A stretch of DNA of 64,000 nt from Actinoplanes lobatus (GTDB lineage: Bacteria > Actinomycetota > Actinomycetes > Mycobacteriales > Micromonosporaceae): NCBI RefSeq assembly GCF_014205215.1, contig NZ_JACHNC010000001.1:4903001-4967000 (forward strand). The letters run 5' to 3'. Within the stretch, counting starts at the first letter, position 1. Each line of letters begins with the position of its first letter. Below are positions 1-64,000 of this stretch, one piece after another. Both the position numbers and the translations under genes were made by a program. The notes under the pieces are model-generated. The model did no database searches. It was given only the letters and a program-made list of their open reading frames with translations, and was not told the DNA's origin.

Positions 1-392
1 ACCAGGTTGGTCCGCGGCACCGAGTCGAAGTAGAACCAGCCGCCCGGCCACACCAGCAGCGCGATGCCCAGGTGCGGCACCTTGACCTGCGGGCCGAGCC
101 AGGCGGTCAGGTGCAGGTTGGCGAAGCTGGCGCCCGGGTTGCCGATCCACGAGTGGACCAGCCAGTCGATCTCCGGACCGGAGTACGCCTCCAGGGAGCC
201 GCCGGGGCCGTCCGGGTAGCTGCCGTACGTCTGGAGACCCAGGGTGGACGGGTCACGCGTCAACTCGAACCGGGCGTCGATCTTCGCCTTCAAGTCGGCG
301 AGGAGTTGCCGGTAGAAGTTGAACGTGTCGTGCACGTCGATGGCCGGCGAGTTGTCGACCATGTCCTCTACGTGCTGGATCGTCTCGGCCAC
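1..392 (-). CDS. Red chlorophyll catabolite reductase-like protein, 3' part missing
   Basis: The gene runs off the left edge; about 130 N-terminal residues are visible. Two stretches resemble plant red chlorophyll catabolite reductase: a segment around residues 68-85 ending in DWLVHSWI, and a later VPHLGIALL...FDSVPRTNLV, which parallels the APNFLFEL...LDLPHRKDLV region. That family belongs to the ferredoxin-dependent bilin reductase superfamily, which reduces linear tetrapyrroles. The GTG at 392 was chosen because a GAAGG stretch sits about 8 bases upstream; a GTG at 401 is also in frame. It lies 76 bases downstream of the nitrilase-like gene on the same strand, so it is probably co-transcribed. 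The bilin or chlorophyll role is inferred from remembered family sequence only. Confidence 0.55.
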   Translation of the reverse strand, partial: MAETIQHVEDMVDNSPAIDVHDTFNFYRQLLADLKAKIDARFELTRDPSTLGLQTYGSYPDGPGGSLEAYSGPEIDWLVHSWIGNPGASFANLHLTAWLGPQVKVPHLGIALLVWPGGWFYFDSVPRTNL

Positions 393-408
393 TATGTGCA
401 CCCTTCGC

Positions 409-495
409 TATCGAATCAATGCGTTGTGTCAAGTCAATGCGTGGATGAAGTCAAGTCAATGCGTCGTTTAGCGGGTCAATGCGTCGACGAGGCGC
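409..495. repeat. Short direct repeats, core TCAATGCGT
   Basis: Four copies of TCAATGCGT lie at irregular 14-25 base spacing between the RCCR-like gene and the nitrilase-like gene, and the last copy runs into the 3' end of the latter. Similar GTCAAYG-rich blocks occur at 15698-15745 and 29015-29320, so this looks like a local member of a dispersed repeat family. Confidence 0.6.
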
Positions 496-2186
496 CATGG
501 GCGGCCGTCGACGAGATCGGTGTTCCGTGAGACCAGGCGATTCGCGGCCTGCGCCGGAGCGACCTCGGCGGCGCCGCTCGCCTCACCGGCCGGGATGTCG
601 GTGCGGACCGGGGTGGAGATGCGGCCGGTGAACGGCCCCTCCCACCTGGTCCAGAGAGTGAAGTCGGGGGTCATCGCGAGGATCGCGGCGGGCTGGTCGA
701 TCGGGGTGGCGACGACCAGGTTGAGCCGGTTCTCGGCGGCGCGCTCCGGTAGGCCGAGGGCCAGCTCCCAGTCCTCCTGCGCGTCATAGGGCACCGCCAC
801 CACGTCGGTGTCCAGCAACGCGGCCAGCCGGAACGTCTCCGGATAGAGCGCGTCGTCACCGGCGATGATCGCCAGACGGCCCCACTCCAGGTCGATCGGG
901 ACGATCCCCGCGCCGGACGCGCCGGTTTCGCTGGGCGTGCCGGACGCGCCGGACGTGCCGGTTTCGCCGGACGTGCCGGTTTCGCTGGGCGTGCCGGTTT
1001 CGCTGGGCGTGCCGGTTTCGCTGGGCGTGCCGGTTTCGCTGGACCGGCCGATGTCCCCGGGCCGGCCGTGCAGGCGGGGCTGCCGCGCTACGATGCCGTC
1101 CCGAGAGATCAGCAGGCCGGTCGGGACACCGCTCTCCAGCGCGGTGGTGACGACGTGGGCGTCCGTTCCGTCGAGGGCCGCCGCGAGCGCCGCCGGGTCG
1201 CCGGCCGATTCCGGCATCACCACCAGCTGGGCGCCCTTGTCGACGGCGTCGCGCAGGAGGGCCGGGTCGCGGACCACCGCGCTGCGCAGCACCGGCGCCC
1301 CGGGCGGGCGGCGGCGTCCGGTGGGCGGCTCGCCGATCGGCCCGTACAACTCGGGGCGCCGGGTCGCGAAGATGTCCGTCCCGTCCGGACGCCGCTTGTC
1401 GTCGGCCAGCGTGGGGTCGATGTCGGCGACCACCACGGCCTCGCCGGTGCGTGGCGCCTTCGCGACCACTGTGCCGTCCGGTGCGACGATCTGCGACTCG
1501 CCGGCCCCGTGCAGCCACTCCGGCGGCACCCCGAGGCGTTCGGCGATCGCGGGCAGCTCGTCACGCGGCAGCAGCGGCCCGACCTTGTTGGCGGCGACCA
1601 CCCACACCTTGTTCTCCGCGGCGCGGACCGGGATGTGCAGGTCGGCCTCGTCGAGAGCGAAGCTGTTCAGGCTGTTGAGCAGCACCTGCGCGCCGCGCAG
1701 GGCCAGTCCGCGGGCGACCTCGTTGATGACGCCCTCCATGCAGGCGTACATCCCGATCCGCCCGAGCGGCGTCTCCATCACCGGCCCGACGGTGGCGCCC
1801 GGCTCCAGGAAGTCGTTCTCGGCGCCCATCAGGGTCTGCTTGTCGCAGGTGCCGACGACCTCGCCGGCCGGGTCGAACAGGAAGTTGGTGCCGCCGGTGG
1901 TCCCGTCCGGGTGGGCGTGCGTGAGGTTGATCTTGATCCAGATGCCGTGCCGGCGGGCTCGTTCGGCGATGGCGGTCAGGAACTCGCCGCCGGGCCGGGT
2001 GGCCCGCTCGTGCGCCTGGGCGCGAGACGCGTACCAGGAGAGATGGTTGCAGAACTCGGGCAGGACCACGAGTTGTGCCCGCTGCTCGGCCGCGGCGTCG
2101 ATGACCCGCAGACAGGCGGCGAGATTCTCGGTGACGTCCTGGCCGGCCTCGATCTGGGCGGCGGCGACACGAACAGAACCGGGCAT
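468..2186 (-). CDS. Tandem-domain carbon-nitrogen hydrolase (nitrilase/amidase family)
   Basis: A 572-residue protein with two nitrilase-fold halves. Half one (about residues 4-270) carries the expected catalytic triad: Glu44 in LPEFCN, Lys116 in CDKQTL and Cys149 in YACMEG, consistent with hydrolysis of an amide, nitrile or N-carbamoyl bond. Half two (about 280-540) keeps the fold pattern, with MPESAG and a later AAENRLNLVVA, but reads AGDDALYPE where the cysteine should be, so it is probably inactive. A run of SETGTP-type hexapeptides (about residues 382-423) interrupts half two. The ATG at 2186 opens the homologous sequence MPGSVRVAAAQ; the longer upstream frame has no family similarity. 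It faces the Dabb gene across a GTTYC-N7-GAAAC operator-like site. The substrate is unknown. Confidence 0.8.
   Translation of the reverse strand: MPGSVRVAAAQIEAGQDVTENLAACLRVIDAAAEQRAQLVVLPEFCNHLSWYASRAQAHERATRPGGEFLTAIAERARRHGIWIKINLTHAHPDGTTGGTNFLFDPAGEVVGTCDKQTLMGAENDFLEPGATVGPVMETPLGRIGMYACMEGVINEVARGLALRGAQVLLNSLNSFALDEADLHIPVRAAENKVWVVAANKVGPLLPRDELPAIAERLGVPPEWLHGAGESQIVAPDGTVVAKAPRTGEAVVVADIDPTLADDKRRPDGTDIFATRRPELYGPIGEPPTGRRRPPGAPVLRSAVVRDPALLRDAVDKGAQLVVMPESAGDPAALAAALDGTDAHVVTTALESGVPTGLLISRDGIVARQPRLHGRPGDIGRSSETGTPSETGTPSETGTPSETGTSGETGTSGASGTPSETGASGAGIVPIDLEWGRLAIIAGDDALYPETFRLAALLDTDVVAVPYDAQEDWELALGLPERAAENRLNLVVATPIDQPAAILAMTPDFTLWTRWEGPFTGRISTPVRTDIPAGEASGAAEVAPAQAANRLVSRNTDLVDGRPWRLVDALTR
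919..1044. repeat. In-frame 18-bp minisatellite (SETGTP repeats) in the nitrilase-like gene
   Basis: About seven copies of an 18-base unit (plus strand GTGCCGGTTTCGCTGGGC and variants) encode SETGTP, GETGTS, GASGTP and related hexapeptides on the minus strand. The unit is a multiple of three, so the reading frame is kept. Confidence 0.9.
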
Positions 2187-2190
2187 CCGG

Positions 2191-2207
2191 GTTCCCCCTA
2201 GCGAAAC
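2191..2207. promoter_or_regulatory. Putative IclR operator, site A
   Basis: GTTCCCCCTAGCGAAAC fits GTTYC-N7-GAAAC and matches the site next to the iclR gene (10989-11005), including a CTAG core. It sits just upstream of the nitrilase-like start (2186) and about 80 bases before the divergent Dabb gene. A second overlapping palindrome, GAAAC-GGC-GTTTC, lies at 2203-2215. Confidence 0.55.
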
Positions 2208-2288
2208 GGCGTTTCCCAAAACTACACTTGGGTGCCACCTTCGCAACAGGTGTTTCTCTTGATGACAAAGATATTTTGGGGGCGCGCG

Positions 2289-2573
2289 GTGCTGGTGCAT
2301 GTCGTACTGATGAGGTTTGCCGATCCCGGGGATGCTGCCAAGGCGAAGTTGCGTTTGGAAGACCTTGGCGATGCCGTTCCGGAAATCCGTTCCCTGGAGG
2401 CCCACGTCGACGAGCTCCGCACCGAGGTCTCCTGGGATCTGCACCTGCGCACCACGCACCGCGACACCGACGATCTGCGCGCCTACCAGGCACATCCGGC
2501 CCATCTCGAGCTCGGCGCGTGGTTGCGCCCGCTGCTCACCTCACGCGCCGTCGTCGACTACACCCAACCCTGA
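2289..2573 (+). CDS. Dabb (stress-responsive A/B barrel) domain protein
   Basis: A small protein of about 94 residues that starts VLVHVVLMRF and contains the DLHLRTTHRDTDDLRAYQAH type segment of dimeric alpha-beta barrel (Dabb) proteins. Members include plant stress proteins and small cyclases or decarboxylases acting on aromatic or polyketide intermediates; many have no known role. The GTG at 2289 was chosen because a GGGGG run lies 7 bases upstream and the conserved domain starts there; ATG at 2262 is an in-frame alternative. It is divergent from the nitrilase-like gene and shares its AT-richer promoter gap and operator-like site, so it probably belongs to the same catabolic regulon. Confidence 0.7.
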   Translation: MLVHVVLMRFADPGDAAKAKLRLEDLGDAVPEIRSLEAHVDELRTEVSWDLHLRTTHRDTDDLRAYQAHPAHLELGAWLRPLLTSRAVVDYTQP

Positions 2574-2644
2574 TCCGTACGCGGAAAGCCGCAGCTCGCG
2601 CACGATTCCCGCGCTGACGGCCCGGTGGTGAACGGCGACGCGGG

Positions 2645-3445
2645 TCAGCTGTTCAGGATCTCGTAGATCCGGTCCTCGTCCGCGTCGCCCCGCTCGTCGG
2701 CCGGGGGCTCCTTCGGGGTCGGGGCCTTGCCGTAGTCGTCCAGCGCGATCCGGCACGTGCCCCCGGCCTGCCCGCCCACCGCCGGGATGTCGGCGGTCAG
2801 CGCGCTGAGCCGGCCCGCCGCGTCGACGCTCGCCGTGAACGGCACCGCCGCGGCCGCGTCCCCCAGCTTCCTGATCTTCTCGGCGGACAGCAGCAGGGTG
2901 CCGGTCGCCTTCGTCAGGTCGAGCGTTCCGGAATATCTGCGGTGCCCGGCCCGGGCCACCCCGTTCGACGCTTCGAGGAGTTTCGTGAGCTGGATCGGGT
3001 CGTGGTCGCCGCTGTCACCGACCGTGTTCCCGGACTCGGCGAAGTCATCGACCCGGGACGGGTCGAAGGCGATCCAGCCCGACGGCATGTCCAGCACCGG
3101 GCCGATCTCGGCCGGGGAGGTGACGACCCGGAACCAGGAGGACTCCGGCAGCAGCAGGACCCGCAGCGAGATGCTGGTCCCGGCCTCGGGGCCGGCTCCG
3201 GTGATCGCCATCGACATCGCCTGGCCCGCCCAGTCGACCACCCCTTCGGCCGAGTCGCAGGCGCTGCCCCCGAACGAGAACCGGTAGGCGGGCGTGCCCG
3301 GCCCCGGAATCGCCCCGACCAGTTCCTCGCCGGGCCCGAGCACCGGGTCGGCGATGTCGGACGCGTCGACCGGCGGTTCCAGCCAGGTGCAGCCGGCGAG
3401 ACAGAACGTCGCCGCCGCGACGGCGAACCCGCGGACCAGTTTCAT
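2645..3445 (-). CDS. Secreted lipoprotein, LppX/LprG-like
   Basis: A 266-residue protein with a type II signal peptide: MKLVRG, a hydrophobic stretch, then the lipobox LAGC at about residues 17-20, so it is anchored to the outer face of the membrane. The body has segments such as YSGTLDLTKATG and VPFTASVDAAGRLSAL, typical of actinobacterial LppX/LprF/LprG-like lipoproteins that bind lipids in a beta-sheet cup. The ATG at 3445 has AGGAG 6 bases upstream. It lies beyond the hairpin that closes the catabolic operon, so it is probably a separate unit. The ligand is unknown. Confidence 0.7.
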   Translation of the reverse strand: MKLVRGFAVAAATFCLAGCTWLEPPVDASDIADPVLGPGEELVGAIPGPGTPAYRFSFGGSACDSAEGVVDWAGQAMSMAITGAGPEAGTSISLRVLLLPESSWFRVVTSPAEIGPVLDMPSGWIAFDPSRVDDFAESGNTVGDSGDHDPIQLTKLLEASNGVARAGHRRYSGTLDLTKATGTLLLSAEKIRKLGDAAAAVPFTASVDAAGRLSALTADIPAVGGQAGGTCRIALDDYGKAPTPKEPPADERGDADEDRIYEILNS

Positions 3446-3610
3446 GAACGGCTCCTGGAAAGCGCAGGACTGTTGTCGGTGACCGGTCCGGCGGGTGGGA
3501 CCGACGACCCCGCCGGACCGGTGCCGGGACCGCGAACCGTGACCCACGCCCGGCGACCGCCCTCTCTTCGGCGCCCGGCACCGGGCCACGGTTCGCGGCG
3601 TCTCGGTGTT

Positions 3611-3636
3611 CCGTCATGCGGGCCCTCGCATGACGG
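3611..3636 (-). terminator. Hairpin closing the leftward catabolic operon
   Basis: A perfect 10-bp inverted repeat (CCGTCATGCG / CGCATGACGG, 6-base loop) starts 4 bases past the stop of the aldehyde dehydrogenase gene at 3640. There is no T-run, so it may be an actinobacterial-style terminator or an mRNA 3' stabiliser. Confidence 0.5.
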
Positions 3637-3639
3637 ACT

Positions 3640-5064
3640 TCACCCCGCGGGGTACGCCGACGGCCCGCCCCCGGTCACCGCGGCGCCCGGCCGGAACGCG
3701 GCCGGGGCGTGGATGACGCAGGTCTGGACGTATTCGGCGAGCCCCTCGTGGGCGTACTCGCGGCCCCAGCCGGAGCGCTTCACCCCGCCGAACGGGGCGC
3801 GCAGGCTCATGCCGGTGCGGTTGTGCGTGTTGACGAACGTGAACCCGGCCTCGAACCGCCGCGCGAACGCGAACGCCCGCTCCTCGTCGGCGCTCCACAC
3901 CGACGCGCCCAGCCCCAGCTCCCCGGCGTTCGCGGCGGCCAGCACCGACTCCTCGTCGGCATAGCCGAGAACCGGCACCACCGGCGCGAACTGTTCCGCG
4001 ACGACCAGCGGCGACCCCGGGTCCGGTTCCACGACGAGCGCCGGCCGTACGAAGTAGCCGCTCGCCGGATCCCCGTCGAACCGCCCGAGATCGTGCACGG
4101 TTCCGGAGTCGCGCAGGGCGAGCGCGGCCCGCTGGGCGGCACCCGAGATCACCGGGCCCATGGTCACGCCGTCGGCGAGCGGATCGCCGGTGACCAGAAC
4201 CCGGTCGGCGGCGGCCAGGTAGGCGCCGACGAACGCGGACAGCCGCGACGACGGCACGTAGAGCCGCTTCGCCGCCATGCAGACCTGCCCGCTGGTCGCG
4301 AAGGTGGCCATCACGAGCCGGTCCATCGCGTCGTCGGTGAACGGCGCGTCGTCCAGGAAGACGGCCGGATCGTTGCCGCCGAGCTCCAGGACGCTCGGGG
4401 TGAGCCGGTCGCCGGCCAGTGTCGCCACCGCCCGCCCGCCGGCCGCGCCGCCGGTGAACGCCACCTTCCGCACCAGTTCGTGCCCGACCAGTGCGGCGCC
4501 CGTCTCCGCCCCGCCATGCACCACCCGGACCGGCGCGTCGAAGAGGTCCACCACCCGCGAAATGGTCAGCGGCGCGAGCGGCGACGGTTTCACCACGATC
4601 GCGTTCCCGGCCGCCAGCGCCGGCGCGATCTTGAGCATGGCCAGGATGACCGGCGCGTTCCAGGGCGTGACGGCGGCCACGACACCGTACGGTTTCCGCT
4701 GCTCGACGATCCTGCCCAGGTCGTCGTCGAGCACGCGGTCCGCGTACGCCGAAGGGGCATGCTCGACCACCCACCGCAGATAGCGGACCGCGAAGCCCAG
4801 CTCACCGCGGCAGTCGCCGACCACCTTGCCGGACTCGCGCGCCAGAAGCGTGGCCAGCCCGGGCGTCGCGTCCTCGATCGCGGCGGCGACGCGCGCCAGC
4901 GCGGCCAGCCGGTCCGGCAATCCGCGTGCCGCCCATCCGCGCTGGTCCGCGTCCGCTTCGCGGACGATCAGGTCGACCGCTTCCGGCGCCGTTTCCCGAA
5001 CCACCCCGACGATCTCATCGGTACGGGCGGGATTCTCCCGGGCGATCGTCCCCGCCCCGCTCAT
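3640..5064 (-). CDS. NAD(P)-dependent aldehyde dehydrogenase
   Basis: A 474-residue aldehyde dehydrogenase superfamily protein that oxidises an aldehyde to an acid with NAD(P). The catalytic set is visible: Asn136 in TPWNAP, Glu227 in LELGG and the nucleophile Cys262 in SGQVCMAAKR. ATG at 5064 is preceded by GGGGGTG at good spacing. It is the last gene of the leftward operon, 89 bases after the FAD hydroxylase gene, and is followed by a hairpin. In context it likely oxidises an aldehyde made by the operon's oxygenases or by the PEP-mutase-family lyase. It is a distant paralogue of the dehydrogenase at 7206-8639, so two different aldehydes may be handled. The exact substrate cannot be read from sequence. 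Confidence 0.9.
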   Translation of the reverse strand: MSGAGTIARENPARTDEIVGVVRETAPEAVDLIVREADADQRGWAARGLPDRLAALARVAAAIEDATPGLATLLARESGKVVGDCRGELGFAVRYLRWVVEHAPSAYADRVLDDDLGRIVEQRKPYGVVAAVTPWNAPVILAMLKIAPALAAGNAIVVKPSPLAPLTISRVVDLFDAPVRVVHGGAETGAALVGHELVRKVAFTGGAAGGRAVATLAGDRLTPSVLELGGNDPAVFLDDAPFTDDAMDRLVMATFATSGQVCMAAKRLYVPSSRLSAFVGAYLAAADRVLVTGDPLADGVTMGPVISGAAQRAALALRDSGTVHDLGRFDGDPASGYFVRPALVVEPDPGSPLVVAEQFAPVVPVLGYADEESVLAAANAGELGLGASVWSADEERAFAFARRFEAGFTFVNTHNRTGMSLRAPFGGVKRSGWGREYAHEGLAEYVQTCVIHAPAAFRPGAAVTGGGPSAYPAG

Positions 5065-5153
5065 CTGGTCACCCCCCGGGCCGGCCGTTGTGTGAGGAGA
5101 GCTCGGGTGAGCGGCCGTGGCGATGTGGGGAGGGCTCGGGGAACTGGGCGGGG

Positions 5154-6305
5154 TCATGCGGCGACCGGGCGCAGGGAGGCGATCATGGAGCTGCGCAGCA
5201 GGGACTCGCGGGCGCGGGCCGGGTCGGCGGCGATGGCGCGCAGGCCGTCGAGGTGGGCGGCGCGGGCGTCCGGGTCGGTGGCGCGCAGGCGCTCGTAGTT
5301 CTGGTGGGAGACGCTCTGCACGTATTCCAGGGCGATCCGCCGCCGGTCGGTGGCGGCCGCCCAGATCGCCGCGTCGTCGCCGGTCGCGATGGCGGCGGCA
5401 TAGGCGACGGCGTCGTGGATGCCGGAGTTCATGCCGAGCCCGCCGAGCGGGTTGTTGACGTGCGCCGCGTCGCCGGCGAGCAGGACCCGCCCGGTACGGA
5501 AGGACGTGGCGACCCGCTGGTGGACGCGGTACATGCTGGCGTGCGCCACCCGCCACGGCCGGCCCGGGTCGTGGACGCCGCGCAGGCGGGCGCCGAGACG
5601 CTCGTACTCCTGCTCGTCGGGCGTCTCGGACGGGGTGGGCAGCAGCACCCGCCAGTGGTCGGGGGTTCGCAGCAACACGCACCACTCGACTGGATCGAAT
5701 ACATAGTTGACGGAGGCAAGGTCGTCGAGCCAGTCAATGAGTTCCTCGTCGACCGATGCGACGAGAAAACGCTCGGGATAGGTGATGCCGTCGAAGGTGA
5801 CGCCGGTGGCCCGCCGGGTCGACGAGTGCGCGCCGTCCGCCCCGATCAGCCAGTCACCGTGGACGGTGCGGCCGTCGGCGGAGGTGACGGTGACCCCGCT
5901 GTCCTGGGCCACTTCGGTTACGTGGAAACCGAACTCGATCCCGAAGTTCTCGTACCGCAGCAGGTGGTCGAGCAGGATCGGGGTGAGCTTCGACTGCTCG
6001 CACTGCAACCGGTACGGAAAACGGGTGTCGTCACCGAGAACCGCCAGGTCCAGCATGGCGATCAGTCCCTCGCGCCGGTCCCGGTAGGCGAACGTGGGCG
6101 ACAGCAGCCCCCGCTCGTGCAGTTCGGCGCCGACGCCGAGATCGTCGAGCATCTCCAGGGTGGGCGGATGGAACGTGGACGCGCGGGACTCGGCGGCCAG
6201 CGCGTCCCCGGACTCGAGGACGGTCACGGCGAAGCCGCGCCGCGCCAGGGCCAGGGCCGCGGTGAGACCGACCGGCCCGGCGCCGGCGACCAGGATGCGG
6301 TTCAC
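5154..6305 (-). CDS. FAD-dependent aromatic-type hydroxylase (class A flavoprotein monooxygenase)
   Basis: A 383-residue protein of the p-hydroxybenzoate hydroxylase/MhpA/UbiH type, which uses NAD(P)H and oxygen to hydroxylate an aromatic or conjugated ring. FAD motifs are clear: GAGPVG at residues 8-13, GADGAHS in the middle, and GRVLLAGDAAHVNNPLGGLG near two-thirds of the length. The start is GTG at 6305, overlapping the stop of the lyase gene by four bases (GTGA), which indicates translational coupling. Length is typical of the short members that lack the C-terminal thioredoxin-like domain. It is the best evidence that the operon attacks a cyclic substrate. Confidence 0.88.
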   Translation of the reverse strand: MNRILVAGAGPVGLTAALALARRGFAVTVLESGDALAAESRASTFHPPTLEMLDDLGVGAELHERGLLSPTFAYRDRREGLIAMLDLAVLGDDTRFPYRLQCEQSKLTPILLDHLLRYENFGIEFGFHVTEVAQDSGVTVTSADGRTVHGDWLIGADGAHSSTRRATGVTFDGITYPERFLVASVDEELIDWLDDLASVNYVFDPVEWCVLLRTPDHWRVLLPTPSETPDEQEYERLGARLRGVHDPGRPWRVAHASMYRVHQRVATSFRTGRVLLAGDAAHVNNPLGGLGMNSGIHDAVAYAAAIATGDDAAIWAAATDRRRIALEYVQSVSHQNYERLRATDPDARAAHLDGLRAIAADPARARESLLRSSMIASLRPVAA

Positions 6306-7174
6306 GTCTGCAAACCTTTCGGTACGTAGCGGGCGTCGAGGTCGAGCGCCTCGTCCTGGCCGACCAGCGCGGTGAACGCGGCCCACGGCATCCGGTCGAC
6401 CGGTTCGGCGGTGCCGTGGTCGGCGATCGCCCGGTAGGTCAGCGACGCCGCCCGCATGGCGGCGAGCAGCGCGGACACCGGGTGCAGGACGAGACGGACA
6501 CCGGCCGCGGCGAGCTCGGCGTCGGTCAGGGCCGGGCGTTCGCCGCCGGCCTCGCTGCGGTTGACGACGATCGGTACGCCGGGGATCGCGGCACCGATGC
6601 GGGCGAGGTCGGCCAGGCTGTCCACACCTTCGGGGAACACCGCGTCGGCACCGGCCTCGGCGTACGCCCGGCAGCGCACGATCGTCTCGTCCAGGCCGAG
6701 GATCGAGTACGCGTCGGTGCGGGCGATCACCACGATCTGCGGCGCCTGATCGGCCAGGGCGGTGATCTTCGCGGCCGCCTCGCCGATCGGGATCACCTCC
6801 TTGCCGGCCAGGTGCCCACACCGTTTCGGGCTGACCTGATCCTCCAGGTGCAGCCCGGCGATCCCGGCCCGGGCGTACGAGAGCGCGGTCCACACCGCGT
6901 GCAGCGGGTTGCCGTACCCGGTGTCGGCGTCGGCGATCAGCGGAATGCCGCCCAGAGCCGGGACCAGGGTGGATGCCCGGTCGGCGATCTGGGTGGCGTG
7001 CACGAACCCGAGGTCGGGCCGGCCCAGCATGATCGCCGAGACGGCCGCGCCGGACAGGTGCACGGCCCGGTGGCCGGCCGCCACGGCGAGCGCCGCGGTG
7101 ACCGGGTCGTAGACGCCGGGCACGTGGGTGACCCGGCCGGACGCGAGAATCGCGCGCAGTGCGGTGGCAGTCAT
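6302..7174 (-). CDS. Isocitrate lyase/PEP mutase family protein
   Basis: A 290-residue TIM-barrel enzyme of the superfamily containing 2-methylisocitrate lyase, PEP mutase, oxaloacetate decarboxylase and carboxyvinyl-carboxyphosphonate phosphorylmutase. It has the metal-site segment ADADTGYGN (residues 81-89) and the flexible-loop motif KRCGH (117-121), whose cysteine is the catalytic acid in the lyases. The motif favours a C-C lyase over a P-C mutase. ATG at 7174 was chosen. It follows an aldehyde dehydrogenase by 31 bases and overlaps the hydroxylase start by 4. A lyase cutting a 2-hydroxy acid to an oxoacid plus a dicarboxylate fits the operon. Confidence 0.85.
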   Translation of the reverse strand: MTATALRAILASGRVTHVPGVYDPVTAALAVAAGHRAVHLSGAAVSAIMLGRPDLGFVHATQIADRASTLVPALGGIPLIADADTGYGNPLHAVWTALSYARAGIAGLHLEDQVSPKRCGHLAGKEVIPIGEAAAKITALADQAPQIVVIARTDAYSILGLDETIVRCRAYAEAGADAVFPEGVDSLADLARIGAAIPGVPIVVNRSEAGGERPALTDAELAAAGVRLVLHPVSALLAAMRAASLTYRAIADHGTAEPVDRMPWAAFTALVGQDEALDLDARYVPKGLQT

Positions 7175-7205
7175 GACTGGATCTTCCTCGCCTGAAAGAA
7201 ACCGG

Positions 7206-8639
7206 TCACGACCGGCTGTGCAGCGCGAAGCCGTTCTCCACACCGACCACGCGCGGGTTGGTGAAGAACAGCAGGGTCTCGGCGGTGCCCTCCTCCGAGT
7301 AGCCGGAGATCCCCCAGGCCGGACGGGGCGTGAACAGGTGCAGGCTCATGATCGAGGAACCGTTGACCTTCACCTCGCCGGCCCGGACCCGTTTCGCGAC
7401 GGCCAGGGCGGCCTCCTCGTCGGCGCCGAAGACGTAGCCCTCCAGGCCGTACCGGGTGCCGTTGGCCAGCGCCACCGCCTCGTCGACCGTCTGATAGCCG
7501 TGCACCGCGGCGACCGGGCCGAAGATCTCGTCGGTGGTGCGGGCCGGGTCGGCGCCGACCACCAGCGACGGCGCCAGGGTGTTGCCCGGGCCGGTCAGGG
7601 CGGATTCGAACAGGGTGCCACGCAGGTCGTCGCGGGCCTTCACCACGGTGGCCCGGTGTCCGGAATGGATCAACGGCCCGTAGTCGGTGGCCTCGTCGGC
7701 CGGGTCGCCGGTCCGCAGCCCGTCGATCCGGGCCAGCACCGCGGCGGCGACGGCCTCCTCCCGGCCGGCCGGGACGATCAGGCGGCCCAGCGCCCGGCAC
7801 CACTGCCCGTTCAGGGTGGTGAGCAGGTCGGCGGCGGCGCGGGCCACGGCGTCCTCGTCGGCGTCCGGTAGGGCGATCAGCGCGTTGTTGCCGCCGAGTT
7901 CCAGCTGCACCGGCTTGATGTCGTAGGCGCAGGCGGCCGCGACCGCCCGGCCGCCGCCGAGGCCGCCGGTGAACGAGACGGCCCGGATCCGCGGATCCGA
8001 GACGATCTGCGAGCCGACCGCGGCGCCGCCGTGCAGCAGCTGGAACAGCGCGGCCGGGGCGCCGGCCTCGCGCAGGACGGTGTCGATCACCTCGGCCAGG
8101 CGCTCGGTGCCGTACGGCGCGTACTCACTCGGTTTGAGGATGGTCGGGCAGCCGGCGGCCAGCGCGTTGGCGACCTTGTGGGCGGCCATCGGGGCCGGTG
8201 CGTTCCACGGGACCAGGCAGGCGGCCGGGCCCCAGGGGAGGCGTTCGACCAGCACCTCGCGGCCGTCCTCGCGGGTCGCCGTCGAGGTCAGGATGCCGGC
8301 CCGGAGCTGCCCGGCCGCCAGTGCGAACGCCCCGGCCAGGATCATGCCGAGCGGGGTGGTCTGCCGGATCGGGACGCCGGTGGCCCGCGACTCCAGCGCC
8401 ACGATCTCCGGTGCGGCGGCGCCGACCGCGGCGGCGATCCGGTCCAGGACGTCGGCACGGTCGGCGGCGGGCAGGTCCCAGGAGCCGAGGGCGTCCGCCG
8501 CGGCGAGCGCCTCCTTGACCCCGGCCCGGGACGAGCCGAGCGCCGGGCCGGTCACCTCTCCGGTGGCCGGGTTCTCCAGATCCACTCCTACCGGAATCGT
8601 GCACGCTCTCCACGTACCGTTGATGAGGTCTTTGGTCAT
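7206..8639 (-). CDS. NAD(P)-dependent aldehyde dehydrogenase
   Basis: A 477-residue aldehyde dehydrogenase with Asn146 in VPWNAP, Glu247 in LELGG and nucleophile Cys281 in NGQWCRALGR. Its ATG overlaps the stop of the upstream ACAD-fold gene by four bases (ATGA), so the two are translationally coupled. It differs from the dehydrogenase at 3640-5064 throughout, and so is likely not a recent duplicate. It presumably oxidises the aldehyde released by the preceding two-component oxygenase step; the substrate is not known. Confidence 0.9.
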   Translation of the reverse strand: MTKDLINGTWRACTIPVGVDLENPATGEVTGPALGSSRAGVKEALAAADALGSWDLPAADRADVLDRIAAAVGAAAPEIVALESRATGVPIRQTTPLGMILAGAFALAAGQLRAGILTSTATREDGREVLVERLPWGPAACLVPWNAPAPMAAHKVANALAAGCPTILKPSEYAPYGTERLAEVIDTVLREAGAPAALFQLLHGGAAVGSQIVSDPRIRAVSFTGGLGGGRAVAAACAYDIKPVQLELGGNNALIALPDADEDAVARAAADLLTTLNGQWCRALGRLIVPAGREEAVAAAVLARIDGLRTGDPADEATDYGPLIHSGHRATVVKARDDLRGTLFESALTGPGNTLAPSLVVGADPARTTDEIFGPVAAVHGYQTVDEAVALANGTRYGLEGYVFGADEEAALAVAKRVRAGEVKVNGSSIMSLHLFTPRPAWGISGYSEEGTAETLLFFTNPRVVGVENGFALHSRS

Positions 8640-9922
8640 TTGGCCACGCTCGCGAAGAGATCGTTCGCCCGGTTGCTGGTGATCACCGACGCGGCCTCCA
8701 GGCGCCCGCGCTCCGGCGGGAACGTCATGACCAGGCCCATCGCCAGGTCACGCAGGGCGCGGCCGACGGTGCCGTTCATTGTCGCGTTGGAGGTGCCGGA
8801 CGCCTTGAGGGCGCCGATCGCCACGTCGAACGCGGCCTGGCAGATGCTGCCCTTGGCGATGCGCCACTGCGCGTACACCTCGGATTTGGTGGCGATCGGC
8901 GGCTCGCACGTCTCCAGCAGCAGCTGGCGGCGCAGCCACAGGTAGGCCCGTTCCAGGTTCTCGGTCATGTCGCCGATGATCACCTGATGCATGGGCGACT
9001 CGGCGATCGGACGGCCCGTGTCGGCGAACGTCTTGCGGGTCAGCCGCTCCAGGGTGTCGTCGTAGACGCCCTGCGCCGCGCCCACGTAGACCGCCGTGAT
9101 GGCCAGCTGGTTGCCGACGAAGCTGCCGCGGCTGCACTGCAACATCTTCACGAACGCCCCCGGTACGGTGAGCGCGTCCTCCTGCGGGATGAACACACCG
9201 TCGAGCCGGATGCCGTGGTTGGCGCTGCCGCGCATGCCGAGCCCGTTCCAGAACGGCCGCTCGGTCACCCCCTCGGCGTCGCGCGGAACCAGGAACATGA
9301 CCAGCCCGTCGGCCGTCTCGTAGCCGTCCAGCCGGGCCGTGACCAGGTAGTAGTCGGCGATGCCGGTGGCGCAGCCGAACGACTTCTCGCCGGTCAGCTC
9401 CCAGCCCTTCACGCCATCCTTGACAAAGGGGACGGCGGTCGTGGCGATCGCGATGTTGGCGCCGCTCGACTTGACCGACTCGCTGGCGAAGTTGGCGAGC
9501 CAGGTGCCGCCGGACATCAGCCGCAGCACCTTCTCGGCGAACGCCTTCACGACCGGCGTCTCCTCCTCGGAGAACAGCCCGGACTCGATCGCCTCCAGCG
9601 GCAGCAGGCCGCGCGACGCCGACGTGTTGTGGAAGAAGAAGGCCAGCGCCGTGGACGGGCAGGCGCTGCCCATCGCGTACGTGGCGGCGGCCAGGTCCCG
9701 CAGGGTGCCGCCGAGCCCGCCGTACTCCCGGGGGACGATCAGGCCCATCAGGCCGGCGTCGCGCAGCAGCTCGATGTGCTCGCGCGGGAAGGCGCCGTCG
9801 GCGTCGGCCTGGTCGGCCTTGGCCCGCAGCGCCGGCAACACCTGCTCGACGAGGGCGGCCCGGGCCTTCTCCTCGACGGTCATGTCGTCGACGAGCTTCT
9901 CGCCGATGAGTCGGTCGGCCAT
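8636..9922 (-). CDS. Acyl-CoA dehydrogenase-fold flavoprotein, probable group D oxygenase
   Basis: A 428-residue protein with the three-part ACAD fold: N-terminal helices (IVPREYGGLGG near residue 60), a middle beta domain (GEKSFGCATGIADYYLV) and a C-terminal helical domain. The EGT-type segment that carries the catalytic base in true dehydrogenases is missing; that region reads ALRDLAMGLVMTFPPERGR. ACAD-fold oxygenases such as HsaA and DszC lack this base and use reduced flavin made by a separate reductase. The gene directly upstream (4-base gap) is a flavin reductase, which supports the oxygenase reading. A true dehydrogenase with an unusual base is possible but less likely. Confidence 0.72.
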   Translation of the reverse strand: MADRLIGEKLVDDMTVEEKARAALVEQVLPALRAKADQADADGAFPREHIELLRDAGLMGLIVPREYGGLGGTLRDLAAATYAMGSACPSTALAFFFHNTSASRGLLPLEAIESGLFSEEETPVVKAFAEKVLRLMSGGTWLANFASESVKSSGANIAIATTAVPFVKDGVKGWELTGEKSFGCATGIADYYLVTARLDGYETADGLVMFLVPRDAEGVTERPFWNGLGMRGSANHGIRLDGVFIPQEDALTVPGAFVKMLQCSRGSFVGNQLAITAVYVGAAQGVYDDTLERLTRKTFADTGRPIAESPMHQVIIGDMTENLERAYLWLRRQLLLETCEPPIATKSEVYAQWRIAKGSICQAAFDVAIGALKASGTSNATMNGTVGRALRDLAMGLVMTFPPERGRLEAASVITSNRANDLFASVAK

Positions 9923-9926
9923 GGTG

Positions 9927-10964
9927 TCACTCCCTGATGTGGGCGAGGTCGGGCGGGCCGGCGACCTCGAGTTGGCGGGACAGGTGGAGCAGGTCGCCCA
10001 GCGGCAGCCCGGACGATCCGGAGCCGGGGGCGACGACGTCGAAGTGCGAGACCCCGCTCTTCATCGCGACCAGTGCGTTGACCAGGGCGAGGCGGTTGTC
10101 GCCGGAGAGGCGGACGCGCAGGACGGCCGGGCGGGCCCGGACCGCGGCGTCCTGGAGCACCCGGCGGACCTGCAACGGCGAGGCCGGCACGACCAGCGAC
10201 TCGGCGCAACCGATCTCGTCGCAGCCGAGTGCGGTGAGGGCGGAGACCTCGGCGAGGACCTCGTCCTCACGGCCGGGGCCGAAGGCGTCGGTCACGTACC
10301 CGATGACGGTGGCGCCGGACTCCTTGGCGGCCCGGATGGCCGCCGGCGGGGGCGGGGCGTCGGCGGAGAACTCGAAGCAGTGCCCGTCGGCGCGGACCCG
10401 GGCCCCGGCCTTCCGCAGCGCGCCGGCCAGTGGGTCGTCGGCGGCCACGTCGACGGTGAGGTTCACCGAGGACGGCAGCGGGTCGGCGATCTGGCCCCAG
10501 TTGCGTGAGTGGAACAGCAGCGGCGAGGTGATCCGGGGCAGGGCCGCGTCGGTCACCGCGCCGACGAAGATGGTGTGGTCGCCGCCCGGGTACGCGTGCG
10601 CGACCGTGCAGTCCAGCCATGCCACCGCGTCACTGAGCACCGGGCACCCGTTCGCGGTGGTGGTCCAGTCCAGGCCGGCGAACCGGTTCTTGACGTCGCG
10701 CTCCTGCCCGGCGAACCGGCGGCCGATGTCCGCCTGGTCCTTGCCGAGGAAGCTGATCGCGAACTTGCCCGCCTCGCCGAGCAGCGCCCGGCTGGGCAGA
10801 TGGTTGCCCAGGCAGACCGACACGAGCGGCGGATCGAGGCTGACGGAGGAGAATGAACTGGCGGTCATCCCGTGCACGCCGTGCGGGCCCACCGTGGTCA
10901 CCACGCAGACGCCACTCGGCCACTGTCCGAGCACGGATCGGAAGGTCGTGCTGTCGACCGGCAC
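9927..10964 (-). CDS. Flavin reductase fused to a degenerate HMGL-like domain
   Basis: A 345-residue fusion. Residues 1 to about 165 are a flavin reductase (FMN-binding split barrel): VLGQWPSGVCVVTT, MTASSFSSVSLDPPLVSVCL, FAISFLG and HTIFVGAV are typical. It would supply reduced flavin to the oxygenase encoded next. Residues about 170-345 resemble the C-terminal half of HMG-CoA lyase-like barrels: a GCDEIGCAESL-like segment, then DNRLALVNALVAMKSGVSHFD. The HxHD metal ligands (here LSGDN) and the GGLGGCP loop (here APGSGSSG) are lost, so this half is probably non-catalytic or altered. GTG at 10964 is the first gene of the operon, about 25 bases from operator-like site B. Confidence 0.78.
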   Translation of the reverse strand: MPVDSTTFRSVLGQWPSGVCVVTTVGPHGVHGMTASSFSSVSLDPPLVSVCLGNHLPSRALLGEAGKFAISFLGKDQADIGRRFAGQERDVKNRFAGLDWTTTANGCPVLSDAVAWLDCTVAHAYPGGDHTIFVGAVTDAALPRITSPLLFHSRNWGQIADPLPSSVNLTVDVAADDPLAGALRKAGARVRADGHCFEFSADAPPPPAAIRAAKESGATVIGYVTDAFGPGREDEVLAEVSALTALGCDEIGCAESLVVPASPLQVRRVLQDAAVRARPAVLRVRLSGDNRLALVNALVAMKSGVSHFDVVAPGSGSSGLPLGDLLHLSRQLEVAGPPDLAHIRE

Positions 10965-10988
10965 TCGTACGCTCCGTTCCTGCGGACT

Positions 10989-11005
10989 GTTTCGCTCTAG
11001 GAAAC
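10989..11005. promoter_or_regulatory. Putative IclR operator, site B
   Basis: GTTTCGCTCTAGGAAAC is a perfect GTTTC-N7-GAAAC inverted repeat in the gap between the leftward operon and iclR, about 25 bases upstream of the flavin reductase start. Its position fits control of that operon and autoregulation of iclR. Confidence 0.6.
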
Positions 11006-11029
11006 GTCGTTACGCTGAACGTAACGACG
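11005..11029. promoter_or_regulatory. Perfect 10-bp inverted repeat, variant operator
   Basis: CGTCGTTACG and CGTAACGACG are separated by 5 bases. The inner part reads GTTAC-N7-GTAAC, the same architecture as the neighbouring operators with one changed base per arm. It abuts site B. Confidence 0.5.
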
Positions 11030-11063
11030 CTCAAGGATCGTGTCAACCGCGGAACGGTACGGC

Positions 11064-11080
11064 GTTTCGCACCGCGAAAT
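11064..11080. promoter_or_regulatory. Putative IclR operator, site C
   Basis: GTTTCGCACCGCGAAAT matches GTTTC-N7-GAAAC at nine of ten arm positions. It lies 56 bases upstream of the iclR GTG start, a plausible place for autorepression. Confidence 0.5.
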
Positions 11081-11135
11081 GGCAGGCTAGAGTTCGGCAA
11101 AGTTTGTTCCGTACCTGTTCCGTGGGGGTTTCGCA

Positions 11136-11921
11136 GTGGCAGTGAGTGAGGACGAGGGCCAGTCCCGGTCCATCGCCGCGGTCGAGCGCGCGATGGACGT
11201 GCTGCTCTACTTCGGCCGCACCGATCAGCCCGATCTCGGGGTGACCGAGATCGCGACCGCGCTCGGTCTCACCAAGGCGGCCGTGCACCGCATCCTCACC
11301 GCGCTGCGCAGCCGAGAGCTGATCACCGTCGACCCGGCCACCCGGCGGTACGCGCTGGGCCACGCCGCAGTCGCCCTCGGCCGGGCGTACCTGGCCCGCA
11401 CCGACGTTCGCGCGATGGCCGCGCCCGAGCTCAAGCGCCTCTCCGAGCGCACCCACGAGACCGCCACCCTGTCGCTGCGCCGCGGCGACACCCGGCTCTA
11501 CGTGGACCAGGTCGTCCCCGACCAGGAGCTGCGCCTCGAGGTGAGCCTCGGCATCCCGTTCCCGCTCAACGCCGGCGCCTCGTCCAAGGCGTTCCTGGCG
11601 TTCCTGCCGGACTTCGAGGTCGACGCCTACCTCGCCCGGCACCCGCTCGAGGCGGTGACCGACAAGACCATCACCGACCCGGCCAAGCTCCGCAAGGACC
11701 TGGCCGCGATCCGCAAGCGGGGGTATTCCACCTCGCTCGGTGAGCGCCAGGCCGGGGCCGCGTCGATCGCCGCCCCGATCTTCGACCACGACGCCCGGGT
11801 GGTGGCCGTGATCAGCCTGGCCGGGCCGGCGCTGCGCTTCAAGGCGGACACCGAGGAGGCCGTCGCCGACCTCCTGGCCTCCGCGTCCCGGATCTCCGCG
11901 CAGCTGGGTTACCGGCCCTAA
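11136..11921 (+). CDS. IclR-family transcriptional regulator
   Basis: A 261-residue regulator. The N-terminal winged helix-turn-helix (residues about 10-75) includes LGVTEIATALGLTKAAVHRILTAL; the C-terminal effector domain (about 90-255) contains HETATLSLRRGD, PFPLNAGASSKAFLAF and the RKRGYSTSLGER stretch typical of IclR proteins, which sense small organic acids or aromatic intermediates. The GTG at 11136 directly precedes the conserved region. The gene sits between two large catabolic operons, and three operator-like repeats lie in its upstream gap. The same motif recurs at 2191 and 12635, so it probably controls the whole cluster. Its stop overlaps the convergent membrane-protein gene by four bases. 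Confidence 0.93.
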   Translation: MAVSEDEGQSRSIAAVERAMDVLLYFGRTDQPDLGVTEIATALGLTKAAVHRILTALRSRELITVDPATRRYALGHAAVALGRAYLARTDVRAMAAPELKRLSERTHETATLSLRRGDTRLYVDQVVPDQELRLEVSLGIPFPLNAGASSKAFLAFLPDFEVDAYLARHPLEAVTDKTITDPAKLRKDLAAIRKRGYSTSLGERQAGAASIAAPIFDHDARVVAVISLAGPALRFKADTEEAVADLLASASRISAQLGYRP

Positions 11922-12616
11922 AGGTTCGCGAAGGGCTTGGCCACGCCGAGAAGGCCGGCCAGCAGGACCGAACCCCAGATCACCCAGACGTACGGGAGGC
12001 AGCCGTTGACACTCTTCTTGACGGTTGCCTCGTCGTCGTCCCCGGCCGTGCCCGCCATCACCCTGCCGAAGAAGGCCGGGCCGAACGGTTTGAGCTGCCG
12101 CCGGATGCCCAGCCCCGCCGCGATCGCGAGGGCGTAGAGGATGACCTTGCCGCCCAGCCACTTCGGATTCGTGGTGACCCCGAACGGCTCGGCGGCCACC
12201 AGCGTGAAGACGCCCATGCCGAACATGCCGGCCACCACGGCGATCCGGATCGCCCAGTCGGCGCGCTTCACGGTCGGGTGCTTCCCCGGCTCGTGGTGGT
12301 CGGTCCACATCAGCCAGACCCAGACGAACGATCCGATCCATACCGGTACGAGCAGCCACCACGGCAGCAACCGGATCCCCCACAGCTCACCGCCGTGCGC
12401 GTCCAGTGAGATCAGTGTCAGGCCGCTGGGCAGGAAGAGGATGAGACAGATCTTCGGCCCGAGGTCCAGCCCCAGCATGATCTTCAAGGCGGTGAGCCGG
12501 GCGGCCGGGGTCAGCGAGGAGTCGATCACGTACCGGCTGGAGTAGAAGACTCCCAGGTCCCCGCCGAGCCAGAAGACCATGAGCACGATGTGCAGGTAGA
12601 GGAACGCTTCGAGCAT
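11918..12616 (-). CDS. Six-to-seven-pass integral membrane protein, CopD/DUF2269-like
   Basis: A 232-residue hydrophobic protein with roughly six transmembrane segments. The first reads LYLHIVLMVFWLGGDLGVFY, the pattern of CopD-like and DUF2269-type membrane proteins, in which helix histidines may bind haem or metal. Further conserved-looking stretches are LMWTDHHEPGKHPTVKRAD and GKVILYALAIAAGLGIRRQL. The gene is divergent from the MaoC operon with operator-like site D between them, so it may belong to the IclR regulon, and its stop overlaps the iclR stop by four bases. A role as transporter or electron carrier for the pathway is possible but unproven. Confidence 0.7.
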   Translation of the reverse strand: MLEAFLYLHIVLMVFWLGGDLGVFYSSRYVIDSSLTPAARLTALKIMLGLDLGPKICLILFLPSGLTLISLDAHGGELWGIRLLPWWLLVPVWIGSFVWVWLMWTDHHEPGKHPTVKRADWAIRIAVVAGMFGMGVFTLVAAEPFGVTTNPKWLGGKVILYALAIAAGLGIRRQLKPFGPAFFGRVMAGTAGDDDEATVKKSVNGCLPYVWVIWGSVLLAGLLGVAKPFANL

Positions 12617-12634
12617 GGGGTAGATGGAAACACC

Positions 12635-12651
12635 TTTCCACTGTACGAAAC
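12635..12651. promoter_or_regulatory. Putative IclR operator, site D
   Basis: TTTCCACTGTACGAAAC matches GTTYC-N7-GAAAC except for the first base. It lies in the 53-base divergent gap between the membrane-protein gene (12616) and the MaoC operon (12670). A partly overlapping palindrome, GGAAA-CACC-TTTCC, lies at 12626-12639. Confidence 0.5.
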
Positions 12652-12669
12652 AAGTGCTAGCTTCGCCGC

Positions 12670-13140
12670 ATGCTCGGCCGCTATTACGAAGACTTCACCG
12701 TCGGTGACACGTACCGCCACCCGTTCGGCCGCACCATCTCCGAAGCGGACAACACGTGGTTCACGCTCCTGACGCTGAACACCAACCAGAGCCACTTCAA
12801 CGCCGACTACGCAGCGCGTACGCCGTACCGGAAACTGCTGGTCAACTCCACCCTCACGGTCGCCATCGTGACCGGCCTGTCGGTGCCGGACGTCAGCCAG
12901 CACGCCTTCGCCAACCTCGGCTGGGAACAGATCAACATGCCCAGCCCGGTCTTCGTCGGCGACACCATCTACGCCAAGTCCACGGTCCTCGACCTGCGCG
13001 AATCAAAATCGCGGCCGTACGCGGGCATCGTCAAGGTCTTCACCACCGGCTTCAACCAGGACGGCGTCGACGTCATCACCTGGACCCGCACCATGCTCAC
13101 CTACAAGCGCGGCCACGGCCCCTCCTCCGAGGTCTCGTAG
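12670..13140 (+). CDS. MaoC-family hydratase (itaconyl/mesaconyl-CoA hydratase-like)
   Basis: A 156-residue hot-dog fold protein and first gene of the rightward operon. It begins YYEDFTVGDTYRHPFGRTIS, followed by EADNTWFTLLTLNTNQSHF with the Asp/His pair that activates water in MaoC hydratases, then LGWEQINMPSPVFVGDTIY. This layout is that of the mesaconyl/itaconyl-CoA hydratase group (for example the MaoC protein beside CitE in the mycobacterial leucine/itaconate locus), which hydrates an enoyl-CoA of a branched dicarboxylate. The stop TAG is directly followed by the ATG of the LLM gene. With the CaiB and CitE proteins of this operon it could complete a three-step C5-dicarboxylate route. Confidence 0.82.
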   Translation: MLGRYYEDFTVGDTYRHPFGRTISEADNTWFTLLTLNTNQSHFNADYAARTPYRKLLVNSTLTVAIVTGLSVPDVSQHAFANLGWEQINMPSPVFVGDTIYAKSTVLDLRESKSRPYAGIVKVFTTGFNQDGVDVITWTRTMLTYKRGHGPSSEVS

Positions 13141-14223
13141 ATGCGCCTCGACGTGCAGCCCTGGGGCGAGACGATGGCCGAGCTGGTCAGCGCCGCCCGG
13201 GCCGCCGAGACCGCCGGCGCCGGCGTCGTCTGGGCCCCCGAGCTGCACCGCAGCGCCTTCGTAACAGCCTCCGCACTCGCCGCCGGAACCGGCAAGGACG
13301 CCGGTGGTCACTCTCGCATCGGCATCGGTACGGGCATCGCGCTCGCCTTCGCCCGAAGCGCCATGCTGACCGCGCTCGCCGCCGCCGACCTCGACGAACT
13401 GTCCGAAGGCCGGTTCCGGCTCGGCCTCGGCACCGGGGTGGCCCGGCTCAACCAGGACTGGCACGGCGTCTCCTTCGACCGGCCGCTGCCCCGGCTGCGT
13501 GACACGGTCGCCATCGTCCGCGCGGTCCTGGCCGGCGGCGACCCGATCGTCCACAAGGGGCTCCGCTCGATCCGGGTGCGCGGCTGGCGGCGGCCCTATC
13601 CGGCGGTCCGCCCGCACCTTCCGATCTATCTGGCCGGGGTCGGGCCCGGCATGGTCGCGCTCGCCGGTGAGGTCGCCGACGGGTGGATCGCCCACGAGCT
13701 GTGCCCGCCCGCTGAACTGCGTGAACGCATCTGGCCGGCGCTGCGTTCCGGCCTCGCCCGTTCCTTCTCTGCGGGCTTGCCGGCCGCGGGCTCCTCCTCT
13801 GCGGGCTCCAGTTCGGCTGCGGCCCGTCTGGTGCCTGGCTTCGACGTGGTCGCCGCCGCCTGCTGCTCGGTCGACAACGACGCGGCCGCCGCCCGCCGGC
13901 GCGCCGCCAACGTGGTCGGCTTCTACGCCTCGGTCCGCTCCTACGCCGACATGTTCGGCGCCGCCGGATTCGCCGACGTCTGCGAGGCCGCCTCCGAAGC
14001 CCTGCGCTCCGGCCGCCCCGCCGACTCCCTCGGCGACCTGATCCCCGACGCGATGGTCGACGCCTTCACCATCGCCGGAACCCCCGCACACTGCGCCGCC
14101 CGGATCCTCGAATACGACGGCCTGGCCGACGCGATCAAGCTCTCCCCGCCCTCCTACGGCCTGCCCGCCGACGAGGTACGGCACGCCCAGAACCGCCTGC
14201 TCGAACTCGTCGGGAGCATGTGA
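13141..14223 (+). CDS. LLM-class flavin/F420-dependent oxidoreductase
   Basis: A 360-residue luciferase-like monooxygenase-fold protein. Typical segments are AARAAETAGAGVVWAPELH near the N-terminus, RIGIGTGIALAFARSAMLTA, the DELSEGRFRLGLGTG stretch and YPAVRPHLPIYLAGVGPGM. In actinobacteria this branch mostly uses coenzyme F420 to reduce or oxidise substrates, though FMN members exist. A low-complexity insert, GLPAAGSSSAGSSSAAA (about residues 215-231), interrupts the barrel. The ATG follows the MaoC stop with no gap. Its redox step within the pathway is not clear from sequence. Confidence 0.85.
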   Translation: MRLDVQPWGETMAELVSAARAAETAGAGVVWAPELHRSAFVTASALAAGTGKDAGGHSRIGIGTGIALAFARSAMLTALAAADLDELSEGRFRLGLGTGVARLNQDWHGVSFDRPLPRLRDTVAIVRAVLAGGDPIVHKGLRSIRVRGWRRPYPAVRPHLPIYLAGVGPGMVALAGEVADGWIAHELCPPAELRERIWPALRSGLARSFSAGLPAAGSSSAGSSSAAARLVPGFDVVAAACCSVDNDAAAARRRAANVVGFYASVRSYADMFGAAGFADVCEAASEALRSGRPADSLGDLIPDAMVDAFTIAGTPAHCAARILEYDGLADAIKLSPPSYGLPADEVRHAQNRLLELVGSM

Positions 14224-15668
14224 TGAGGCCACTCGAGGACATCCGCATCGTCGCCGTCGAACAGTACGGCGCCGGCCCGTTCGGCTCGGTCCACCTCGCC
14301 GACCTGGGCGCCGACGTCATCAAGATCGAAGAACCGGGCACCGGCGGCGACGTCGGCCGCTACGTGCCGCCCTACCAGCACGGCGAGGACTCGCTGTTCT
14401 TCGAGACGTTCAACCGCGGCAAACGCTCGCTCTCCCTCGACCTGGCGTCCCCCGCCGGCCGCGAGGTCTTCGAAGACCTGGTACGCCACTCCGACGCCGT
14501 CTACTCCAACCTCCGCGGCGACGTGCCCGCGAAGATCGGCATCACCTACGACCAGCTCAAACACATCAACCCGAGCATCGTCTGCTGCTCGCTGACCGGC
14601 TTCGGCATGACCGGCCCGCGCGCCGCCCAGCCCGGCTACGACTACATTCTCCAGGGCCTCGCCGGCTGGATGGAGCTCACCGGCGAACCGGGCGGCCCAC
14701 CCACCAAGTCCGGCCTGTCCATCGTCGACTACTCCGGCGGTTTCGTCGCCGCCATCGCCCTGCTGGCCGGAGTCCACGCGGCCCGCCGCGACGGCCACGG
14801 CATGGACTGCGACCTGAGCCTCTTCGACACCGCGGTCGGCATGCTCACCTACCCCGCGGCCTGGCACCTGAACGCCGGCTTCGAACCCGCCCGGACCCGC
14901 TACTCCGCCCACCCGTCCCTGGTCCCGTTCCAGCTGTTCCCCTCGGCCGACGGCTGGGTCGTGGTCGGTTGCGCCAAGGAGAAGTTCTGGCACCGCCTGG
15001 TCGCCGTCCTCGAAAGCGCACCTACCCCGGACACCCCCGCCGGACCATCGAATTCCGCCGGTTCGGGTGGCGCCGACCCGAGCGTCTCCGCTGGGTGGAG
15101 TTCCGCCGGTTCGGGTGGCGCCGACCCGAGCGTCTCCACTGGGTGGAGTTCCGCCGGTTCGGGTGGCGCCGACCCGAGCGTCTCCACTGGGTGGAGTACC
15201 GCCGGTTCGGGTGGCGCCGACCCGAGCGTCTCCACTGGGTGGAGTACCGCCGGTTCGGGTGGCGTCGCGCTGAGCGATCCGCGGTTCGCCACGTTCGCGG
15301 ATCGGCGCACGCACGCCGACGTGCTGCTTCCGCTGCTGGAGGAGATCTTCGCGACGCGGGCGACCGCCGAGTGGCTGGCCCTGCTCGAACCGGCCGGCAT
15401 CCCGTGCGGGCCGGTCAACGACGTGGCGGCCGCGTTGCGTGATCCGCACACCCTGGCGCGCGGGCTCGTCGTGGAGACCGAACATCCGCATTACGGCACC
15501 GTGCGCCAGGTCGCGTCGCCGGTCCGGGTGGGCGACGCGCCGCCGGCCTACCGCCGCGCTCCGCGCCGGGGAGAAGACCTGGGGTACGTCGCCGAACTCC
15601 TCGGCTACTCCGACACCCGCTTGACTGAACTACGTTCCTCCGGCGCCTTCGGCAAGGCCCCCGAGTGA
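14223..15668 (+). CDS. Family III CoA-transferase (CaiB/BaiF type) with a repeat insertion
   Basis: A 481-residue protein that moves CoA between acids, probably from succinyl-CoA or another thioester to a pathway acid. Family hallmarks are PLEDIRIVAVEQYGAGPF, ADVIKIEEPGTGGDVGR, NRGKRSLSLDL and GFGMTGPRAAQPGYDYILQG, where the aspartate of GYD is the expected acyl-anhydride residue. About 70 extra residues (roughly 265-350), made of SSAGSGGADPSVSTGW repeats, split the protein before the C-terminal segment SDPRFATFADRRTH, explaining its length above the usual 390-420. The ATG overlaps the LLM stop by one base. Itaconate or a similar diacid is a reasonable substrate guess. Confidence 0.88.
   Translation: MRPLEDIRIVAVEQYGAGPFGSVHLADLGADVIKIEEPGTGGDVGRYVPPYQHGEDSLFFETFNRGKRSLSLDLASPAGREVFEDLVRHSDAVYSNLRGDVPAKIGITYDQLKHINPSIVCCSLTGFGMTGPRAAQPGYDYILQGLAGWMELTGEPGGPPTKSGLSIVDYSGGFVAAIALLAGVHAARRDGHGMDCDLSLFDTAVGMLTYPAAWHLNAGFEPARTRYSAHPSLVPFQLFPSADGWVVVGCAKEKFWHRLVAVLESAPTPDTPAGPSNSAGSGGADPSVSAGWSSAGSGGADPSVSTGWSSAGSGGADPSVSTGWSTAGSGGADPSVSTGWSTAGSGGVALSDPRFATFADRRTHADVLLPLLEEIFATRATAEWLALLEPAGIPCGPVNDVAAALRDPHTLARGLVVETEHPHYGTVRQVASPVRVGDAPPAYRRAPRRGEDLGYVAELLGYSDTRLTELRSSGAFGKAPE
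15054..15264. repeat. In-frame 48-bp minisatellite in the CoA-transferase gene
   Basis: Four full copies (15054-15101, 15102-15149, 15150-15197, 15198-15245) and a partial fifth encode the 16-residue unit SSAGSGGADPSVSTGW. Copies differ at only one to three bases, indicating recent expansion. Confidence 0.95.
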
Positions 15669-17278
15669 CACGCGCGGATCGTTCTGACGGCGTCAATGTT
15701 GAGCGAGTCAATGTGGATCCCGTCAATGCGGGAGCGATCAATGTTGACTCGACTGGACTGGATTCAGTCAGGATTGATTCGGCCGTGGTTGATTCGGCCG
15801 TGGTTGATTCGGCCGTGGTTGATTCGGCCGTGGTTGATTCGGCTGTGGTTGATTCGGCTGTGGTTGATTCAGTCGGGATTGATTCGGCTGTGGTTGATTC
15901 GGGTGGACTTGACCTCGGTGGAGTTGAGCCGGCGGCGGTGGTGCTGGCTCGATGGGTTGCCGGGCTTGACTGCACGGCGCTGCCGGACGCGGTTGTCGAG
16001 GCGGCCCGCGAGCATCTGATCGACGCTGTCGGCTGTGCGGTCGCCGGCATCGGACGCGGCGCCGCCGAACCCGCGCTCACCGTCGCGCGCGGGCTCGGCG
16101 GCCCGCCCGAGGCCCGGCTGTTCAGCGGGGAGCGGGTCGGCGCGGTCGCGGCCGCGTTCGGGAACGCCGTCGCCGTACACGCGCTCGACTTCGACGACAC
16201 CCACGCCGGCGGATTGGTGCACGCGAGCGCGGTGACCGTACCGGTGGCTCTTGCCGTGGGAGAACAGACCGGGGCGCGCGGCAGTGAGATGATCACCGCG
16301 CTGGTCGCGGGTCTCGAAGTCGTGTGCCGCCTCGGCGCGTCGGCGCCGCACGGATTCCACGCGCGCGGGCTGCACGCCACCTCGATGTGCGGGGTCGTCG
16401 GCGCGGCCGTCACCGCCGGGAAGCTGATCGGCCTCGACGAGACGCGGCTGGCGCACGCCATCGGGATCGCGGCCAGCGGGGCCAGCGGACTGCTGGAGTT
16501 CCTGCACAGCCCGGCCAGCACCAAGCAACTGCATCCGGGCACCGCCGCCGCGAACGGCATCCTCGCCGCCCGCCTCGCCGCCGCCGGCGCGACCGGTCCG
16601 GCCGGGGCGCTCGACGGCGAGTACGGCCTGTTCCGGACCATGACGACCCGCGATCCCGACCCGGCCGTCCTGCTGGGAGAACTCGGTGAGCGGTGGGAGA
16701 CGACCCGGATCGGGATCAAGCCGTACCCGGCCTGCCAGCTCACGCACGCCTCGATCGACGCGGCCGGCGAGTTCACCGGGAGCGCGCCGCCGGCGCTGAC
16801 CGTGACACTGCACCCGGACGCCGTACCGATCGTCGGTGGTCCGGAGAAGCGGCGGCCGCGCAGCGCCTACGAGGCCAAGTTCAGCGTCTACTGGTGTGTC
16901 GCCGCGATGGTCGTCGACGGCTGGGTGGACCTGGACACGTTCGAGGACCTGGACCGGCCGGAGATCCTGGACCTGGCCGCCCGGATCACCGTGCGGGCCG
17001 GCGCCGCCGACGTGGTCGCCGCGGACGCGCCCGGCATGGTCGAGGGCGACGGCCGGACCGCCCGGGTGGAGCGGCCCACCGGCGGTGGAGCGCGCACGAA
17101 GGCCGCCGCGAACCTCGGACCCGGCGCGGAGGAGGTCTTCGCCGCCGCCGACGCGCTGACGACAGCGGCTGGCGACAAAGCGGCCGGCGGCCCGAAAGCG
17201 GCCGGTGGCCCGAAAGCGGCCACACCGGCTGCCGATGTCGCGGAACTGCTCGACCGGATCGAAGGGTGTCTCCAGTGA
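15665..17278 (+). CDS. MmgE/PrpD family protein with a repetitive N-terminal extension
   Basis: A 537-residue protein of the family that includes 2-methylcitrate dehydratase PrpD and cis-aconitate decarboxylase. Diagnostic stretches are HALDFDDTHAGGLVHASA, the LHATSMCGVVGAA region, PASTKQLHPGTAAANG and IGIKPYPACQLTHASID. The first 75 or so residues are a run of VVDSA-type repeats that does not look like a folded domain, and the C-terminus has short DKAAGGPKAAGGPKAA repeats. The GTG at 15665 overlaps the CaiB stop by four bases; a later start near residue 80 would give a normal-length protein. The reaction is probably dehydration of a tricarboxylate-like acid, or decarboxylation. Confidence 0.85.
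   Translation: MTRADRSDGVNVERVNVDPVNAGAINVDSTGLDSVRIDSAVVDSAVVDSAVVDSAVVDSAVVDSAVVDSVGIDSAVVDSGGLDLGGVEPAAVVLARWVAGLDCTALPDAVVEAAREHLIDAVGCAVAGIGRGAAEPALTVARGLGGPPEARLFSGERVGAVAAAFGNAVAVHALDFDDTHAGGLVHASAVTVPVALAVGEQTGARGSEMITALVAGLEVVCRLGASAPHGFHARGLHATSMCGVVGAAVTAGKLIGLDETRLAHAIGIAASGASGLLEFLHSPASTKQLHPGTAAANGILAARLAAAGATGPAGALDGEYGLFRTMTTRDPDPAVLLGELGERWETTRIGIKPYPACQLTHASIDAAGEFTGSAPPALTVTLHPDAVPIVGGPEKRRPRSAYEAKFSVYWCVAAMVVDGWVDLDTFEDLDRPEILDLAARITVRAGAADVVAADAPGMVEGDGRTARVERPTGGGARTKAAANLGPGAEEVFAAADALTTAAGDKAAGGPKAAGGPKAATPAADVAELLDRIEGCLQ
15698..15902. repeat. GTCAATG repeats and 15-bp minisatellite at the MmgE/PrpD N-terminus
   Basis: From 15698 to 15745 GTCAATG-type motifs recur; from about 15775 to 15902 a 15-base unit (GATTCGGCCGTGGTT and variants) repeats at least eight times and encodes DSAVV pentapeptides. 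Base composition is more AT-rich than the flanks. Confidence 0.92.
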
Positions 17279-18240
17279 CCGTGTATCTGCCGGCCGTGCC
17301 CGGCTACGACCAGCTCGACGTGCCGATCGGCGACGTGGTCCACGTGACCGAGTACGTCACCGCCGCCGCCCTGGCCGACCCGGCGGCACTCGACGCCGCG
17401 CGGAAGACGGTGTTCGGGGAGCACCGCGCGCCGGTGTCGCGGGTTCCGGTCGAGTCGATCGTCGGCTCCGGCGCACCCTACGCCGTCGCGGTCGTCACCC
17501 ACCCGGGCGGCGGGACGCTGTTCACCGACGGCGACGACGTGATCCGGGTGGCGGGCGGCGTCACCTACCTGCCGAGCGTGCACACCACCGATGGCGACTT
17601 CCGCGACCAGTACCGCTGGTGCCTGGAACGGATCGCCGCCCTGCTGGCGGTGGCCGGCTCGGGCACCGGCGCGCTGGTCCGGACGGTCGACTACACGGCG
17701 ACCGCGACCCGCGCCGAATACCCCCGATGTGGACGGCCCCGCCGGGAGGTCCTCGGCGCCGGGCCGGTCCATCCGGGCGCCGCCGGCATCCTCGTCGACG
17801 TCCCGGTCGAGCCGGGCGCCCAGGTGTCGCTCGATGCGCTCGCCGCGTCCCCGCCGCTCGAAGCGCTCAACCCCGGCTGGGCCCGCTACGACACGCTCAC
17901 CTACAAACCGGCCGTACGGGCGGCGAACACCGTCTACCTGGCCGGGTTCGGGGCGCTCGACCCGGTCAGCCAGCAGGCGATCCACGCCGGCGACCTGGTC
18001 GCCCAGGCCGAGTACGTCTACCGCAGCATCGAGACGGTCCTGGCCGAGGCCGGCGGCACCGGCGAGAACGTGGTCCACCTGGTCGAATACCTGACCCCGG
18101 ACGCGGTCGCCGACTATCCGCGCACGGTCGCCCTGCGGGAGAAGCACTTCCCGAACGCGGTCGTCACCGCGGTCGTCTGCTCGGCCCTGCTGCGCCCGGA
18201 GTTCCTGCTGGAGACGGTGCCGACGGCGGTGCTGCCGTGA
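17275..18240 (+). CDS. RidA-like protein with two YjgF domains
   Basis: A 321-residue protein. The N-terminal half ends with ALVRTVDYTATATRAEYPRCGRPRR, and the C-terminal half (YLAGFGALDPVSQQ, SIETVLAEAGGTGENVVHLVEYLTPD, FPNAVVTAVVCSALLRPEFLLE) is a clear RidA/YjgF fold. RidA proteins hydrolyse reactive enamines or imines, and catabolic homologues act on ring-cleavage products containing nitrogen. The GTG at 17275 overlaps the preceding stop (GTGA). Its presence suggests an imine or enamine intermediate, and hence perhaps an N-containing substrate, but this is inference. Confidence 0.78.
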   Translation: MTVYLPAVPGYDQLDVPIGDVVHVTEYVTAAALADPAALDAARKTVFGEHRAPVSRVPVESIVGSGAPYAVAVVTHPGGGTLFTDGDDVIRVAGGVTYLPSVHTTDGDFRDQYRWCLERIAALLAVAGSGTGALVRTVDYTATATRAEYPRCGRPRREVLGAGPVHPGAAGILVDVPVEPGAQVSLDALAASPPLEALNPGWARYDTLTYKPAVRAANTVYLAGFGALDPVSQQAIHAGDLVAQAEYVYRSIETVLAEAGGTGENVVHLVEYLTPDAVADYPRTVALREKHFPNAVVTAVVCSALLRPEFLLETVPTAVLP

Positions 18241-18695
18241 CGCTGCTGACTCCGGAACTGGCGGCGCGGATCGGGGAGGAGCGGGTCTACACCGCGCCGG
18301 AACCGCTGGGCCGGGCCGCGATCCGCTACTTCGCGCTGGCCACCGGCGACACCGACCCGGCGCACCTGGCCGGCGACGTGGCCCCGCCGACGCTGATCTG
18401 CGAGACCAACCAGTACGCCGGCCTGCCCCGTGACGCCGACGGCTACGCCGGTCACGGGTGGCATCTGGACGTACCGGGCACCCGGTTGGTCCGTGGCGGA
18501 AACGCCTACCGTTTCGAGCGCCCGGTCGGCCCGGACGACGTGATCACCGCCCGCTGGAAGCTGGCCGACATGACCGAGCGGGTCACCGGCGGTGGCAAGA
18601 CGATGCTGATCGTCACCTCGGTCGCCACCTACACCGACCAGGCCGGCCGCGTCCTGGCCGTCAACGAGGAGACGCTGATCTATGTCGCTCGTTAG
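18237..18695 (+). CDS. MaoC-like dehydratase subunit, N-terminal-domain type
   Basis: A 152-residue hot-dog protein of the FAS1-like/MaoC-N type: LGRAAIRYFALATGDTDPAH, VAPPTLICETNQYAG, then RLVRGGNAYRFERPVGPDDV. The catalytic loop with histidine is absent; in HadAB- or ChsH-type hydratases this half binds the acyl-CoA while the partner supplies catalysis. The next gene overlaps it by 14 bases and encodes that partner. GTG at 18237 overlaps the RidA-like stop by four bases. Confidence 0.8.
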   Translation: MTLLTPELAARIGEERVYTAPEPLGRAAIRYFALATGDTDPAHLAGDVAPPTLICETNQYAGLPRDADGYAGHGWHLDVPGTRLVRGGNAYRFERPVGPDDVITARWKLADMTERVTGGGKTMLIVTSVATYTDQAGRVLAVNEETLIYVAR

Positions 18696-19056
18696 AGAGC
18701 AGAAGATCGAACTGCCCGACATGATCGCGTACGCCGGCGCGACCTGGGACTGGCACAAACTCCACTACGACGCCGACTACCTGCGCGAACGCGGCCTCGA
18801 CAAGCCGGTCGTCGACGGTCAGGTGTTCGGCGCCCACCTGGCGATCGCCCTGCGTGAATGGTTCGGCCCGGACGCGGTGATCACCGCCCTGTCGTTCCGG
18901 TTCAAGAGCCTGGTCTTCGCCGGCGAGACGATCCGCTGCGTCGGCACGGTCGTCCGTGAGGAGGCCGGCACGGTCGAGGTCGACCTGCGCGTCGAGGTCG
19001 TCGAGGGTGGCCGGATCGCGGTGGCCCCCGCCTCCGCGACACTGACCCTGCCATGA
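18682..19056 (+). CDS. MaoC-like dehydratase subunit, catalytic type
   Basis: A 124-residue hot-dog protein carrying the hydratase motif TWDWHKLHYDADY, followed by DKPVVDGQVFGAHLAIAL and LSFRFKSLVFAGETIRCVG. The Asp/His pair should activate water for addition to an enoyl-CoA. It overlaps the MaoC-N-type gene by 14 bases, so the two probably form an obligate heterodimer like HadA-HadB or the ChsH1-type hydratases that partner Ltp2-like aldolases. The thiolase/DUF35 pair follows immediately, matching the order seen in steroid side-chain loci. Confidence 0.85.
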   Translation: MSLVREQKIELPDMIAYAGATWDWHKLHYDADYLRERGLDKPVVDGQVFGAHLAIALREWFGPDAVITALSFRFKSLVFAGETIRCVGTVVREEAGTVEVDLRVEVVEGGRIAVAPASATLTLP

Positions 19057-20168
19057 CCGGGGTCGCCATCGCCGGCGCCGCCGAATGCGACCTCGGCGCC
19101 ACCGGGAAGTCGATCCTGGAGTTGCAGACCCAGGCGGTCACCCGGGCGCTCGACGATGCCGGGCTCACCCTGGCCGATGTGGACGGGATCGCCACCAACG
19201 GCATCGCACGCTTCTCGGCCACCCAGCTCGCCGACTGGCTGGGCCTGAAACCGTCCTGGTGCGACTCCACTTTCGCCGGGGGCGCGGTCTTCGAGATGTA
19301 TGTGGCCCGCGCCGCCCAGGCCATCGCCGCGGGTCAGTGCAGCACCGTGGTGATCTCCTACGCTTCGGACCAGCGCTCGGCCCGCAGCCGCAAACTGACC
19401 GCCGTCCACGACGACGGCACCCCCGAGGCCGAGTGGGAGGCCCCCTACCAGCCGCTCTACCCGATCTCCTACTACGCCATGGTCGCCCAGCGCTACCTGC
19501 ACGTTCACGGCCTGACCCGGGCGGACCTCGCGTCGGTCGCCGTCGCCGCGCGGGCGCGGGCCCAGATCAACCCCAAGGCATGGACGTACGGGAGAGGCGC
19601 GCTCACCGTCGACGACGTCCTGGCCGCCCCGCAGATCTCCAGCCCGCTCGGCAGGCTGGACTGCTGCCTGGTCACCGACGGCGGCGGCGCGATCGTCCTG
19701 ACCTCCCTGGAACGCGCCCGGGACCTGCCGAAACGCCCGGTCGAGGTGCTCGGCTACGGCGAGGCGCTGACCCACACCGGCATGGCGAGCGAACCGGACC
19801 TGCTGCGCACCGGGGCGATCGACTCGGGCCGGCGCGCCTTCGCCCGGGCCGGGCTGACCCCGGCCGACATCGACGTGGTGCAGCTGTACGACGCGTTCAC
19901 CGTCTCGGTGCCGCTCGGCCTCGAGGCGCTCGGATTCGCGGCGCCCGGCGAGGGGCTGGCCGTCACCACGCCGCACAACACCACCGGCGGCGGCCTGGCC
20001 TACTGCCATCCCGGCCAGTTCGGGGTGCTGCTGCTGGTCGAGGCGGTCCGGCAACTGCGCGGCGAATGCGGCGACCGGCAGGTGCCGGGCGCGTCGACGG
20101 CCCTCGCACACGGCACCGGCGGCATCTTCTCCAGCCACGCCACGGTGATCCTGGGAGCGGACCGGTGA
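19053..20168 (+). CDS. Thiolase-fold protein of the lipid-transfer/Ltp2 type, lacking the thiolase cysteine
   Basis: A 371-residue thiolase superfamily protein (GVAIAGAAECDLG, LDDAGLTLADVDGIATNG, DIDVVQLYDAFTVSVPLGLE, NTTGGGLAYCHPGQFG). Where catalytic thiolases have CASG, this protein reads TFAGG near residue 75, so the nucleophilic cysteine is missing. This is the feature of Ltp2-like retro-aldolases, which cleave a 3-hydroxyacyl-CoA without CoA attack and need a DUF35 partner. That partner is encoded next with a four-base overlap, and a MaoC hydratase pair precedes it. A retro-aldol cleavage after hydration is therefore more likely than classical thiolysis. Confidence 0.82.
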   Translation: MTGVAIAGAAECDLGATGKSILELQTQAVTRALDDAGLTLADVDGIATNGIARFSATQLADWLGLKPSWCDSTFAGGAVFEMYVARAAQAIAAGQCSTVVISYASDQRSARSRKLTAVHDDGTPEAEWEAPYQPLYPISYYAMVAQRYLHVHGLTRADLASVAVAARARAQINPKAWTYGRGALTVDDVLAAPQISSPLGRLDCCLVTDGGGAIVLTSLERARDLPKRPVEVLGYGEALTHTGMASEPDLLRTGAIDSGRRAFARAGLTPADIDVVQLYDAFTVSVPLGLEALGFAAPGEGLAVTTPHNTTGGGLAYCHPGQFGVLLLVEAVRQLRGECGDRQVPGASTALAHGTGGIFSSHATVILGADR

Positions 20169-20464
20169 AAATCCAGCACTGTACGACCTGCGGGTCCTAT
20201 CAGCACTATCCACGCCCGATCTGTGTCACGTGCGGCGGCGACCGGCCGGACGAGGTGGACGCGGCCGGCACCGGAACCGTGGACAGCTTCACCGTCGTCC
20301 ACCGCGCCGACGAACCGTTCGTGCTCGCGCGGGTCCGCCTCACCGAGGGCCCGGTCGTGCTCACCCACCTCACCGGCATCCCCGACCCGCGATGCGACCA
20401 GCCCGTCCGCCTCGTCGAGGGCTCCGAACCACCGGTCTTCACAGGGAGTGACGATGGACTTTGA
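20165..20464 (+). CDS. DUF35 zinc-ribbon/OB-fold partner of the thiolase-like protein
   Basis: A 99-residue protein. The N-terminus has a rubredoxin-like zinc ribbon with two CxxC pairs (HCTTCGSYQHYPRPICVTCGG), followed by an OB-fold (GTVDSFTVVHRADEPFVLARVRL). Such proteins bind and activate thiolase-fold partners such as Ltp2 and acetoacetyl-CoA thiolases. GTG at 20165 overlaps the thiolase stop, and its 3' end overlaps the next gene by 11 bases. Confidence 0.88.
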   Translation: MKIQHCTTCGSYQHYPRPICVTCGGDRPDEVDAAGTGTVDSFTVVHRADEPFVLARVRLTEGPVVLTHLTGIPDPRCDQPVRLVEGSEPPVFTGSDDGL

Positions 20465-21617
20465 CCTGAACGACGAGCAGCGGATGTTCCGCGACGTGCT
20501 CCGGGACTTCGTGGACCGTGAGATCCGGCCGGTGGCGCAGGAGTGGGAGGCGTCCGGACGGTACCCCACCGAGATCGTCGAGACCATGCGTGAGCTGGGC
20601 CTGTTCGGTCTCACCGTCCCCGAGGAGTACGGCGGGCTCGGCGCCGACATGGTCAGTTTCGCGCTCACCTTCGAGGAGATCGCCAAGGGCTGGATGGGCA
20701 TCGCCGGCATCCTCGGCAGCCACTCGCTGTCCTGCTGGCTGATCGCCCGGCACGGCACCGACGACCAGAAGTCGCGCTACCTGCCTGATCTGGCCAGCGG
20801 CGTACGGCGTACCGGAATCGCTCTGACCGAACCGGATGCCGGAACCGACCTGCAGGGAATCGCCACGACGGCCGTTCGCGACGGCGACCACTACGTCCTC
20901 AACGGTCGCAAGACCTGGATCACCAACGCCCGGTACGCCGACCCGCTGCCCGTTCTCTGCAAGACCGACCCGGCCGCGGCCCCCGCGCACAAGGGCATGT
21001 CGGTGATCCTCGTCGAGGCCGGCACCCCCGGTTTCACCGTCGAACGTGACCTGCCGAAACTCGGCTACAAGGGCACCGAGTCGTGCGAGGTGCTGCTGGA
21101 GGACGTCCGCGTCCCGGCGACCCAGCTGCTCGGCGGCGTCGAGGGCCGCGGCATGCAGCAGGTGCTCTCCGGCCTGGAGACCGGCCGGATCAACGTGGCC
21201 GCCCGCGCCCTCGGCATCGCCCAGGCCGCCTACGACGAGGCCCTCAAGTACGCCGGCCAGCGCAAAGCCTTCGGCAAGGCGATCGGCGACTTCCAGGCGG
21301 TCCAGCTGAAAATCGCCGAGATGGCTGCCCAGGTGCAGGCCGCCCGGCTGCTCGTCTACTGGGCCGCGTCCCGGTCCGACGGCGGCCACCGCGTCGACAT
21401 GGAGGCCGGCATGGCCAAGGCGTTCGCCTCCGAGGCCGCCGTGTTCTGTGCACTCAACTCGATGCAGGTGCACGGCGGCTACGGCTACTCCAAGGAATTC
21501 GTGGTGGAACGCCTCTACCGGGACGCCCCGCTCATGATGATCGGCGAGGGCACCAACGACATCCAGCGCGTCGTCATCGCCCGCGCGCTGCTGTCCGGGA
21601 CGGCGACGATCGGATGA
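20454..21617 (+). CDS. Acyl-CoA dehydrogenase
   Basis: A 387-residue canonical acyl-CoA dehydrogenase (FAD) that oxidises an acyl-CoA to the 2-enoyl-CoA. Landmarks are DFDLNDEQRMFRDVLRDFV, GIALTEPDAGTDLQGI, GRKTWITNARYADPL, the RKAFGKAIGDFQAVQ stretch and the catalytic Glu365 in IGEGTNDIQ. Unlike the ACAD-fold protein at 8636-9922 it keeps the catalytic base. The ATG at 20454 has GGGAG upstream and overlaps the DUF35 gene. The enoyl-CoA it makes would feed the MaoC pair; its position just before the CitE-like lyase also matches the mycobacterial fadE19-maoC-citE locus. Confidence 0.93.
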   Translation: MDFDLNDEQRMFRDVLRDFVDREIRPVAQEWEASGRYPTEIVETMRELGLFGLTVPEEYGGLGADMVSFALTFEEIAKGWMGIAGILGSHSLSCWLIARHGTDDQKSRYLPDLASGVRRTGIALTEPDAGTDLQGIATTAVRDGDHYVLNGRKTWITNARYADPLPVLCKTDPAAAPAHKGMSVILVEAGTPGFTVERDLPKLGYKGTESCEVLLEDVRVPATQLLGGVEGRGMQQVLSGLETGRINVAARALGIAQAAYDEALKYAGQRKAFGKAIGDFQAVQLKIAEMAAQVQAARLLVYWAASRSDGGHRVDMEAGMAKAFASEAAVFCALNSMQVHGGYGYSKEFVVERLYRDAPLMMIGEGTNDIQRVVIARALLSGTATIG

Positions 21618-22546
21618 GATCCTTCCTGTACGTCCCCGGCAACCAGCCGAAGATGCTGGCCGCCGCCCTGACCCGGGGCGCCGACGCGCTCATCGTCGAC
21701 CTGGAGGACGCGGTCCCGCCCGGCGAGAAGCAGGCGGCCCGCCACACGGTCGCCGAGTGGCTGCGGTCGCTGCCGGCCGGCGCGCCGGTCTGGGTACGGG
21801 TCAACTCCGGGCCGGACGGGCTCGACGACGCCCGCGCCGTCATCGCCCCCGCACCGCGCGGCGATGCCCATGCCGTCCCCACTCCCGCACTGCGCGGCGA
21901 TGCCCATGCCGTCCCCACTCCCGCGCTGCGCGGCGACGCCCATGCCGTCCCCACTCCCGCGCTGCGCGGCCTGGTCGTGGCGAAAGCCTCCCTGGACCAG
22001 CTCACCGGCCTGGGCGGGCTGCTCGACGAGCACGATCCGGCGGGGGCGGTCGGCCTCGTACCCCTCCTGGAGACCCCGCAGGCGATCCTCGCCGCAGCGG
22101 CCATCGCGTCGGCGCCTCGCGTCACCCGGTTGCAGATCGGCGAGGCCGACCTCAGCGCCGAGCTGGGCATCACCCCCGGAGATCAAGATCAAGAGCTTCT
22201 TTTCGTACGATCGAGCGTCGTCCTCGCCTCGGCGGCCGCCGGAATCGAGCCACCCGCCGCCGCGGTGACCACCGACTTCCGTGACCTGGACGCGCTGCGC
22301 CGCTCGACGCTCGCCTTGAAGCGCCTCGGCTTCCGCGGTCGCGCCTGCATCCACCCGGCCCAGATCCCGGTCGTCCACGACGTCTTCACCCCGACCGCCG
22401 AGGAGATCGCCACCGCCCGCGACCTGATCACCCGCTTCGAATCCGCCGGCGGTGGCGTCTGCCTGGACGCCCGCGGCCGCATGGTCGACCTGGCCGTGAT
22501 CCGGGAAGCCCGCCGAACCCTCTCCCTGGCCCCCGCCGTCCCCTGA
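21614..22546 (+). CDS. CitE-like citramalyl/malyl-CoA lyase family protein
   Basis: A 310-residue HpcH/HpaI-type TIM-barrel lyase. Typical segments are RSFLYVPGNQPKML, ADALIVDLEDAVPPGEK (metal-binding Glu and Asp), VGLVPLLETPQAILAA, LQIGEADLSAELGI and GRACIHPAQIPVVHDVF. Members split (S)-citramalyl-CoA, malyl-CoA or similar thioesters into an oxoacid and an acyl-CoA. A 36-bp minisatellite adds 30-40 residues (about 80-118) near the point where strand three should begin. It overlaps the ACAD stop (ATGA) and ends the operon. With the CaiB and MaoC proteins it suggests a final cleavage to pyruvate or glyoxylate plus acetyl-CoA. Confidence 0.9.
   Translation: MRSFLYVPGNQPKMLAAALTRGADALIVDLEDAVPPGEKQAARHTVAEWLRSLPAGAPVWVRVNSGPDGLDDARAVIAPAPRGDAHAVPTPALRGDAHAVPTPALRGDAHAVPTPALRGLVVAKASLDQLTGLGGLLDEHDPAGAVGLVPLLETPQAILAAAAIASAPRVTRLQIGEADLSAELGITPGDQDQELLFVRSSVVLASAAAGIEPPAAAVTTDFRDLDALRRSTLALKRLGFRGRACIHPAQIPVVHDVFTPTAEEIATARDLITRFESAGGGVCLDARGRMVDLAVIREARRTLSLAPAVP
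21851..21970. repeat. In-frame 36-bp minisatellite in the CitE-like gene
   Basis: Three full copies (21851-21886, 21887-21922, 21923-21958) and a 12-base partial copy encode ALRGDAHAVPTP. Copies two and three differ from each other by about two bases. Confidence 0.95.
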
Positions 22547-23202
22547 CGCCCCCGGCCCTGCCCTCCCGGTTTCGCCCCGGCCCGTTTCCAGCCTTGTCCT
22601 TGCGGGTTTGCCCCGCCCCGTTCCCAGCCCTGACCTTCCTTCCTGGTCCCAGCCCCGTCCCCAGCCCCAGTCCTGAGTCCGCCCTCGCACTCGCACTCGC
22701 ACTCGCCCCGCCTCCGCCCGTGCCCCCGCCTCCGCCCTCCCCCCGCCTCCGCCCTTGCCCCGCCTCGCCCCCGCCCTCGCACTCGCACTCGCCCCGCCTC
22801 CGCCCGTGCCCCCGCCTCCGCCCTCCCCCCGCCTCCGCCCTTGCCCCGCCTCCGCCCTTGCCCCGCCTCCGCCCTTGCCCCGCCTCGCCCCCGCCCTTGG
22901 CCCGCCTCGCCCCCGCCCTTGGCCCTGGCCGGGCCCCGTCCCTGGCCGGGCCCGGGCCTGGCCTTTGGCCTCGCTCCTGGCGGCAGGCATCGTGCGCATG
23001 ATTACTCACGGTGATCGGGTGCGGGATTTTCAGTTGTGGTGTGGAATATCGGGGCTTTCGGGGCGCCACGAATCCTCCACGAGGACGGCCGAGCGAACGC
23101 ACCGAGTGATGTCCCGGATCCGCCACACCGCAGGTTGTCCACATCGGCGTCCTGTCCACAGGCACGAAAGCGTGCAGGGCGCGGATCGGCGAACCTGATC
23201 GG
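22547..23202. repeat. Gene-free gap with a long cytosine-rich degenerate array
   Basis: From about 22560 to 22935 the plus strand is almost purely C with short CTCGCA, CCGCCTCCGCCCTTG and CCTCGCCCCCG units; a block of about 100 bases beginning CTCGCACTCGC appears twice (near 22685 and 22776). The minus strand is correspondingly G-rich and could form G-quadruplexes. From 22990 to 23202 the sequence is normal and probably holds the promoter of the AbiEi-like gene. No convincing gene is present. Confidence 0.75.
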
Positions 23203-24189
23203 GTGGATCGCGGAGACATCGGACGAGAGCAGCGCGGCGTCGTGACCCGGGCCCAGGCCTTACGGGCGGGCATGACGCTGGCAGAGATCACGCACCGGGT
23301 GCGGTCCGGGCGGTGGCAGCGGCTGTTCGCGGGCGTCTATGCAACCTTCACCGGCCCGGTTTCGAGGGAGGTGTGGCGCTGGGCGGCGGTGCTGCGAGCC
23401 GGAGAGGGCGCCGTGCTCTCGCACCGGTCCGCGGCGGAGGAGGTGGGCCTGTGCCGGGCGTCGCAGGGGCCGCTGCACGTCACCGTGCCGGCCGCCCGTC
23501 GGGTCACCGCCCCGGGTGGGGTGGTCGTGCACCGCTGCCGGCACGTCCGGGAGCGGCGGCATCCGAGCCGACAGCCACCACAGACCAGGATCGAGGAGAC
23601 GATCCTCGACCTGGCTGTCGGTGTGCCGCCGGAGGAGGCCATGGGCTGGATCGCGGCCGCCTGCGGGGCGCGGCTGACGACCGCCGACCGTCTTCGCCGG
23701 GCCTTGCGGCGGCGTGGCTTTGTTCCCGGCCGTCCGGTGTTGACATCCTTGCTCGACGACGCGGCCGAGGGCTGCGCCTCTGTCTTGGAGTGGCGCTATC
23801 TCCGGGAGGTCGAGAGGGCCCACAGCCTGCCCGCCCCGGCGCGGCAGTGGCGCCGCCCGCGTTCCGGCGGCTACTGGTATGACGATCTCTACTACCCGGG
23901 CGAGCGGCTCAGGATCGAGCTCGACGGGCAGGCGGCGCACCCGGCGGAGACGCGATGGCGCGACTACCGGCGTGACAACGCGGCGGTTCAGTCGGGCGAC
24001 ACCGTTCTGCGATACAGCACCGGCGACATCTTCGATGACCCATGCCGGGTGGCCGGGCAGGTCGCCGACGTGCTCCAGCGGGGTGGATGGCCCGAACCGG
24101 CACAGCCGTGCGGCCCCGGCTGTGGTCTCCTTCCCGCCGACCCCGGTCGCGACTGGATCGTTGAGGGGGCGTCCCTGCCTGTGCTGTGA
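23203..24189 (+). CDS. AbiEi-antitoxin-like/DUF559 endonuclease-fold protein
   Basis: A 328-residue protein of a type common in actinobacteria. The N-terminal part (GVVTRAQALRAGMTLAEITHRVRSGRWQRLFAGVYA) is the winged-helix of AbiEi-like proteins; the C-terminal part has RIELDGQAAHPAETRWRDYRRDN, the DUF559/Vsr-like nuclease-fold segment. A toxin gene normally paired with AbiEi is not seen next door, so this is unlikely to be a working toxin-antitoxin pair on its own. GTG at 23203 was taken as start. The function of these orphan proteins is unknown. Confidence 0.75.
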   Translation: MDRGDIGREQRGVVTRAQALRAGMTLAEITHRVRSGRWQRLFAGVYATFTGPVSREVWRWAAVLRAGEGAVLSHRSAAEEVGLCRASQGPLHVTVPAARRVTAPGGVVVHRCRHVRERRHPSRQPPQTRIEETILDLAVGVPPEEAMGWIAAACGARLTTADRLRRALRRRGFVPGRPVLTSLLDDAAEGCASVLEWRYLREVERAHSLPAPARQWRRPRSGGYWYDDLYYPGERLRIELDGQAAHPAETRWRDYRRDNAAVQSGDTVLRYSTGDIFDDPCRVAGQVADVLQRGGWPEPAQPCGPGCGLLPADPGRDWIVEGASLPVL

Positions 24190-24651
24190 GATGGTGGCCG
24201 CGCGGGGCGCTGACGTGCTCCAGCGGTGGATGGCCTGGCTCGGCGGTGCCGTGCGGGTTGGGCCCTGGCCTTCTTGCCGATCCCGGTCGCGCCCGGACCG
24301 TTGAGGGTCTGTGCGCCTCCGGCCAGGGCCGTGGGTCGGCCGGGGTGGTGGGCCGGCCAGGGCCGTGGGTCGGCCGGGGTGGTGGGCCGGGTCTGTGGGT
24401 CGGCCGGGGTCGGCTGGACCGGGCATGTAACGCGACCTTGCTGAGGATCAACCGGTGAGCCGGCACACCGCCTTGGTGCCCCCGGCGTCCTGACGCGGGC
24501 CGGCCGGCGGCGTGAACGTTGATCGATGGAGATGATCGTTGAAACGCCGGTGCGGGGGATGACCCTAACGGTATGGTGAATCAACCTGATAGATCATTGC
24601 GCATGCGTCAGCGCTCCGGAGAGGGTCGGGGAACCCCAACGGAGGTGCTTT
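24190..24651. other. Gene-free gap with a 31-34-bp G-rich repeat and probable promoter
   Basis: Bases 24321-24413 hold three copies of a G-rich unit with core GTGGGTCGGCCGGGGT, at 31-34 base spacing. The rest is unremarkable; the AT-richer stretch 24555-24600 is a likely promoter for the peptidase gene, whose ribosome site GGAGG lies at 24640-24645. No gene is seen. Confidence 0.6.
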
Positions 24652-27177
24652 GTGGACTTGTCACGAACCCTGACCGGATTCGGTGCCGCGTTGCTCGCCA
24701 TCGCCCTGCTCGCCAACCCGGCGACAGGCGCGCCAGGCGACACCCCGTCGACTCGCGACTTCGGCAACGGGCCGGAACGCAACGAGATCGCCGCCGTCGA
24801 CCCGGCCGCCGGATGGTCGGCGCGGACGCTGCTTGCGGAGGAGCCCGCGTCCGCGTGGAGCCTCCGGAGCCGCAAGGGCTACCCACGGCAGAACACTTTG
24901 CCGGTGTGGCCGGACAATCCCGAGGACCGGTCGATCAAGCTGGGCCTCATCCCGTACCACGAGATGGCCCCGAAGCTGAACGCGCTGCAGCAGGCCTCGG
25001 ACCGGGTGTCCGCGGAGATCATCGGGAAGTCGGCCGGAGGCCGCGACCTCTACCTGGTGACGGTGACCGCCCCCGAGTCGGTGGGCGAGGCGGCCCGGCA
25101 GGACCGCTGGCGTGAGCTGATCGAGGAGAATCCGGCCGCCGCAAAGCGGGATCGCGCTCTCCAAAAAGGTTACAAAACGCCGGTCTGGATCAACGCGAAC
25201 ATCCACGGCAACGAGTGGGAGGGCACCGACGGCGCGCTGCGTGTCATCGAGCGCCTGGCCACCGCCACCGATGCCGCGACCGAAGACTTCCTGGACCGCA
25301 GCCGGGTCTACCTGACCGTCACCAACAACCCGGACGGCCGCATCGCCGGGACCAGGGCGAACGGCGCCGGGTTCGACATCAACCGGGACCACGCGACCGG
25401 TTCGCAGCCGGAGTCCCGGGCGGTACGCGACGTGGTCATCGGGACGCAGCCGTTCGTCATGCTCGACGAGCACGGCTACACCGGCACCACGCTGATCGAG
25501 CCGGCCACCCCGCCGCACGGGCAGAACTACGAGTACGACCTGTACATCAAGCACGCGCTGCCCAACGCGCTCGGCATGGAGAAGGCGATCCAGCGGCTCG
25601 GCTACCCGGAGACGGCCGCCGCCGACATCCCGTTCCGGGACTACACTCCCGGCGACTGGGACGACTGGCCGCCGATCTTCACCCCGATGTACGCGATGTA
25701 CCAGGGCGCGATCGGCCACACCGTGGAGATCCCGCTGCGGGTCAACAACGCCGACTACACCAACCTGCCGGTCGAAGAGTTGCGGCGCCGCGCCGGCATC
25801 AACACCGACGTGGTGGCCGCGACCATCGAGGCGGCGCTCACCTACGCCGACACCAACCGGGCCACCCTGCTCGCCGACCAGATCGAGCAGTTCCGCCGCG
25901 GCTGGGCGGGCGAGGCGTCACCGGAGATCCCGGACGGTTTCGTGCCCGGTTTCGGCCCCGAGGACCGGTACTCGACGACGTTCCCGCGCGCCTACGTCAT
26001 CCCGGCGGGCACCCCGGCGGCCGCCCGCCTCGTCGACCACCTGATCGCCAACGACGTCCGCGTCACCCGCGCCCGCCACGACTTCACCGTGAACGGGAAT
26101 CGTTACCGGGACGGCACCTACATCGTCGACATGCACCAGCCGAAGCGCGGCCTCGCGAACGTGCTCCTCGAAGCCGGCCGCGACATCTCCGAACTGGTGC
26201 CGCAGATGTACGACATCTCCGGCTGGAGCCACGGCCTGCTCTGGGGCGCAGGCGTCGACGCCAGCCTCCGCACCCTGCCGCGCGTCCACACGTCGCCGGT
26301 CACCCGGGCCGCGCCCACCGGCTCGGTCGACGCGCCCCGCGGGCGGGACCTCAGCCTGTCGCTGCGCGACGGCAACGATGTGCGCGCGGTCAACGAGCTG
26401 CTCACGCGGGGGATCAAACTGCGGCGTACGGACGCGGGCACCGTCGTGGTCCCGGCCGAGGCGCGCTCCGAGGCCACCGCGCTCGCCAAGACCTTGGGCG
26501 TACGATTCAGCGCCGCCCCTCGTGGCACCAAGGGTGAGGTGTTCGACCAGCCGGTGATCGCCGCCGCCGTCTCCGCGGACGAACTGTTCGCCCTCCGCGA
26601 GATGGGCTTCGGAGTGCGGACGGTGTCGACGGCGGTCCTGAACGCCGGGGCCGACCTCTCCGGCGTGGACACCCTGATCGTCTCGTCCGGCCTGTCGTAC
26701 ACCGCCCTGAACCCCACGGCCCGCGCCACCGTCGATGCCTTCCTGGCCCGTGGCGGCGGCGTGCTCACCCGGGGCGCCACCGGGGCCGCCTTCAACGCCG
26801 CCGCGAAGGTCCTGCCGGCGACCGCGGTGGCCGGCCGCAGCGACGCCAACGGCGTGGTCACCGTGACGAACGAGGGCGGAGTCGTGGGCGCGGGCTCCCC
26901 GCCGCACTCGTTCGTCTACTCGCCGCTCTGGTTCACCGGCACCGGCTTCACCGTGGAACAGCGCTACGGCGCCGACCCGCTGGTCGCCGGCCACTGGCTG
27001 CCCACCGGGGCCGGCGCCAACGGCCCGGCCCAGGCCGCCGGCCAGGCCGCCGTCGTCTCCGGCGCCACACCCGGCGGCGGCAACGCGGTCCTGTTCGGCA
27101 CCGAGCCGCTGTTCCGGGCCCACCCGAAGGGCCTGTACGCCGGCTACGCCCGAGCCCTGTTCTGGACCGCCGGCTAG
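24652..27177 (+). CDS. Secreted M14-family zinc carboxypeptidase
   Basis: An 841-residue exported peptidase. The signal peptide covers about residues 1-27 (hydrophobic core GFGAALLAIALLANPATGAPG). The M14 domain follows: zinc ligands His185 and Glu188 in NIHGNEWEG, then NNPDGRIAGTRANGAGFDINRD, a likely third ligand in MLDEHGY, and GHTVEIPLRV. About 400 further residues after the catalytic domain contain ThuA/GATase-like beta-alpha stretches (GVRTVSTAVLNAGADLSGVDTLIVSSGLSY). GTG at 24652 was chosen because GGAGG lies 7 bases upstream. It probably degrades extracellular peptides. Confidence 0.88.
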   Translation: MDLSRTLTGFGAALLAIALLANPATGAPGDTPSTRDFGNGPERNEIAAVDPAAGWSARTLLAEEPASAWSLRSRKGYPRQNTLPVWPDNPEDRSIKLGLIPYHEMAPKLNALQQASDRVSAEIIGKSAGGRDLYLVTVTAPESVGEAARQDRWRELIEENPAAAKRDRALQKGYKTPVWINANIHGNEWEGTDGALRVIERLATATDAATEDFLDRSRVYLTVTNNPDGRIAGTRANGAGFDINRDHATGSQPESRAVRDVVIGTQPFVMLDEHGYTGTTLIEPATPPHGQNYEYDLYIKHALPNALGMEKAIQRLGYPETAAADIPFRDYTPGDWDDWPPIFTPMYAMYQGAIGHTVEIPLRVNNADYTNLPVEELRRRAGINTDVVAATIEAALTYADTNRATLLADQIEQFRRGWAGEASPEIPDGFVPGFGPEDRYSTTFPRAYVIPAGTPAAARLVDHLIANDVRVTRARHDFTVNGNRYRDGTYIVDMHQPKRGLANVLLEAGRDISELVPQMYDISGWSHGLLWGAGVDASLRTLPRVHTSPVTRAAPTGSVDAPRGRDLSLSLRDGNDVRAVNELLTRGIKLRRTDAGTVVVPAEARSEATALAKTLGVRFSAAPRGTKGEVFDQPVIAAAVSADELFALREMGFGVRTVSTAVLNAGADLSGVDTLIVSSGLSYTALNPTARATVDAFLARGGGVLTRGATGAAFNAAAKVLPATAVAGRSDANGVVTVTNEGGVVGAGSPPHSFVYSPLWFTGTGFTVEQRYGADPLVAGHWLPTGAGANGPAQAAGQAAVVSGATPGGGNAVLFGTEPLFRAHPKGLYAGYARALFWTAG

Positions 27178-27190
27178 CGCATCGATCCGG

Positions 27191-27221
27191 GCCCGCGGGC
27201 GGTTCTCCGCCGTCCGCGGGC
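27191..27221 (+). terminator. Possible hairpin after the peptidase gene
   Basis: GCCCGCGG and CCGCGGGC are separated by 15 bases, 13 bases past the peptidase stop. There is no T-run. A 16-base direct repeat, CCGTCCGCGGGCTCTG, overlaps the right arm. Confidence 0.35.
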
Positions 27222-27256
27222 TCTGCCGTCCGCGGGCTCTGCCGTAGCGTGCGGGT

Positions 27257-28156
27257 GTGGCGGGGCTGCTGGAGGACTTTGTCCGGGCGGATCGGGAGCG
27301 AGGGCTCGGCACCTACGGGATCCATGTGCACTCGGACGGGCGGCCACCGGTGGAGCATCGGTTCCGGCCGGATGAGCGGGTCGATCTGCGCTCGGTGGCG
27401 AAGACGTTCACGGCCGTGGCGCTGGGGATGGCGGAGGCCGAGGGGCGGCTCGGGCTGGACGACCGGCTGCTCGACCACCTGCCGGAGCTGCGGGGGCTCG
27501 CGGCGGACGGGTTCGAGGCGGTCACGCTGCGGCAGCTGACGACGATGACCAGCGGGACCGGGCATCAGTGGTTCGCCCATCAGCGGATCGACGCCCCCGA
27601 CCTGCTGGCCGAGATCGTCGCCGCGCGGATGGAGGCGGCCCCGGGGACGCGGTTCCGGTACACCGGGTCGGGCCCGTACGCGGTCGGACGGGTCATCGCC
27701 CGGGTGTCCGGCGCCGACCTGCGGGAGTTCCTGACGCCGCGCCTGTTCCGGCCGCTCGGCCTGCACGATCCGGCCTGGCACGCCTGCCCGCTGGGATTCC
27801 CGTTCGGCGAGAGCGGGCTCCACCTCACGACCGGGGAACTGGCCCGGTTCGCCCGGCTGCTGCTGGACGACGGCGAGTGGGCGGGGCGCCGGATCCTGCC
27901 GGACGGCTGGGTGGGGCGGATGACCGGGGAGAGCGTCGGCACCGGCGGGATCGGGCACGGGCCCGCCTACGAGCACGGGTACGGGCTGGGCGTCTGGCTG
28001 GAGCGGGACGGCGCCTACCGGATGGACGGCGCCTACGGCCAGTACGCGATCGTCGACCCACGGCGGCGGGCGGCCGTCACCGTGACCGCCCATTCCGAGC
28101 GGGACGGCGACCTTTTGACCGCGGTGCACGATCTGGTGCTCGCCCGGCTCGACTGA
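27257..28156 (+). CDS. Serine hydrolase of the class C beta-lactamase/esterase fold
   Basis: A 299-residue protein with the SxxK motif RSVAKTF (Ser46, Lys49), the LRQLTTMTSG helix and a YTGSGPYAVG motif in place of the usual YxN. The C-terminal strand that normally carries KTG reads MDGAYGQYAIVDPRRR, so it is an atypical member. No signal peptide is visible, which argues for an intracellular esterase or peptidase over a beta-lactamase. The GTG at 27257 has no strong ribosome site; the gene may start slightly downstream. Confidence 0.8.
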   Translation: MAGLLEDFVRADRERGLGTYGIHVHSDGRPPVEHRFRPDERVDLRSVAKTFTAVALGMAEAEGRLGLDDRLLDHLPELRGLAADGFEAVTLRQLTTMTSGTGHQWFAHQRIDAPDLLAEIVAARMEAAPGTRFRYTGSGPYAVGRVIARVSGADLREFLTPRLFRPLGLHDPAWHACPLGFPFGESGLHLTTGELARFARLLLDDGEWAGRRILPDGWVGRMTGESVGTGGIGHGPAYEHGYGLGVWLERDGAYRMDGAYGQYAIVDPRRRAAVTVTAHSERDGDLLTAVHDLVLARLD

Positions 28157-28255
28157 TTAGTCTCGGTCACAAGGATCGCTGTTGATTCGCGATCGGGTGC
28201 CAGGCATAGTGTGTGCTCGTTCACACATTTGCGCCGTGATGGAGGCCTTCCACAG

Positions 28256-28939
28256 ATGAGAAAGACGGCGTTCCGGGAGGGCGGATTCCGGGAAGGCCTG
28301 GAGGAGTCGCTGCCCTGGCTGCCGATCATCGTCGCAGTCGGCCTGTTGCTGTTCATGGTCCTGCTGACCGGGCTCCGGCTGTTGTCGCCGGACCCGGACG
28401 ACGTCACCGTCGAGGCCGTGCCGGGGTTCACCCTGCCCGCGCCGTTGCGGCCCGCAGCGGTCACCTCGTCGGCCGCGCCCGCACCCTCGGTGACGGGGAG
28501 CCGGTCGCCGGCGGTTCGGCCGTCCTTCACCCGGCTCCCGGTGCGGACGCCGTCGACCAGGCCGTCGACCAGGCCGCCGGCCGTCGGGCGCCCGTCGAGC
28601 CCCGCGCCCACGCCCACGGTCACCGGCGTGTACCGGGTGATGGCGCCCTACGACCGGGAGTTCATCGGCGAGGTCCTGGTGACCAACTCCGGCGCGGCGC
28701 CCGCCGACTGGGTGGTCGAACTGGTCTTCCCGGACGAGGTCGGCGAACTGCGCACGTCGTGGGTCGAGTCCGCGCCGCAGGCCACTCTGAGCCGGTCGGG
28801 CGACCGCTACATCTGGCGCTCCGGCGCGCCGGTCGCCGCCGGGTCGAGCGCCCCGCTGCGTTTCCAGTACGCCCACACGGGCACGGGCGGCCAACCCTCC
28901 TCCTGCACCGTCAACGGAGCCCCCTGCTTCTACAGTTGA
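28256..28939 (+). CDS. Membrane-anchored protein with a CBM2-like C-terminal domain
   Basis: A 227-residue protein: a short cytoplasmic head, one membrane span at about residues 20-42 (LPIIVAVGLLLFMVLLTGL), a Pro/Ser/Thr-rich linker (about 60-120) and a C-terminal beta domain starting YRVMAPYDREFIGEVLVTNSGAAPADW and ending with CTVNGAPCFYS. The latter resembles family 2 cellulose-binding modules, with two cysteines that could form the usual disulphide. It would present a carbohydrate-binding or adhesive domain outside the cell. ATG at 28256 is supported by GGAGG about 12 bases upstream. Confidence 0.7.
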   Translation: MRKTAFREGGFREGLEESLPWLPIIVAVGLLLFMVLLTGLRLLSPDPDDVTVEAVPGFTLPAPLRPAAVTSSAAPAPSVTGSRSPAVRPSFTRLPVRTPSTRPSTRPPAVGRPSSPAPTPTVTGVYRVMAPYDREFIGEVLVTNSGAAPADWVVELVFPDEVGELRTSWVESAPQATLSRSGDRYIWRSGAPVAAGSSAPLRFQYAHTGTGGQPSSCTVNGAPCFYS

Positions 28940-29395
28940 CGGGCACGGCCACCGGCCCCGGCTGTCATCCCATCAACTCTCGTCACCCGACCTTGGCAGC
29001 CCGTCAACCTGGCCCGTCGTCAGCGTGGATGCCGTCAACGTGGCTCGTCGTCGGCGTGGATGCTGTCAACGTGGCGTGTCGTCAGCGTGGATGCCGTCAA
29101 CGTGGCTCGTCGTCGGCGTGGATGCTGTCAACGTGGCGTGTCGTCAGCGTGGATGCCGTCAACGTGGCTCGTCGTCGGCGTGGATGCTGTCAACGTGGCG
29201 TGTCGTCAGCGTGGATGCCGTCAACGTGGCCTGTCGTCAACGTGGATGCCGTCAACATGGATGCGCGTTCGTGTGGATGCCGTCAACCTGGTTCGTTGTC
29301 AACGTGTCGTGCAGGTGGATGCCGTTGTTCATGTGGGGGTGGACGGTTTTGGGGGTGACCGGCCGGTCAACGCCCGGCGGTCGCGGCACGGGGCG
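28940..29395. repeat. Gene-free gap filled by a 62-bp tandem array (two 31-bp halves)
   Basis: From about 29015 to 29320 the motif GTCGTCAGCGTGGATGCCGT (plus CAACGTGGCTC) and its variant GTCGTCGGCGTGGATGCTGT (plus CAACGTGGCGT) alternate; the pair repeats every 62 bases, with the clearest copies beginning at 29041, 29103 and 29165 and decay to the right. The period is not a multiple of three, and no start/RBS-supported ORF uses it, so it is probably noncoding. The core GTCAACGTGG resembles repeats at 409-495 and 15698-15745. Confidence 0.85.
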
Positions 29396-31417
29396 TCAAT
29401 GGGCAGGTGATCGCGGGTGCGCCGCGGGACGGGGTCGATTGCGGTCGGGGACGGCGACGTCCGTACCGGAAATGGTGTGTGATTCCCAGGTCGAGTACAT
29501 GGCCGCGTAGCGGCCCCCGGCCGTGAGCAGATCGTCGTGCGTGCCCGATTCCACGATGCCGCCGTCGTCGACGACGATCACCCGGTCGGCGCGCCGCGCC
29601 GTGGAGAGCCGATGGGCCACCAGGATCGCGGTCCGGCCGTCGAGGAGCCGCTGGATCGCCGCCTCCACCCGCAGTTCGGAGCGCAGATCGAGGCTGGAGG
29701 TCGCCTCGTCGAGCACCACCACTCTCGGCTCGGCGACGAAGACCCGGGCCAGCGCGATCAGCTGGCGCTCACCGGACGACACCGACTGGCCGCGCTCGTG
29801 CAGGACCGTGTTCAGGCCGCCGGGGGAGCGGTCGACCAGATCCCGCAGGCCGACCGCGTCGACCGCCGCCCACACCACCTCGTCGGGCACCGACGGCCGG
29901 GCGAAGGCGATGTTGTCGCGCAGTGTCCCGGCGAACAGGAACGGCTCCTGCGGAACCACGCCGACCTGCCGGTGCAGCGAGTCGAGGGTGACGTCGCGCA
30001 GGTCGTGGCCGTCGATGAGGACGGCGCCCGCGTCCGGGTCGTAGAGCCGGGCGACCAGTTTGGCCAGGGTGGACTTGCCGGCGCCGGTCGGGCCGACGCA
30101 CGCGATCGTCTCGCCGGGGGCGATCCGCAGGCTGACGTCGCGCAGCACCGGGCGGTCCGGGTCGTAGCCGAAGGTGACGCCGCGCAGTTCGATGGCGCCG
30201 TCGGCCGGGGGCAACGGGATCGCGCCGGGCGCCTCGCGGACGGCCGGTACGGTCCCGAGCAGCCCGCGGAGCTTGCCGAGCGCGGCGCGCGCCTGCTGGT
30301 AGTTGGTGTAGAGCTGGACGAGCTGCTGGACCGGCTGGAAGAACGCGTTCAGGTAGAGCACGAACGCGGTCAGCTCGCCGATGGTGAGGGTGCCGTCGAG
30401 CACCATGTGGCCGCCGATCAGCAGCAGCGCGGCCAGCCCGAGCAGGCCGATCACCGAGGTGCCGGGGCCGTAGAGGGCGCTGATCCGTCCGGTGTGGTCG
30501 TTCGCGTCACGGTAGTCGCCGACCACCTCGCGGTGCCCGGTGACGCTGCGGTCCTGCTGGTTGTGGGCGGTGATGACGCGTACGCCGTACAGGCTCTCGG
30601 AGAGGTGGGTGAAGAGGGCCGCGATGGTGTCGCGCTGCCGCCGGTAGCCGACGTCGGCGGCCCCGCGGAACCAGAGCGTGAGCAGCAGCAGCGGCGGCAC
30701 CACCAGGACCAGGGTGATCACCGCGAGCGTGGCGTCGTAGTGCACCAGGATCGTGGTGACCACGACCATGGTGAGCCCGTGGATGAGGAACTGGGCGAAC
30801 CCTTCGGACAGCAGGTGCTGCAACGCCTCCACGTCCGAGGTCATCCGGGTGAGCGTGACCCCGGCCTTCTCGCTGGTGTAGTGGTCCAGGCTCAGCCGCT
30901 GCAACTGGGCGAAGACGCGGACCCGCAGGTCACGGGTGGCGTAGGCGGCGAGCCGGCCGCTCTGCCGGATCCGGACGGACGAGGCCACCGCGGTGAGGGC
31001 GACCGAGGCGAGGAACGCCACGGCCGCCAGGATCAGGACCGGTACGTCGCGGGCCACGATGCCGTGGTCGATGCCGACCTGGACCAGGTACGGACCGGAC
31101 TGCAGCAGCAGCGCCTCCACCAGCACCGCGAAGGCGGCCGCCACGAGCAGCGCCGGCCGGCCGGACAGCAGCGACCAGAGGCTGAGCCGGCCGCCGTCGG
31201 GGGCCTGGGTGAACGGCTCGTCCGGCGCCGGGTGGACGGGTTCGCGGGCCTCCAGCGCGGTCACCCCGGCGGCCAGTTCCGGTGGGATCCCGGCGAACGC
31301 GCCCGGGCCACCCTGCCGCCGGTCGCGGCCGCCCGCGCCGGTGCCGCTGAGGCCACCGACCGGCCCGGATCCGGGCCCGCCGCCCGGCCCGCCGAACCCG
31401 CCACCAAACATGCTCAT
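29396..31417 (-). CDS. ABC exporter half-transporter, consensus-ATPase subunit
   Basis: A 673-residue protein: a Gly-rich N-terminal tail (about 55 residues), six membrane helices (about 90-370) and an ATP-binding domain. Walker A is GPTGAGKST and Walker B is VVLDEATSS with the catalytic Glu, but the signature reads VSSGERQ instead of LSGGQ. The partner at 31569-33344 has the reverse pattern, so together they should form a heterodimeric exporter with one working ATP site. ATG at 31417 has GGAGG upstream and overlaps the stop of a 52-codon ORF (ATGA). The cargo is unknown. Confidence 0.92.
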   Translation of the reverse strand: MSMFGGGFGGPGGGPGSGPVGGLSGTGAGGRDRRQGGPGAFAGIPPELAAGVTALEAREPVHPAPDEPFTQAPDGGRLSLWSLLSGRPALLVAAAFAVLVEALLLQSGPYLVQVGIDHGIVARDVPVLILAAVAFLASVALTAVASSVRIRQSGRLAAYATRDLRVRVFAQLQRLSLDHYTSEKAGVTLTRMTSDVEALQHLLSEGFAQFLIHGLTMVVVTTILVHYDATLAVITLVLVVPPLLLLTLWFRGAADVGYRRQRDTIAALFTHLSESLYGVRVITAHNQQDRSVTGHREVVGDYRDANDHTGRISALYGPGTSVIGLLGLAALLLIGGHMVLDGTLTIGELTAFVLYLNAFFQPVQQLVQLYTNYQQARAALGKLRGLLGTVPAVREAPGAIPLPPADGAIELRGVTFGYDPDRPVLRDVSLRIAPGETIACVGPTGAGKSTLAKLVARLYDPDAGAVLIDGHDLRDVTLDSLHRQVGVVPQEPFLFAGTLRDNIAFARPSVPDEVVWAAVDAVGLRDLVDRSPGGLNTVLHERGQSVSSGERQLIALARVFVAEPRVVVLDEATSSLDLRSELRVEAAIQRLLDGRTAILVAHRLSTARRADRVIVVDDGGIVESGTHDDLLTAGGRYAAMYSTWESHTISGTDVAVPDRNRPRPAAHPRSPAH

Positions 31418-31572
31418 GCCGTCACCTCCGCTTCGCTCCGGCGCCGCCATGAGTTCAAGACTGAGCTGAATGATTCGCTCGCAAGCTCGCTCATGTCGTC
31501 ACCTCCGCTTCGCTCCGGCGCCGCCATGAGTTTCAAGACTGAGCCCGATGATTCGCTCGCAAGCTCGCTCAT
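31414..31572 (-). CDS. 52-residue translationally coupled bridge ORF with an internal duplication
   Basis: The ATG overlaps the stop of the upstream ABC gene (31569-31572) and its stop overlaps the start of the downstream ABC gene (31414-31417), both as ATGA. The peptide consists of two copies of a 26-residue unit beginning MSELASES. The underlying 78-bp direct repeat is nearly perfect, but copy two lacks one A (CTTGAACTC against CTTGAAACTC), which shifts its end out of the first copy's frame and puts a stop exactly at the next start. Each copy ends in a GCGGAGGTGACG ribosome site. It may act as a coupling leader more than as a functional peptide. Confidence 0.55.
   Translation of the reverse strand: MSELASESSGSVLKLMAAPERSGGDDMSELASESFSSVLNSWRRRSEAEVTA
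31419..31572. repeat. 78-bp tandem duplication between the two ABC genes
   Basis: Two adjacent copies share a plus-strand sequence from CGTCACCTCCGCTTCGCTCC to TGATTCGCTCGCAAGCTCGC, differing by a one-base gap and a few substitutions. Each copy carries a ribosome-binding site and an ATG on the minus strand. Confidence 0.9.
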
Positions 31573-33344
31573 GCCGGTACCTCCGAGACGCTCGTGGCCA
31601 GAACGCGGCGGTAGCGGGGCTCGTTCGCCAGCAGTTCCGTGTGGGTGCCGGACGCGACGGCGCGACCGTTCTCGATCAGGACGACCCGGTCCGCCAGCCC
31701 GATCGTGGCGAGCCGGTGGGCGACGACGATCGTGGTGCGGTCGTGCATCAGGTCGCGCAGCGCCTCGTGGATCTCGTGCTCGACGCGGACGTCGATCGCG
31801 CTCGTGGCGTCGTCCAGGATCAGCACCGGCGGGTTGACCAGCAGCGCGCGGGCGATCGCGACCCGCTGCCGCTGCCCGCCGGAGAGGGTGTAGCCGCGTT
31901 CGCCGACGACCGTGTCGTACCCCTCGGGGAGCCTCTCGATGAACGCGTGCGCGCCCGCGGCGATCGCGGCGGTCACCACCTGCTCGCGTGTCGCCCCTGG
32001 ATGTCCGAAAGCGATGTTGTCGTGCAGCGACACGGAGAACAGGAACGGCTCGTCCGGCACGATCCCGACCCGGTCGCGCAGCGTGTCGAGGGGATAGTCG
32101 CGGACGTCGGCGCCGTCGATCAGCACCCGCCCCGCCGTCACGTCGTAGAAGCGCGCGGCGAGCCGCGCCACCGTCGACTTGCCGCTGCCGGTCGCGCCGA
32201 CCAGGGCCACCGTCTCACCCGGCCGGACGTGCAGGTCCAGGCCGTCCAGGGCCACGGTCCCGTCGGGGTACGCGAACCGCGCGCCCTCGAAGCGAACGTC
32301 CCCCCGGGGTTCCGGCGCCACCGGGGTCACCGGGTCGAGGACGTCGGCGGGCGTGTCCAGGATCTCGTAGATGCGCTGGGCCGACGCGGCCGCCCGCTGC
32401 CCCATCATGATGATCATGCCGAGCATCCGGAACGGCGGCTGGAGCATCAGCACGTAGGAGTTGAACGCCACGATCGTGCCGACGGTCGCGTTCCCGTCGA
32501 GCACCATCAGGCCGCCGATCAGCAGGACCATGGCCAGGCCGAGCCGGGGCAGGTTGTCCATCACCGGTAGCCAGCGGCCGCGGATCCGCGAGTCGGTGGT
32601 GTAGGCCCAGCGGACCCGGTCGGCGGCCCGGGCCAGCGTGTCGACCTGCCGCTGCTCGGCCGCGAACGCCTTGACGATCCGCACGCCCTGCACGTTCTCG
32701 TCGACCACGGTGGCGACGCCGGCCAGCCGGGACTGGATCAGCCAGGAGACCGGGAAGATCGCTTTGCGCATGCGTACGCCGAGGACCGCGATCACCGGCA
32801 TGGTCAGCATCGCCACCACGGCCAGCGGGGCGTTGATCGACAGCATCAGGGCGAAGGCGACGCCCGCGATCGTGCACTGGACCAGGATCGACGGGCCGAA
32901 CGCCAGGTACATCTGCACGGCCCGGATGTCGCTGGTGGCCCGGGACATCAGCTCGCCGGACTGGGCGCGGTCGTAGAAGGCGTACGACATCCGCATCAGG
33001 TGGGTGAAGACGATGTTGCGCAGGTCGTACTCCATCTCGTACGCGGTGCGCAGCAGATAGAGCCGGGCCAGGAAGTTGATCACGCCCTGCGTGACGGCCA
33101 GCACGGCGATCAGGCCGACGTACACGGTCAGGTCGCCGGTGCGGTCCACCAGCGCCTCGTCGATGCCGACCCGGACCAGGTCGGGGATCCACACCTGGAC
33201 GACGAGGCCGGCGAACGAGCACGTCAGCGACGTGGCGAGCAGGGCGCGGTGGGCGCGGACGATCGGCCAGGCGCGCCGTAGCCAGGTCTTCGACGGATCC
33301 GGATGAATGCCGCCTCTGGGGGCGCGGCGTGGTGTCGGCGGCAT
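31569..33344 (-). CDS. ABC exporter half-transporter, degenerate-ATPase subunit
   Basis: A 591-residue half-transporter with six membrane helices (about residues 30-320) and a nucleotide-binding domain. Walker A is GATGSGKST and the signature is the canonical LSGGQRQR, but Walker B reads VLILDDATS: the catalytic Glu is replaced by Asp. This is the pattern of the degenerate subunit of heterodimeric exporters such as TM287/288 and BmrCD. Its Walker B pairs with the altered SSGER signature of the partner subunit, and its own LSGGQ completes the active site there. ATG at 33344; a palindrome, TTAGC-CTA-GCTAA, lies just upstream. Confidence 0.93.
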   Translation of the reverse strand: MPPTPRRAPRGGIHPDPSKTWLRRAWPIVRAHRALLATSLTCSFAGLVVQVWIPDLVRVGIDEALVDRTGDLTVYVGLIAVLAVTQGVINFLARLYLLRTAYEMEYDLRNIVFTHLMRMSYAFYDRAQSGELMSRATSDIRAVQMYLAFGPSILVQCTIAGVAFALMLSINAPLAVVAMLTMPVIAVLGVRMRKAIFPVSWLIQSRLAGVATVVDENVQGVRIVKAFAAEQRQVDTLARAADRVRWAYTTDSRIRGRWLPVMDNLPRLGLAMVLLIGGLMVLDGNATVGTIVAFNSYVLMLQPPFRMLGMIIMMGQRAAASAQRIYEILDTPADVLDPVTPVAPEPRGDVRFEGARFAYPDGTVALDGLDLHVRPGETVALVGATGSGKSTVARLAARFYDVTAGRVLIDGADVRDYPLDTLRDRVGIVPDEPFLFSVSLHDNIAFGHPGATREQVVTAAIAAGAHAFIERLPEGYDTVVGERGYTLSGGQRQRVAIARALLVNPPVLILDDATSAIDVRVEHEIHEALRDLMHDRTTIVVAHRLATIGLADRVVLIENGRAVASGTHTELLANEPRYRRVLATSVSEVPA

Positions 33345-33349
33345 GTTGC

Positions 33350-33362
33350 TTAGCCTAGCTAA
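33350..33362. promoter_or_regulatory. Palindrome resembling an iron box upstream of the ABC exporter genes
   Basis: TTAGCCTAGCTAA is a perfect TTAGC-N3-GCTAA palindrome 5-18 bases from the ABC start codon. It shares TTAGCCTA with the DtxR/IdeR consensus but misses several outer positions, so iron control is only a possibility; the AGG inside it may also be the ribosome site. Confidence 0.3.
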
Positions 33363-33455
33363 CTATCTGGCCCGAGAAGAAGCCCCCGGTTGCCGGAGGG
33401 TTGCGGCCGGGCCGTTCTCCTCAACGGGGCCGTGGCCGTACCCGATGGGCGCGGC

Positions 33456-34697
33456 ATGCTCCGCCGCCTCACCGCCCTCGCGGCCACCGCCACACTGGCC
33501 GCGGCCGGTATCGCCACCCCGGCCTCCGCCGCGTACGCCGCCTGCCGCCCGGCCGCGGGCAGCCCACGCTGCGTGGTCTGGACCGGCAAGGTCGTCTGGG
33601 TCGCCGACGGTGACACCCTCAAGGTGGACATCGCCGGGGACGGCACCGCCGAGGCCAGGTCGGTGCGGCTCATCGGCGTGCAGGCCATGGAGCAGACCGC
33701 CTATTCGCCGCGGCCCGAGCGCCGGCGCGGCGAATGCCACAGCCTGACCGCGACCGCGGCGGTCGAGAGGCTGGTCAAGGCCGGTGGAGGCAGGGTACGG
33801 ATGACCGCGCAGGTCCCGTCCAGCAGCAGCCGGGACCGTCCGCTGCGGTCGGTGGCCGTGCGGATCGGCGGACAGTGGCGCGACCTCGGGCACGAGCTGG
33901 TCCGCGCCGGGCACGCCCTGTGGCTGCCGTTCGCCGACGAGTGGGCGTGGGACGCCGACTACCAGTTCGCGGCCCAGAAGGCGGCGGTCGAGCACCGGCA
34001 GATCTACGACACCGCCGGCTGCGGGGTGGGCCCGGCCCAGGACGCCGGCCTCACCGTGTGGGTCAACGGCGACGCCGACGGCCCCGACGAGGCGAACCTC
34101 AACGGCGAGTGGATCCGGATCGGCAACCCGTCCGCCCGCGACGTGCCGCTCGGCGGCTGGTGGGTCCGTGACTCCGGACTGCGGCGCTACACCTTCGCGG
34201 CCGGCACCGTGGCGCCCGCCGGCGGCGCCGTCTACGTGCACGTCGGCAAGGGGACGGACACCGCCACCCACAAGTACTGGGGCCTGACCGCGCCGGTGTT
34301 CTCCAACATCCTTCCGGCGCTGCACGTCAACGGGGACGGTGGCTATCTCTTCGACCCGCAGGGCGACCTGCGGTCCTGGATGATCTACCCCTGCCGTACC
34401 GCCTGCGGCAGCCCGCTGACCGGCCGGGTCGCGCTGCGGGTGCGGCCCACCGGATCGGAGCTGGTCGAACTGGTCAACACCGGGAGCGAGCCGGTCGACC
34501 TGTTCGGCCACGTGGTGACGGGCAGGTCGTGGGCGTACCGGTTCGAGGAGCGCACCGTGCTCGCGGCGGGGGAGGCGTTCACCGTCCCGCTCGGCGACGG
34601 CCGCCACGTCCTCGCCGACGACGGCGGTGTGGTCACGCTGCTGACCGCCGACCAGTGGACGGTCACGTGTGCGGCGTGGGGCTCGGGCCAATGCTGA
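33456..34697 (+). CDS. Secreted thermonuclease-like protein with a lamin-tail domain
   Basis: A 413-residue exported protein. Signal peptide: MLRRL, a hydrophobic stretch, then ATPASAA (about residues 1-26). Next is a staphylococcal-nuclease-like fold with VVWVADGDTLKVDI and RSVRLIGVQAMEQ near residues 45-80 and VRAGHALWLPF later. Residues about 205-300 (NLNGEWIRIGNPSARDVPLGGWWVRD) form a lamin-tail domain, and a second, weaker lamin-tail-like segment lies at about 330-410 (SELVELVNTGSEPVDLFGH). Lamin-tail plus nuclease fusions are typical extracellular DNases or adhesins. The TNase arginines are not all obvious, so activity is uncertain. Confidence 0.75.
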   Translation: MLRRLTALAATATLAAAGIATPASAAYAACRPAAGSPRCVVWTGKVVWVADGDTLKVDIAGDGTAEARSVRLIGVQAMEQTAYSPRPERRRGECHSLTATAAVERLVKAGGGRVRMTAQVPSSSSRDRPLRSVAVRIGGQWRDLGHELVRAGHALWLPFADEWAWDADYQFAAQKAAVEHRQIYDTAGCGVGPAQDAGLTVWVNGDADGPDEANLNGEWIRIGNPSARDVPLGGWWVRDSGLRRYTFAAGTVAPAGGAVYVHVGKGTDTATHKYWGLTAPVFSNILPALHVNGDGGYLFDPQGDLRSWMIYPCRTACGSPLTGRVALRVRPTGSELVELVNTGSEPVDLFGHVVTGRSWAYRFEERTVLAAGEAFTVPLGDGRHVLADDGGVVTLLTADQWTVTCAAWGSGQC

Positions 34698-35340
34698 CGA
34701 TCAGCGCGCCGCCGTACCGCTGATGCAGTGCCCGGACGACCGGCGGCGCGATGTCGCCGGTCAGCCGGACCGCGCACGCCGTGGCCTCCATGTCCACCGT
34801 GTAGCCGGTGGCGTGCAGCGACGCGGTGGCGCTCACCTCGGCCCGGATCCGTTCCAGGTCGGCGTGGGTCACCGGGCAGACGACGGTACGGAAGCGCCGG
34901 TTCAGCAAGGTCGTGCCCAGGGCCGCCACGGCCGCGGCCCGGTCGGCGCCGGCCGCCACGGCGATCACCAGTGTGCCGTCCGGGTCGGTGCCGAGGCCGA
35001 CGAAGTGCTCCCGGTCCGCGGTGATCCGCTCGTCCAGCGAGGCCCCCGGCGCACCGGCCACCTCGACCGTGATGCTGGTGCCGCGCTCGACCGTGGTGCC
35101 CGGCGTAGGGGCCACCGCGATCACCGTGCGCGGGGCGGCCGTCGAGTCCCACCGGTAGCGCAGGATCGGCTTCACCCCGGCCTGGGCGCTCTGCTCACCG
35201 ATCGCGTCGGCCTCCGCGCCGATCAGGTCCGGCACGGTGACCCGGGCGGCGCCCACGGCGGCCGGGCCGCTCGCGCAGGAGGCCGGTAACAGGGTGCCCA
35301 TCAGCAGGATGAGCAGCGGCCCGAGGCCCGCGCGAGGCAT
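34663..35340 (-). CDS. PASTA-domain lipoprotein
   Basis: A 225-residue lipoprotein: a signal peptide with the lipobox LLPASC (Cys about residue 22), then one PASTA domain (VTVPDLIGAEADAIGEQSAQ ... GTTVERGTSITVEVAG). PASTA domains bind peptidoglycan or muropeptides. The C-terminal 110 residues (ITADREHFVGLGTDPDGTLV, TVDMEATACAVRLTGDI) resemble nothing I recognise and hold two or three cysteines. ATG at 35340 has GGAGG upstream. Its 3' end overlaps the convergent nuclease gene by 35 bases. Confidence 0.75.
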   Translation of the reverse strand: MPRAGLGPLLILLMGTLLPASCASGPAAVGAARVTVPDLIGAEADAIGEQSAQAGVKPILRYRWDSTAAPRTVIAVAPTPGTTVERGTSITVEVAGAPGASLDERITADREHFVGLGTDPDGTLVIAVAAGADRAAAVAALGTTLLNRRFRTVVCPVTHADLERIRAEVSATASLHATGYTVDMEATACAVRLTGDIAPPVVRALHQRYGGALIVSIGPSPTPHT

Positions 35341-35368
35341 GACAACCCTCCACGTTGGATGATCAAAA

Positions 35369-35397
35369 GCGGGGCACACCATAGAGGAATGCCCCGC
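35369..35397 (-). terminator. Rho-independent terminator after thymidine kinase
   Basis: GCGGGGCA / TGCCCCGC with a 13-base loop; read on the minus strand it is followed by TTTTGATC. It lies about 40 bases beyond the tdk stop (35438). Confidence 0.65.
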
Positions 35398-35437
35398 CGT
35401 CGACCTCCCGGCGTATCGAGAATGTCGGGACTTGGCG

Positions 35438-36112
35438 CTAGAAGTTCGTTTCCGCGGTCACTGAATCGGGCCCGGCCACCCCGTCGCGCCAGTGCCGCCG
35501 GCACAGCACCCGGTACGTCACCTCGGCCGCGTCGGACGTGTCACCGACCGCCACCTGCGCGCCCGAGCGGGCCACCCGGCCGTCCTCGATCCGCGCGTTC
35601 TGCCGGCCCGGGCGCCCGCACCAGCAGGTCACCTCCACCTGGAGCGACACGATGTTGTCGGCCAGCTCCAGCAGCCGCCGCGCGCCCGGGAACAGCCGGG
35701 ACATGAAGTCGGTGGAGATGGCGTAGGCGTCCACGTCCACGCACAGCTCGTCGACCACCCAGGCCAGCTGCTCCACCTGCTCCGGCCGCAGGAACTGGGC
35801 CTCGTCGACGATCACGAAACCACCGGCCGGCACCTCGCGGGCGATCAGCGCGGTCAGCTCGGTGCCGTCGGTCACCTCGATGGCGTCCGCCGCCACCCCG
35901 AGCCGCGACGACATCACCCCGGCGCCGGCCCGGTCCATGCTGGTGAGCAGGATCCCGGGCCGGCCCGCCTGCCGCCGGTTGTACGCGTTCTGCAGCGCCA
36001 GCGTCGACTTGCCGGCGCCCATGCTCCCGTGGAACAGGGTCAGCTCGTGAAAGACCGGTGCCAGGGTCCGGACTCGCGACACCACGGGCGTTGACACTGT
36101 GACCGGGACCAA
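35438..36112 (-). CDS. tdk: Thymidine kinase
   Basis: A 224-residue type II thymidine kinase that phosphorylates thymidine with ATP in the salvage pathway. Walker A is GSMGAGKST (residues 29-37); VIVDEAQFL carries the catalytic/Mg region; the lasso zinc site is seen in CWCGRP and later CRRHW. The start is probably TTG at 36112, with GGAAGG about 8 bases upstream; a GTG six codons in is an alternative. A minus-strand hairpin with a T-run follows the gene. Confidence 0.95.
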   Translation of the reverse strand: MVPVTVSTPVVSRVRTLAPVFHELTLFHGSMGAGKSTLALQNAYNRRQAGRPGILLTSMDRAGAGVMSSRLGVAADAIEVTDGTELTALIAREVPAGGFVIVDEAQFLRPEQVEQLAWVVDELCVDVDAYAISTDFMSRLFPGARRLLELADNIVSLQVEVTCWCGRPGRQNARIEDGRVARSGAQVAVGDTSDAAEVTYRVLCRRHWRDGVAGPDSVTAETNF

Positions 36113-36151
36113 TGGTGAGCCTTCCTCGGGATTGCTGCGGGCCGCTACACG

Positions 36152-37504
36152 CTACCCGACCTCGGCATCCGCACTGGAGGCCCGGCGGAACGGATCACCG
36201 TAGGCCCGGATCGCCTGGCGCGCGAACGCCTGCTGCTGGGTCGCCACCCGCTCCGACCGGCCCCGGCCCAGGAAACTGACGAACCAGTGCAGCACCGCGG
36301 TCACCCGGTTCTTGAAGCCGACCAGGTAGAACAGGTGCACCGCCACCCACACCACCCAGGCCGGGAAGCCGGACAACCGCAACTTCCAGATGCTCGCCAC
36401 CGCCGAGAAGCGGGAGATCGTCGCCAGGCTGCCCTTGTCGAAATAGCGGAACGGCTGACCGCTCTCCCGGCCGGCGAGCCGCCGTTTGATCTGGTCGGCC
36501 GCGTGCCGGCCGCTCTGGATGGCCACCTGCGCCACCCCGGGCAGCGGCCGCCCGTCCTCGCCGGCCAGGCTCATCATGTCGCCGAGCACGAAGATCTCCG
36601 GGTGCGCGGGCAGGGTGGTGTCCGGCTCGACCAGGATCCGGCCGGCCCGGTCGGTCTTCGCCCCGGTCCCCTCCGCCAGCCGGGCGGCCAGCGGCGGGGC
36701 CGCCACCCCGGCCGCCCACACCTTCGTCATCGCCGGGATCCGCTCGCGGTGCCCGCCGGACTCCACCTCGATGCCGGTCGCGTCGACCGCCACCACCCTG
36801 GTGTCCGTCCGCACCTCGACGCCCAGCTTCGCCAGCTGCCGCTCGGCCTTGGAGGAGAGCTGGTCGCCGAACGTGCTGAGCACCGAGCCGACCGCGTCGA
36901 CCAGCAGGATCCGCGCCTTGCGGGAGTCGATGTGCCGGAACTGGCCGCGCAGGTTGCGGTGCGCCAGCTCGGCGATCTGGCCGGCCATCTCGGTGCCGGT
37001 CGGGCCCGCCCCGACCACCACGAACGTCAGCCACCGCTCGATCGTCTCGGGGTCGGTGTGCAGGTCGGCCACCTCGAACGCGCCGAAGATCCGGGCCCGC
37101 AGCTCCAGGGCGTCGTCGACGCTCTTCATGCCCGGCGCGTGGTCGGCGAACTCGTCGTTGCCGAAATACGACTGGGAGGCGCCGGCCGCCACGATCAGCG
37201 TGTCGTACCCCACCGTGTAGTCGATGCCCGGCCCGGCCACCGAGACCACCCTCGCCTCGACGTCCACGTCCCGCACCCACCCGAGGCGGACGTCCACGTT
37301 CCGCTGGCGGCGCAGCACCTCGCGGATCGGCGGGGCCACCTCGCCCTCCGACAGGATGCCGGTGGCCACCTGGTAGAGCAGCGGCTGGAAGAGGTGGTAC
37401 GTCGTACCGTTGATCAGGGTGATCTCGACGTCCGCCCGGCGCAGTGCCTTGATCGCGAAGAGGCCGCCGAACCCGGCCCCCACGACTACCACTCGATGAC
37501 GCAT
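36152..37504 (-). CDS. ndh: Type II NADH dehydrogenase (NDH-2)
   Basis: A 450-residue single-subunit NADH:quinone oxidoreductase that feeds electrons to the quinone pool without pumping protons. FAD site: VVVGAGFGGLFAIKAL at the N-terminus; NAD site: FVVVGAGPTGTEMAGQIAEL near residue 165; the EIFVLGDMMSLAGEDGRPLPG and GVAQVAIQSGRHAADQI stretches are characteristic. The C-terminal hydrophobic segment WVVWVAVHLFYLVGFKNRV anchors it to the inner face of the membrane. ATG at 37504. Confidence 0.95.
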   Translation of the reverse strand: MRHRVVVVGAGFGGLFAIKALRRADVEITLINGTTYHLFQPLLYQVATGILSEGEVAPPIREVLRRQRNVDVRLGWVRDVDVEARVVSVAGPGIDYTVGYDTLIVAAGASQSYFGNDEFADHAPGMKSVDDALELRARIFGAFEVADLHTDPETIERWLTFVVVGAGPTGTEMAGQIAELAHRNLRGQFRHIDSRKARILLVDAVGSVLSTFGDQLSSKAERQLAKLGVEVRTDTRVVAVDATGIEVESGGHRERIPAMTKVWAAGVAAPPLAARLAEGTGAKTDRAGRILVEPDTTLPAHPEIFVLGDMMSLAGEDGRPLPGVAQVAIQSGRHAADQIKRRLAGRESGQPFRYFDKGSLATISRFSAVASIWKLRLSGFPAWVVWVAVHLFYLVGFKNRVTAVLHWFVSFLGRGRSERVATQQQAFARQAIRAYGDPFRRASSADAEVG

Positions 37505-37573
37505 CAGCTCTCCCTCGGCTCAGGGCACCCACTCATCACCTTGGTATGCCCCGGGCGTCAGCGGAAGTACCGC

Positions 37574-37987
37574 TCAACTCAGGCGCTGTGTTGTTCGTCC
37601 CAGCCAGCGGGCGACCACGTCGAGTTCGACCGCCGTGAATCCCTCGGTCAGCTCCGCGTTCAGCTCGGTCACCACCTCGCGGGCCGCGCCGACCGCCTGC
37701 CGGCCCAGCGGGGTCAGGGCCAGCCGCACCGCCCGGCCGTCGCCGGAATCCGGCGCCTTGGTCACGAAGCCGCCCTTCTCCAGGCGGCTGACCAGCCCGC
37801 TCATCCCGGACGGCGACGCGCCCAGGGCCGCGCCCACGTCGCCGATCAGCGCGTCACCGTGGGCGGCCAGGTGGAACAGCACCCCGGCCCCGGCCGCTCC
37901 GATGCCGCTGTCGCCGGACCGGGAGTCGATCCAGCGACGGACCGAGCGCTCGGCCGTCATCAGATCGAACACCAGCCGGTGGGCCAT
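37574..37987 (-). CDS. MarR-family transcriptional regulator
   Basis: A 137-residue winged-helix regulator: ALIGDVGAALGASPSGMSGLVSRLEKGGFVTKAPDSGDGRAV carries the recognition helix and wing, and LTPLGRQAVGAAREVVTELN follows. Its ATG overlaps the stop of the alpha/beta hydrolase gene by one base (TGATG), so the pair forms an operon. The perfect palindrome at the operon's start (38831-38850) is its probable binding site. Confidence 0.9.
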   Translation of the reverse strand: MAHRLVFDLMTAERSVRRWIDSRSGDSGIGAAGAGVLFHLAAHGDALIGDVGAALGASPSGMSGLVSRLEKGGFVTKAPDSGDGRAVRLALTPLGRQAVGAAREVVTELNAELTEGFTAVELDVVARWLGRTTQRLS

Positions 37988-38841
37988 CAGGCCACGTCCG
38001 CCATCCGCTTCTGGAACCATGTCAGCAGGTCGGGCCAGAGGGTGTCACGAACGGTGCGCCGCATGAACCCATGGTGACCGACGCGCGGAACGCCCGCGTC
38101 GGCCGGGGTCCAGGCACGGCGCTCCACCTGGGCGCCGGTCAGCCGGACGGCGAGCGCGTCGACCTGGCCCGGCGTCGCCCACGGGTCGTCGCTCATCCCG
38201 ATCACCAGCACCGGCTGCGTCACCGCGGCGGCCCGCTCCGCCGCCCGCATCGCCGGGTCGTCGAACAGATAATCCGGCAGGCGGCCCCAACCGCCCCACT
38301 GCCGGACCGCCGCCACCGTGATGTCCTCGCCCAGACCCAGCCGGCGGGCCGGGACATAACCGAACACGGCGCCGAGCGCCGGACCGAGAAGATTCAACAC
38401 CAGGCGTACGCGCATCCGCTCGACCCGGCCGGGAATCGCCCGGATGGCGGCCACATGCGAGGCGACCAGCGCGAACGCGGTCAACTCCGGTCCACCGTGC
38501 CCGAGTGCCAGGGCGTGCCCGCCGATGCTGTGCCCGACCGCGAGCTGCGGCAGCCCCGGGAACCGCTCCCGCACCCAGGCGGTCACCGTCGGCACGTCGT
38601 GCTCGATCCAGTCACGCATGCCCAGATGCCGGTGCTCGCGCGGCGACCCGGACCGCCCGGTGCCCCGGTAGTCGTAGGTGACCACGGCGATCCGGTTCTC
38701 CACCAGGAACTCCGCGAACGCCCGGTAGAACCCGGCCGGCGTCGCCGTGGCCGGATGCACCACCAGCACCGCCGCGGGCTCGGAGTCCGGCTCCCACAAC
38801 GTACCGGTGATCTCCCCGATCCTGACGTCGTTATTTCGCAT
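37987..38841 (-). CDS. Alpha/beta hydrolase
   Basis: A 284-residue hydrolase with the nucleophile elbow GHSIGG, an N-terminal strand leading to YDYRGTGRSGSP (oxyanion region) and a late GHHGFM that supplies the histidine; a DDPW segment may supply the acid. It resembles the serine aminopeptidase/lysophospholipase-like branch. ATG at 38841 lies inside the 20-bp palindrome bound by the presumed MarR repressor, encoded directly downstream. The substrate, perhaps a toxic ester, is unknown. Confidence 0.85.
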   Translation of the reverse strand: MRNNDVRIGEITGTLWEPDSEPAAVLVVHPATATPAGFYRAFAEFLVENRIAVVTYDYRGTGRSGSPREHRHLGMRDWIEHDVPTVTAWVRERFPGLPQLAVGHSIGGHALALGHGGPELTAFALVASHVAAIRAIPGRVERMRVRLVLNLLGPALGAVFGYVPARRLGLGEDITVAAVRQWGGWGRLPDYLFDDPAMRAAERAAAVTQPVLVIGMSDDPWATPGQVDALAVRLTGAQVERRAWTPADAGVPRVGHHGFMRRTVRDTLWPDLLTWFQKRMADVA

Positions 38842-38850
38842 GCGAAATAA
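38831..38850. promoter_or_regulatory. Perfect 20-bp palindrome, probable MarR operator
   Basis: TTATTTCGCATGCGAAATAA is fully self-complementary and unusually AT-rich for this genome. It spans the hydrolase start codon and lies 39 bases before the divergent Mth938-like gene, so a bound MarR dimer could control both directions. Confidence 0.75.
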
Positions 38851-38888
38851 AGTAGCAGCTATGGTTCGCGGGAAGCTGAGGAGGAGCG

Positions 38889-39254
38889 ATGGCGGAATCA
38901 CCGCGGATCGAGTCGGTCTCGTGGGGAGCGATGACGGTCGAGGGCCTGCCGCCCGGCAAGGACTTCAAGCTCTACCCCGGCGGTGGCCGCCCCTGGGACT
39001 GGACCGAGACCGGAACCCGGCACAGCCCCGGCATCCAGCCCGCCGACGTCGAGGAACTGCTGGCGAACGGCGCCACCACGGTGGTGCTCTCCCGCGGCAT
39101 GCAGATGCGGCTCGAGGTCGACCCGGCCACCCTGGAGCTGCTACGGAACCGGGGCGTCACCGTGCACGTGGCCGAGACCGGCGAGGCCGTGCGCCTCTAC
39201 AACGACCTGGCCGGGTCGCAGCCGGTGGGAGGGCTGTTCCACTCCACGTGCTGA
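38889..39254 (+). CDS. Mth938-like domain protein (DUF498)
   Basis: A 121-residue protein with IESVSWGAMTVEGLPPGKDFKLYPGG, GIQPADVEELLANGATTVVLSRGMQMRLEV and a VHVAETGEAVRLYNDL end, the pattern of Mth938-like proteins (human AAMDC type). The family's biochemical role is unclear. The ATG at 38889 has GAGGAG upstream, and the gene is divergent from the MarR-controlled hydrolase. Confidence 0.85.
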   Translation: MAESPRIESVSWGAMTVEGLPPGKDFKLYPGGGRPWDWTETGTRHSPGIQPADVEELLANGATTVVLSRGMQMRLEVDPATLELLRNRGVTVHVAETGEAVRLYNDLAGSQPVGGLFHSTC

Positions 39255-39298
39255 GCGGCGATGATGACGGGCGAGCCATGATCCGAAGGAGCCCTCCG

Positions 39299-39637
39299 AT
39301 GACGCACGTCTGCTTCACCCTCCAGGTCGACCCGGCGAGGCTCGACGAATACCGCGCCGCCCACGCCGAGGTCTGGCCGGAGATGCTGCGGGCGCTCGCC
39401 GCCACCGGCTGGCGCGACTACCGGCTCTTCCTTCGTCCCGACGGCCTGCTCGTCGGCACCCTCCGGACCGACGACTTCGCCGCGGCCCAGGAGGCGATGG
39501 CGAAGACCGAGGTCAACGCCCGCTGGCAGGCGGCCATGGCCGGGTTCTTCCCGTCGCTCGGCGAGGCCCGCCCCGACGAGGGCATGCTCGTCCTCGACCA
39601 GGTCTTCCACCTGGAGGAGCAGCTCGACCGGCTCTGA
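39299..39637 (+). CDS. L-rhamnose mutarotase-like protein
   Basis: A 112-residue dimeric alpha-beta barrel protein: CFTLQVDPARLDEYRAAHAEVWPEM, GWRDYRLFLRPDGLLVGTL and EVNARWQAAMAGFF match RhaM, which interconverts alpha and beta anomers of L-rhamnose. The His of YRAAHAEVWPEM and the Tyr of DYRLF are the expected catalytic region. ATG at 39299 has AAGGAG 8 bases upstream. No other rhamnose gene lies nearby, so it is an orphan copy. Confidence 0.85.
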   Translation: MTHVCFTLQVDPARLDEYRAAHAEVWPEMLRALAATGWRDYRLFLRPDGLLVGTLRTDDFAAAQEAMAKTEVNARWQAAMAGFFPSLGEARPDEGMLVLDQVFHLEEQLDRL

Positions 39638-39643
39638 CCGGGA

Positions 39644-40159
39644 TCAGCGTCCGGGCTTGTGCTTCGACCGGAGGGCGACCGGCCGCTGCGGTGCGGCCGG
39701 CCGGCGCCGGGGCCGCGGCCGGGCGCGCACCAGCTTCACCGACCAGCTGATCCCGGCGATCAGCAGGAACAACCCGATCACGCCGAGGACACCCTGCGTT
39801 TCGCCGCGATGCCCGCTGAGCTGCCCGAAGTCCGTCACGAAGTCGGCCGGGTCGGCCGCGCTCACCCGGATCGGCACGGTCGCGCCGACCGGCAGGCACA
39901 CCTCGAAGCAGGCGACCTCCGCCTCGTGGAGCCGGCCGTCCAGCTCGTACCGGACGTACATGGTGGTGTCGTCGCTCGACCGGTTGCCGCCCTCCCGGGT
40001 GATCCGGTCCCGCACGGTGGCCGTGGCGGGCGTCCCGGTCGTCCACAACTCGGCCGCCCAGTCGTCGAGTTCGGACTGGGTGTGCAGCGGCAGCCACGCC
40101 AGGGCGGCGCCGGCCACGGCGAGCAGGGCGGCGGCGACAGCGCGCCGTGGGCTGTTCAT
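39644..40159 (-). CDS. DUF3592-like membrane protein
   Basis: A 171-residue protein with two membrane spans (about residues 8-25 and 125-145) around an extracellular beta domain containing TPATATVRDRITREGG, TMYVRYELDGRLHEAEVACFEVCLPVGATVPIRVS. This fits the DUF3592 pattern. A basic C-terminal tail (VRARPRPRRRPAAPQRP) stays inside. ATG at 40159. Function unknown. Confidence 0.7.
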   Translation of the reverse strand: MNSPRRAVAAALLAVAGAALAWLPLHTQSELDDWAAELWTTGTPATATVRDRITREGGNRSSDDTTMYVRYELDGRLHEAEVACFEVCLPVGATVPIRVSAADPADFVTDFGQLSGHRGETQGVLGVIGLFLLIAGISWSVKLVRARPRPRRRPAAPQRPVALRSKHKPGR

Positions 40160-40279
40160 AGATGCCGCACGATACCGGCAACGGACAGAAAACGCACAGC
40201 TCAGGGCTGGAACGGGGCGCCTACCCTGTAGACACAGGACCGGCGGGGCGCCGGCCCGGCAGGCAGAGGAGACGGTGCG

Positions 40280-40516
40280 GTGAGCGGCTTCATCAAGCGG
40301 TTCGTGCTCTCGATGGTCGCGTCGAAGCTTCAGCGGATGTCCCACGGCCGGCACAACCCGGCGGTCGACGGGCTGCTGCGGGAGGTCAACCACCGGATCC
40401 AGCGCAGCCAGGGGTACGGCTACCACCACCCGGGCGCCTATGGGCATCACGGCCACTACCGGCATCACGGGCACTACCGTCACCACGGCCACTACCGGCG
40501 CCGGCGCTGGTTCTGA
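40280..40516 (+). CDS. Small basic protein with a His-Gly-His-Tyr repeat tail
   Basis: A 78-residue protein. Residues 1-44 form a basic, amphipathic region (SGFIKRFVLSMVASKLQRMS). The tail repeats GHHGHYRHH-like units and ends in RRRRWF; with about 16 histidines it could bind Ni, Zn or Cu, but no metal gene is nearby. GTG at 40280 has GAGGAGA upstream. It ends 4 bases before the ABC-2-type permease gene and is likely co-transcribed with it. I know no family for it. Confidence 0.65.
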   Translation: MSGFIKRFVLSMVASKLQRMSHGRHNPAVDGLLREVNHRIQRSQGYGYHHPGAYGHHGHYRHHGHYRHHGHYRRRRWF

Positions 40517-40520
40517 GCCG

Positions 40521-42092
40521 ATGTCCGCCGCGCTGCTCGTTCACGGCCTGCGCCGGGAGCGGGCCGTGCTGCCCTGGTGGATCGCCGGCGCCGGGGCGCT
40601 GTTCCTGGTCCAGTCGACCCAGAGCCAGGAGCTGTACGGCGACCCCGCCGCCCTGGCCAAGCTGCGCGAGACGGTCGGCGCCAACACCGCGGTGATCGCC
40701 ATGAGCGGCCCGCCCGAGCTGCTCACCTCGATCGGCGGCGAGATCGTCTTCGAGATCTTCGGGTTCGCGGCCGTCGTCGTCGCGCTGATGAACATGTTCC
40801 TGATCGGCCGGCACACCCGCGGCGACGAGGAGACCGGCCGGGCCGAGCTGCTGCGGTCCACCCCGATCGGCCGCCGCACCCCGGTCTTCGCGGCGCTGCG
40901 GCTGGCCGTGCTCGCCGACCTGGTCACCGGGGCCGTGGTGTTCGCGGTGCTCGCCGGGACCGGGCTGCCGGTGGGCGGATCCCTGCTGGTGGCGGCCGCG
41001 ACCGCCGCCCTGGGGTGGCTGTTCGCGGCGCTGACCGTGCTGGCCGCGCAGGTGTTCGAGCACACCCGCGGCGTCTACGCGGCGGTCGGCTCGGTGATCG
41101 GCGCGGCGTGGGCGCTGCGGGCGGTCGGCGACACCGGTGCGGTGGCCGTGGCGTGGGCGTCACCGATCGGGTGGGGCCAGCGCACGTGGGCGTTCGGCGC
41201 GGACCGCTGGTGGCCGCTGGCGATCACCCTGGGCGTGGCCGCGGTCCTGGTCGTGGCGGCGCTCGCGGCGCTGGACCGGCGCGACGTCGGGGCCGGCCTG
41301 CTGCGGTCCCGGCCCGGCCGGCCGCACGCCTCCCGGGCGCTGGGCACCCCGTCGGGGCTGGCCTGGCGCCTGCAACGCGGCCTGATCCTCGGCTGGACGG
41401 TGGGGGTGGGGCTGCTCGGGGTGGCGTACGGGTCGATCGCCGACAGCATCGAGCAGTGGGTGGCCGACAACCCGGAGACGGCCGAGTTCCTGCCGGGCGG
41501 CGCGGGGGACGTCGTCGACGGGTTCCTGGCGCTCAGCGTGACCCTGTGCGCTCTGCTCGCGGCGGCGGCCGGGGTGGCGGCGGTGCTGCGGGCGCGGGCC
41601 GAGGAGCTCGCCGGGCGGGCCGAGCCGGTCCTGGCCACCGCCACGAGCCGCGGCGCCTGGCTGGGCGGCCATCTCGGGGTGGCGCTGGCCGGCAGCGCGC
41701 TGGTGCTGCTCGCCGGCGGGGCCGGGGAGGGCCTGGCGTACGGGCTGACCGTCGGCGATCCGGGTCAGGCGCCGCGGATGGCCGGGGCGGCGCTGGCCGT
41801 GCTGCCCGCGGTGTGGGCCGTGGTGGCCGTGGCGGTGTTCGGTCTGGGCTGGGCGGCGCGGGCCGCGGCGGCGGCCGCCTGGTCGGTGCTCGCCTACTGC
41901 GCGGTGGTGCAGCTGTTCGCCGCCTCGTTCGGGTTGCCGCCGTGGGCCCAGCGGCTGTCCCCGTTCACCCATCTGCCGCGGGCCCCGCTGGAGGCGGTGA
42001 CGGCCGGTCCGGTGCTGGCGGTCGGCGCTGTCGCGGCCGTGCTGATCGCGGCCGGGTTCGCCGGGTTCCGGCGGCGGGACGTGGGCTACTGA
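40521..42092 (+). CDS. ABC-2-type exporter permease without a linked ATPase
   Basis: A 523-residue membrane protein with about 12 hydrophobic segments in two similar halves; each half has the loop after helix two (IGRHTRGDEETGRAELLRSTPIGRR and VLRARAEELAGRAEPVLATATSR), characteristic of tetronasin/antibiotic exporter permeases. Such permeases normally pair with an ATP-binding protein encoded next to them, which is missing here. ATG at 40521 follows the His-rich gene by 4 bases. Confidence 0.85.
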   Translation: MSAALLVHGLRRERAVLPWWIAGAGALFLVQSTQSQELYGDPAALAKLRETVGANTAVIAMSGPPELLTSIGGEIVFEIFGFAAVVVALMNMFLIGRHTRGDEETGRAELLRSTPIGRRTPVFAALRLAVLADLVTGAVVFAVLAGTGLPVGGSLLVAAATAALGWLFAALTVLAAQVFEHTRGVYAAVGSVIGAAWALRAVGDTGAVAVAWASPIGWGQRTWAFGADRWWPLAITLGVAAVLVVAALAALDRRDVGAGLLRSRPGRPHASRALGTPSGLAWRLQRGLILGWTVGVGLLGVAYGSIADSIEQWVADNPETAEFLPGGAGDVVDGFLALSVTLCALLAAAAGVAAVLRARAEELAGRAEPVLATATSRGAWLGGHLGVALAGSALVLLAGGAGEGLAYGLTVGDPGQAPRMAGAALAVLPAVWAVVAVAVFGLGWAARAAAAAAWSVLAYCAVVQLFAASFGLPPWAQRLSPFTHLPRAPLEAVTAGPVLAVGAVAAVLIAAGFAGFRRRDVGY

Positions 42093-42136
42093 GCCCGGCC
42101 GGTCAGGGGTGCCGCCCGGTTGCCGATAGGGAGTAG

Positions 42137-43783
42137 GTGGGGACGGACACCGAACGGCGGCGCGCCGGGGAGCTCGACGAGTACCACCTCATGGACATGC
42201 CGCCGGCCGCCGAGCTGGACGCTGTCGTGCGCGTCGCGGCCGCCGTGGCCGGGGTGCCCAACGCCACCCTGAACCTGCTCGACGACTCCCGCCAGTACCA
42301 GCACACCACGGTCGGGTTCACCGGCCAGGACTGCGGCCGCGACGACTCGATGTGCGCGGTGCGGCTGGAGCGGGGCGAGTTCGTGCACGTGCCGGACGCC
42401 CGTGAGGAGCCGGACTACCGGGACAACCCGTGGGTCACCGGGGAGCTGGGCCACATCCGCTTCTACGCGTCCGCGCCGCTGATCAGCCCGGGCGGGTACG
42501 TGATGGGCACGCTCTGCGTCTTCGACAACGAACCGGGCCGGCTCGACGGCGAGCAGATCGGCCGCCTCACCGACCTGGCCGGGATCATCGTGGCGTTCTT
42601 CGAACGGCGCCGGCACGCCCGGCTGTCCGCCGGCCTGCGGACCGACCTCACGGCCCGCGAGGAGTGGACCCGTACGGTGCTGGACAGCATCGACGAGGCG
42701 GTGTTCGCGGTCGCCCCGTCCGGGCAGTTGCTCCTCTACAACCGGGCGGCCCGGGAGCTGCACCACCCGGGGATCGACCCGGACGCCGGGCCGGTGCGGA
42801 TCGCGAGCCGCTATCAGCTGTACGAACCCGACGGCCGCACCCTGCTGCGGGAGGAGGACGTGCCGTTGGTGCGGGTGCTGCGCACCGGGGAGCCGGTGCA
42901 GGGCCGGGAGCTGATGGTCAGGACGCCGGGCATGGAGGCCCGGCGGGTACGGGCGAACGCGCGGGCGCTGCGGGGCCCGGACGGCGTCATCATCGGGGCG
43001 GCGGTCGCGTTGCAGGACGTCACCGCGGAGCTGACCCGGCTGCGGCTTCTCGAGGAGGCCCGCCGGCGGCTGGCTCTCGCGAACGCCGAGCTGCGCCGGT
43101 CGAACGCGGACCTGACCGACTTCGCCGGGGCGGTCAGCCACGACCTGGTGGCCCCGCTCGCGGCGGTCGGCGGCTACCTCGACCTGCTGGACGATCTGCG
43201 CGACGAGGACGGCCCGGAACGGGTGACCGCCTGGGTGGAGGAGGCCGCGCGGGCGGTCGGCCGGATGCGGGATCTGATCGACTCCCTGCTCGGCTACGCG
43301 CGGGCCGGAAGTGCGCCGGTGCGCACCGTACACGTACCGGTGAAGGAGGTGCTGGACCACGTCCTGACGGACCTGAACGCGGAGATCGTGGCGGCCGGGG
43401 CGCGCGTCAGCGTGCCCGGCCCGTTGCCGACGGTGTGCGGCGACCCGGTGCTGATCCGGTTGCTGTTGCAGAACCTGCTCGGCAACGCGCTGAAGCACCG
43501 GCGCCCGGACCGGCCGTGCCGGATCGAGGTGAGCGCCGACGGGCCGTCGCTGCGGATCGCCGACAACGGGCCCGGCATCCCGCCGCCGCGGCGCGCCGTG
43601 GCGTTCGGCATGTTCTCCCGGCCGGGACACGGGATCGGGCTGCCCAGCTGCAAGCGGATCGTGGACCGGCACGGCGGGACGATCACCCTCGATGACACGC
43701 CGGGCGGCGGGCTCACCGTCACCGTCGCCCTGCCCGTCACCGATGGGCCAACGAGTCAGTTCAGCGGGCCCGCTGCCGATTAG
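42137..43783 (+). CDS. GAF-PAS sensor histidine kinase
   Basis: A 548-residue cytoplasmic kinase: GAF domain (about 20-165; ATLNLLDDSRQYQHTTVG), PAS domain (about 175-300; VLDSIDEAVFAVAPSGQLLLYN), a short coiled region, then the dimerisation domain with the phospho-acceptor His335 in FAGAVSHDLVAPL and an ATP-binding domain with N-box QNLLGNALKH, DNGPGIPP and HGIGLPSC. It should autophosphorylate and signal to an unlinked response regulator, since none is adjacent. GTG at 42137 has GGGAG upstream. Its tandem paralogue follows after 6 bases. Confidence 0.9.
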   Translation: MGTDTERRRAGELDEYHLMDMPPAAELDAVVRVAAAVAGVPNATLNLLDDSRQYQHTTVGFTGQDCGRDDSMCAVRLERGEFVHVPDAREEPDYRDNPWVTGELGHIRFYASAPLISPGGYVMGTLCVFDNEPGRLDGEQIGRLTDLAGIIVAFFERRRHARLSAGLRTDLTAREEWTRTVLDSIDEAVFAVAPSGQLLLYNRAARELHHPGIDPDAGPVRIASRYQLYEPDGRTLLREEDVPLVRVLRTGEPVQGRELMVRTPGMEARRVRANARALRGPDGVIIGAAVALQDVTAELTRLRLLEEARRRLALANAELRRSNADLTDFAGAVSHDLVAPLAAVGGYLDLLDDLRDEDGPERVTAWVEEAARAVGRMRDLIDSLLGYARAGSAPVRTVHVPVKEVLDHVLTDLNAEIVAAGARVSVPGPLPTVCGDPVLIRLLLQNLLGNALKHRRPDRPCRIEVSADGPSLRIADNGPGIPPPRRAVAFGMFSRPGHGIGLPSCKRIVDRHGGTITLDDTPGGGLTVTVALPVTDGPTSQFSGPAAD

Positions 43784-43789
43784 ACCCAC

Positions 43790-45436
43790 GTGGACCTGGC
43801 GGAACGGTTGCCGGAACAGGAGCGGTCGCGTCTCGCCGCGCTGCACGAATACCGGCTGCTCGACTCTCCGGCGGGCAACGAGCTGGAGGCGGTGGTGCGG
43901 GTGGCGGCGGCGGTCGCCGGGGTGCCGCACGCCTCGCTCAACCTGATCGACGAGAACCGGCAGTGCCAGCTCACCACGGTCGGCTTCGAGGGCGGCGACT
44001 CGGACCGCGCCGACTCGATGTGCGCCATCCGCTTCGAGACCGGCCGGTTCATCTACGTCCGGGACGCCAGTGCCGATCCGGTCTACCGAAACAACCCGTG
44101 GGTGACGGGCGCCCGGTCCGGCATGCGCTTCTACGCCTCCGCGCCGCTGGTGACACCGGAGGGGTACGCGCTGGGCTCGCTCTGTGTCTTCGACCTGGTG
44201 CCGCGGGACCTGAGCGACGAGCAGATCGCCCGGCTCAAGGACCTGGCCCAGATCGTCCTGGCGCTGTTCGAACGGCGCCGCCAGGCCCGGATCAACGCCG
44301 AGCTGGCCACCCTGGCCGAGGAACGGCAGCGGTGGACCGACACCCTGCTGGACACCATCGACGTGGCGGTGGTCGCGGCCGACCCGGCCGGACGGCTCAC
44401 CCTCTTCAACCGGGCCGCCCGTGAGTGGCACGGCACCGACGCCGACCCGGACGTCGACCCGGACGATTTCCCGAACCGGTACCAGCTGTTCGAGACCGAC
44501 GGGCACACCCTGCTGCCGGCGGGACGGGTGCCGTTGATCCGGGCGCTGCGCGACGGCGCCGTCAAGGACGCCGAGCTGATCATCAAGCGGTCCGGGGCGG
44601 ATCCGCTGCACGTCAGCGTCAGCGGCCGGGCGCTGACCGGCGTGGACGGCGCCCGGCTCGGCGCGGTGGTCGCGATGCACGACGTCACCGGCGCCCGGGC
44701 GCAGCAGCGCGCCATCGAGGAGGCCCGCCGCGAGCTGGCCGCGGCCAACACCGAGCTGCGCCGCTCCAACGCCGACCTGGCCAACTTCGCCGGGGCGGTC
44801 AGCCGCGACCTGGTCGCCCCGCTCGCCGCGGTCGGCGGCTACCTGGAGCTGATCGGCGACGAGGTGGAGGGGCGCCCGCGCAAGTGGGTGGAGGCGGCCA
44901 CCCGGGCGGTGAGCCGGATGCGGGAACTGATCCGGTCGCTGCTCGACTACGCGCAGGCCGGCAGCGCGCCGGTGCGGCTGGGCGAAGCCGATCTGGCCGA
45001 CCTCTTCGAACAGGTCCAGGGCGACCTGCGGCCGGCCGCCGAGGCGGCCGGCGCGGTGGTCGAGGCGCCCTGTCCGCTGCCGGTGGCGACCGGCGACCCG
45101 GTGCTGATCCGTCAGCTGTTGCAGAACCTGGTCGGCAACTCGATCAAGTACCGGGACCCGCAACGGCCGTGCCGGGTGACGGTCACCGCCGAGCGGGCCG
45201 AACCCGGCTGGACGGTCCGGGTCGCCGACAACGGCCTCGGCATCCCCCCGGACCAGCGGGAACGCGTCTTCGACATGTTCACCCGGCTCGGCAACGGCAC
45301 GGCGGGCGGCCACGGCATCGGCCTCTCCACGTGCTGGCGCATCGTGGAGAGGCACGGCGGGGCCATCCGTGTGGACGAGACCCCCGGCGGTGGCACGACC
45401 GTGTCGTTCACCCTGCCCGGGTCAGAACAGGGGTGA
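43790..45436 (+). CDS. GAF-PAS histidine kinase paralogue lacking the phospho-acceptor histidine
   Basis: A 548-residue paralogue of the preceding kinase with the same domain order (GAF about 25-165, PAS 175-305, dimerisation helices 320-390, ATP-binding 400-545). The key position reads FAGAVSRDLVAPL: His is replaced by Arg339, a CAC to CGC change at 44804-44806. The ATP site is intact (QNLVGNSIKY, DNGLGIPP, GGHGIGLSTC). It may still bind ATP and either trans-phosphorylate the neighbouring kinase or modulate it by heterodimer formation. Its 3' end overlaps the convergent DUF1906 gene by 15 bases. Confidence 0.9.
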   Translation: MDLAERLPEQERSRLAALHEYRLLDSPAGNELEAVVRVAAAVAGVPHASLNLIDENRQCQLTTVGFEGGDSDRADSMCAIRFETGRFIYVRDASADPVYRNNPWVTGARSGMRFYASAPLVTPEGYALGSLCVFDLVPRDLSDEQIARLKDLAQIVLALFERRRQARINAELATLAEERQRWTDTLLDTIDVAVVAADPAGRLTLFNRAAREWHGTDADPDVDPDDFPNRYQLFETDGHTLLPAGRVPLIRALRDGAVKDAELIIKRSGADPLHVSVSGRALTGVDGARLGAVVAMHDVTGARAQQRAIEEARRELAAANTELRRSNADLANFAGAVSRDLVAPLAAVGGYLELIGDEVEGRPRKWVEAATRAVSRMRELIRSLLDYAQAGSAPVRLGEADLADLFEQVQGDLRPAAEAAGAVVEAPCPLPVATGDPVLIRQLLQNLVGNSIKYRDPQRPCRVTVTAERAEPGWTVRVADNGLGIPPDQRERVFDMFTRLGNGTAGGHGIGLSTCWRIVERHGGAIRVDETPGGGTTVSFTLPGSEQG

Positions 45437-47044
45437 ACGGCTCTGGTACCCGGTGGACAGGCGCAGCCCGGCGGTGAGCGCCTTGCCGGTGCCGCGGTAG
45501 AGCATCAGGTAGCCGGTCGACGACTGCACCGCGGCCAGGTCGGTGAAGCCGTCCCGGTCGAAGTCGCCGATGCCGTACAGGTCGCGCAGTCCGGCGGCCG
45601 AGCCGATCCGCAGCGCGGTCTGCAGGCCACCCGACTTCCCGCGGTACAGGTAGATGCCGTTGTTGCTGTTCAGCTTCACGACCAGGTCCGGGAAACCGTC
45701 CCGGTCGAAGTCGCCGACGCCGGCGAACTCGCTGCGGGTGTTCCAGTCGCCGTACGCGATCGCCTTCCGCTTGCCGAACTTGGCGCCCTTGACCCCCGGG
45801 TAGAGGTAGAGGTTGCCGTTGCTGGTCTGCGCGGCCAGCATGTCGGGGTAGCCGTCCCGGTTGAGGTCGCCGATCGCGGTCAGCTCCCGCAGGTGGCTCA
45901 GGTTCTTGTAGAGCTGCTTGCGAGTGCCGAACTTCCCGTTGCTCAGGCCCGGGTAGAAGTACACGGCCCCGGCCCGGTTCCGGGCGATCAGGTCGACGTA
46001 GCCGTCCCGGTTCAGGTCCATCCGCAGCAGCGCGTTCGCCGAGGCGTACGAGCCGACCTTCGAGCGGTAGCCCTCGGAGATGTAGACGCCGTTGCCGGGG
46101 TAGGCGAACAGGTTGCCGGTCGACGTGGTCCGGGCCATCACGTCCGACCAGCCGTTGCGGTTCCAGTCGGACAGCTTGGCGCCCGGCAGGCGGGCGAAGT
46201 CCAGATAGTCGTTGTCGATGTTGATGGTGACGCCGCCCCAGGTCTCCTGGTGGCCGCCCCGGTACTGCTTCATCCGGCGCTTCGGCGCCCAGTACGACGC
46301 CGGGACCACCTTGTCGGAGACGGTGACGACCTGGTCCCAGCGGGCGAAGTCGATGTAGTCGGGTCGCACGTACCACGGCCTGTTGTAGACCGCGACCATG
46401 TCGGCGATGCCGGACGCGGCACTGCTGTAGTAGCCGGAGAAGTAGCCGTAGTCGTGCAGCCGGTTGGTCCACGCGTTCATGAACGCCAGCACGCCCTCGC
46501 GGCACACGGTGTTCTTGCTGTCGTACGACTCCATGTCGTAGATCAGCACGCTCTCCTTGGCGAGCCCGAGCGCGGTGGCCTGCCGGACCGCGTCCTCGGC
46601 GGTGGCCCGGCCCTGCGCTGCGGCCTGGGTGTTGTCGATCAGGTTCTTCTTGGTGACCGACGTGCAGCTGGCCTGCGGGCCGACGTACAGCGGGATCAGC
46701 CGCCACCCCGCGGTGACCTGCTCGCGGACCCACTCGGCGGTGAGGTTCTTCTGCGTGCAGCCACGGTTGTTGCCGCCGAAGTAGATGCCGGCCGCGCGGT
46801 ACGGCGACGACTTCAGCCAGGCCGCCATCGTCTCGCTGGACGGGGCCGTACAGGCGTCGAAGCCGTACCCGGTGAAGTCGCCCGGTTGCGGGGCGAGGGC
46901 GGTGGCCGCGGTGGCGTTGCCGTTGACGAACGCCAGCGGGGCGACCGACAGTGTCACGACGAGGGCGGTGAGTAATCGCTTCCGGTACCTGACGAGTCGG
47001 CGGGGATTCAACCGGTGACGCCCTCGGCTGGGCGCAGCGTTCAT
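45422..47044 (-). CDS. Secreted DUF1906 (GH25-like) protein with FG-GAP/VCBS repeats
   Basis: A 540-residue exported protein with a long positively charged signal peptide (basic to about residue 25, then LLTALVVTLSVAPLAFVNGNATA). Residues about 55-275 form the Rv2525c-like/DUF1906 barrel (GFDACTAPSSETMAAW, AGWRLIPLYVGPQ, LIYDMESYD), a glycosidase-like fold thought to act on cell-wall or glycan substrates. Four or five Asp-rich repeats follow (DLNRDGYPDMLA, DFDRDGFPDLVV, DFDRDGFTDLAA), the Ca-binding FG-GAP/VCBS type. ATG at 47044 was chosen; the frame continues upstream to 47146. Confidence 0.85.
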   Translation of the reverse strand: MNAAPSRGRHRLNPRRLVRYRKRLLTALVVTLSVAPLAFVNGNATAATALAPQPGDFTGYGFDACTAPSSETMAAWLKSSPYRAAGIYFGGNNRGCTQKNLTAEWVREQVTAGWRLIPLYVGPQASCTSVTKKNLIDNTQAAAQGRATAEDAVRQATALGLAKESVLIYDMESYDSKNTVCREGVLAFMNAWTNRLHDYGYFSGYYSSAASGIADMVAVYNRPWYVRPDYIDFARWDQVVTVSDKVVPASYWAPKRRMKQYRGGHQETWGGVTINIDNDYLDFARLPGAKLSDWNRNGWSDVMARTTSTGNLFAYPGNGVYISEGYRSKVGSYASANALLRMDLNRDGYVDLIARNRAGAVYFYPGLSNGKFGTRKQLYKNLSHLRELTAIGDLNRDGYPDMLAAQTSNGNLYLYPGVKGAKFGKRKAIAYGDWNTRSEFAGVGDFDRDGFPDLVVKLNSNNGIYLYRGKSGGLQTALRIGSAAGLRDLYGIGDFDRDGFTDLAAVQSSTGYLMLYRGTGKALTAGLRLSTGYQSRSPLF

Positions 47045-47259
47045 AAATGGACCTACTTCGTCATCTCGAAAGGCCCATCGAGACAAGCAGGCATCGGTCG
47101 ATTCGGATACGTCCGTTCGGTCCAGGATGATCATCTGTTCGGTCATTGCTCACATCGATGAGCTGTTCACCGGATGGTCATGTGCCGTTGGCGACCCGTC
47201 TCCCCTCCGCGACCTAGGGTGGGCGGCCAGATGAACGCTGGGTAGCGAGAGGTAGTCCG

Positions 47260-47580
47260 ATGCGTAGCTCGGTACTCGAGGTGAGCACCAGCCCGGACGG
47301 CAGTGTGGTCATCCAGCCACATGGATCGGTCGGCCCCGATGTGGCGGTGGAGTTGCGGCAGCTCCTGGTGCACACCGTGCGCCGCGTCCGGCCGTTGCGG
47401 CTGATCGTCGACCTGGCCGACGTGCCCGAGCTGGACCCGATCAACCTGGGTTCGGTGGCCGCCGCGTGCGGGCTCGGCGACGACCTCCAGGTCGCCGTCT
47501 TCGTCGACAATCCCAACGGGCGGCTCGCCGAGCAGCTCGCGGCGGCCGGTGTGCCCGCTCAGCGGGTCCGGGGACACTGA
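47260..47580 (+). CDS. STAS-domain protein without the phosphorylatable serine
   Basis: A 106-residue anti-sigma-factor-antagonist-like protein: VIQPHGSVGPDVAVELRQLL, RPLRLIVDLADVPELDPINLGSV. In active antagonists the last motif reads DSSGLG or DSTGL, with a Ser or Thr phosphorylated by an anti-sigma kinase; here it is DPINLG, so it cannot be switched that way. It may be a constitutive antagonist or bind another partner. ATG at 47260. Confidence 0.8.
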   Translation: MRSSVLEVSTSPDGSVVIQPHGSVGPDVAVELRQLLVHTVRRVRPLRLIVDLADVPELDPINLGSVAAACGLGDDLQVAVFVDNPNGRLAEQLAAAGVPAQRVRGH

Positions 47581-47645
47581 CCTTTTCGGTCACCGGCCAT
47601 CGGCCGTCCATCCGCCGTTAACCCGCCCCGGCATAGCATCCGCCC

Positions 47646-48200
47646 ATGACCGATGTGCTGCTCCGATCGCGCGCCGACACGGCCCGGCTGGTGGCCGAGT
47701 CATTGATCGGTGACAGCGGCAACCGCTGGAAGCACACCGCCGGGGTGGCCCACCGCGCCGCCGAGCTGTCCGCCCGGCTCGGCCTCGATCCCGACGTTCT
47801 GGTCGCGGCCGCCTGGCTGCACGACATCGGCTATGCCGAGCCGATCGCGCTGACCGGTTTCCACCCGCTGGACGGCGCCGTGCACCTGAGCGGCGAGGGC
47901 TGGCCGGCCCGGATCGCCGGTCTGGTGGCCTACCACTCGGGCGCCCGTTTCGTGGGCGCCGCCCGTGGTCTGGCCGGTCAGCTCGCCGCCTTCCCGGACG
48001 AGCGCAGCCTGATGGCCGACGCCCTCACCTACGCCGACCAGACGGTGGGCCCGACCGGTCTGCGGGTCGACCCGGAGGCCCGCTACACGGAGATGCTGCA
48101 CCGGCAGGGCCCCTGCTCGTGGAACGCGGCCGTCGACGCCGACCGCCGCCCCCACCTGCGGGGCACGGCCGCCCGCGTCGAGCACCTGCTAGCCGCCTAG
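47646..48200 (+). CDS. HD-domain phosphohydrolase-like protein
   Basis: A 184-residue protein with the HD metal set: WKHTAGVAHRAAELS (first His), AAWLHDIGY (HD pair) and ALTYADQTV (last Asp). HD proteins hydrolyse phosphate esters of nucleotides or related metabolites. ATG at 47646. Its last 12 bases overlap the convergent M20 peptidase gene. Confidence 0.85.
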   Translation: MTDVLLRSRADTARLVAESLIGDSGNRWKHTAGVAHRAAELSARLGLDPDVLVAAAWLHDIGYAEPIALTGFHPLDGAVHLSGEGWPARIAGLVAYHSGARFVGAARGLAGQLAAFPDERSLMADALTYADQTVGPTGLRVDPEARYTEMLHRQGPCSWNAAVDADRRPHLRGTAARVEHLLAA

Positions 48201-49253
48201 ACCTTTCAGAAAACCTTCGAGCGCTTTCCGGTACGGCGGGAGCGTTCGCAGATCGATGAACTCCTCCGGGCCGTGCTGCCCGTCGCCGCCCGGCCCGAAG
48301 ATCACCGCGTCCACGCCCACCGCCGAGTAGAACCGGCCGTCGGCCGCCCCGTGCTTGCGCAGCAGCGAGCCGTCGTACCCCGCCTCTTGCGCGGCCGCTC
48401 GCAGCAGTCGCACCTCGGCGCTCTCCGGATCGGCGTGGTGCGGCGCGCCCAGCGCCTCGACGGTGACCGTGGCACCGGCCACCGCTGTCAGGTGGGCCGC
48501 GATCTCGCCGGCCGACCGGCCGGCCAGATCCTCGTCGGACGGCGGGAACCGGATGTCGAGCAGCGCCGACGCGTCCGCCGGAACCACGTTGGCGGCCTCG
48601 TTGGAGGTGTCGATCCGGGCCACGTTGACCGTCGTGGTCCACTCCTCGGCGGCCGGGACCGGATGCCGGTCGAGCAGCCGCCGGATCGCCGCGGTCACCG
48701 TGAGCAGCGCGTTCGACCCCAGCCACGGGTAGGCGGCGTGGGCGGTGCGGCCGGTCGCGCTGAGCCGGGCCCGGATGATGCCCTTCGACTCGGTGACGAT
48801 CCGCAAGCCGCTCTGCTCGCCGATGATCACGAAGCCGGCCCGGACGCCCTGTGCCACCTGGTGCCCGGTGCCGTCGAAACCGCCCACCTCCTCGTCGGTG
48901 ACCAGCTGCAGGGCCACCGGGTACGGCAGGGTGGGCGCCACCTCCCGGAACACCGTGGCCATCACCAGGGCGGCGGCCTTCATGTCGTGGGCGCCGCGAC
49001 CGTACAGCCGGTGGCCGTCGGCGCGGGCGGTGAACTGCCCGGTCGCCCCGGGGACCACGTCCAGGTGGGCGTTGAGGATCACCCGGGGCGGGCCCGGGGT
49101 GGACACCAGGGCGCTCGGCTTCCCGCGGGACTCGAACCGGCGGACCTCGAACCCCGGGCCGACCACGCCGAGCACCATGTCGAGTGCCCGCCGCAGGTCG
49201 GCCGGCCGGTCGGCGGTGGACCGGATCCCGATCAGTTCGGCGAGTTCATCCAT
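48189..49253 (-). CDS. M20-family metallopeptidase/deacylase (ArgE/DapE-like)
   Basis: A 354-residue di-zinc hydrolase: His63/Asp65 in NAHLDVVPG, Asp90 in GRGAHDMKA, catalytic Glu121-Glu122 in TDEEVGG, and the dimerisation lid (RTAHAAYPWLGSNAL). Members remove acyl or aminoacyl groups from amino acid derivatives. ATG at 49253; it follows the DUF1684 gene by 9 bases on the same strand, so the two are likely an operon. Confidence 0.9.
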   Translation of the reverse strand: MDELAELIGIRSTADRPADLRRALDMVLGVVGPGFEVRRFESRGKPSALVSTPGPPRVILNAHLDVVPGATGQFTARADGHRLYGRGAHDMKAAALVMATVFREVAPTLPYPVALQLVTDEEVGGFDGTGHQVAQGVRAGFVIIGEQSGLRIVTESKGIIRARLSATGRTAHAAYPWLGSNALLTVTAAIRRLLDRHPVPAAEEWTTTVNVARIDTSNEAANVVPADASALLDIRFPPSDEDLAGRSAGEIAAHLTAVAGATVTVEALGAPHHADPESAEVRLLRAAAQEAGYDGSLLRKHGAADGRFYSAVGVDAVIFGPGGDGQHGPEEFIDLRTLPPYRKALEGFLKGLGG

Positions 49254-49262
49254 CGATGAAAA

Positions 49263-50048
49263 CTACCGCGGAAGCCGTTCTCCCGCCTCGATCGCGACCG
49301 GCAGCCGGTTCCCGGCCGGCGGCAGCGGGCAGGTCGCGAACGCGGTGTAGGCGCACGGCAGGTTCGTGGCCCGGTTGAAGTCGAGCACCACCGACCCGTC
49401 CTCCTCCGGCGGGGCGATGAACAGGCTGCGGTTCGCGGCGTAGGTGGTCAGCCCCGAGGTGGCGTCGGTGAACAGCGCGAACAGGGATCCCGGCGCGCCG
49501 CCGTTGAAGACGGTCAGCGACTGCGGCTCCCCGCCCACCGTGAACTCGACCCGGCCGGGCGACTCGTAGACGTGCTCGACGCCCTCGGCCACCGACCCGA
49601 CGGTGACCGGCTCCGGCTCGGCGAACGCCGTGAACCGGCCGCCGATCACCCACTTCTCCTCGGCCGGGTAGGCGGGCGTGCCGGTGTAGGCGGTCAGCAC
49701 CGGGTTGTCCGGATGCCGCGGCCGGATCACGTCGACGCCGCCCCGCCGGGCGACCTCGATCACCGCGCCGCCGTGGCCGACGGTGACACCGGCGTTCTCC
49801 GCCAGGGGCGGGAACCGGTGCGTCCCGGTCAGCTCCCGCCCGTCGACGGTGAGCGTCTCGCCGGCGCCGAGCGCCACGGTCACCCCGTCCGGGCCGCTGC
49901 TCCACTCACCGGGCGCGCCGTCGAAGCGCTGCGGGGTGGCGTCCAGCCAGTGCAGGCCGGTGATCGCGAGGAAGCCGTGCGGGTCGGCGCGCCGTTTCTC
50001 GTGGTCGGCGTGCCATTGGTCCCACTCCTGCTGGAACAAGGTCGTCAT
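49263..50048 (-). CDS. DUF1684 family protein
   Basis: A 261-residue protein with the DUF1684 signature at its C-terminus, DFNRATNLPCAYTAFATCP, followed by NRLPVAIEAGE, and the N-terminal WHADHEKRRADPHGFLAITGLHWL. The family has no established reaction. ATG at 50048; upstream, the strand diverges from the riboswitch-controlled aminotransferase unit. Confidence 0.85.
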   Translation of the reverse strand: MTTLFQQEWDQWHADHEKRRADPHGFLAITGLHWLDATPQRFDGAPGEWSSGPDGVTVALGAGETLTVDGRELTGTHRFPPLAENAGVTVGHGGAVIEVARRGGVDVIRPRHPDNPVLTAYTGTPAYPAEEKWVIGGRFTAFAEPEPVTVGSVAEGVEHVYESPGRVEFTVGGEPQSLTVFNGGAPGSLFALFTDATSGLTTYAANRSLFIAPPEEDGSVVLDFNRATNLPCAYTAFATCPLPPAGNRLPVAIEAGERLPR

Positions 50049-50119
50049 GCCATAGGACCTTAATCTCTACTTGTTGCATGGGTTATTGGCCGGGGTCGTG
50101 ACATCTGCTAACTTCCTCG

Positions 50120-50245
50120 GCAGGTCATGAGTGCCAGCGCGAAGCCCCGGCTCGCTGGCCGGCAACCCTCCAGTTCGCGACGGGGTGCCCCGGGTGAGGA
50201 CCGGGCCGGTGTCGTCCGACGCCGGCAAACGGCGAATCCGTGGAG
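50120..50245 (+). ncRNA. SAM-IV-type S-adenosylmethionine riboswitch
   Basis: GGTCATGAGTGCCAGCG begins at 50123, followed by AAGCCCCGGCTCGCTGGCCG (50142-50161), GCAACCCTCC and CGGGGTGCCCCGGGTGAGGACC, ending at 50202. GGTC and GACC form the basal helix; GCCAGCG pairs with CGCTGGC; GCCCCGG and CGGGGTGC give a pseudoknot-like pairing. This is the actinobacterial SAM-IV layout, which senses S-adenosylmethionine and usually shuts off sulfur or methionine genes. A further stem (GACGCCGGC) lies before the ribosome site of the downstream gene at 50254. Confidence 0.85.
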
Positions 50246-50253
50246 GCGCGGTC

Positions 50254-51480
50254 ATGCCATCTCTGGACATTCTCGGCGACGATCTCAAGGTTGCCCTCCC
50301 CTCCGGCGAACTGGTGCGTTTCGCCCACCTCGACTACGCGGCGTCGGCGCCGTGCGTGCGGGCCGCGGCCGACGCGGTCCAGGACCTTCTGCCACGCTAC
50401 GGCTCGGTGCACCGCGGCACCGGCGTACGCTCCCGCGGCTCCACGCTGGCGTACGAGCTGGCCCGCGACGTGGTCGCCGAGTTCGTGGGCGCCCGCCCCG
50501 GCGACGCGGTGATCTTCACCCGGAACACCACCGACGCGCTCAACCTGCTGGCCCGCGCGCTGCCGCCGGGCACCACCACGATCCAGTTCGAGGGCGAGCA
50601 CCACGCCAACCTGCTGCCCTGGCCGAACCCGCTGCGCCTGCCGCTGCCGGCGTCGTCCGGGGACGCCGTCACCGCGCTGCGGCAGGCGTGCGAGGGCCTG
50701 GACGGGCCGGCCGTGCTGACCGTCACCGGCGCGAGCAACGTCACCGGCGAGGTGTGGCCGGTCCGCGAGCTCGCCGAGGTGGCCCGCGCGCACGGCGTAC
50801 GGGTGATCGTCGACGCCGCCCAGCTGGCCCCGCACGCCCCCGTACGCCTCGACGACCTGGGCGCCGACTACCTGGCGTTCTCCGGCCACAAGCTGTACGC
50901 CCCGTTCGGCGCCGGGGTGCTGGCCGGCCGCTCGGACTGGCTGGACGCGGCGGAGCCGTACCTCGCCGGTGGCGGCGCGAGCGCCGTGGTGGGCGACCGT
51001 CCCGGCGACCTGACCTGGGCCACCGGCCCGGCCCGGCACGAGGGCGGCACCCCGAACCTGCCCGGCGCGGTGGCGCTGGCCGCGGTCTGCGAGGCGCTGG
51101 ACGCCGCCGACCGGGCCGCCCTGCACGCCCACGAGCAGGAACTGCTGGCCGGGTTGCGCGACGGTCTCGCCGGTCTGCCGGGAGCCACCGAGGTCAGCGT
51201 CTTCGGGCCGGACCACCCCCGGGTCGGGATCGTCTCGCTGGCCCTGGCGGATCACGATCCGGCGGCCGTGGCCCGGCGGCTGGACGCCGAGCACGGCATC
51301 GGCGTACGGGCCGGGCAGTTCTGCGCCCACCCGCTGGTCCGCCGGCTCACCCGTGACGGCCGCGCCGGGAGCTGCGGGGACGGCCCGCCCGGACTGCTGC
51401 GGATCAGCTTCGGCCTGGGCAGCACCGCCGAGGACACCGACCGGCTGCTCGACGGGCTCCGCGCGGTGCTCGGCACCTGA
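50254..51480 (+). CDS. PLP-dependent class V aminotransferase (cysteine desulfurase-like)
   Basis: A 408-residue fold-type I PLP enzyme: HLDYAASAPCVRAAADAVQD, YGSVHRGTGVRSRGSTLAYE, FTRNTTDALNLLARAL, VDAAQLAPHAPVRLDDLGADY, and the PLP lysine in LAFSGHKLYAPFG. The C-terminal part has GIGVRAGQFCAHPLVRRL, whose cysteine could act as persulfide carrier. ATG at 50254 has GGAGG 7 bases upstream. Control by a SAM riboswitch points to sulfur amino acid metabolism, for example cysteine or selenocysteine lyase activity. The frame extends upstream to 50131 through the riboswitch and should not be used. Confidence 0.9.
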   Translation: MPSLDILGDDLKVALPSGELVRFAHLDYAASAPCVRAAADAVQDLLPRYGSVHRGTGVRSRGSTLAYELARDVVAEFVGARPGDAVIFTRNTTDALNLLARALPPGTTTIQFEGEHHANLLPWPNPLRLPLPASSGDAVTALRQACEGLDGPAVLTVTGASNVTGEVWPVRELAEVARAHGVRVIVDAAQLAPHAPVRLDDLGADYLAFSGHKLYAPFGAGVLAGRSDWLDAAEPYLAGGGASAVVGDRPGDLTWATGPARHEGGTPNLPGAVALAAVCEALDAADRAALHAHEQELLAGLRDGLAGLPGATEVSVFGPDHPRVGIVSLALADHDPAAVARRLDAEHGIGVRAGQFCAHPLVRRLTRDGRAGSCGDGPPGLLRISFGLGSTAEDTDRLLDGLRAVLGT

Positions 51481-51535
51481 TTCGCAACCGGAAGGGTTCT
51501 GAGACCCGGGCACCGGGAAGCCGATCGTTCCCACC

Positions 51536-53827
51536 GTGGCGACGTGGATGACGCGGCTCCGTGACCGGCTCCCGGCCGGCGGCGGCCTCCGGGACGAGGA
51601 CTGGGAGGGCCGGCACCGGCTTCTGACGGTGCTGCTCGCCGTCTGCATGGTGCTGCTGACGGTGTTCGGCGTGTTCCGCGCCGAGCACCCCGCCGACCTG
51701 CTGATCATCGACGGCCTGTTGCTGCCCGGCCTGGTCGCGGCCGCGCGGTTGCGGAACCGGCGGGCCCGGTCGATCGCCGTGGCGCTCGGCTTCGCGGTGT
51801 CGTGCGCCGGGTTCGTATCGCTGTGTCACGGTCTCACCGAGGCGCACTTCACGTTCTTCATCGTGATCGGGGCGCTCGCCCTCTACCGGGACTGGGCGCC
51901 GTTCGGTGGCTTCCTGGCCGTCACCGTGGTGCACCACGCCGGCTTCGGGGCGGCCGATGCCGGCCACACCTTCGGCCACGGCCAGGCGCAGGCGAACCCG
52001 CTGGTCTGGGCGCTGCTGCACGGCATCGCGGTGCTGGCCGCCGCCGGATTCCACGTGGTCGCCTGGCGGCTGACCGAGACCGAGGAGCGGCGCGCCCAGG
52101 ACAACCTGGACGAGAGCCAGGCCCAGCTCGGTGTCGCCTTCGACGAGACGCCGGTGCCGATGGCCATGTTCGGCCCGGACGGGCGGATCCTGCGCATCAA
52201 CCCGGCGTACCGGGACTGGCTGCGCCTGCCCGACCGGCTGCCGGACGGGTTCCGCGTCGCCGACCTGCCGCTCGTCCAGGTCGACGAGAGCGAGCCGAGC
52301 CTGATGCGGCTGGCCACCGAGTCCCGCGAGCCGACGAACGTGACCCGGCAGTACCGGCGTACCGACGACGGCTCGCTGATCTGGGTGCAGACCCACGCCA
52401 CCGGCCTGCGCGACCGCGCCGGCCGGCTGCGGCTGGTCCTGGCACACTGCATCGACGTCACCGCGACCCGCGACCACGAGGCCGAGCTGCGCCACCAGGT
52501 GCGGCACGACTCGCTCACCGGCCTGCTGTCCCGCAAGGCGTTCGAGGAGGACCTGGAGCTGCTGCTGGCGAGCAGCGCCGAACCGGTCAGCGTCATCTAC
52601 CTGGACGTCGACCGCTTCAAGTCGATCAACGACGAGGCCGGGCACGGCACCGGCGACGCCGTGCTGCGCGCCCTGGCCGCACGTCTCACCCAGGTCGTCC
52701 CGGACGGCGCCCTGCTCGCCCGGCTCGCCGGCGACGAGTTCATCGCGGCGCTGCCCGGCCCGTCCGGCACCGGCCTGCGGATCGGTAAAGGCATCCTCGC
52801 GTCGCTCGCCGGGCCGCTCGCCGTCGGTGGCTCCGAGCTGCCCGTGTCGGTCAGCGTCGGCGTCACCACGGCCTTCGGCGGGGTGTCCGCCGAGGAGGTC
52901 GTGCTCGCCGCGGACACCGCCATGTACGCGGCCAAGCGCGCCGGCGGCAACCGGCTCCAGGTGTTCACCGAGCAGCTGCGGGTGCCCGTGCAGGAGCGGA
53001 TCGCCGCGGAGGGCCGGTTGCGCCGCGCCCTGTCCGGCGACCTCCGGATCACCCTGCCGCTCTGGTTCCAGCCGGTGGTCTCCACCGCCACCGGGCGGAT
53101 CGCCGGGGCCGAGGCCCTGGTCCGGATGCGCACCCCGGACGGGGAGATCCTCACCCCGTACCACTTCGTCGGCGTGGCCGAGGAGACCGGCCTGATCGTG
53201 CCGCTCGGCGAGCACGTGCTCCGTTCCGCCGTCGACCACCTGCTGCACTGGTCGGACCGGCTCGGCTACGTGTCGGTCAACGTCAGCCCGCGGCAGCTCG
53301 CCGAGCCGGACTTCGTGCCGATGGTGGCCGGGGTGCTGGCCGGCGCTCCCGGGCTGGACCCGTCCCGGATCGTCCTGGAGATCACCGAGACCGCGCTGCT
53401 GGACTCGGCGGTCGACGTCAGTGAGCGGCTCGCCTCGCTCAAGCACCTCGGCGTACGCATCGCCCTGGACGATTTCGGCACCGGATACAGCTCGCTGACC
53501 TGGCTCAAGTCGCTGCCCGCCGACATCGTCAAGCTGGACCGCTCGTTCGTGGCCGGTCTCGCCGAGGACCCGCGCAAGGCGTCGATCATCCAGGCCGTGC
53601 TGTGGCTGGCCCACTCGCTGGGCATGTCCACGATCGCCGAGGGCGTCGAGGAGCTGTCCGACTGGGAGGCGCTCAAGGCCGCCGGTTGCCCGGCCGTACA
53701 GGGCTATCTGTTCAGCAAGCCGCTGCCCGCCCCGGCGTTCGACCGGATGCTTCTGGCATCCCACGAAAGGGCCACCTCGGGTGGAGTTCACTTGAACGAA
53801 ACCACCGGGACGGTTCTGGCCGGTTAG
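51536..53827 (+). CDS. Membrane-bound GGDEF-EAL cyclic-di-GMP protein with a PAS domain
   Basis: A 763-residue protein: five or six N-terminal membrane helices (about 25-170), a PAS domain (about 195-315), a GGDEF domain (about 330-490) whose motif reads LAGDEF, and an EAL domain (about 500-745) with EALVRM, LEITETALL, DDFGTGYSSL and IAEGVE all intact. The EAL domain should hydrolyse cyclic-di-GMP; the AGDEF variant may still make it, but no RxxD inhibition site is evident. GTG at 51536; ATG at 51548 is possible. The GH92 gene follows after 12 bases. Confidence 0.92.
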   Translation: MATWMTRLRDRLPAGGGLRDEDWEGRHRLLTVLLAVCMVLLTVFGVFRAEHPADLLIIDGLLLPGLVAAARLRNRRARSIAVALGFAVSCAGFVSLCHGLTEAHFTFFIVIGALALYRDWAPFGGFLAVTVVHHAGFGAADAGHTFGHGQAQANPLVWALLHGIAVLAAAGFHVVAWRLTETEERRAQDNLDESQAQLGVAFDETPVPMAMFGPDGRILRINPAYRDWLRLPDRLPDGFRVADLPLVQVDESEPSLMRLATESREPTNVTRQYRRTDDGSLIWVQTHATGLRDRAGRLRLVLAHCIDVTATRDHEAELRHQVRHDSLTGLLSRKAFEEDLELLLASSAEPVSVIYLDVDRFKSINDEAGHGTGDAVLRALAARLTQVVPDGALLARLAGDEFIAALPGPSGTGLRIGKGILASLAGPLAVGGSELPVSVSVGVTTAFGGVSAEEVVLAADTAMYAAKRAGGNRLQVFTEQLRVPVQERIAAEGRLRRALSGDLRITLPLWFQPVVSTATGRIAGAEALVRMRTPDGEILTPYHFVGVAEETGLIVPLGEHVLRSAVDHLLHWSDRLGYVSVNVSPRQLAEPDFVPMVAGVLAGAPGLDPSRIVLEITETALLDSAVDVSERLASLKHLGVRIALDDFGTGYSSLTWLKSLPADIVKLDRSFVAGLAEDPRKASIIQAVLWLAHSLGMSTIAEGVEELSDWEALKAAGCPAVQGYLFSKPLPAPAFDRMLLASHERATSGGVHLNETTGTVLAG

Positions 53828-53839
53828 AGTCCGGCCATC

Positions 53840-56071
53840 CTGGACAACGTTGATCCCTTCATCGGCACAGCGGCCACCGATCTGCCTCGGGCACACGGTC
53901 TCGCCGCTACCTGGTGGTGGCCGAAACCTCAGGTGGGCAACACCCACCCGGGGGCCACCTCCCCCTTCGGCATGGTCTCGGCCTGTGCCTACTCGGGGGC
54001 CTACCCGACCGGCTACGGCCGGTACGCCAAGAACACCGAGGGCGTGCCGGAGGACATGTTCGGCCGGATGCAGGCGTCCGGCTTCACCCACTTCCAGCAG
54101 TCCGGCACCGGCGCCATCCGCAAGTACTACAACTATGTGCGGGTCACGCCGATGGTGCAGCCGCTCGACGACCTGGGCCAGTCCTGGGCGCTGGAGGACG
54201 AGCGCGCCGAAGCCGGCTACTACGCCGCCAACCTCGCGACCGGCATCCGCTCCGAGGTCACCGTCGGCGAGAAGGTGGCGGTGCACCGCTACACCTTCCC
54301 CGACCACCACAGCGCCCGGCTCGTCATCGACCTGTCCTGCGGCGGCCTCGCCATCGACCTCGGCCGGACCGTGCCGCTGCGCGCCCAGATCGAGAGCATG
54401 GGCCACGGCCGGGCACAGGGCACCGTGGTCATGGAGGGCGTGCCGCTGTCGGTGTACGTCGAGGTGGACAGTCCCGGCTGGCGGCAGATGCTCTGGTACG
54501 ACCGGCGGCTCATCCCCGGCGGCACCCGGCTCGACTTCGACAGCATCCGGCACACCACGCTGCGCCCGTTCGGCATGCTCTTCATGGGCGCCGCCCGGGC
54601 CGGGCAGACCATAGAGGTCCGGCTGGGCTTTTCGCTGCGCGGCTGCGACCAGGCCCGGCGCAACCTGGAACGCGAGTGCGGCGCGGGGCAGAGCGCCTTC
54701 GAGACGGTCCGCGCCCGGACCCGCTCCCGCTGGCGCGACCACCTGGGCCGGGTGCAGGTCGAAGGTGGTACGGACGCGCGCCGCACGGTGATGGCGACCG
54801 CCCTCTACCACTCGCTGATCAAGCCGTGCATCGCCGAGGACGAGAGCCCGAACTGGCCCGACCCCGGCCCGTACGCGTTCGACGTCTGCACCATGTGGGA
54901 CATCTACAAGACGCAGATCCCACTGCTGTCGGCGATCGTCCCGGACCGGGCCGGCGACGTGCTGGAGTCGCTGATCCGGGTGTGCGAGGAGGAGGGCAAC
55001 TTCCCGATCGGCTACCGGATGGCCCGCGGCGCCGACCGGTTCTTCCGGCAGGCCAGCGCGCTCGCGCACACCGCCCTGGCCGACGTGCACGCGCTGCGGC
55101 GGCCGGGCATCGACTGGAGCTGGGCGCTCGTGCACATGGTCGACGACCTGCGCCGGCTCTACGGGGAGGACTTCTGGGAGCACGGCGTGGTGCACCCGAT
55201 CACGCACACCCTCGATCTCTCGTACGCCCATCACTGCACCGCGCAGGTGGCCCGCGCCCTGAACGACCACCGCCTGGCCGATGATCTGGAGCGGCGCAGC
55301 CGCGACTGGATCAACGCCTTCGACCCGGCCACCGGCCTGCTGCGCGACTCGGAGTTCTACGAGGGTGGCAAGTGGAACTACTCGTTCCGGCTGCTGCACG
55401 ACATGGCCGGGCGGATCCGGATGGCCGGCGGCGACACCGCGTTCACCGCGATGCTGGACCGGTTCTTCGGCTACGGCGCCGAGCCGGTCAAGCAGCCCGG
55501 CCGCTGCCCGGATCCGATCGAGATGACCGCCGGGTACGCGCTCAACCGTTTCGAGGGCCTGAACAACGAGCCGGACATGGAAGTGCCCTGGGCCTACCAC
55601 TACGCGGGCCGCCCGGACCGTACCGCCGAGATCGTCAACTCAGGCCTGACGTGGCAGTTCGGCACCGGACCGGGCGGGCTTCCGGGCAACGACGACTCCG
55701 GCGGCCTGAGCTCCTGGTACGTCTGGGCGTCACTGGGCCTGTTCCCGGTGGCCGGACAGAACCTCTTCCTGGTCAACGCACCCGCCTTCGCCCGCGCCTC
55801 GCTCCAGGTCGAGGGCGGCGAGTTCGTCATCGAGACCAGCGGGCATCGAGATTCACCGATCGGTGTCGACGGCATCGACCGCGACCCGCCACCCCAGTAC
55901 GTGCAATCCGCGACCCTCAACGGGAGGCCCCTGCACGCCACCCACCTGAACGCGGCCGACGTCCATCACGGCGGACGGCTGCATCTGCGGCTCGGGCCCG
56001 AGCCCTCCACCTGGGGGCAACGGATCCGGCCGCCTTCCCTCTCCGATCCGCACCCTAAGGAACGCCGATGA
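53840..56071 (+). CDS. GH92-family alpha-mannosidase-like glycoside hydrolase
   Basis: A protein of about 743 residues. GH92 hallmarks: GNTHPGATSPFGMVSACAYS, the SGFTHFQQSGTG motif, TMWDIYKTQIPL, GLNNEPDMEVPWAYHYAG and GNDDSGGLSSWYVWASLGLF, whose Asp pair belongs to the Ca-dependent inverting mechanism. The family N-terminus NVDPFIGT is encoded upstream of the first usual start codon (GTG 53933), in a frame offering only CTG 53840 or ATC 53837 after the stop of the preceding gene, so a rare start is proposed. No signal peptide is visible, so the enzyme may be intracellular. It overlaps the glycosyltransferase start by four bases (ATGA). Confidence 0.85.
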   Translation: MDNVDPFIGTAATDLPRAHGLAATWWWPKPQVGNTHPGATSPFGMVSACAYSGAYPTGYGRYAKNTEGVPEDMFGRMQASGFTHFQQSGTGAIRKYYNYVRVTPMVQPLDDLGQSWALEDERAEAGYYAANLATGIRSEVTVGEKVAVHRYTFPDHHSARLVIDLSCGGLAIDLGRTVPLRAQIESMGHGRAQGTVVMEGVPLSVYVEVDSPGWRQMLWYDRRLIPGGTRLDFDSIRHTTLRPFGMLFMGAARAGQTIEVRLGFSLRGCDQARRNLERECGAGQSAFETVRARTRSRWRDHLGRVQVEGGTDARRTVMATALYHSLIKPCIAEDESPNWPDPGPYAFDVCTMWDIYKTQIPLLSAIVPDRAGDVLESLIRVCEEEGNFPIGYRMARGADRFFRQASALAHTALADVHALRRPGIDWSWALVHMVDDLRRLYGEDFWEHGVVHPITHTLDLSYAHHCTAQVARALNDHRLADDLERRSRDWINAFDPATGLLRDSEFYEGGKWNYSFRLLHDMAGRIRMAGGDTAFTAMLDRFFGYGAEPVKQPGRCPDPIEMTAGYALNRFEGLNNEPDMEVPWAYHYAGRPDRTAEIVNSGLTWQFGTGPGGLPGNDDSGGLSSWYVWASLGLFPVAGQNLFLVNAPAFARASLQVEGGEFVIETSGHRDSPIGVDGIDRDPPPQYVQSATLNGRPLHATHLNAADVHHGGRLHLRLGPEPSTWGQRIRPPSLSDPHPKERR

Positions 56072-57327
56072 GCCGACCGACCCGCCGCCTCGTGATCGCG
56101 GTCCGAGCCGATCCGGTCATCTGTGGACACTCCGGCGAGGCCCGCAACCTCGCCGAAGTGGCCCTCACCCGTGGTTTCGACGATGTACGGCTGCTCACCT
56201 GGCCGATCCCCGCCCTGCAATCGGCCGGGCTGCCGCTCAAGCCGCTCGACCGGCTGCTGCCGTACAGCCCCGGCATCACCGTGGAACGGCCCGAGGCGGT
56301 GGGCGACTACCGGGTCCCGGACGGCCGCCACCTGGCCGGGCTCACCGGCCGCCTGGTCGAGCTGCTCGCCGAACCGGTGCCCACCGTCTGCCTGTCGATG
56401 TACCTGGTACCCCACACCCAGGTGATCAACGACGCGGTCACCGCGGCCCGGGCCGCCGGGTTCGCCCCCGACGTGCACACCATCGCCAAGGCGGTCGGCT
56501 CCGACGTCACCAACGTCATCCGCTCCTGCCTGCGCGAGGGCCGGTTCGGGGCGGCCACCGTGCTGCTCACCACCTTCCTGGCCAGCGACGAGGTGGTGGC
56601 GGTCTCCGAGTACACCCGCGACGAGATCATCGCCGCGGCCGAGGAGGTCGACGCCCACTGCGGCACCGGCTTCGCCGAACAGTGCCGGGACCGGGTCACC
56701 GTCAGCTACCCGCCGATCGACGCGGCCGCCTTCGTGGACCCCGACCCGGTCGCCGTCGACGCCGCCCTGGCCAACCGCGGCCTGAAACGCGGGAAGTACA
56801 TCCTGTTCCTCTCCCGGGTGGCCCGCGCCAAGGGCATCTACGACCTGGTCATCGCGTACGGCCAGATGCGCTGCCGGGACGACGTGACACTCGTCGTGGC
56901 GGGCACCGGGCCGGCCCTCGAACACGTGCGGGCGATGGCCAAGGAGGACGACCGGATCATCTTCCTCACCGATGTGGACGACGACGAGAAGCCGCTGCTC
57001 ATGGCCGGATGCGCGGCGTACGCCCTGCCCACCAAACCGGAGCCGGACTTCGTCGAGACCTTCGGCATCGCGCTCGCCGAGAAGGCCCTCGCCGGCGGCG
57101 GGCCGATCATCACGACCACGACCGGGGGAGTGGGCGAGGCGGTCGGCGACACCGCGGTCATCGTCGAGGCGGGCGACATCGGCGGGCTCGCCGACGCGGT
57201 CGACCGGGTGGTGCTCGACATGTCCGCCGAGGAACGCCGGGACCTGGAGGTGCGCGCGCGGGCACACGCCATGACCTTCGACCGCGGCGCCGTCTTCGAC
57301 CAGCTCTTCCAGATCAAAACCGAATGA
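56068..57327 (+). CDS. GT4-like glycosyltransferase
   Basis: A 419-residue GT-B-fold protein: ADPVICGHSGEARNLAEVAL near the N-terminus, VAVSEYTRDEIIA, then YILFLSRVARAKGIYDLVIAYG, VVAGTGPALEHVRAMA and PEPDFVETFGIALAEKALAGG with the E(x7)E motif of retaining GT4 enzymes. It transfers a sugar from a nucleotide donor to an unknown acceptor. Coupling to the GH92 gene by overlap suggests mannose or mannoside metabolism. A strong hairpin follows 5 bases after its stop. Confidence 0.88.
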   Translation: MSRPTRRLVIAVRADPVICGHSGEARNLAEVALTRGFDDVRLLTWPIPALQSAGLPLKPLDRLLPYSPGITVERPEAVGDYRVPDGRHLAGLTGRLVELLAEPVPTVCLSMYLVPHTQVINDAVTAARAAGFAPDVHTIAKAVGSDVTNVIRSCLREGRFGAATVLLTTFLASDEVVAVSEYTRDEIIAAAEEVDAHCGTGFAEQCRDRVTVSYPPIDAAAFVDPDPVAVDAALANRGLKRGKYILFLSRVARAKGIYDLVIAYGQMRCRDDVTLVVAGTGPALEHVRAMAKEDDRIIFLTDVDDDEKPLLMAGCAAYALPTKPEPDFVETFGIALAEKALAGGGPIITTTTGGVGEAVGDTAVIVEAGDIGGLADAVDRVVLDMSAEERRDLEVRARAHAMTFDRGAVFDQLFQIKTE

Positions 57328-57331
57328 CCAC

Positions 57332-57367
57332 GGTACGGGGGACGAGCGCGCGCTCGTCCCCCGTACC
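57332..57367 (+). terminator. Strong rho-independent terminator after the GT4 gene
   Basis: A 17-bp perfect inverted repeat (arms 57332-57348 and 57351-57367; GGTACGGGGGACGAGCG and its complement) followed by the T-containing stretch ATCTTGATCTTTG. It closes the GH92-GT4 unit. Confidence 0.8.
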
Positions 57368-58179
57368 CCTCGGATCTTGATCTTTGTGGTCGAGGTCCGC
57401 GTTTCGCTCCTTTTGCGGTACGCGTGTCGTCGTCCCGTTCGTCACAGGGCCGTTCCGCCCGCCCGGCCCCGCTCGCTGCCCGCTCCAGCCTGTGCCGCCC
57501 CCGCCGGGCTGAGATCGGTGGGACACCCCCGCATGTGCCGCCGCTTGCGCCGGGTGGGTGGTTGCGGTCGTGCTCGCCAGGCATCCTGGGCGCTGCTCCC
57601 GGCCGTCAGGCCGCTTGCGCCGGGTGGGTGGTTGCGGTTGTGCTCGCCAGGCATCCTGGGCGCTGCTCCCGGCCGTCAGGCCGCTTGCGCCGGGTGGGTG
57701 GTTGCGGTTGTGCTCGCCAGGCATCCTGGGCGCTGCTCCCGGCCGTCAGGCCGCTTGCGCCGGGTGGGTGATGGCGCTTGGTGCCGGTCGCGCCACGGGA
57801 ACCCGCCGGAAGTCACTCACCGTGACCGCAATCTTGGGGTATGTGAGGGTGCGTGGTACATCCATGCTGTTCTGGCTACCTCTATCCTCCACAAGAGCCG
57901 GTGAACCGGCTTCATCGCTCACGCGGAGTGCCGGCCGGTCGGGCTTTCGGCGGTGAACGCACACGAAAGCCGCCACGTGGGCGGCCATCGCCCCGATAGG
58001 GCACCTAGGCGACCACGACACCGCCACCGTGCGCGCCCACCCGCCCTCGCGAAAGCGCGCCCACCCGCACCGGGCGACCGGCGCAACGGCCGCGAGCGGG
58101 CAACCCCGTGCCTGGGAAGCAAGACCGCGACCACCCGCACCGGGCGACCGGCGCAACGGCCAAGGACGGGCAACGATCT
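57368..58179. repeat. Gene-free gap with a 70-bp tandem array and a dispersed element
   Basis: 57541-57769: three 70-bp copies plus a 19-base part, each starting CCGCTTGCGCCGGGTGGGTG. 57771-57822 and 57880-57970 match, in inverted orientation, two segments near 62521-62575 and 61685-61775. 58055-58165 carries a duplicated ACCCGCACCGGGCGACCGGC block. Several open frames cross the gap but none has a ribosome site or a recognisable product. Confidence 0.85.
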
Positions 58180-58662
58180 CTAGATCTTGTGCTCCGCGGC
58201 CAGTCGCTCGAGTTTGGCGTAACCCTCGTTGACGCCGACCTCCATGCCGCTCTGCAACCAGGCGTCCCGGCCCTCGAAGCTGTCCACCAGCGACTGCGCG
58301 TGCAGCCGGGTCCGCCCGTCGCCGAGGTCCTCGAACCACAGCGTCTCCAGTGCCACACCCTCCGGCTGGCCCTCGAAGGTGAAGGTCTGCACGATCCGCT
58401 CCGGTCCCACCTCGTGGAAGGTGCCGCGGAACGCGTACTCCTCGTCGCCGCGCCTGGCCACATACCGCCAGCTGCCACCGGTCCGCGCGTCCCAGTAGTC
58501 GATGGTGTTGGTCAGCGAGTCCGGACCGCTCCACAGCACGAAGATCTCCGGATCGGTGTGCGCCCGGAGCAGCTGCGCCGGGGTGGCCGCGAAGTCCCGG
58601 GTGAGCCGGATGATCGGCAGCTTCGGGTCGGCCTCGATGGTGGCCTCCACGATCTTGTTCAT
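58180..58662 (-). CDS. SRPBCC/AHSA1-domain protein
   Basis: A 160-residue START-like (Bet v1-fold) protein: LTRDFAATPAQLLRAHTDPEIFVLWSG, YWDARTGGSWRYVARRG, FRGTFHEVGPERIVQTF and the C-terminal GMEVGVNEGYAKLERL. Such proteins bind hydrophobic ligands. Its ATG overlaps the stop of the ArsR gene by four bases, a pairing very common in actinobacteria; the ArsR protein probably controls it. ATG at 58662. Confidence 0.9.
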   Translation of the reverse strand: MNKIVEATIEADPKLPIIRLTRDFAATPAQLLRAHTDPEIFVLWSGPDSLTNTIDYWDARTGGSWRYVARRGDEEYAFRGTFHEVGPERIVQTFTFEGQPEGVALETLWFEDLGDGRTRLHAQSLVDSFEGRDAWLQSGMEVGVNEGYAKLERLAAEHKI

Positions 58663-59042
58663 TGTTGTCCCTCTCCCTCTCGCTCTGGCTTCTCGTCCGT
58701 GCGCATCGCGTCCTTCTCGTCCGTGCGCATCGCGTCCAGCACCGCGTCGAGCCGGCTGAACCGCTGCTCGGCGCGGCTGCGGTAGCGCTCGATCCAGTCG
58801 TTCATCCGGTCGAACACCTCCGTCTCCAGGTGCACCGCCCGGGGTTGCGGCCCCGGCGGCCGGGTGACCAGTCCCGCCTCCTCCAGCACGCGCAGGTGTT
58901 TGTAGATCGCCTGCAACGACATCCGGTACGGCTCGGCGAGCTGGTTGACCGTCGCGTCCCCGTCGGCCAGCCGGGCCACCATGTCCCGCCTGGTGGGATC
59001 GGCGAGCGCCGCGAACACCCGGGACAGTGAATCCGCCGACAT
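58659..59042 (-). CDS. ArsR-family transcriptional regulator
   Basis: A 127-residue winged-helix repressor: VFAALADPTRRDMVARLADGDATVNQLAEPYRMSLQAIYKHLRVLEEAGLV. No CxC metal site is present, so it is not a classic metal sensor. The C-terminus has a duplicated octapeptide DAMRTDEK. Two operator-like repeats, 59052-59073 and 59101-59116, lie directly upstream. Confidence 0.92.
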   Translation of the reverse strand: MSADSLSRVFAALADPTRRDMVARLADGDATVNQLAEPYRMSLQAIYKHLRVLEEAGLVTRPPGPQPRAVHLETEVFDRMNDWIERYRSRAEQRFSRLDAVLDAMRTDEKDAMRTDEKPEREGEGQQ

Positions 59043-59051
59043 CGGTCCCTC

Positions 59052-59116
59052 GTTTCAACTCTCCGGTTGAAACTCAAGTTAGGCCGCTTCTCCGAGCTTG
59101 TCAACTCAATGGTTGA
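59052..59116. promoter_or_regulatory. Two operator-like inverted repeats upstream of the ArsR gene
   Basis: Site 1 (59052-59073): GTTTCAAC-N6-GTTGAAAC, a perfect 8-bp inverted repeat. Site 2 (59101-59116): TCAAC-N6-GTTGA with the same 6-base spacer. Site 1 begins 9 bases from the start codon; together they could bracket the promoter for autorepression. Confidence 0.7.
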
Positions 59117-59327
59117 AAGTGCACGTCAGATCGATTTAGCGGGGAAGTGCTAAACCGAACTGTCGTCCCCCGGAAAACATCTTGTAAACACAGTCTCGAC
59201 AATCGGTTACTGATCTGTGCCCAATCCCGGGCTTCCGGGGCCTAGGATCGATCTCACTCACCCCCCATGCCGTTCACCGGCTCTGGCCGAGCACGCCCGG
59301 GGACCATCCGACGGGGAGGAGCGTTCC

Positions 59328-59564
59328 GTGCACGACGAGATGATGACGCTGATCGACGACTGCATCGCCCGGATGACACTGCTGCGCGACCAGCTGGCCG
59401 CCTCCCGCCGCGTCCAGCCCGGCGAACGCCACACCACGGTGCTCGACGCCATCGCCGTGGCGGAGCGCTTCGCCACCGAGGCCACCCGGACGGTGAGCCC
59501 GCCGTCGGTCACCCTGTCCCCACCCGCCACCGGCCCGGTGGTCCGCTACTCCACCGCCGGCTAG
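59328..59564 (+). CDS. Small hypothetical protein
   Basis: A 78-residue protein: an N-terminal helical half (HDEMMTLIDDCIARMTLLRDQL) and a proline-rich C-terminus. GTG at 59328 has GGGGAGGAG 7-8 bases upstream, a strong ribosome site; the frame runs further upstream but without such a site. I recognise no family. Confidence 0.55.
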   Translation: MHDEMMTLIDDCIARMTLLRDQLAASRRVQPGERHTTVLDAIAVAERFATEATRTVSPPSVTLSPPATGPVVRYSTAG

Positions 59565-60217
59565 GCCTCCCTCCCACCGCTCACCCGGGCCTTCGACCAT
59601 CCCCGGCGGGCGCTGTCTCATCGCCGGTCACGGTCGGCCGTGGGTTCCGGCTGGCCGTGGGAGCTCTCTCAGCGCTCTTGAGGCAGCACTGAGCGCCAGC
59701 CGGACAAGACCGACCGCAGCGCACGGCCACCTGAAACCGGCCACACCCGCCGGTCGCCCTGATCAGTGGCCGAGGCCGGCTTGCCAGGCGCCCGGTCTTC
59801 CCGCTTCCGGCTCGAGCGCCGGTCCCGCTGGGACGGAGCCAGCGTCACCCCAGGCGCCTGGTCTTCCCATTTCCGGTTCGAGCGCCGGTCCCGCTGGGAC
59901 GTCGCCAGCGTCACCCCAGGCGCCTGGTCTTCCCGTTTCTGGTTCGAGCGCCGGTTCCGCTGGGACGTCGCCAGCGTCACCACAGGCTGGGCAGGCTTAC
60001 ACGTTCGCGGTGTCGTGTGCGCCTGCCCGGCCTGTGGGCTTGGTCAGTGCACGCGTGGGGGCCAGTCGTGTGTGCGGACCCGTTCGGGCGTAGCACTTCC
60101 GGCACGAACCCGGCATCGCGGCCGATGTGCTTGTCCGCTCGTGCGGCCGGCAACGGTGGTCGTCCAGGCCGACGTGCTCGTGTGGTGACCCGGTGACCCG
60201 GTGACCCGGCGGCGGGG
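59565..60217. repeat. Gene-free gap with a 66-bp tandem array
   Basis: Three contiguous 66-bp copies at 59784-59849, 59850-59915 and 59916-59981, each beginning CCAGGCGC and containing CGAGCGCCGGTCCCGCTGGG. The unit is a multiple of three and an open frame crosses it, but no ribosome site or homology supports a gene. Nothing else is seen in the gap. Confidence 0.75.
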
Positions 60218-61477
60218 TCAGGGGCGGGCGGTCGCCTGGTCCAGGACGTCGTCGGCGGGACAACGGCCCCGGTAGACGTACCTCTCAGTGAAATCGGCGA
60301 CCGCGTCGCGCAGCTCTCGCGAGACGCCCTGCCGGGCCAGACCCGCGTAAGCGGCCAGGAAACAGTCCCGCGCGGCGGCCGCCAGCACCGGATCGGTGAG
60401 CGCGTCCCGGGCCGCGCGTTCCCACAGCGCGGGCTCGCCGGCCAGATGCGCGGTCGCGTCGGCGGCCTCCGTGGCGGCCCGCGGATCGTCCAGCAGAATC
60501 GACGTCACCGCCGCCACGATCCGCCAGCCGTCGCCCGGTTGGTGGTCGGCCACGTCGAGTTCGAGATGGCCGCGCGCGGCCACCGGCGGCCGCAGCCCCG
60601 CCAGGTGCCGCTCCAGGTCGGCGATGGTGATTCGGCCCAGTTCGCGGAGCGTCTGCCGCGGCGAGGTGCCTCCGCTTCCGCTCGCCTCCATCGCGTACGC
60701 CGTCCAAGCGGCCCGCGGATCCCCGCCTCCAGGGTGGAGGACCGGCAGGGTACGTCGCGCCGCCTGGCGTACGCTGCGCCAGCCGGTCGGCCGACCGTGC
60801 CGCAACGGCGAATTCGCAAAAGCGGCCGCCAGCACCGGAGCGAGCGTGTGAGCCAGCGCCCAGCGGCGCGGCAGCCCGAGCGGTCCACCCCCGTCCAGCC
60901 CCGCCTCGAGCCCCACCCTGATCCCAGCGGTCGCCGACCACGCCACCTGCTCGGCGCCGTCCGACCGGGCCACCTGCTCGGCGCCGTCCAACTGCGCGCC
61001 GGCCGAGGCCTGTCCCGACATGCTGAGCCGATGGTCCGTGCCGGTCGTGGTCTGTCCGGGCGTGCTGAGTCGATGTTGTCCCGTGCCGGTCGTGGTCTGT
61101 CCGGGCGTGCTGAGTCGATGTTGTCCCGTGCCGGTCGTGGTCTGCCCGGGCGTGCTGAGCCAATGTTGCTCCGTGCCGGTCGAGGGCTGCCCCGGCACGC
61201 TGAGTCGATGCTGCTCCGCGATTCGCGCCGAGGCGGCCAGGTCGTCACTCATCCGCCGGAGCGCCACCTCGATCCCGGGCGACGGCGGTCCGCTGACGGT
61301 CATCACCCGCGGCGACCGGATGTCCAGGAACCCGTGCCGCAGCGACCGCCGCCCGACAGGGGCGCACCCCGGATCCACCGGCAGATCGACGGTGATTCCC
61401 ACGAACCCGGGCAGCCCCGGTGCGAACGCCCGCGCCGCCACGAACTCCTCGGCCGCCCGCTCACTCAGGCTTCCCAT
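60218..61477 (-). CDS. egtA: Degenerate EgtA-like glutamate-cysteine ligase with a repeat insertion
   Basis: A 419-residue protein. The C-terminal two-thirds match EgtA, the gamma-glutamylcysteine synthetase of ergothioneine synthesis: RRWALAHTLAPVLAAAFANS, GRPTGWRSVRQAA, RGHLELDVADHQPGDGWRI and FTERYVYRGRCPADD. The N-terminal active-site part is damaged: the EPGGQxELS motif reads SPRVMTVSG, and the RYxxM/TAS region is replaced by four copies of the 15-residue RLSTPGQTTTGTGQH-type repeat. RGHLELR has become RGHLELD. Catalysis is unlikely. No egtB, egtC, egtD or egtE is adjacent. ATG at 61477 was chosen; its ribosome site is weak. Confidence 0.75.
   Translation of the reverse strand: MGSLSERAAEEFVAARAFAPGLPGFVGITVDLPVDPGCAPVGRRSLRHGFLDIRSPRVMTVSGPPSPGIEVALRRMSDDLAASARIAEQHRLSVPGQPSTGTEQHWLSTPGQTTTGTGQHRLSTPGQTTTGTGQHRLSTPGQTTTGTDHRLSMSGQASAGAQLDGAEQVARSDGAEQVAWSATAGIRVGLEAGLDGGGPLGLPRRWALAHTLAPVLAAAFANSPLRHGRPTGWRSVRQAARRTLPVLHPGGGDPRAAWTAYAMEASGSGGTSPRQTLRELGRITIADLERHLAGLRPPVAARGHLELDVADHQPGDGWRIVAAVTSILLDDPRAATEAADATAHLAGEPALWERAARDALTDPVLAAAARDCFLAAYAGLARQGVSRELRDAVADFTERYVYRGRCPADDVLDQATARP
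61038..61217. repeat. In-frame 45-bp minisatellite in the EgtA-like gene
   Basis: Four contiguous 45-bp copies (61038-61082, 61083-61127, 61128-61172, 61173-61217), each beginning GTGCCGGTCG; the first two are identical or nearly so, and the rest diverge. Confidence 0.95.
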
Positions 61478-62864
61478 ACCGGCCCCGCCTCCACCCCGTC
61501 CCAGGAGCGGTGAGCATAGCATTCCTATCTGCCTACTAGGAATATCGTCATCGCGCGTTCCCGGCTCCCACCACGGCGATCATTCTCCTCCGCCCGCCGC
61601 ATCGAGCGTTTGGCATTGAATGGCTCAGGCATCGAGTGATCCACTTGCCGTCCCGTCGGCCCGCCACTGTCGGCCCGGAACGACGATCGCTGTGTGTTCT
61701 CGTTCTCGAAAGCCCAGCCGGCCGGAACTCCGTGTGAGCGAGGGCCCCCGTTCGCCGGCTCGCGGGGAAGACAGAGGTGGCCGAAGAGCCTGTTTCTCGG
61801 TTGTGGGTGGCCGCGATGTCGAGTCGCGCATTCGGGTGGCTGCGGCGTCACCCCGACCCGCCGGCAATCTTGGGCGATGGTGGCTGTCGGGCCGATCTTG
61901 ATTCCTGGCTGTTGTCCGGAGCGACAAAACGTCCAAGATCGCGCTACGTGTGTCAGCGAGGGCTGGCGGTGGGCGATCTGGGACGTTTGCTTACCGGATG
62001 GGGTGGTCAAACGTCCAAGGTCGTGCAGCGCGGGGTTGGCAAGCGCGAGCGTGGGCGATCTTGAGCCTTTGACTGCCGGGTGGGGTGGCAAACCGTCCAA
62101 GGTTGCGTTGGGTGTGTCGGTGAGCGCGAGCGTGGGCGATCTTGAGCCTTTGGCTGCCGGGTGAGGTGGCAAACCGTCCAAGGTCGCGTTGGGTGTGTCG
62201 GCGAGCGCGATCCTGGGCGATTGGCTACCGGTGGTCAACCATCGCCCATGATCTATTTTCGCTGGAAGGCCTTGGGTTGTCGGATACATCCGGATGTCCG
62301 CAATGCCGCAAGATCGCGCGCTCGGTGACGATCAGCCCAGGTCTACATCGATGCTTGCGGATGACTCGCGCGGCCGACGGTGACCGGCCGAACCTCGCGG
62401 CGAAGACGGGAAACACGCGAACAGGCGACTCGACATCCACCCTCCGGCGACAACCGGGAAAGAGACTCCAGAACCACCCGGATCTTCCACGTGCCTTCAC
62501 GCGTTCACCACCGCGGTCCCGGTGAGTGACTCCCGGCGGGTTTCCCGTGGCGCGACCGGCATCAAGCGCAACTATCCGTCTGGCGCGAGCGGCGCGACGG
62601 CCGGGAGCGGCGCCCCGGATGTCTGGCAACCGCTACCGCCACCACCCGCATGCGGGGAGACCCATGCGGAGCTTCCGTGGGCCCGGCGGTGTGGACCCTG
62701 GCTGTCAGGCGGGAGCCGTGAACGAACGCCGGCCGGTCATTCTTTCGGGATGGGTTCCTAGGATGCCTTAGGGGAGGTGGCGGGGAGCCCTTAGCGGGGA
62801 ATCGGGGGTGGGGCAGGGAAAGCACCGGTGCCGGGCCGATGCCGCGCGGCCATACGGTCAGGCC
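61478..62864. repeat. Large gene-free gap: 81-bp tandem array framed by inverted repeats
   Basis: 61872-62235: about 4.3 copies of an 81-base unit (GGGCGATC starts at 61971, 62053, 62134 and 62215), each with a GTCCAAG motif. The array is flanked by an inverted repeat: 61785-61835 (TTTCTCGGTTGT, GATGTCGAGTCGC) and 62415-62466 in reverse. 61685-61775 and 62521-62575 match the element near 57771-57970 in inverted orientation. No gene with a ribosome site is seen; 62700-62864 is probably the promoter region of the next gene. Confidence 0.8.
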
Positions 62865-63428
62865 ATGCCATCGAACAGCGTCACCGTTCGTTTCGCCGCC
62901 CTGGACGCGCCGGCTCTCATGCTGCTCTATGGGCTGCTCCGCCTGATCGACGGCCTGGACGGCGCCCGCGACCCGGGTGGCCTCGCCTGGACCGTCGGGC
63001 ACCTGGCGTTCTTCGCCGCCATGGTGCTGTTCGGCGTGCTCGCCGCCGGCCTGCGCAGGCTCGCCCCGCCGGGTGCCGGACCGGTCGCCACGGTGGCCAC
63101 GGCAATGACTCTGTCCGGTGTGGCCGGCTTCCTCGCGGCGATCGCGGGGGACCTGTCACCCGCCTTCCAGGCGGCCGCTCCGCTGCCCGAACAACTCCAG
63201 GTCGCCGGCCCGCTGCTGTTCGCCCTCGGCATGCTCACCCTGCTCGGCCTGATGGTCGCCGCCCGGCGAGCCCCGGCGTGGAGCCCACTGATGTTCGGCG
63301 CCGGCATCGTGGCGCTCACCCTGGACGTCGACAACCTTCCGTTGGCCGCCCTGATCCTGCTCGCCGCGCTCGCGCCCTTGGCCCGCCCGGATCGCCGCCG
63401 GGCCGGCCTGACCCGCCGCTACGTCTGA
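62865..63428 (+). CDS. Integral membrane protein, function unknown
   Basis: A 187-residue protein with about five hydrophobic spans: VGHLAFFAAMVLFGVLAAGL, a VATAMTLSGVAGFLAAIAG region, LLFALGMLTLLGLMVAARRA, MFGAGIVALTLDV and LAALILLAALAPLA. The basic end (RPDRRRAGLTRRYV) likely faces the cytoplasm. I recognise no family. ATG at 62865; its ribosome site is weak. Confidence 0.75.
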   Translation: MPSNSVTVRFAALDAPALMLLYGLLRLIDGLDGARDPGGLAWTVGHLAFFAAMVLFGVLAAGLRRLAPPGAGPVATVATAMTLSGVAGFLAAIAGDLSPAFQAAAPLPEQLQVAGPLLFALGMLTLLGLMVAARRAPAWSPLMFGAGIVALTLDVDNLPLAALILLAALAPLARPDRRRAGLTRRYV

Positions 63429-63565
63429 GCTCCCGCGCCGTTCGGAGACGTCACCCGCGGCCACGCCCGGTGTCCTGACTCCGGGGAGGCGACCGGAAAA
63501 CAGGAAGGCGTCGTTCGGCCCCGTACCGCCCGGTCGGCCGGGCGGTGACCGATCATCGTGGCGTG

Positions 63566-64000
63566 ATGCTGTTGCTGCCCGCTGATGTCCTGCGCCCGCG
63601 CCGCCCCGATGAGCACTTCGCCGGGGAGGCGCGGGCCGCCCGGGAGGCCGGGATCGAGGTCGCCCTGATCGACCATGACGCGCGGAGCGGCTGGGACGCC
63701 GCGGTGGCACGCGTCCCGGCGGGCGCCGCCGCCGTCTACCGGGGATGGATGCTCGACAGCGGACGGTACGCGGCGATGGCCGGGGCGCTGGCCGCCCGTG
63801 GGGTGACGCTGCGAACCGGGGCCGCTTCGTACCGGCAGGCCCACGAGCTGCCGGGCTGGTATGCGGCGGCCGCGGGGGACACCCCCGAGTCGGCGTGGAC
63901 CGACGGTGACGACCGGGAGGCCTTCCGGCGGGCGTGCGCGGCGCTGGGTGGCGGGCCCGCGGTGCTGCGGGACTGGACCAAGTCGATGAAGCACCACTGG
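63566..64000 (+). CDS. R2K-type ATP-grasp protein, C-terminus beyond the window
   Basis: The first 145 residues are visible: MLLLPADVLRPRRPDEHFAGEA, EVALIDHD, AAVYRGWMLDSGRYAAM, SYRQAHELPGWYAA and DWTKSMKHHW, where the frame leaves the window. The order, especially YRGWM, AHELPGWY and the late K-S-x-K-H, matches the R2K ATP-grasp family (DUF4343-like), enzymes presumed to ligate a carboxylate to an amine using ATP. The ATG at 63566 follows a GTG at 63563. Substrate unknown. Confidence 0.75.
   Translation, partial: MLLLPADVLRPRRPDEHFAGEARAAREAGIEVALIDHDARSGWDAAVARVPAGAAAVYRGWMLDSGRYAAMAGALAARGVTLRTGAASYRQAHELPGWYAAAAGDTPESAWTDGDDREAFRRACAALGGGPAVLRDWTKSMKHHW

Follow-up and report, generated by a model that had tools for sequence, protein, structure and literature searches.

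PcaU and PobR of Acinetobacter are activators, and BhcR goes with the genes of the beta-hydroxyaspartate cycle. In the part of Suvorova and Gelfand (2021; PMC8222616) drawn on here, the IclR family includes repressors, activators and dual regulators, and its operators include three-box classes and tandem classes with centres 18–22 nt apart (20-bp tandems). The same part of that paper gives PcaU and PobR, which serve protocatechuate and 4-hydroxybenzoate use, a three-box operator with an external half-site repeat, as at our locus, although with boxes of the GTTCG/GTCCG type; the operator core of KdgR in gamma-proteobacteria, GAAACGNCGTTTC, equals two of our three boxes, but KdgR serves pectin use. 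With plant PaO–RCCR chlorophyll breakdown our cluster shares an RCCR family protein, without the Rieske protein of the PaO family. A literature search found no description of the pathway or of the cluster.

The window is the whole 64,000-nucleotide stretch of the Actinoplanes lobatus genome that was analysed; seven-digit coordinates are genome positions, those prefixed L023 are positions in that locus, and all other shorter ones are window positions. The genes of interest are as follows.

3..392, minus strand: window part of RCCR1, an RCCR-like protein (PF06405, 61.1 bits); the remainder is left of the window, in locus L023
468..2186, minus strand: nitrilase-superfamily (CN hydrolase) protein (PF00795, 147.9 bits)
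2289..2573, plus strand: Dabb (stress-responsive A/B barrel) protein (PF07876, 59.6 bits), start read from the sequence
3640..10964, minus strand: leftward run of six genes, one operon by gene order only
11136..11921, plus strand: IclR-family regulator (PF01614, 155.5 bits; PF09339, 48 bits)
11918..12616, minus strand: membrane-type protein, sharing operator G
12670..22546, plus strand: rightward CoA gene run, one operon by gene order only

The leftward run encodes two aldehyde dehydrogenases, an FAD monooxygenase, a PEP mutase/ICL-like lyase, an oxygenase of acyl-CoA-dehydrogenase fold and a flavin reductase. The rightward run encodes a MaoC (RipB-like) protein, an LLM oxidoreductase, CaiB, PrpD, a RidA-like protein and two further MaoC proteins, and ends with a thiolase, an acyl-CoA dehydrogenase and a CitE-like lyase. 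At E 0.001 the membrane-type protein matches neither a Pfam nor an NCBIfam family. The small Dabb gene was missed by the ORF caller in the window and was found through Pfam.

The regulator has the N-terminal HTH_IclR and C-terminal effector domains of its family, both above the model cut-offs (22 for PF09339, 24 for PF01614). It falls below the cut-offs of the described subfamilies: 146.2 bits against 284.75 for the PcaR/PcaU/PobR model TIGR02431 (pcaR_pcaU), 129.4 against 275 for the KdgR model NF011671, and 184.2 against 350 for the BhcR model NF045644, the best of the NCBIfam models. We consider it probable, at about 0.88, that the repeats described below are operators of this IclR protein (11136–11921), which would repress the catabolic promoters and its own gene until an inducer is present.

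The first-pass annotation listed five copies of a 17-bp inverted repeat in divergent promoter gaps, and each is present: GTTCCCCCTAGCGAAAC at 2191, GTTTCGCTCTAGGAAAC at 10989, GTTACGCTGAACGTAAC at 11009, GTTTCGCACCGCGAAAT at 11064 and TTTCCACTGTACGAAAC at 12635. The gaps are indeed divergent, from ORF calls for flavin reductase/iclR and membrane protein/MaoC, and for nitrilase/Dabb with Pfam supplying the Dabb gene. GTTYC-N7-GRAAY gives 5 strand-matches in the window at three places (2191, 10989, 11064), the mean being 0.30, and 0 of 100 shuffles reached 5; the repeats thus exist and greatly exceed chance expectation. The copies at 11009 and 12635 match GTTTC-N7-GAAAC only when two mismatches are allowed; at that threshold 15 matches occur in the window, with 8.3 expected.

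The same annotation treated the single 17-bp repeat as the unit, which we rejected: across the 10.4-Mb genome the repeat is matched 56 times forward and 55 times in reverse, while a three-box form with up to one mismatch is confined to one region. The 17-bp repeat supplies two of the three arms in the operator GAAAC-N3-GTTTC-N7-GAAAC, and the three-box or tandem operator is the unit. Box pairs with an exact 20-bp period occur at 2191/2211 (the second weak) and 10989/11009, and left of the window at 4881633/4881653. The window operators and one promoter placed by eye are as follows.

2191..2227, minus strand: operator D, GAAAC-GCC-GTTTC-N7-GGAAC (2191–2215) plus a weak fourth box; putative nitrilase/Dabb promoters
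10989..11025, minus strand: operator E, tandem 17-bp inverted repeats with 20-bp period, three-box part 10989–11013; putative oxygenase operon promoter
11018..11046, minus strand: inferred promoter of the leftward oxygenase operon, TTGACA (11046–11041), 17 bp, TACGTT (11023–11018)
11056..11080, plus strand: operator F, a weaker three-box site (3 mismatches) containing the 11064 repeat; putative iclR promoter
12627..12651, plus strand: operator G, GAAAC-ACC-TTTCC-N7-GAAAC (2 mismatches); putative membrane protein/MaoC promoters

Judged by sequence, this architecture is a known IclR-family type. As in the operators of the consulted part of PMC8222616, half-sites GTTYC and GRAAC stand at N7 (the GTT-11-AAC group; in our pattern counts this spacing holds by construction), GRAAC-N3-GTTYC has the group 2 spacing, and three alternating boxes at group 1 plus group 2 spacing occur in the A. 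lobatus genome and in 80 related loci. Palindrome centres lie 20 nt apart at 10989/11009, 2191/2211 and 4881633/4881653, within the 18–22 nt of the tandem class. The inner RYWWWRY bases give a mixed picture. Among 181 sites with up to one mismatch, the second base is Y in 0.76 and the sixth R in 0.79, the three W positions reach 0.73, 0.58 and 0.73, and the first base (R, 0.47) and seventh (Y, 0.58) fit poorly. Unlike group 2 as given in that part of the paper, the flanks of TGRAACAN1-2TGTTYCA are missing at most of these 181 sites (T before the first box 0.06, A after the second 0.09).

Across the genome the 17-bp pattern, with more than 50 other places, is unspecific alone. All five places of the three-box pattern with up to one mismatch fall in 4872284–4914013, in gaps before genes; with up to two mismatches 9 of 13 rows fall within 4872284–4915651 (a 43-kb region), and the 37-bp tandem form (up to three mismatches) has three places, all in that region. 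The three-box pattern was derived from window sites, so its own-genome count is partly circular; counts in the 80 loci and in the other 199 genomes are not. The two-mismatch outliers, which we leave unassigned, are 1995311, falling within a called coding sequence, 4863174, ahead of a gene that by eye resembles a lipase gene, and the intergenic places 4186738 and 4491180, whose neighbours by eye resemble membrane-protein genes. At least three further operators lie outside the window, up to 31 kb to its left, which rules out a regulon confined to the window and also the self-contained regulon first proposed for 2191–12651. Instead, the regulon would cover about 55 kb (roughly 4870424–4925546), starting left of the window at an isochorismatase-like gene and reaching as far as the CitE-like gene, with seven putative operators (A–G) spread over six gaps.

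We then turn to related genomes, using 80 IclR-bearing loci, many of them closely related (19 are from Nocardia, 12 from Actinomadura and 8 from Catellatospora). The HTH segment TKAAVHRIL is identical in all 80 orthologs. With up to two mismatches the loci give 336 operator readings, 331 of them intergenic where intergenic DNA makes up 9.7%, and ten permuted-arm patterns give 4 matches in total. Chance or a structural artefact, the motif being mimicked by overlap with Shine-Dalgarno sequences, by terminator hairpins or by a dispersed repeat, is strongly opposed by this intergenic share and by the permuted-arm counts. The shuffles also speak against it, as do the seven sites A–G, which by eye have no obvious common flanking sequence. 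That explanation, which we regard as very remote, can draw on the left arm of 2191, which shares bases with AGGGGG (minus strand, 2194–2199), the likely Shine-Dalgarno of the nitrilase gene (start 2186), on a terminator-like site at 2236–2252 from a terminator scan, and on one genome, G103, where the motif is matched by near-identical scattered stretches.

In 63 of the 80 loci the 300 bp preceding iclR contain a site with at most two mismatches; of 800 control segments, drawn ten to a locus at seeded offsets and in some cases including true sites, 29 do. A locus of this kind occurs in 16 of the 18 genera. Nine of the 80 loci have no site at up to two mismatches; in eight of these a PEP mutase-like gene was called next to iclR, and the calls include no oxygenase/flavin reductase pair. 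Among these eight, L052 ends at a contig end and L055 retains an ALDH1 match. The same gene pairs have sites despite changed gene order, for example CaiB2/amidohydrolase in Micromonospora and Nocardia loci. Among operon-first copies in these loci, equivalents of operator D (up to two mismatches) precede nitrilase in 36/36 and Dabb in 21/21, those of E precede flavin reductase in 40/44, and those of G precede MaoC1 in 12/13 and the membrane protein in 41/43.

Of 200 genomes of the family, 35 carry a close IclR (at least 69% identity, a line set after the list was seen); 29 of these have at least three operators (up to one mismatch), as does 1 of the 165 others (Fisher p 6.5e-28, shared ancestry ignored); the other 6 of the 35 have fewer than three sites at that threshold. 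With an IclR threshold of E 1e-60 the counts become 29/45 and 1/155. The one exception, G103, has five sites and no IclR at E 1e-60, the nearest being 45% identical; its places are spread over five contigs, with near-identical sequence at four of them. We read it as a dispersed repeat and not as a counter-example, and kept the genome in the counts.

A different DNA-binding protein, such as another IclR, might use the sites and leave the neighbouring iclR a bystander. In favour of this, IclR paralogs abound, with between 2 and 13 matches per genome (E 1e-20) in four genomes, and many IclR proteins have GTT-11-AAC type motifs in common, according to the part of PMC8222616 used here. The co-occurrence with this ortholog and the 63 of 80 loci with a site before iclR make this improbable, and by eye the 34 proteins called in 4866875–4905186, 22 of them also Pfam-scanned, include no further IclR. 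Of the first-pass proposal that the regulator ties the operons together, the association stands, as the sites travel with this IclR and the same genes at shared promoter gaps in other genomes; binding is what we infer from sequence. Near-identical sites before the same genes in related bacteria suggest that the pathway is one switchable unit, controlled by a regulator of known type.

Half-sites GAAAC and GTTTC in three-box order, sometimes with a fourth box that would make two 17-bp repeats 20 bp (two helical turns) apart, are predicted to place two dimers, or a tetramer, of IclR on one DNA face. Without inducer IclR would most likely block RNA polymerase at the catabolic promoters and at the iclR gene itself, and a pathway compound acting as inducer would release it. 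Repression is the most likely mode given that the window operators, by eye, cover the likely -10/+1 or stop immediately short of the likely -10; the inferred TACGTT -10 sits within operator E. A sigma-70 consensus scan of the three window gaps found no promoter-like site, TTGACA/TACGTT included, so the -10 placements are by eye only, under a loose TANNNT rule. The same IclR could instead act on the same operators as an activator, with inducer switching the operons on, as the three-box operators of PcaU and PobR and the activators within the family would allow (PMC8222616, part consulted). This is unlikely, because the window operators by eye overlap or abut the inferred -10/+1 or the ribosome-binding site, where an activator would be an obstacle, and across the 80 loci the site centre most often lies 20–40 bp from the start codon.

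One regulated operon encodes two members of the red chlorophyll catabolite reductase/bilin reductase superfamily, which makes a tetrapyrrole breakdown product a possible substrate of the pathway. RCCR1 passes the PF06405 cut-off of 24.9 and matches the PDB RCCR 3agb (E 2.3e-11). RCCR2, at 16.7 bits below that cut-off and with 16–18% identity to plant RCCR, appears to be an RCCR by fold only, its model (pLDDT 93.5) matching RCCR 2zxk with E 2.2e-11 and TM 0.76. The sole Rieske protein of the cluster matches PF00355 and PF19112 VanA_C only (E 0.001), not the PaO family. Tentatively, and with the odds against it, the regulon could be an undescribed actinobacterial pathway mineralising open-chain tetrapyrroles or pyrrole/maleimide fragments from chlorophyll or heme, with an intermediate as inducer. 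An ABC importer would then supply the substrate, early steps would fall to the two RCCR/bilin-reductase-fold proteins, the Rieske oxygenase, a lipocalin-like protein, the nitrilase and cyclic-amide type hydrolases, and CoA activation and C–C lyases would follow, all under a single IclR switch.

The operators would turn scattered catabolic operons into one regulon with limits legible from sequence in at least 16 genera, and they offer exact targets for a binding test and an inducer reporter screen. The inducer, once found, would name the substrate of a pathway with RCCR-like enzymes in non-photosynthetic soil bacteria, and would make the fate of chlorophyll-derived pyrroles in soil testable.

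Left of the window, the labels 'cyclase' (4882879) and LivF (4890468) and those of the small genes of the Liv region were given by eye. Two flanking 841-aa proteins (window 24652–27177; 4864308–4866833) were considered as paralogs and are unrelated. A maleate isomerase step was considered for the Amdase-family protein at L023:13582-14322 and set aside; maleate isomerases have two cysteines, and this protein seems to retain only the second.

The five repeats placed by a first-pass annotation are all present at their positions. Its observation was sound, and its reading of them as tying operons to the IclR-family regulator was largely right; its motif (GTTYC-N7-GAAAC) and extent (three operons, a self-contained regulon between 2191 and 12651) were too narrow. 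GTTYC-N7-GRAAY gives five strand-matches at three places in the 64-kb window (shuffle mean 0.30; 0 of 100 shuffles reached five). The repeats at 11009 and 12635 are weaker: GTTTC-N7-GAAAC at two mismatches gives 15 matches where 8.3 are expected, so these two alone would not stand out. The seven predicted sites, in six gaps, are listed here with the regulator; operon limits were set by gene order alone.

A, left of the window: predicted site before isochorismatase-CaiB1 / HMGL-AMP ligase-cupin-acyl-CoA oxidase
B, left of the window: predicted site before amidohydrolase / CaiB2-cyclase-PrpD1
C, left of the window: predicted site before WxL proteins and a Liv-type ABC importer
D, 2191-2227: predicted site before the nitrilase-RCCR1-hydrolase-Rieske-RCCR2-lipocalin-like-SDR-Amdase run / Dabb
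E, 10989-11025: predicted site before the oxygenase run
F, 11056-11080: predicted site before iclR
11136-11921 (+): IclR-family regulator
G, 12627-12651: predicted site before membrane protein / MaoC-CoA run

The window, which spans 4903001-4967000 of contig C1, and 80 kb of flanking chromosome were scanned for pairing of sites. Exact 20-bp pairing was found at 10989/11009 and 2191/2211, and outside the window at chromosome positions 4881633/4881653. The common unit of the sites is GAAAC-N3-GTTTC-N7-GAAAC, which with at most one mismatch occurs at five places in the 10.4-Mb genome, all inside 42 kb: 4872284 (no mismatch), 4881633, 4885205, 4905191 and 4913989 (one each). At up to two mismatches there are 13 rows (overlapping readings of one tandem operator counted separately), nine of them in 4872284-4915651 and the others at 1995311, 4186738, 4491180 and 4863174; such own-genome pattern counts are partly circular because the pattern was derived from these very sites, while the tests on related loci and on co-occurrence are not. 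The 37-bp tandem form occurs at three places in the genome, all within the cluster. A backward-read control, unmatched for base order, gave 5 + 1 matches at up to three mismatches versus 36 + 30 for the real pattern. The distant places at 4186738 and 4491180 (two mismatches each) are intergenic and adjoin membrane-protein-looking genes.

A scan with the IclR protein supplied related loci, the best 80 of 102 being retained (68-98% identity). By record title they span 18 genera, including Actinoplanes, Catellatospora, Micromonospora, Nonomuraea, Actinomadura, Nocardia and Streptomyces, and, with 19 from Nocardia and 12 from Actinomadura, cannot be treated as independent. Among named orthologous loci the closest belong to Actinoplanes species, with A. 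flavus at 98%, so the host is probably an Actinoplanes-like actinomycete. The best site in the 300 bp before iclR has at most two mismatches in 63 of the 80 loci, versus 29 of 800 controls, which were drawn as ten segments in each locus at offsets set by one shared list of ten seeds and include some true sites; 16 of the 18 genera have such a site in at least one locus. Site readings at this level number 336, with 331 intergenic and five coding; by our own ORF caller the intergenic share is 152,612 of 1,574,215 bases. Ten permuted-arm patterns gave four matches in total. The helix-turn-helix segment TKAAVHRIL is identical in all 80 orthologs.

Sites before operon-first genes in the 80 loci (at most two mismatches within 300 bp; families assigned by BLAST against this cluster; genes without a same-strand gene within 60 bp upstream; further small families also scored)
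All copies: nitrilase 36/36; Dabb 21/21; amidohydrolase 15/15; CitE 8/8; RCCR1 4/4
Most copies: MP914 41/43; CaiB2 15/16; MaoC1 12/13; flavin reductase 40/44; CaiB1 15/19
Part of the copies: iclR 63/79; HMGL 12/17; oxygenase 5/7; cyclase 3/6; isochorismatase 2/7
One or none: ALDH1 0/14; PEP mutase-like lyase 1/14; MP897 0/8; WxLIP 0/7; PrpD2 0/6; LivF 0/6; FAD oxygenase 0/5

Most families with zero sites are run-internal genes in this genome.

Nine of the 80 loci have no site at up to two mismatches; in eight of these, iclR has a PEP mutase-like gene as its called neighbour, and the calls include no oxygenase/flavin reductase pair. Of the eight, L052 is truncated at a contig end and L055 retains an ALDH1 match. 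Ten loci (L046, L048, L050-L052, L055, L078, L099, L102 and L120) carry iclR orthologs 72-92% identical with that neighbour and no called oxygenase/flavin reductase pair, and eight of them are without an operator at this level. They may represent a core or a relic of the regulon.

Co-occurrence of regulator and operators was examined in 200 family genomes. Of these, 45 gave an IclR match at 1e-60 and 35 of the 45 reach 69% identity, a line set after the list was seen. Operators with at most one mismatch occur in 44, with three or more in 30 (rows counted by hand). At least three operators were found in 29 of the 35 genomes with a close IclR and in one of the 165 without; the 35 and the 30 both include the window's own genome. 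A close IclR with fewer than three operators was found in G029, G037, G164, G167 (weaker sites before iclR), G188 and G198. The single exception among the 165, G103, has five places on five contigs, four near-identical, and so probably no operator set. Those four (L158, L160-L162) are 25-bp stretches fitting the operator pattern; the genome has no close IclR relative. G064 has IclR relatives at 55-59%, with two sites at distances of 7-13 kb. A conserved operator set is thus tied to this IclR.

Suvorova and Gelfand (PMC8222616) describe IclR-family sites GTTYCRYW3RYGRAAC and TGRAACAN1-2TGTTYCA, with three-box sites in 32 orthologous groups and, in 94, tandem sites at a spacing of 18-22 nt. Our operators agree with these classes in their arms, spacing, three-box order and tandem distance, and partly in the inner RY..RY bases; they differ in the flank bases of the second class. 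The architecture is therefore already known. The regulator does not reach the cut-off of the PcaR/PcaU, KdgR or BhcR model.

Over the 80 loci the distance from operator centre to start codon peaks at 20-40 bp. By eye, operator E encloses TACGTT, 17 bp after TTGACA on the minus strand, D contains TAGTTT and the nitrilase Shine-Dalgarno, and F and G stop 6-7 bp before TAGAGT and TAGCTT, respectively. With 6 bp between TAGCTT and the MaoC ATG, this message may be leaderless. A strict consensus promoter scan of the three window gaps found none. Protein bound at D-G would block polymerase; the IclR would most probably bind and repress, and a pathway compound would release it. Activation, as by PcaU, is a less probable alternative.

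Our literature search, covering few subscription papers, found no published description of the cluster or regulon, and the interest is chiefly in the pathway that the regulon delimits. RCCR1 (named for red chlorophyll catabolite reductase) scores above the RCC_reductase family cut-off, and a sequence search of the PDB retrieves plant RCCR. RCCR2 scores below that cut-off; the first 43 PDB matches of its structure model (pLDDT 93.5) are RCCR and bilin reductases. At E 0.001 RCCR2 has 1513 database relatives; nearly all organism names given for the 120 listed are actinobacterial, and one is a Chloroflexi MAG. Between RCCR2 and the SDR lies a protein whose model (pLDDT 74.8, one stretch poorly modelled) shows a lipocalin-like fold, nearest to the DUF3598 protein 2o62 (E 2.3e-10). 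The cluster Rieske protein resembles VanA and not PaO (pheophorbide a oxygenase), an argument against a direct counterpart of the plant pathway. That the pathway handles tetrapyrrole fragments is doubtful, a lead only.

In this non-photosynthetic actinomycete a single gene run thus encodes two RCCR/bilin-reductase superfamily proteins (window 3-392 and L023:16628-17317, L023 being the stretch left of the window). The nitrilase gene contains an 18-bp tandem repeat (921-1042; 6.8 copies) encoding a Ser-Glu-Thr-Gly-rich linker, past which similarity to a second CN hydrolase domain is only weak (E 0.062). The C-terminal half of the flavin reductase (9930-10964) weakly resembles HMG-CoA lyase (29.1 bits). 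Behind operator C, WxL and WxL-interacting surface proteins adjoin the Liv-type ABC importer (L023:2323-11551), and Actinomadura loci show a comparable arrangement.
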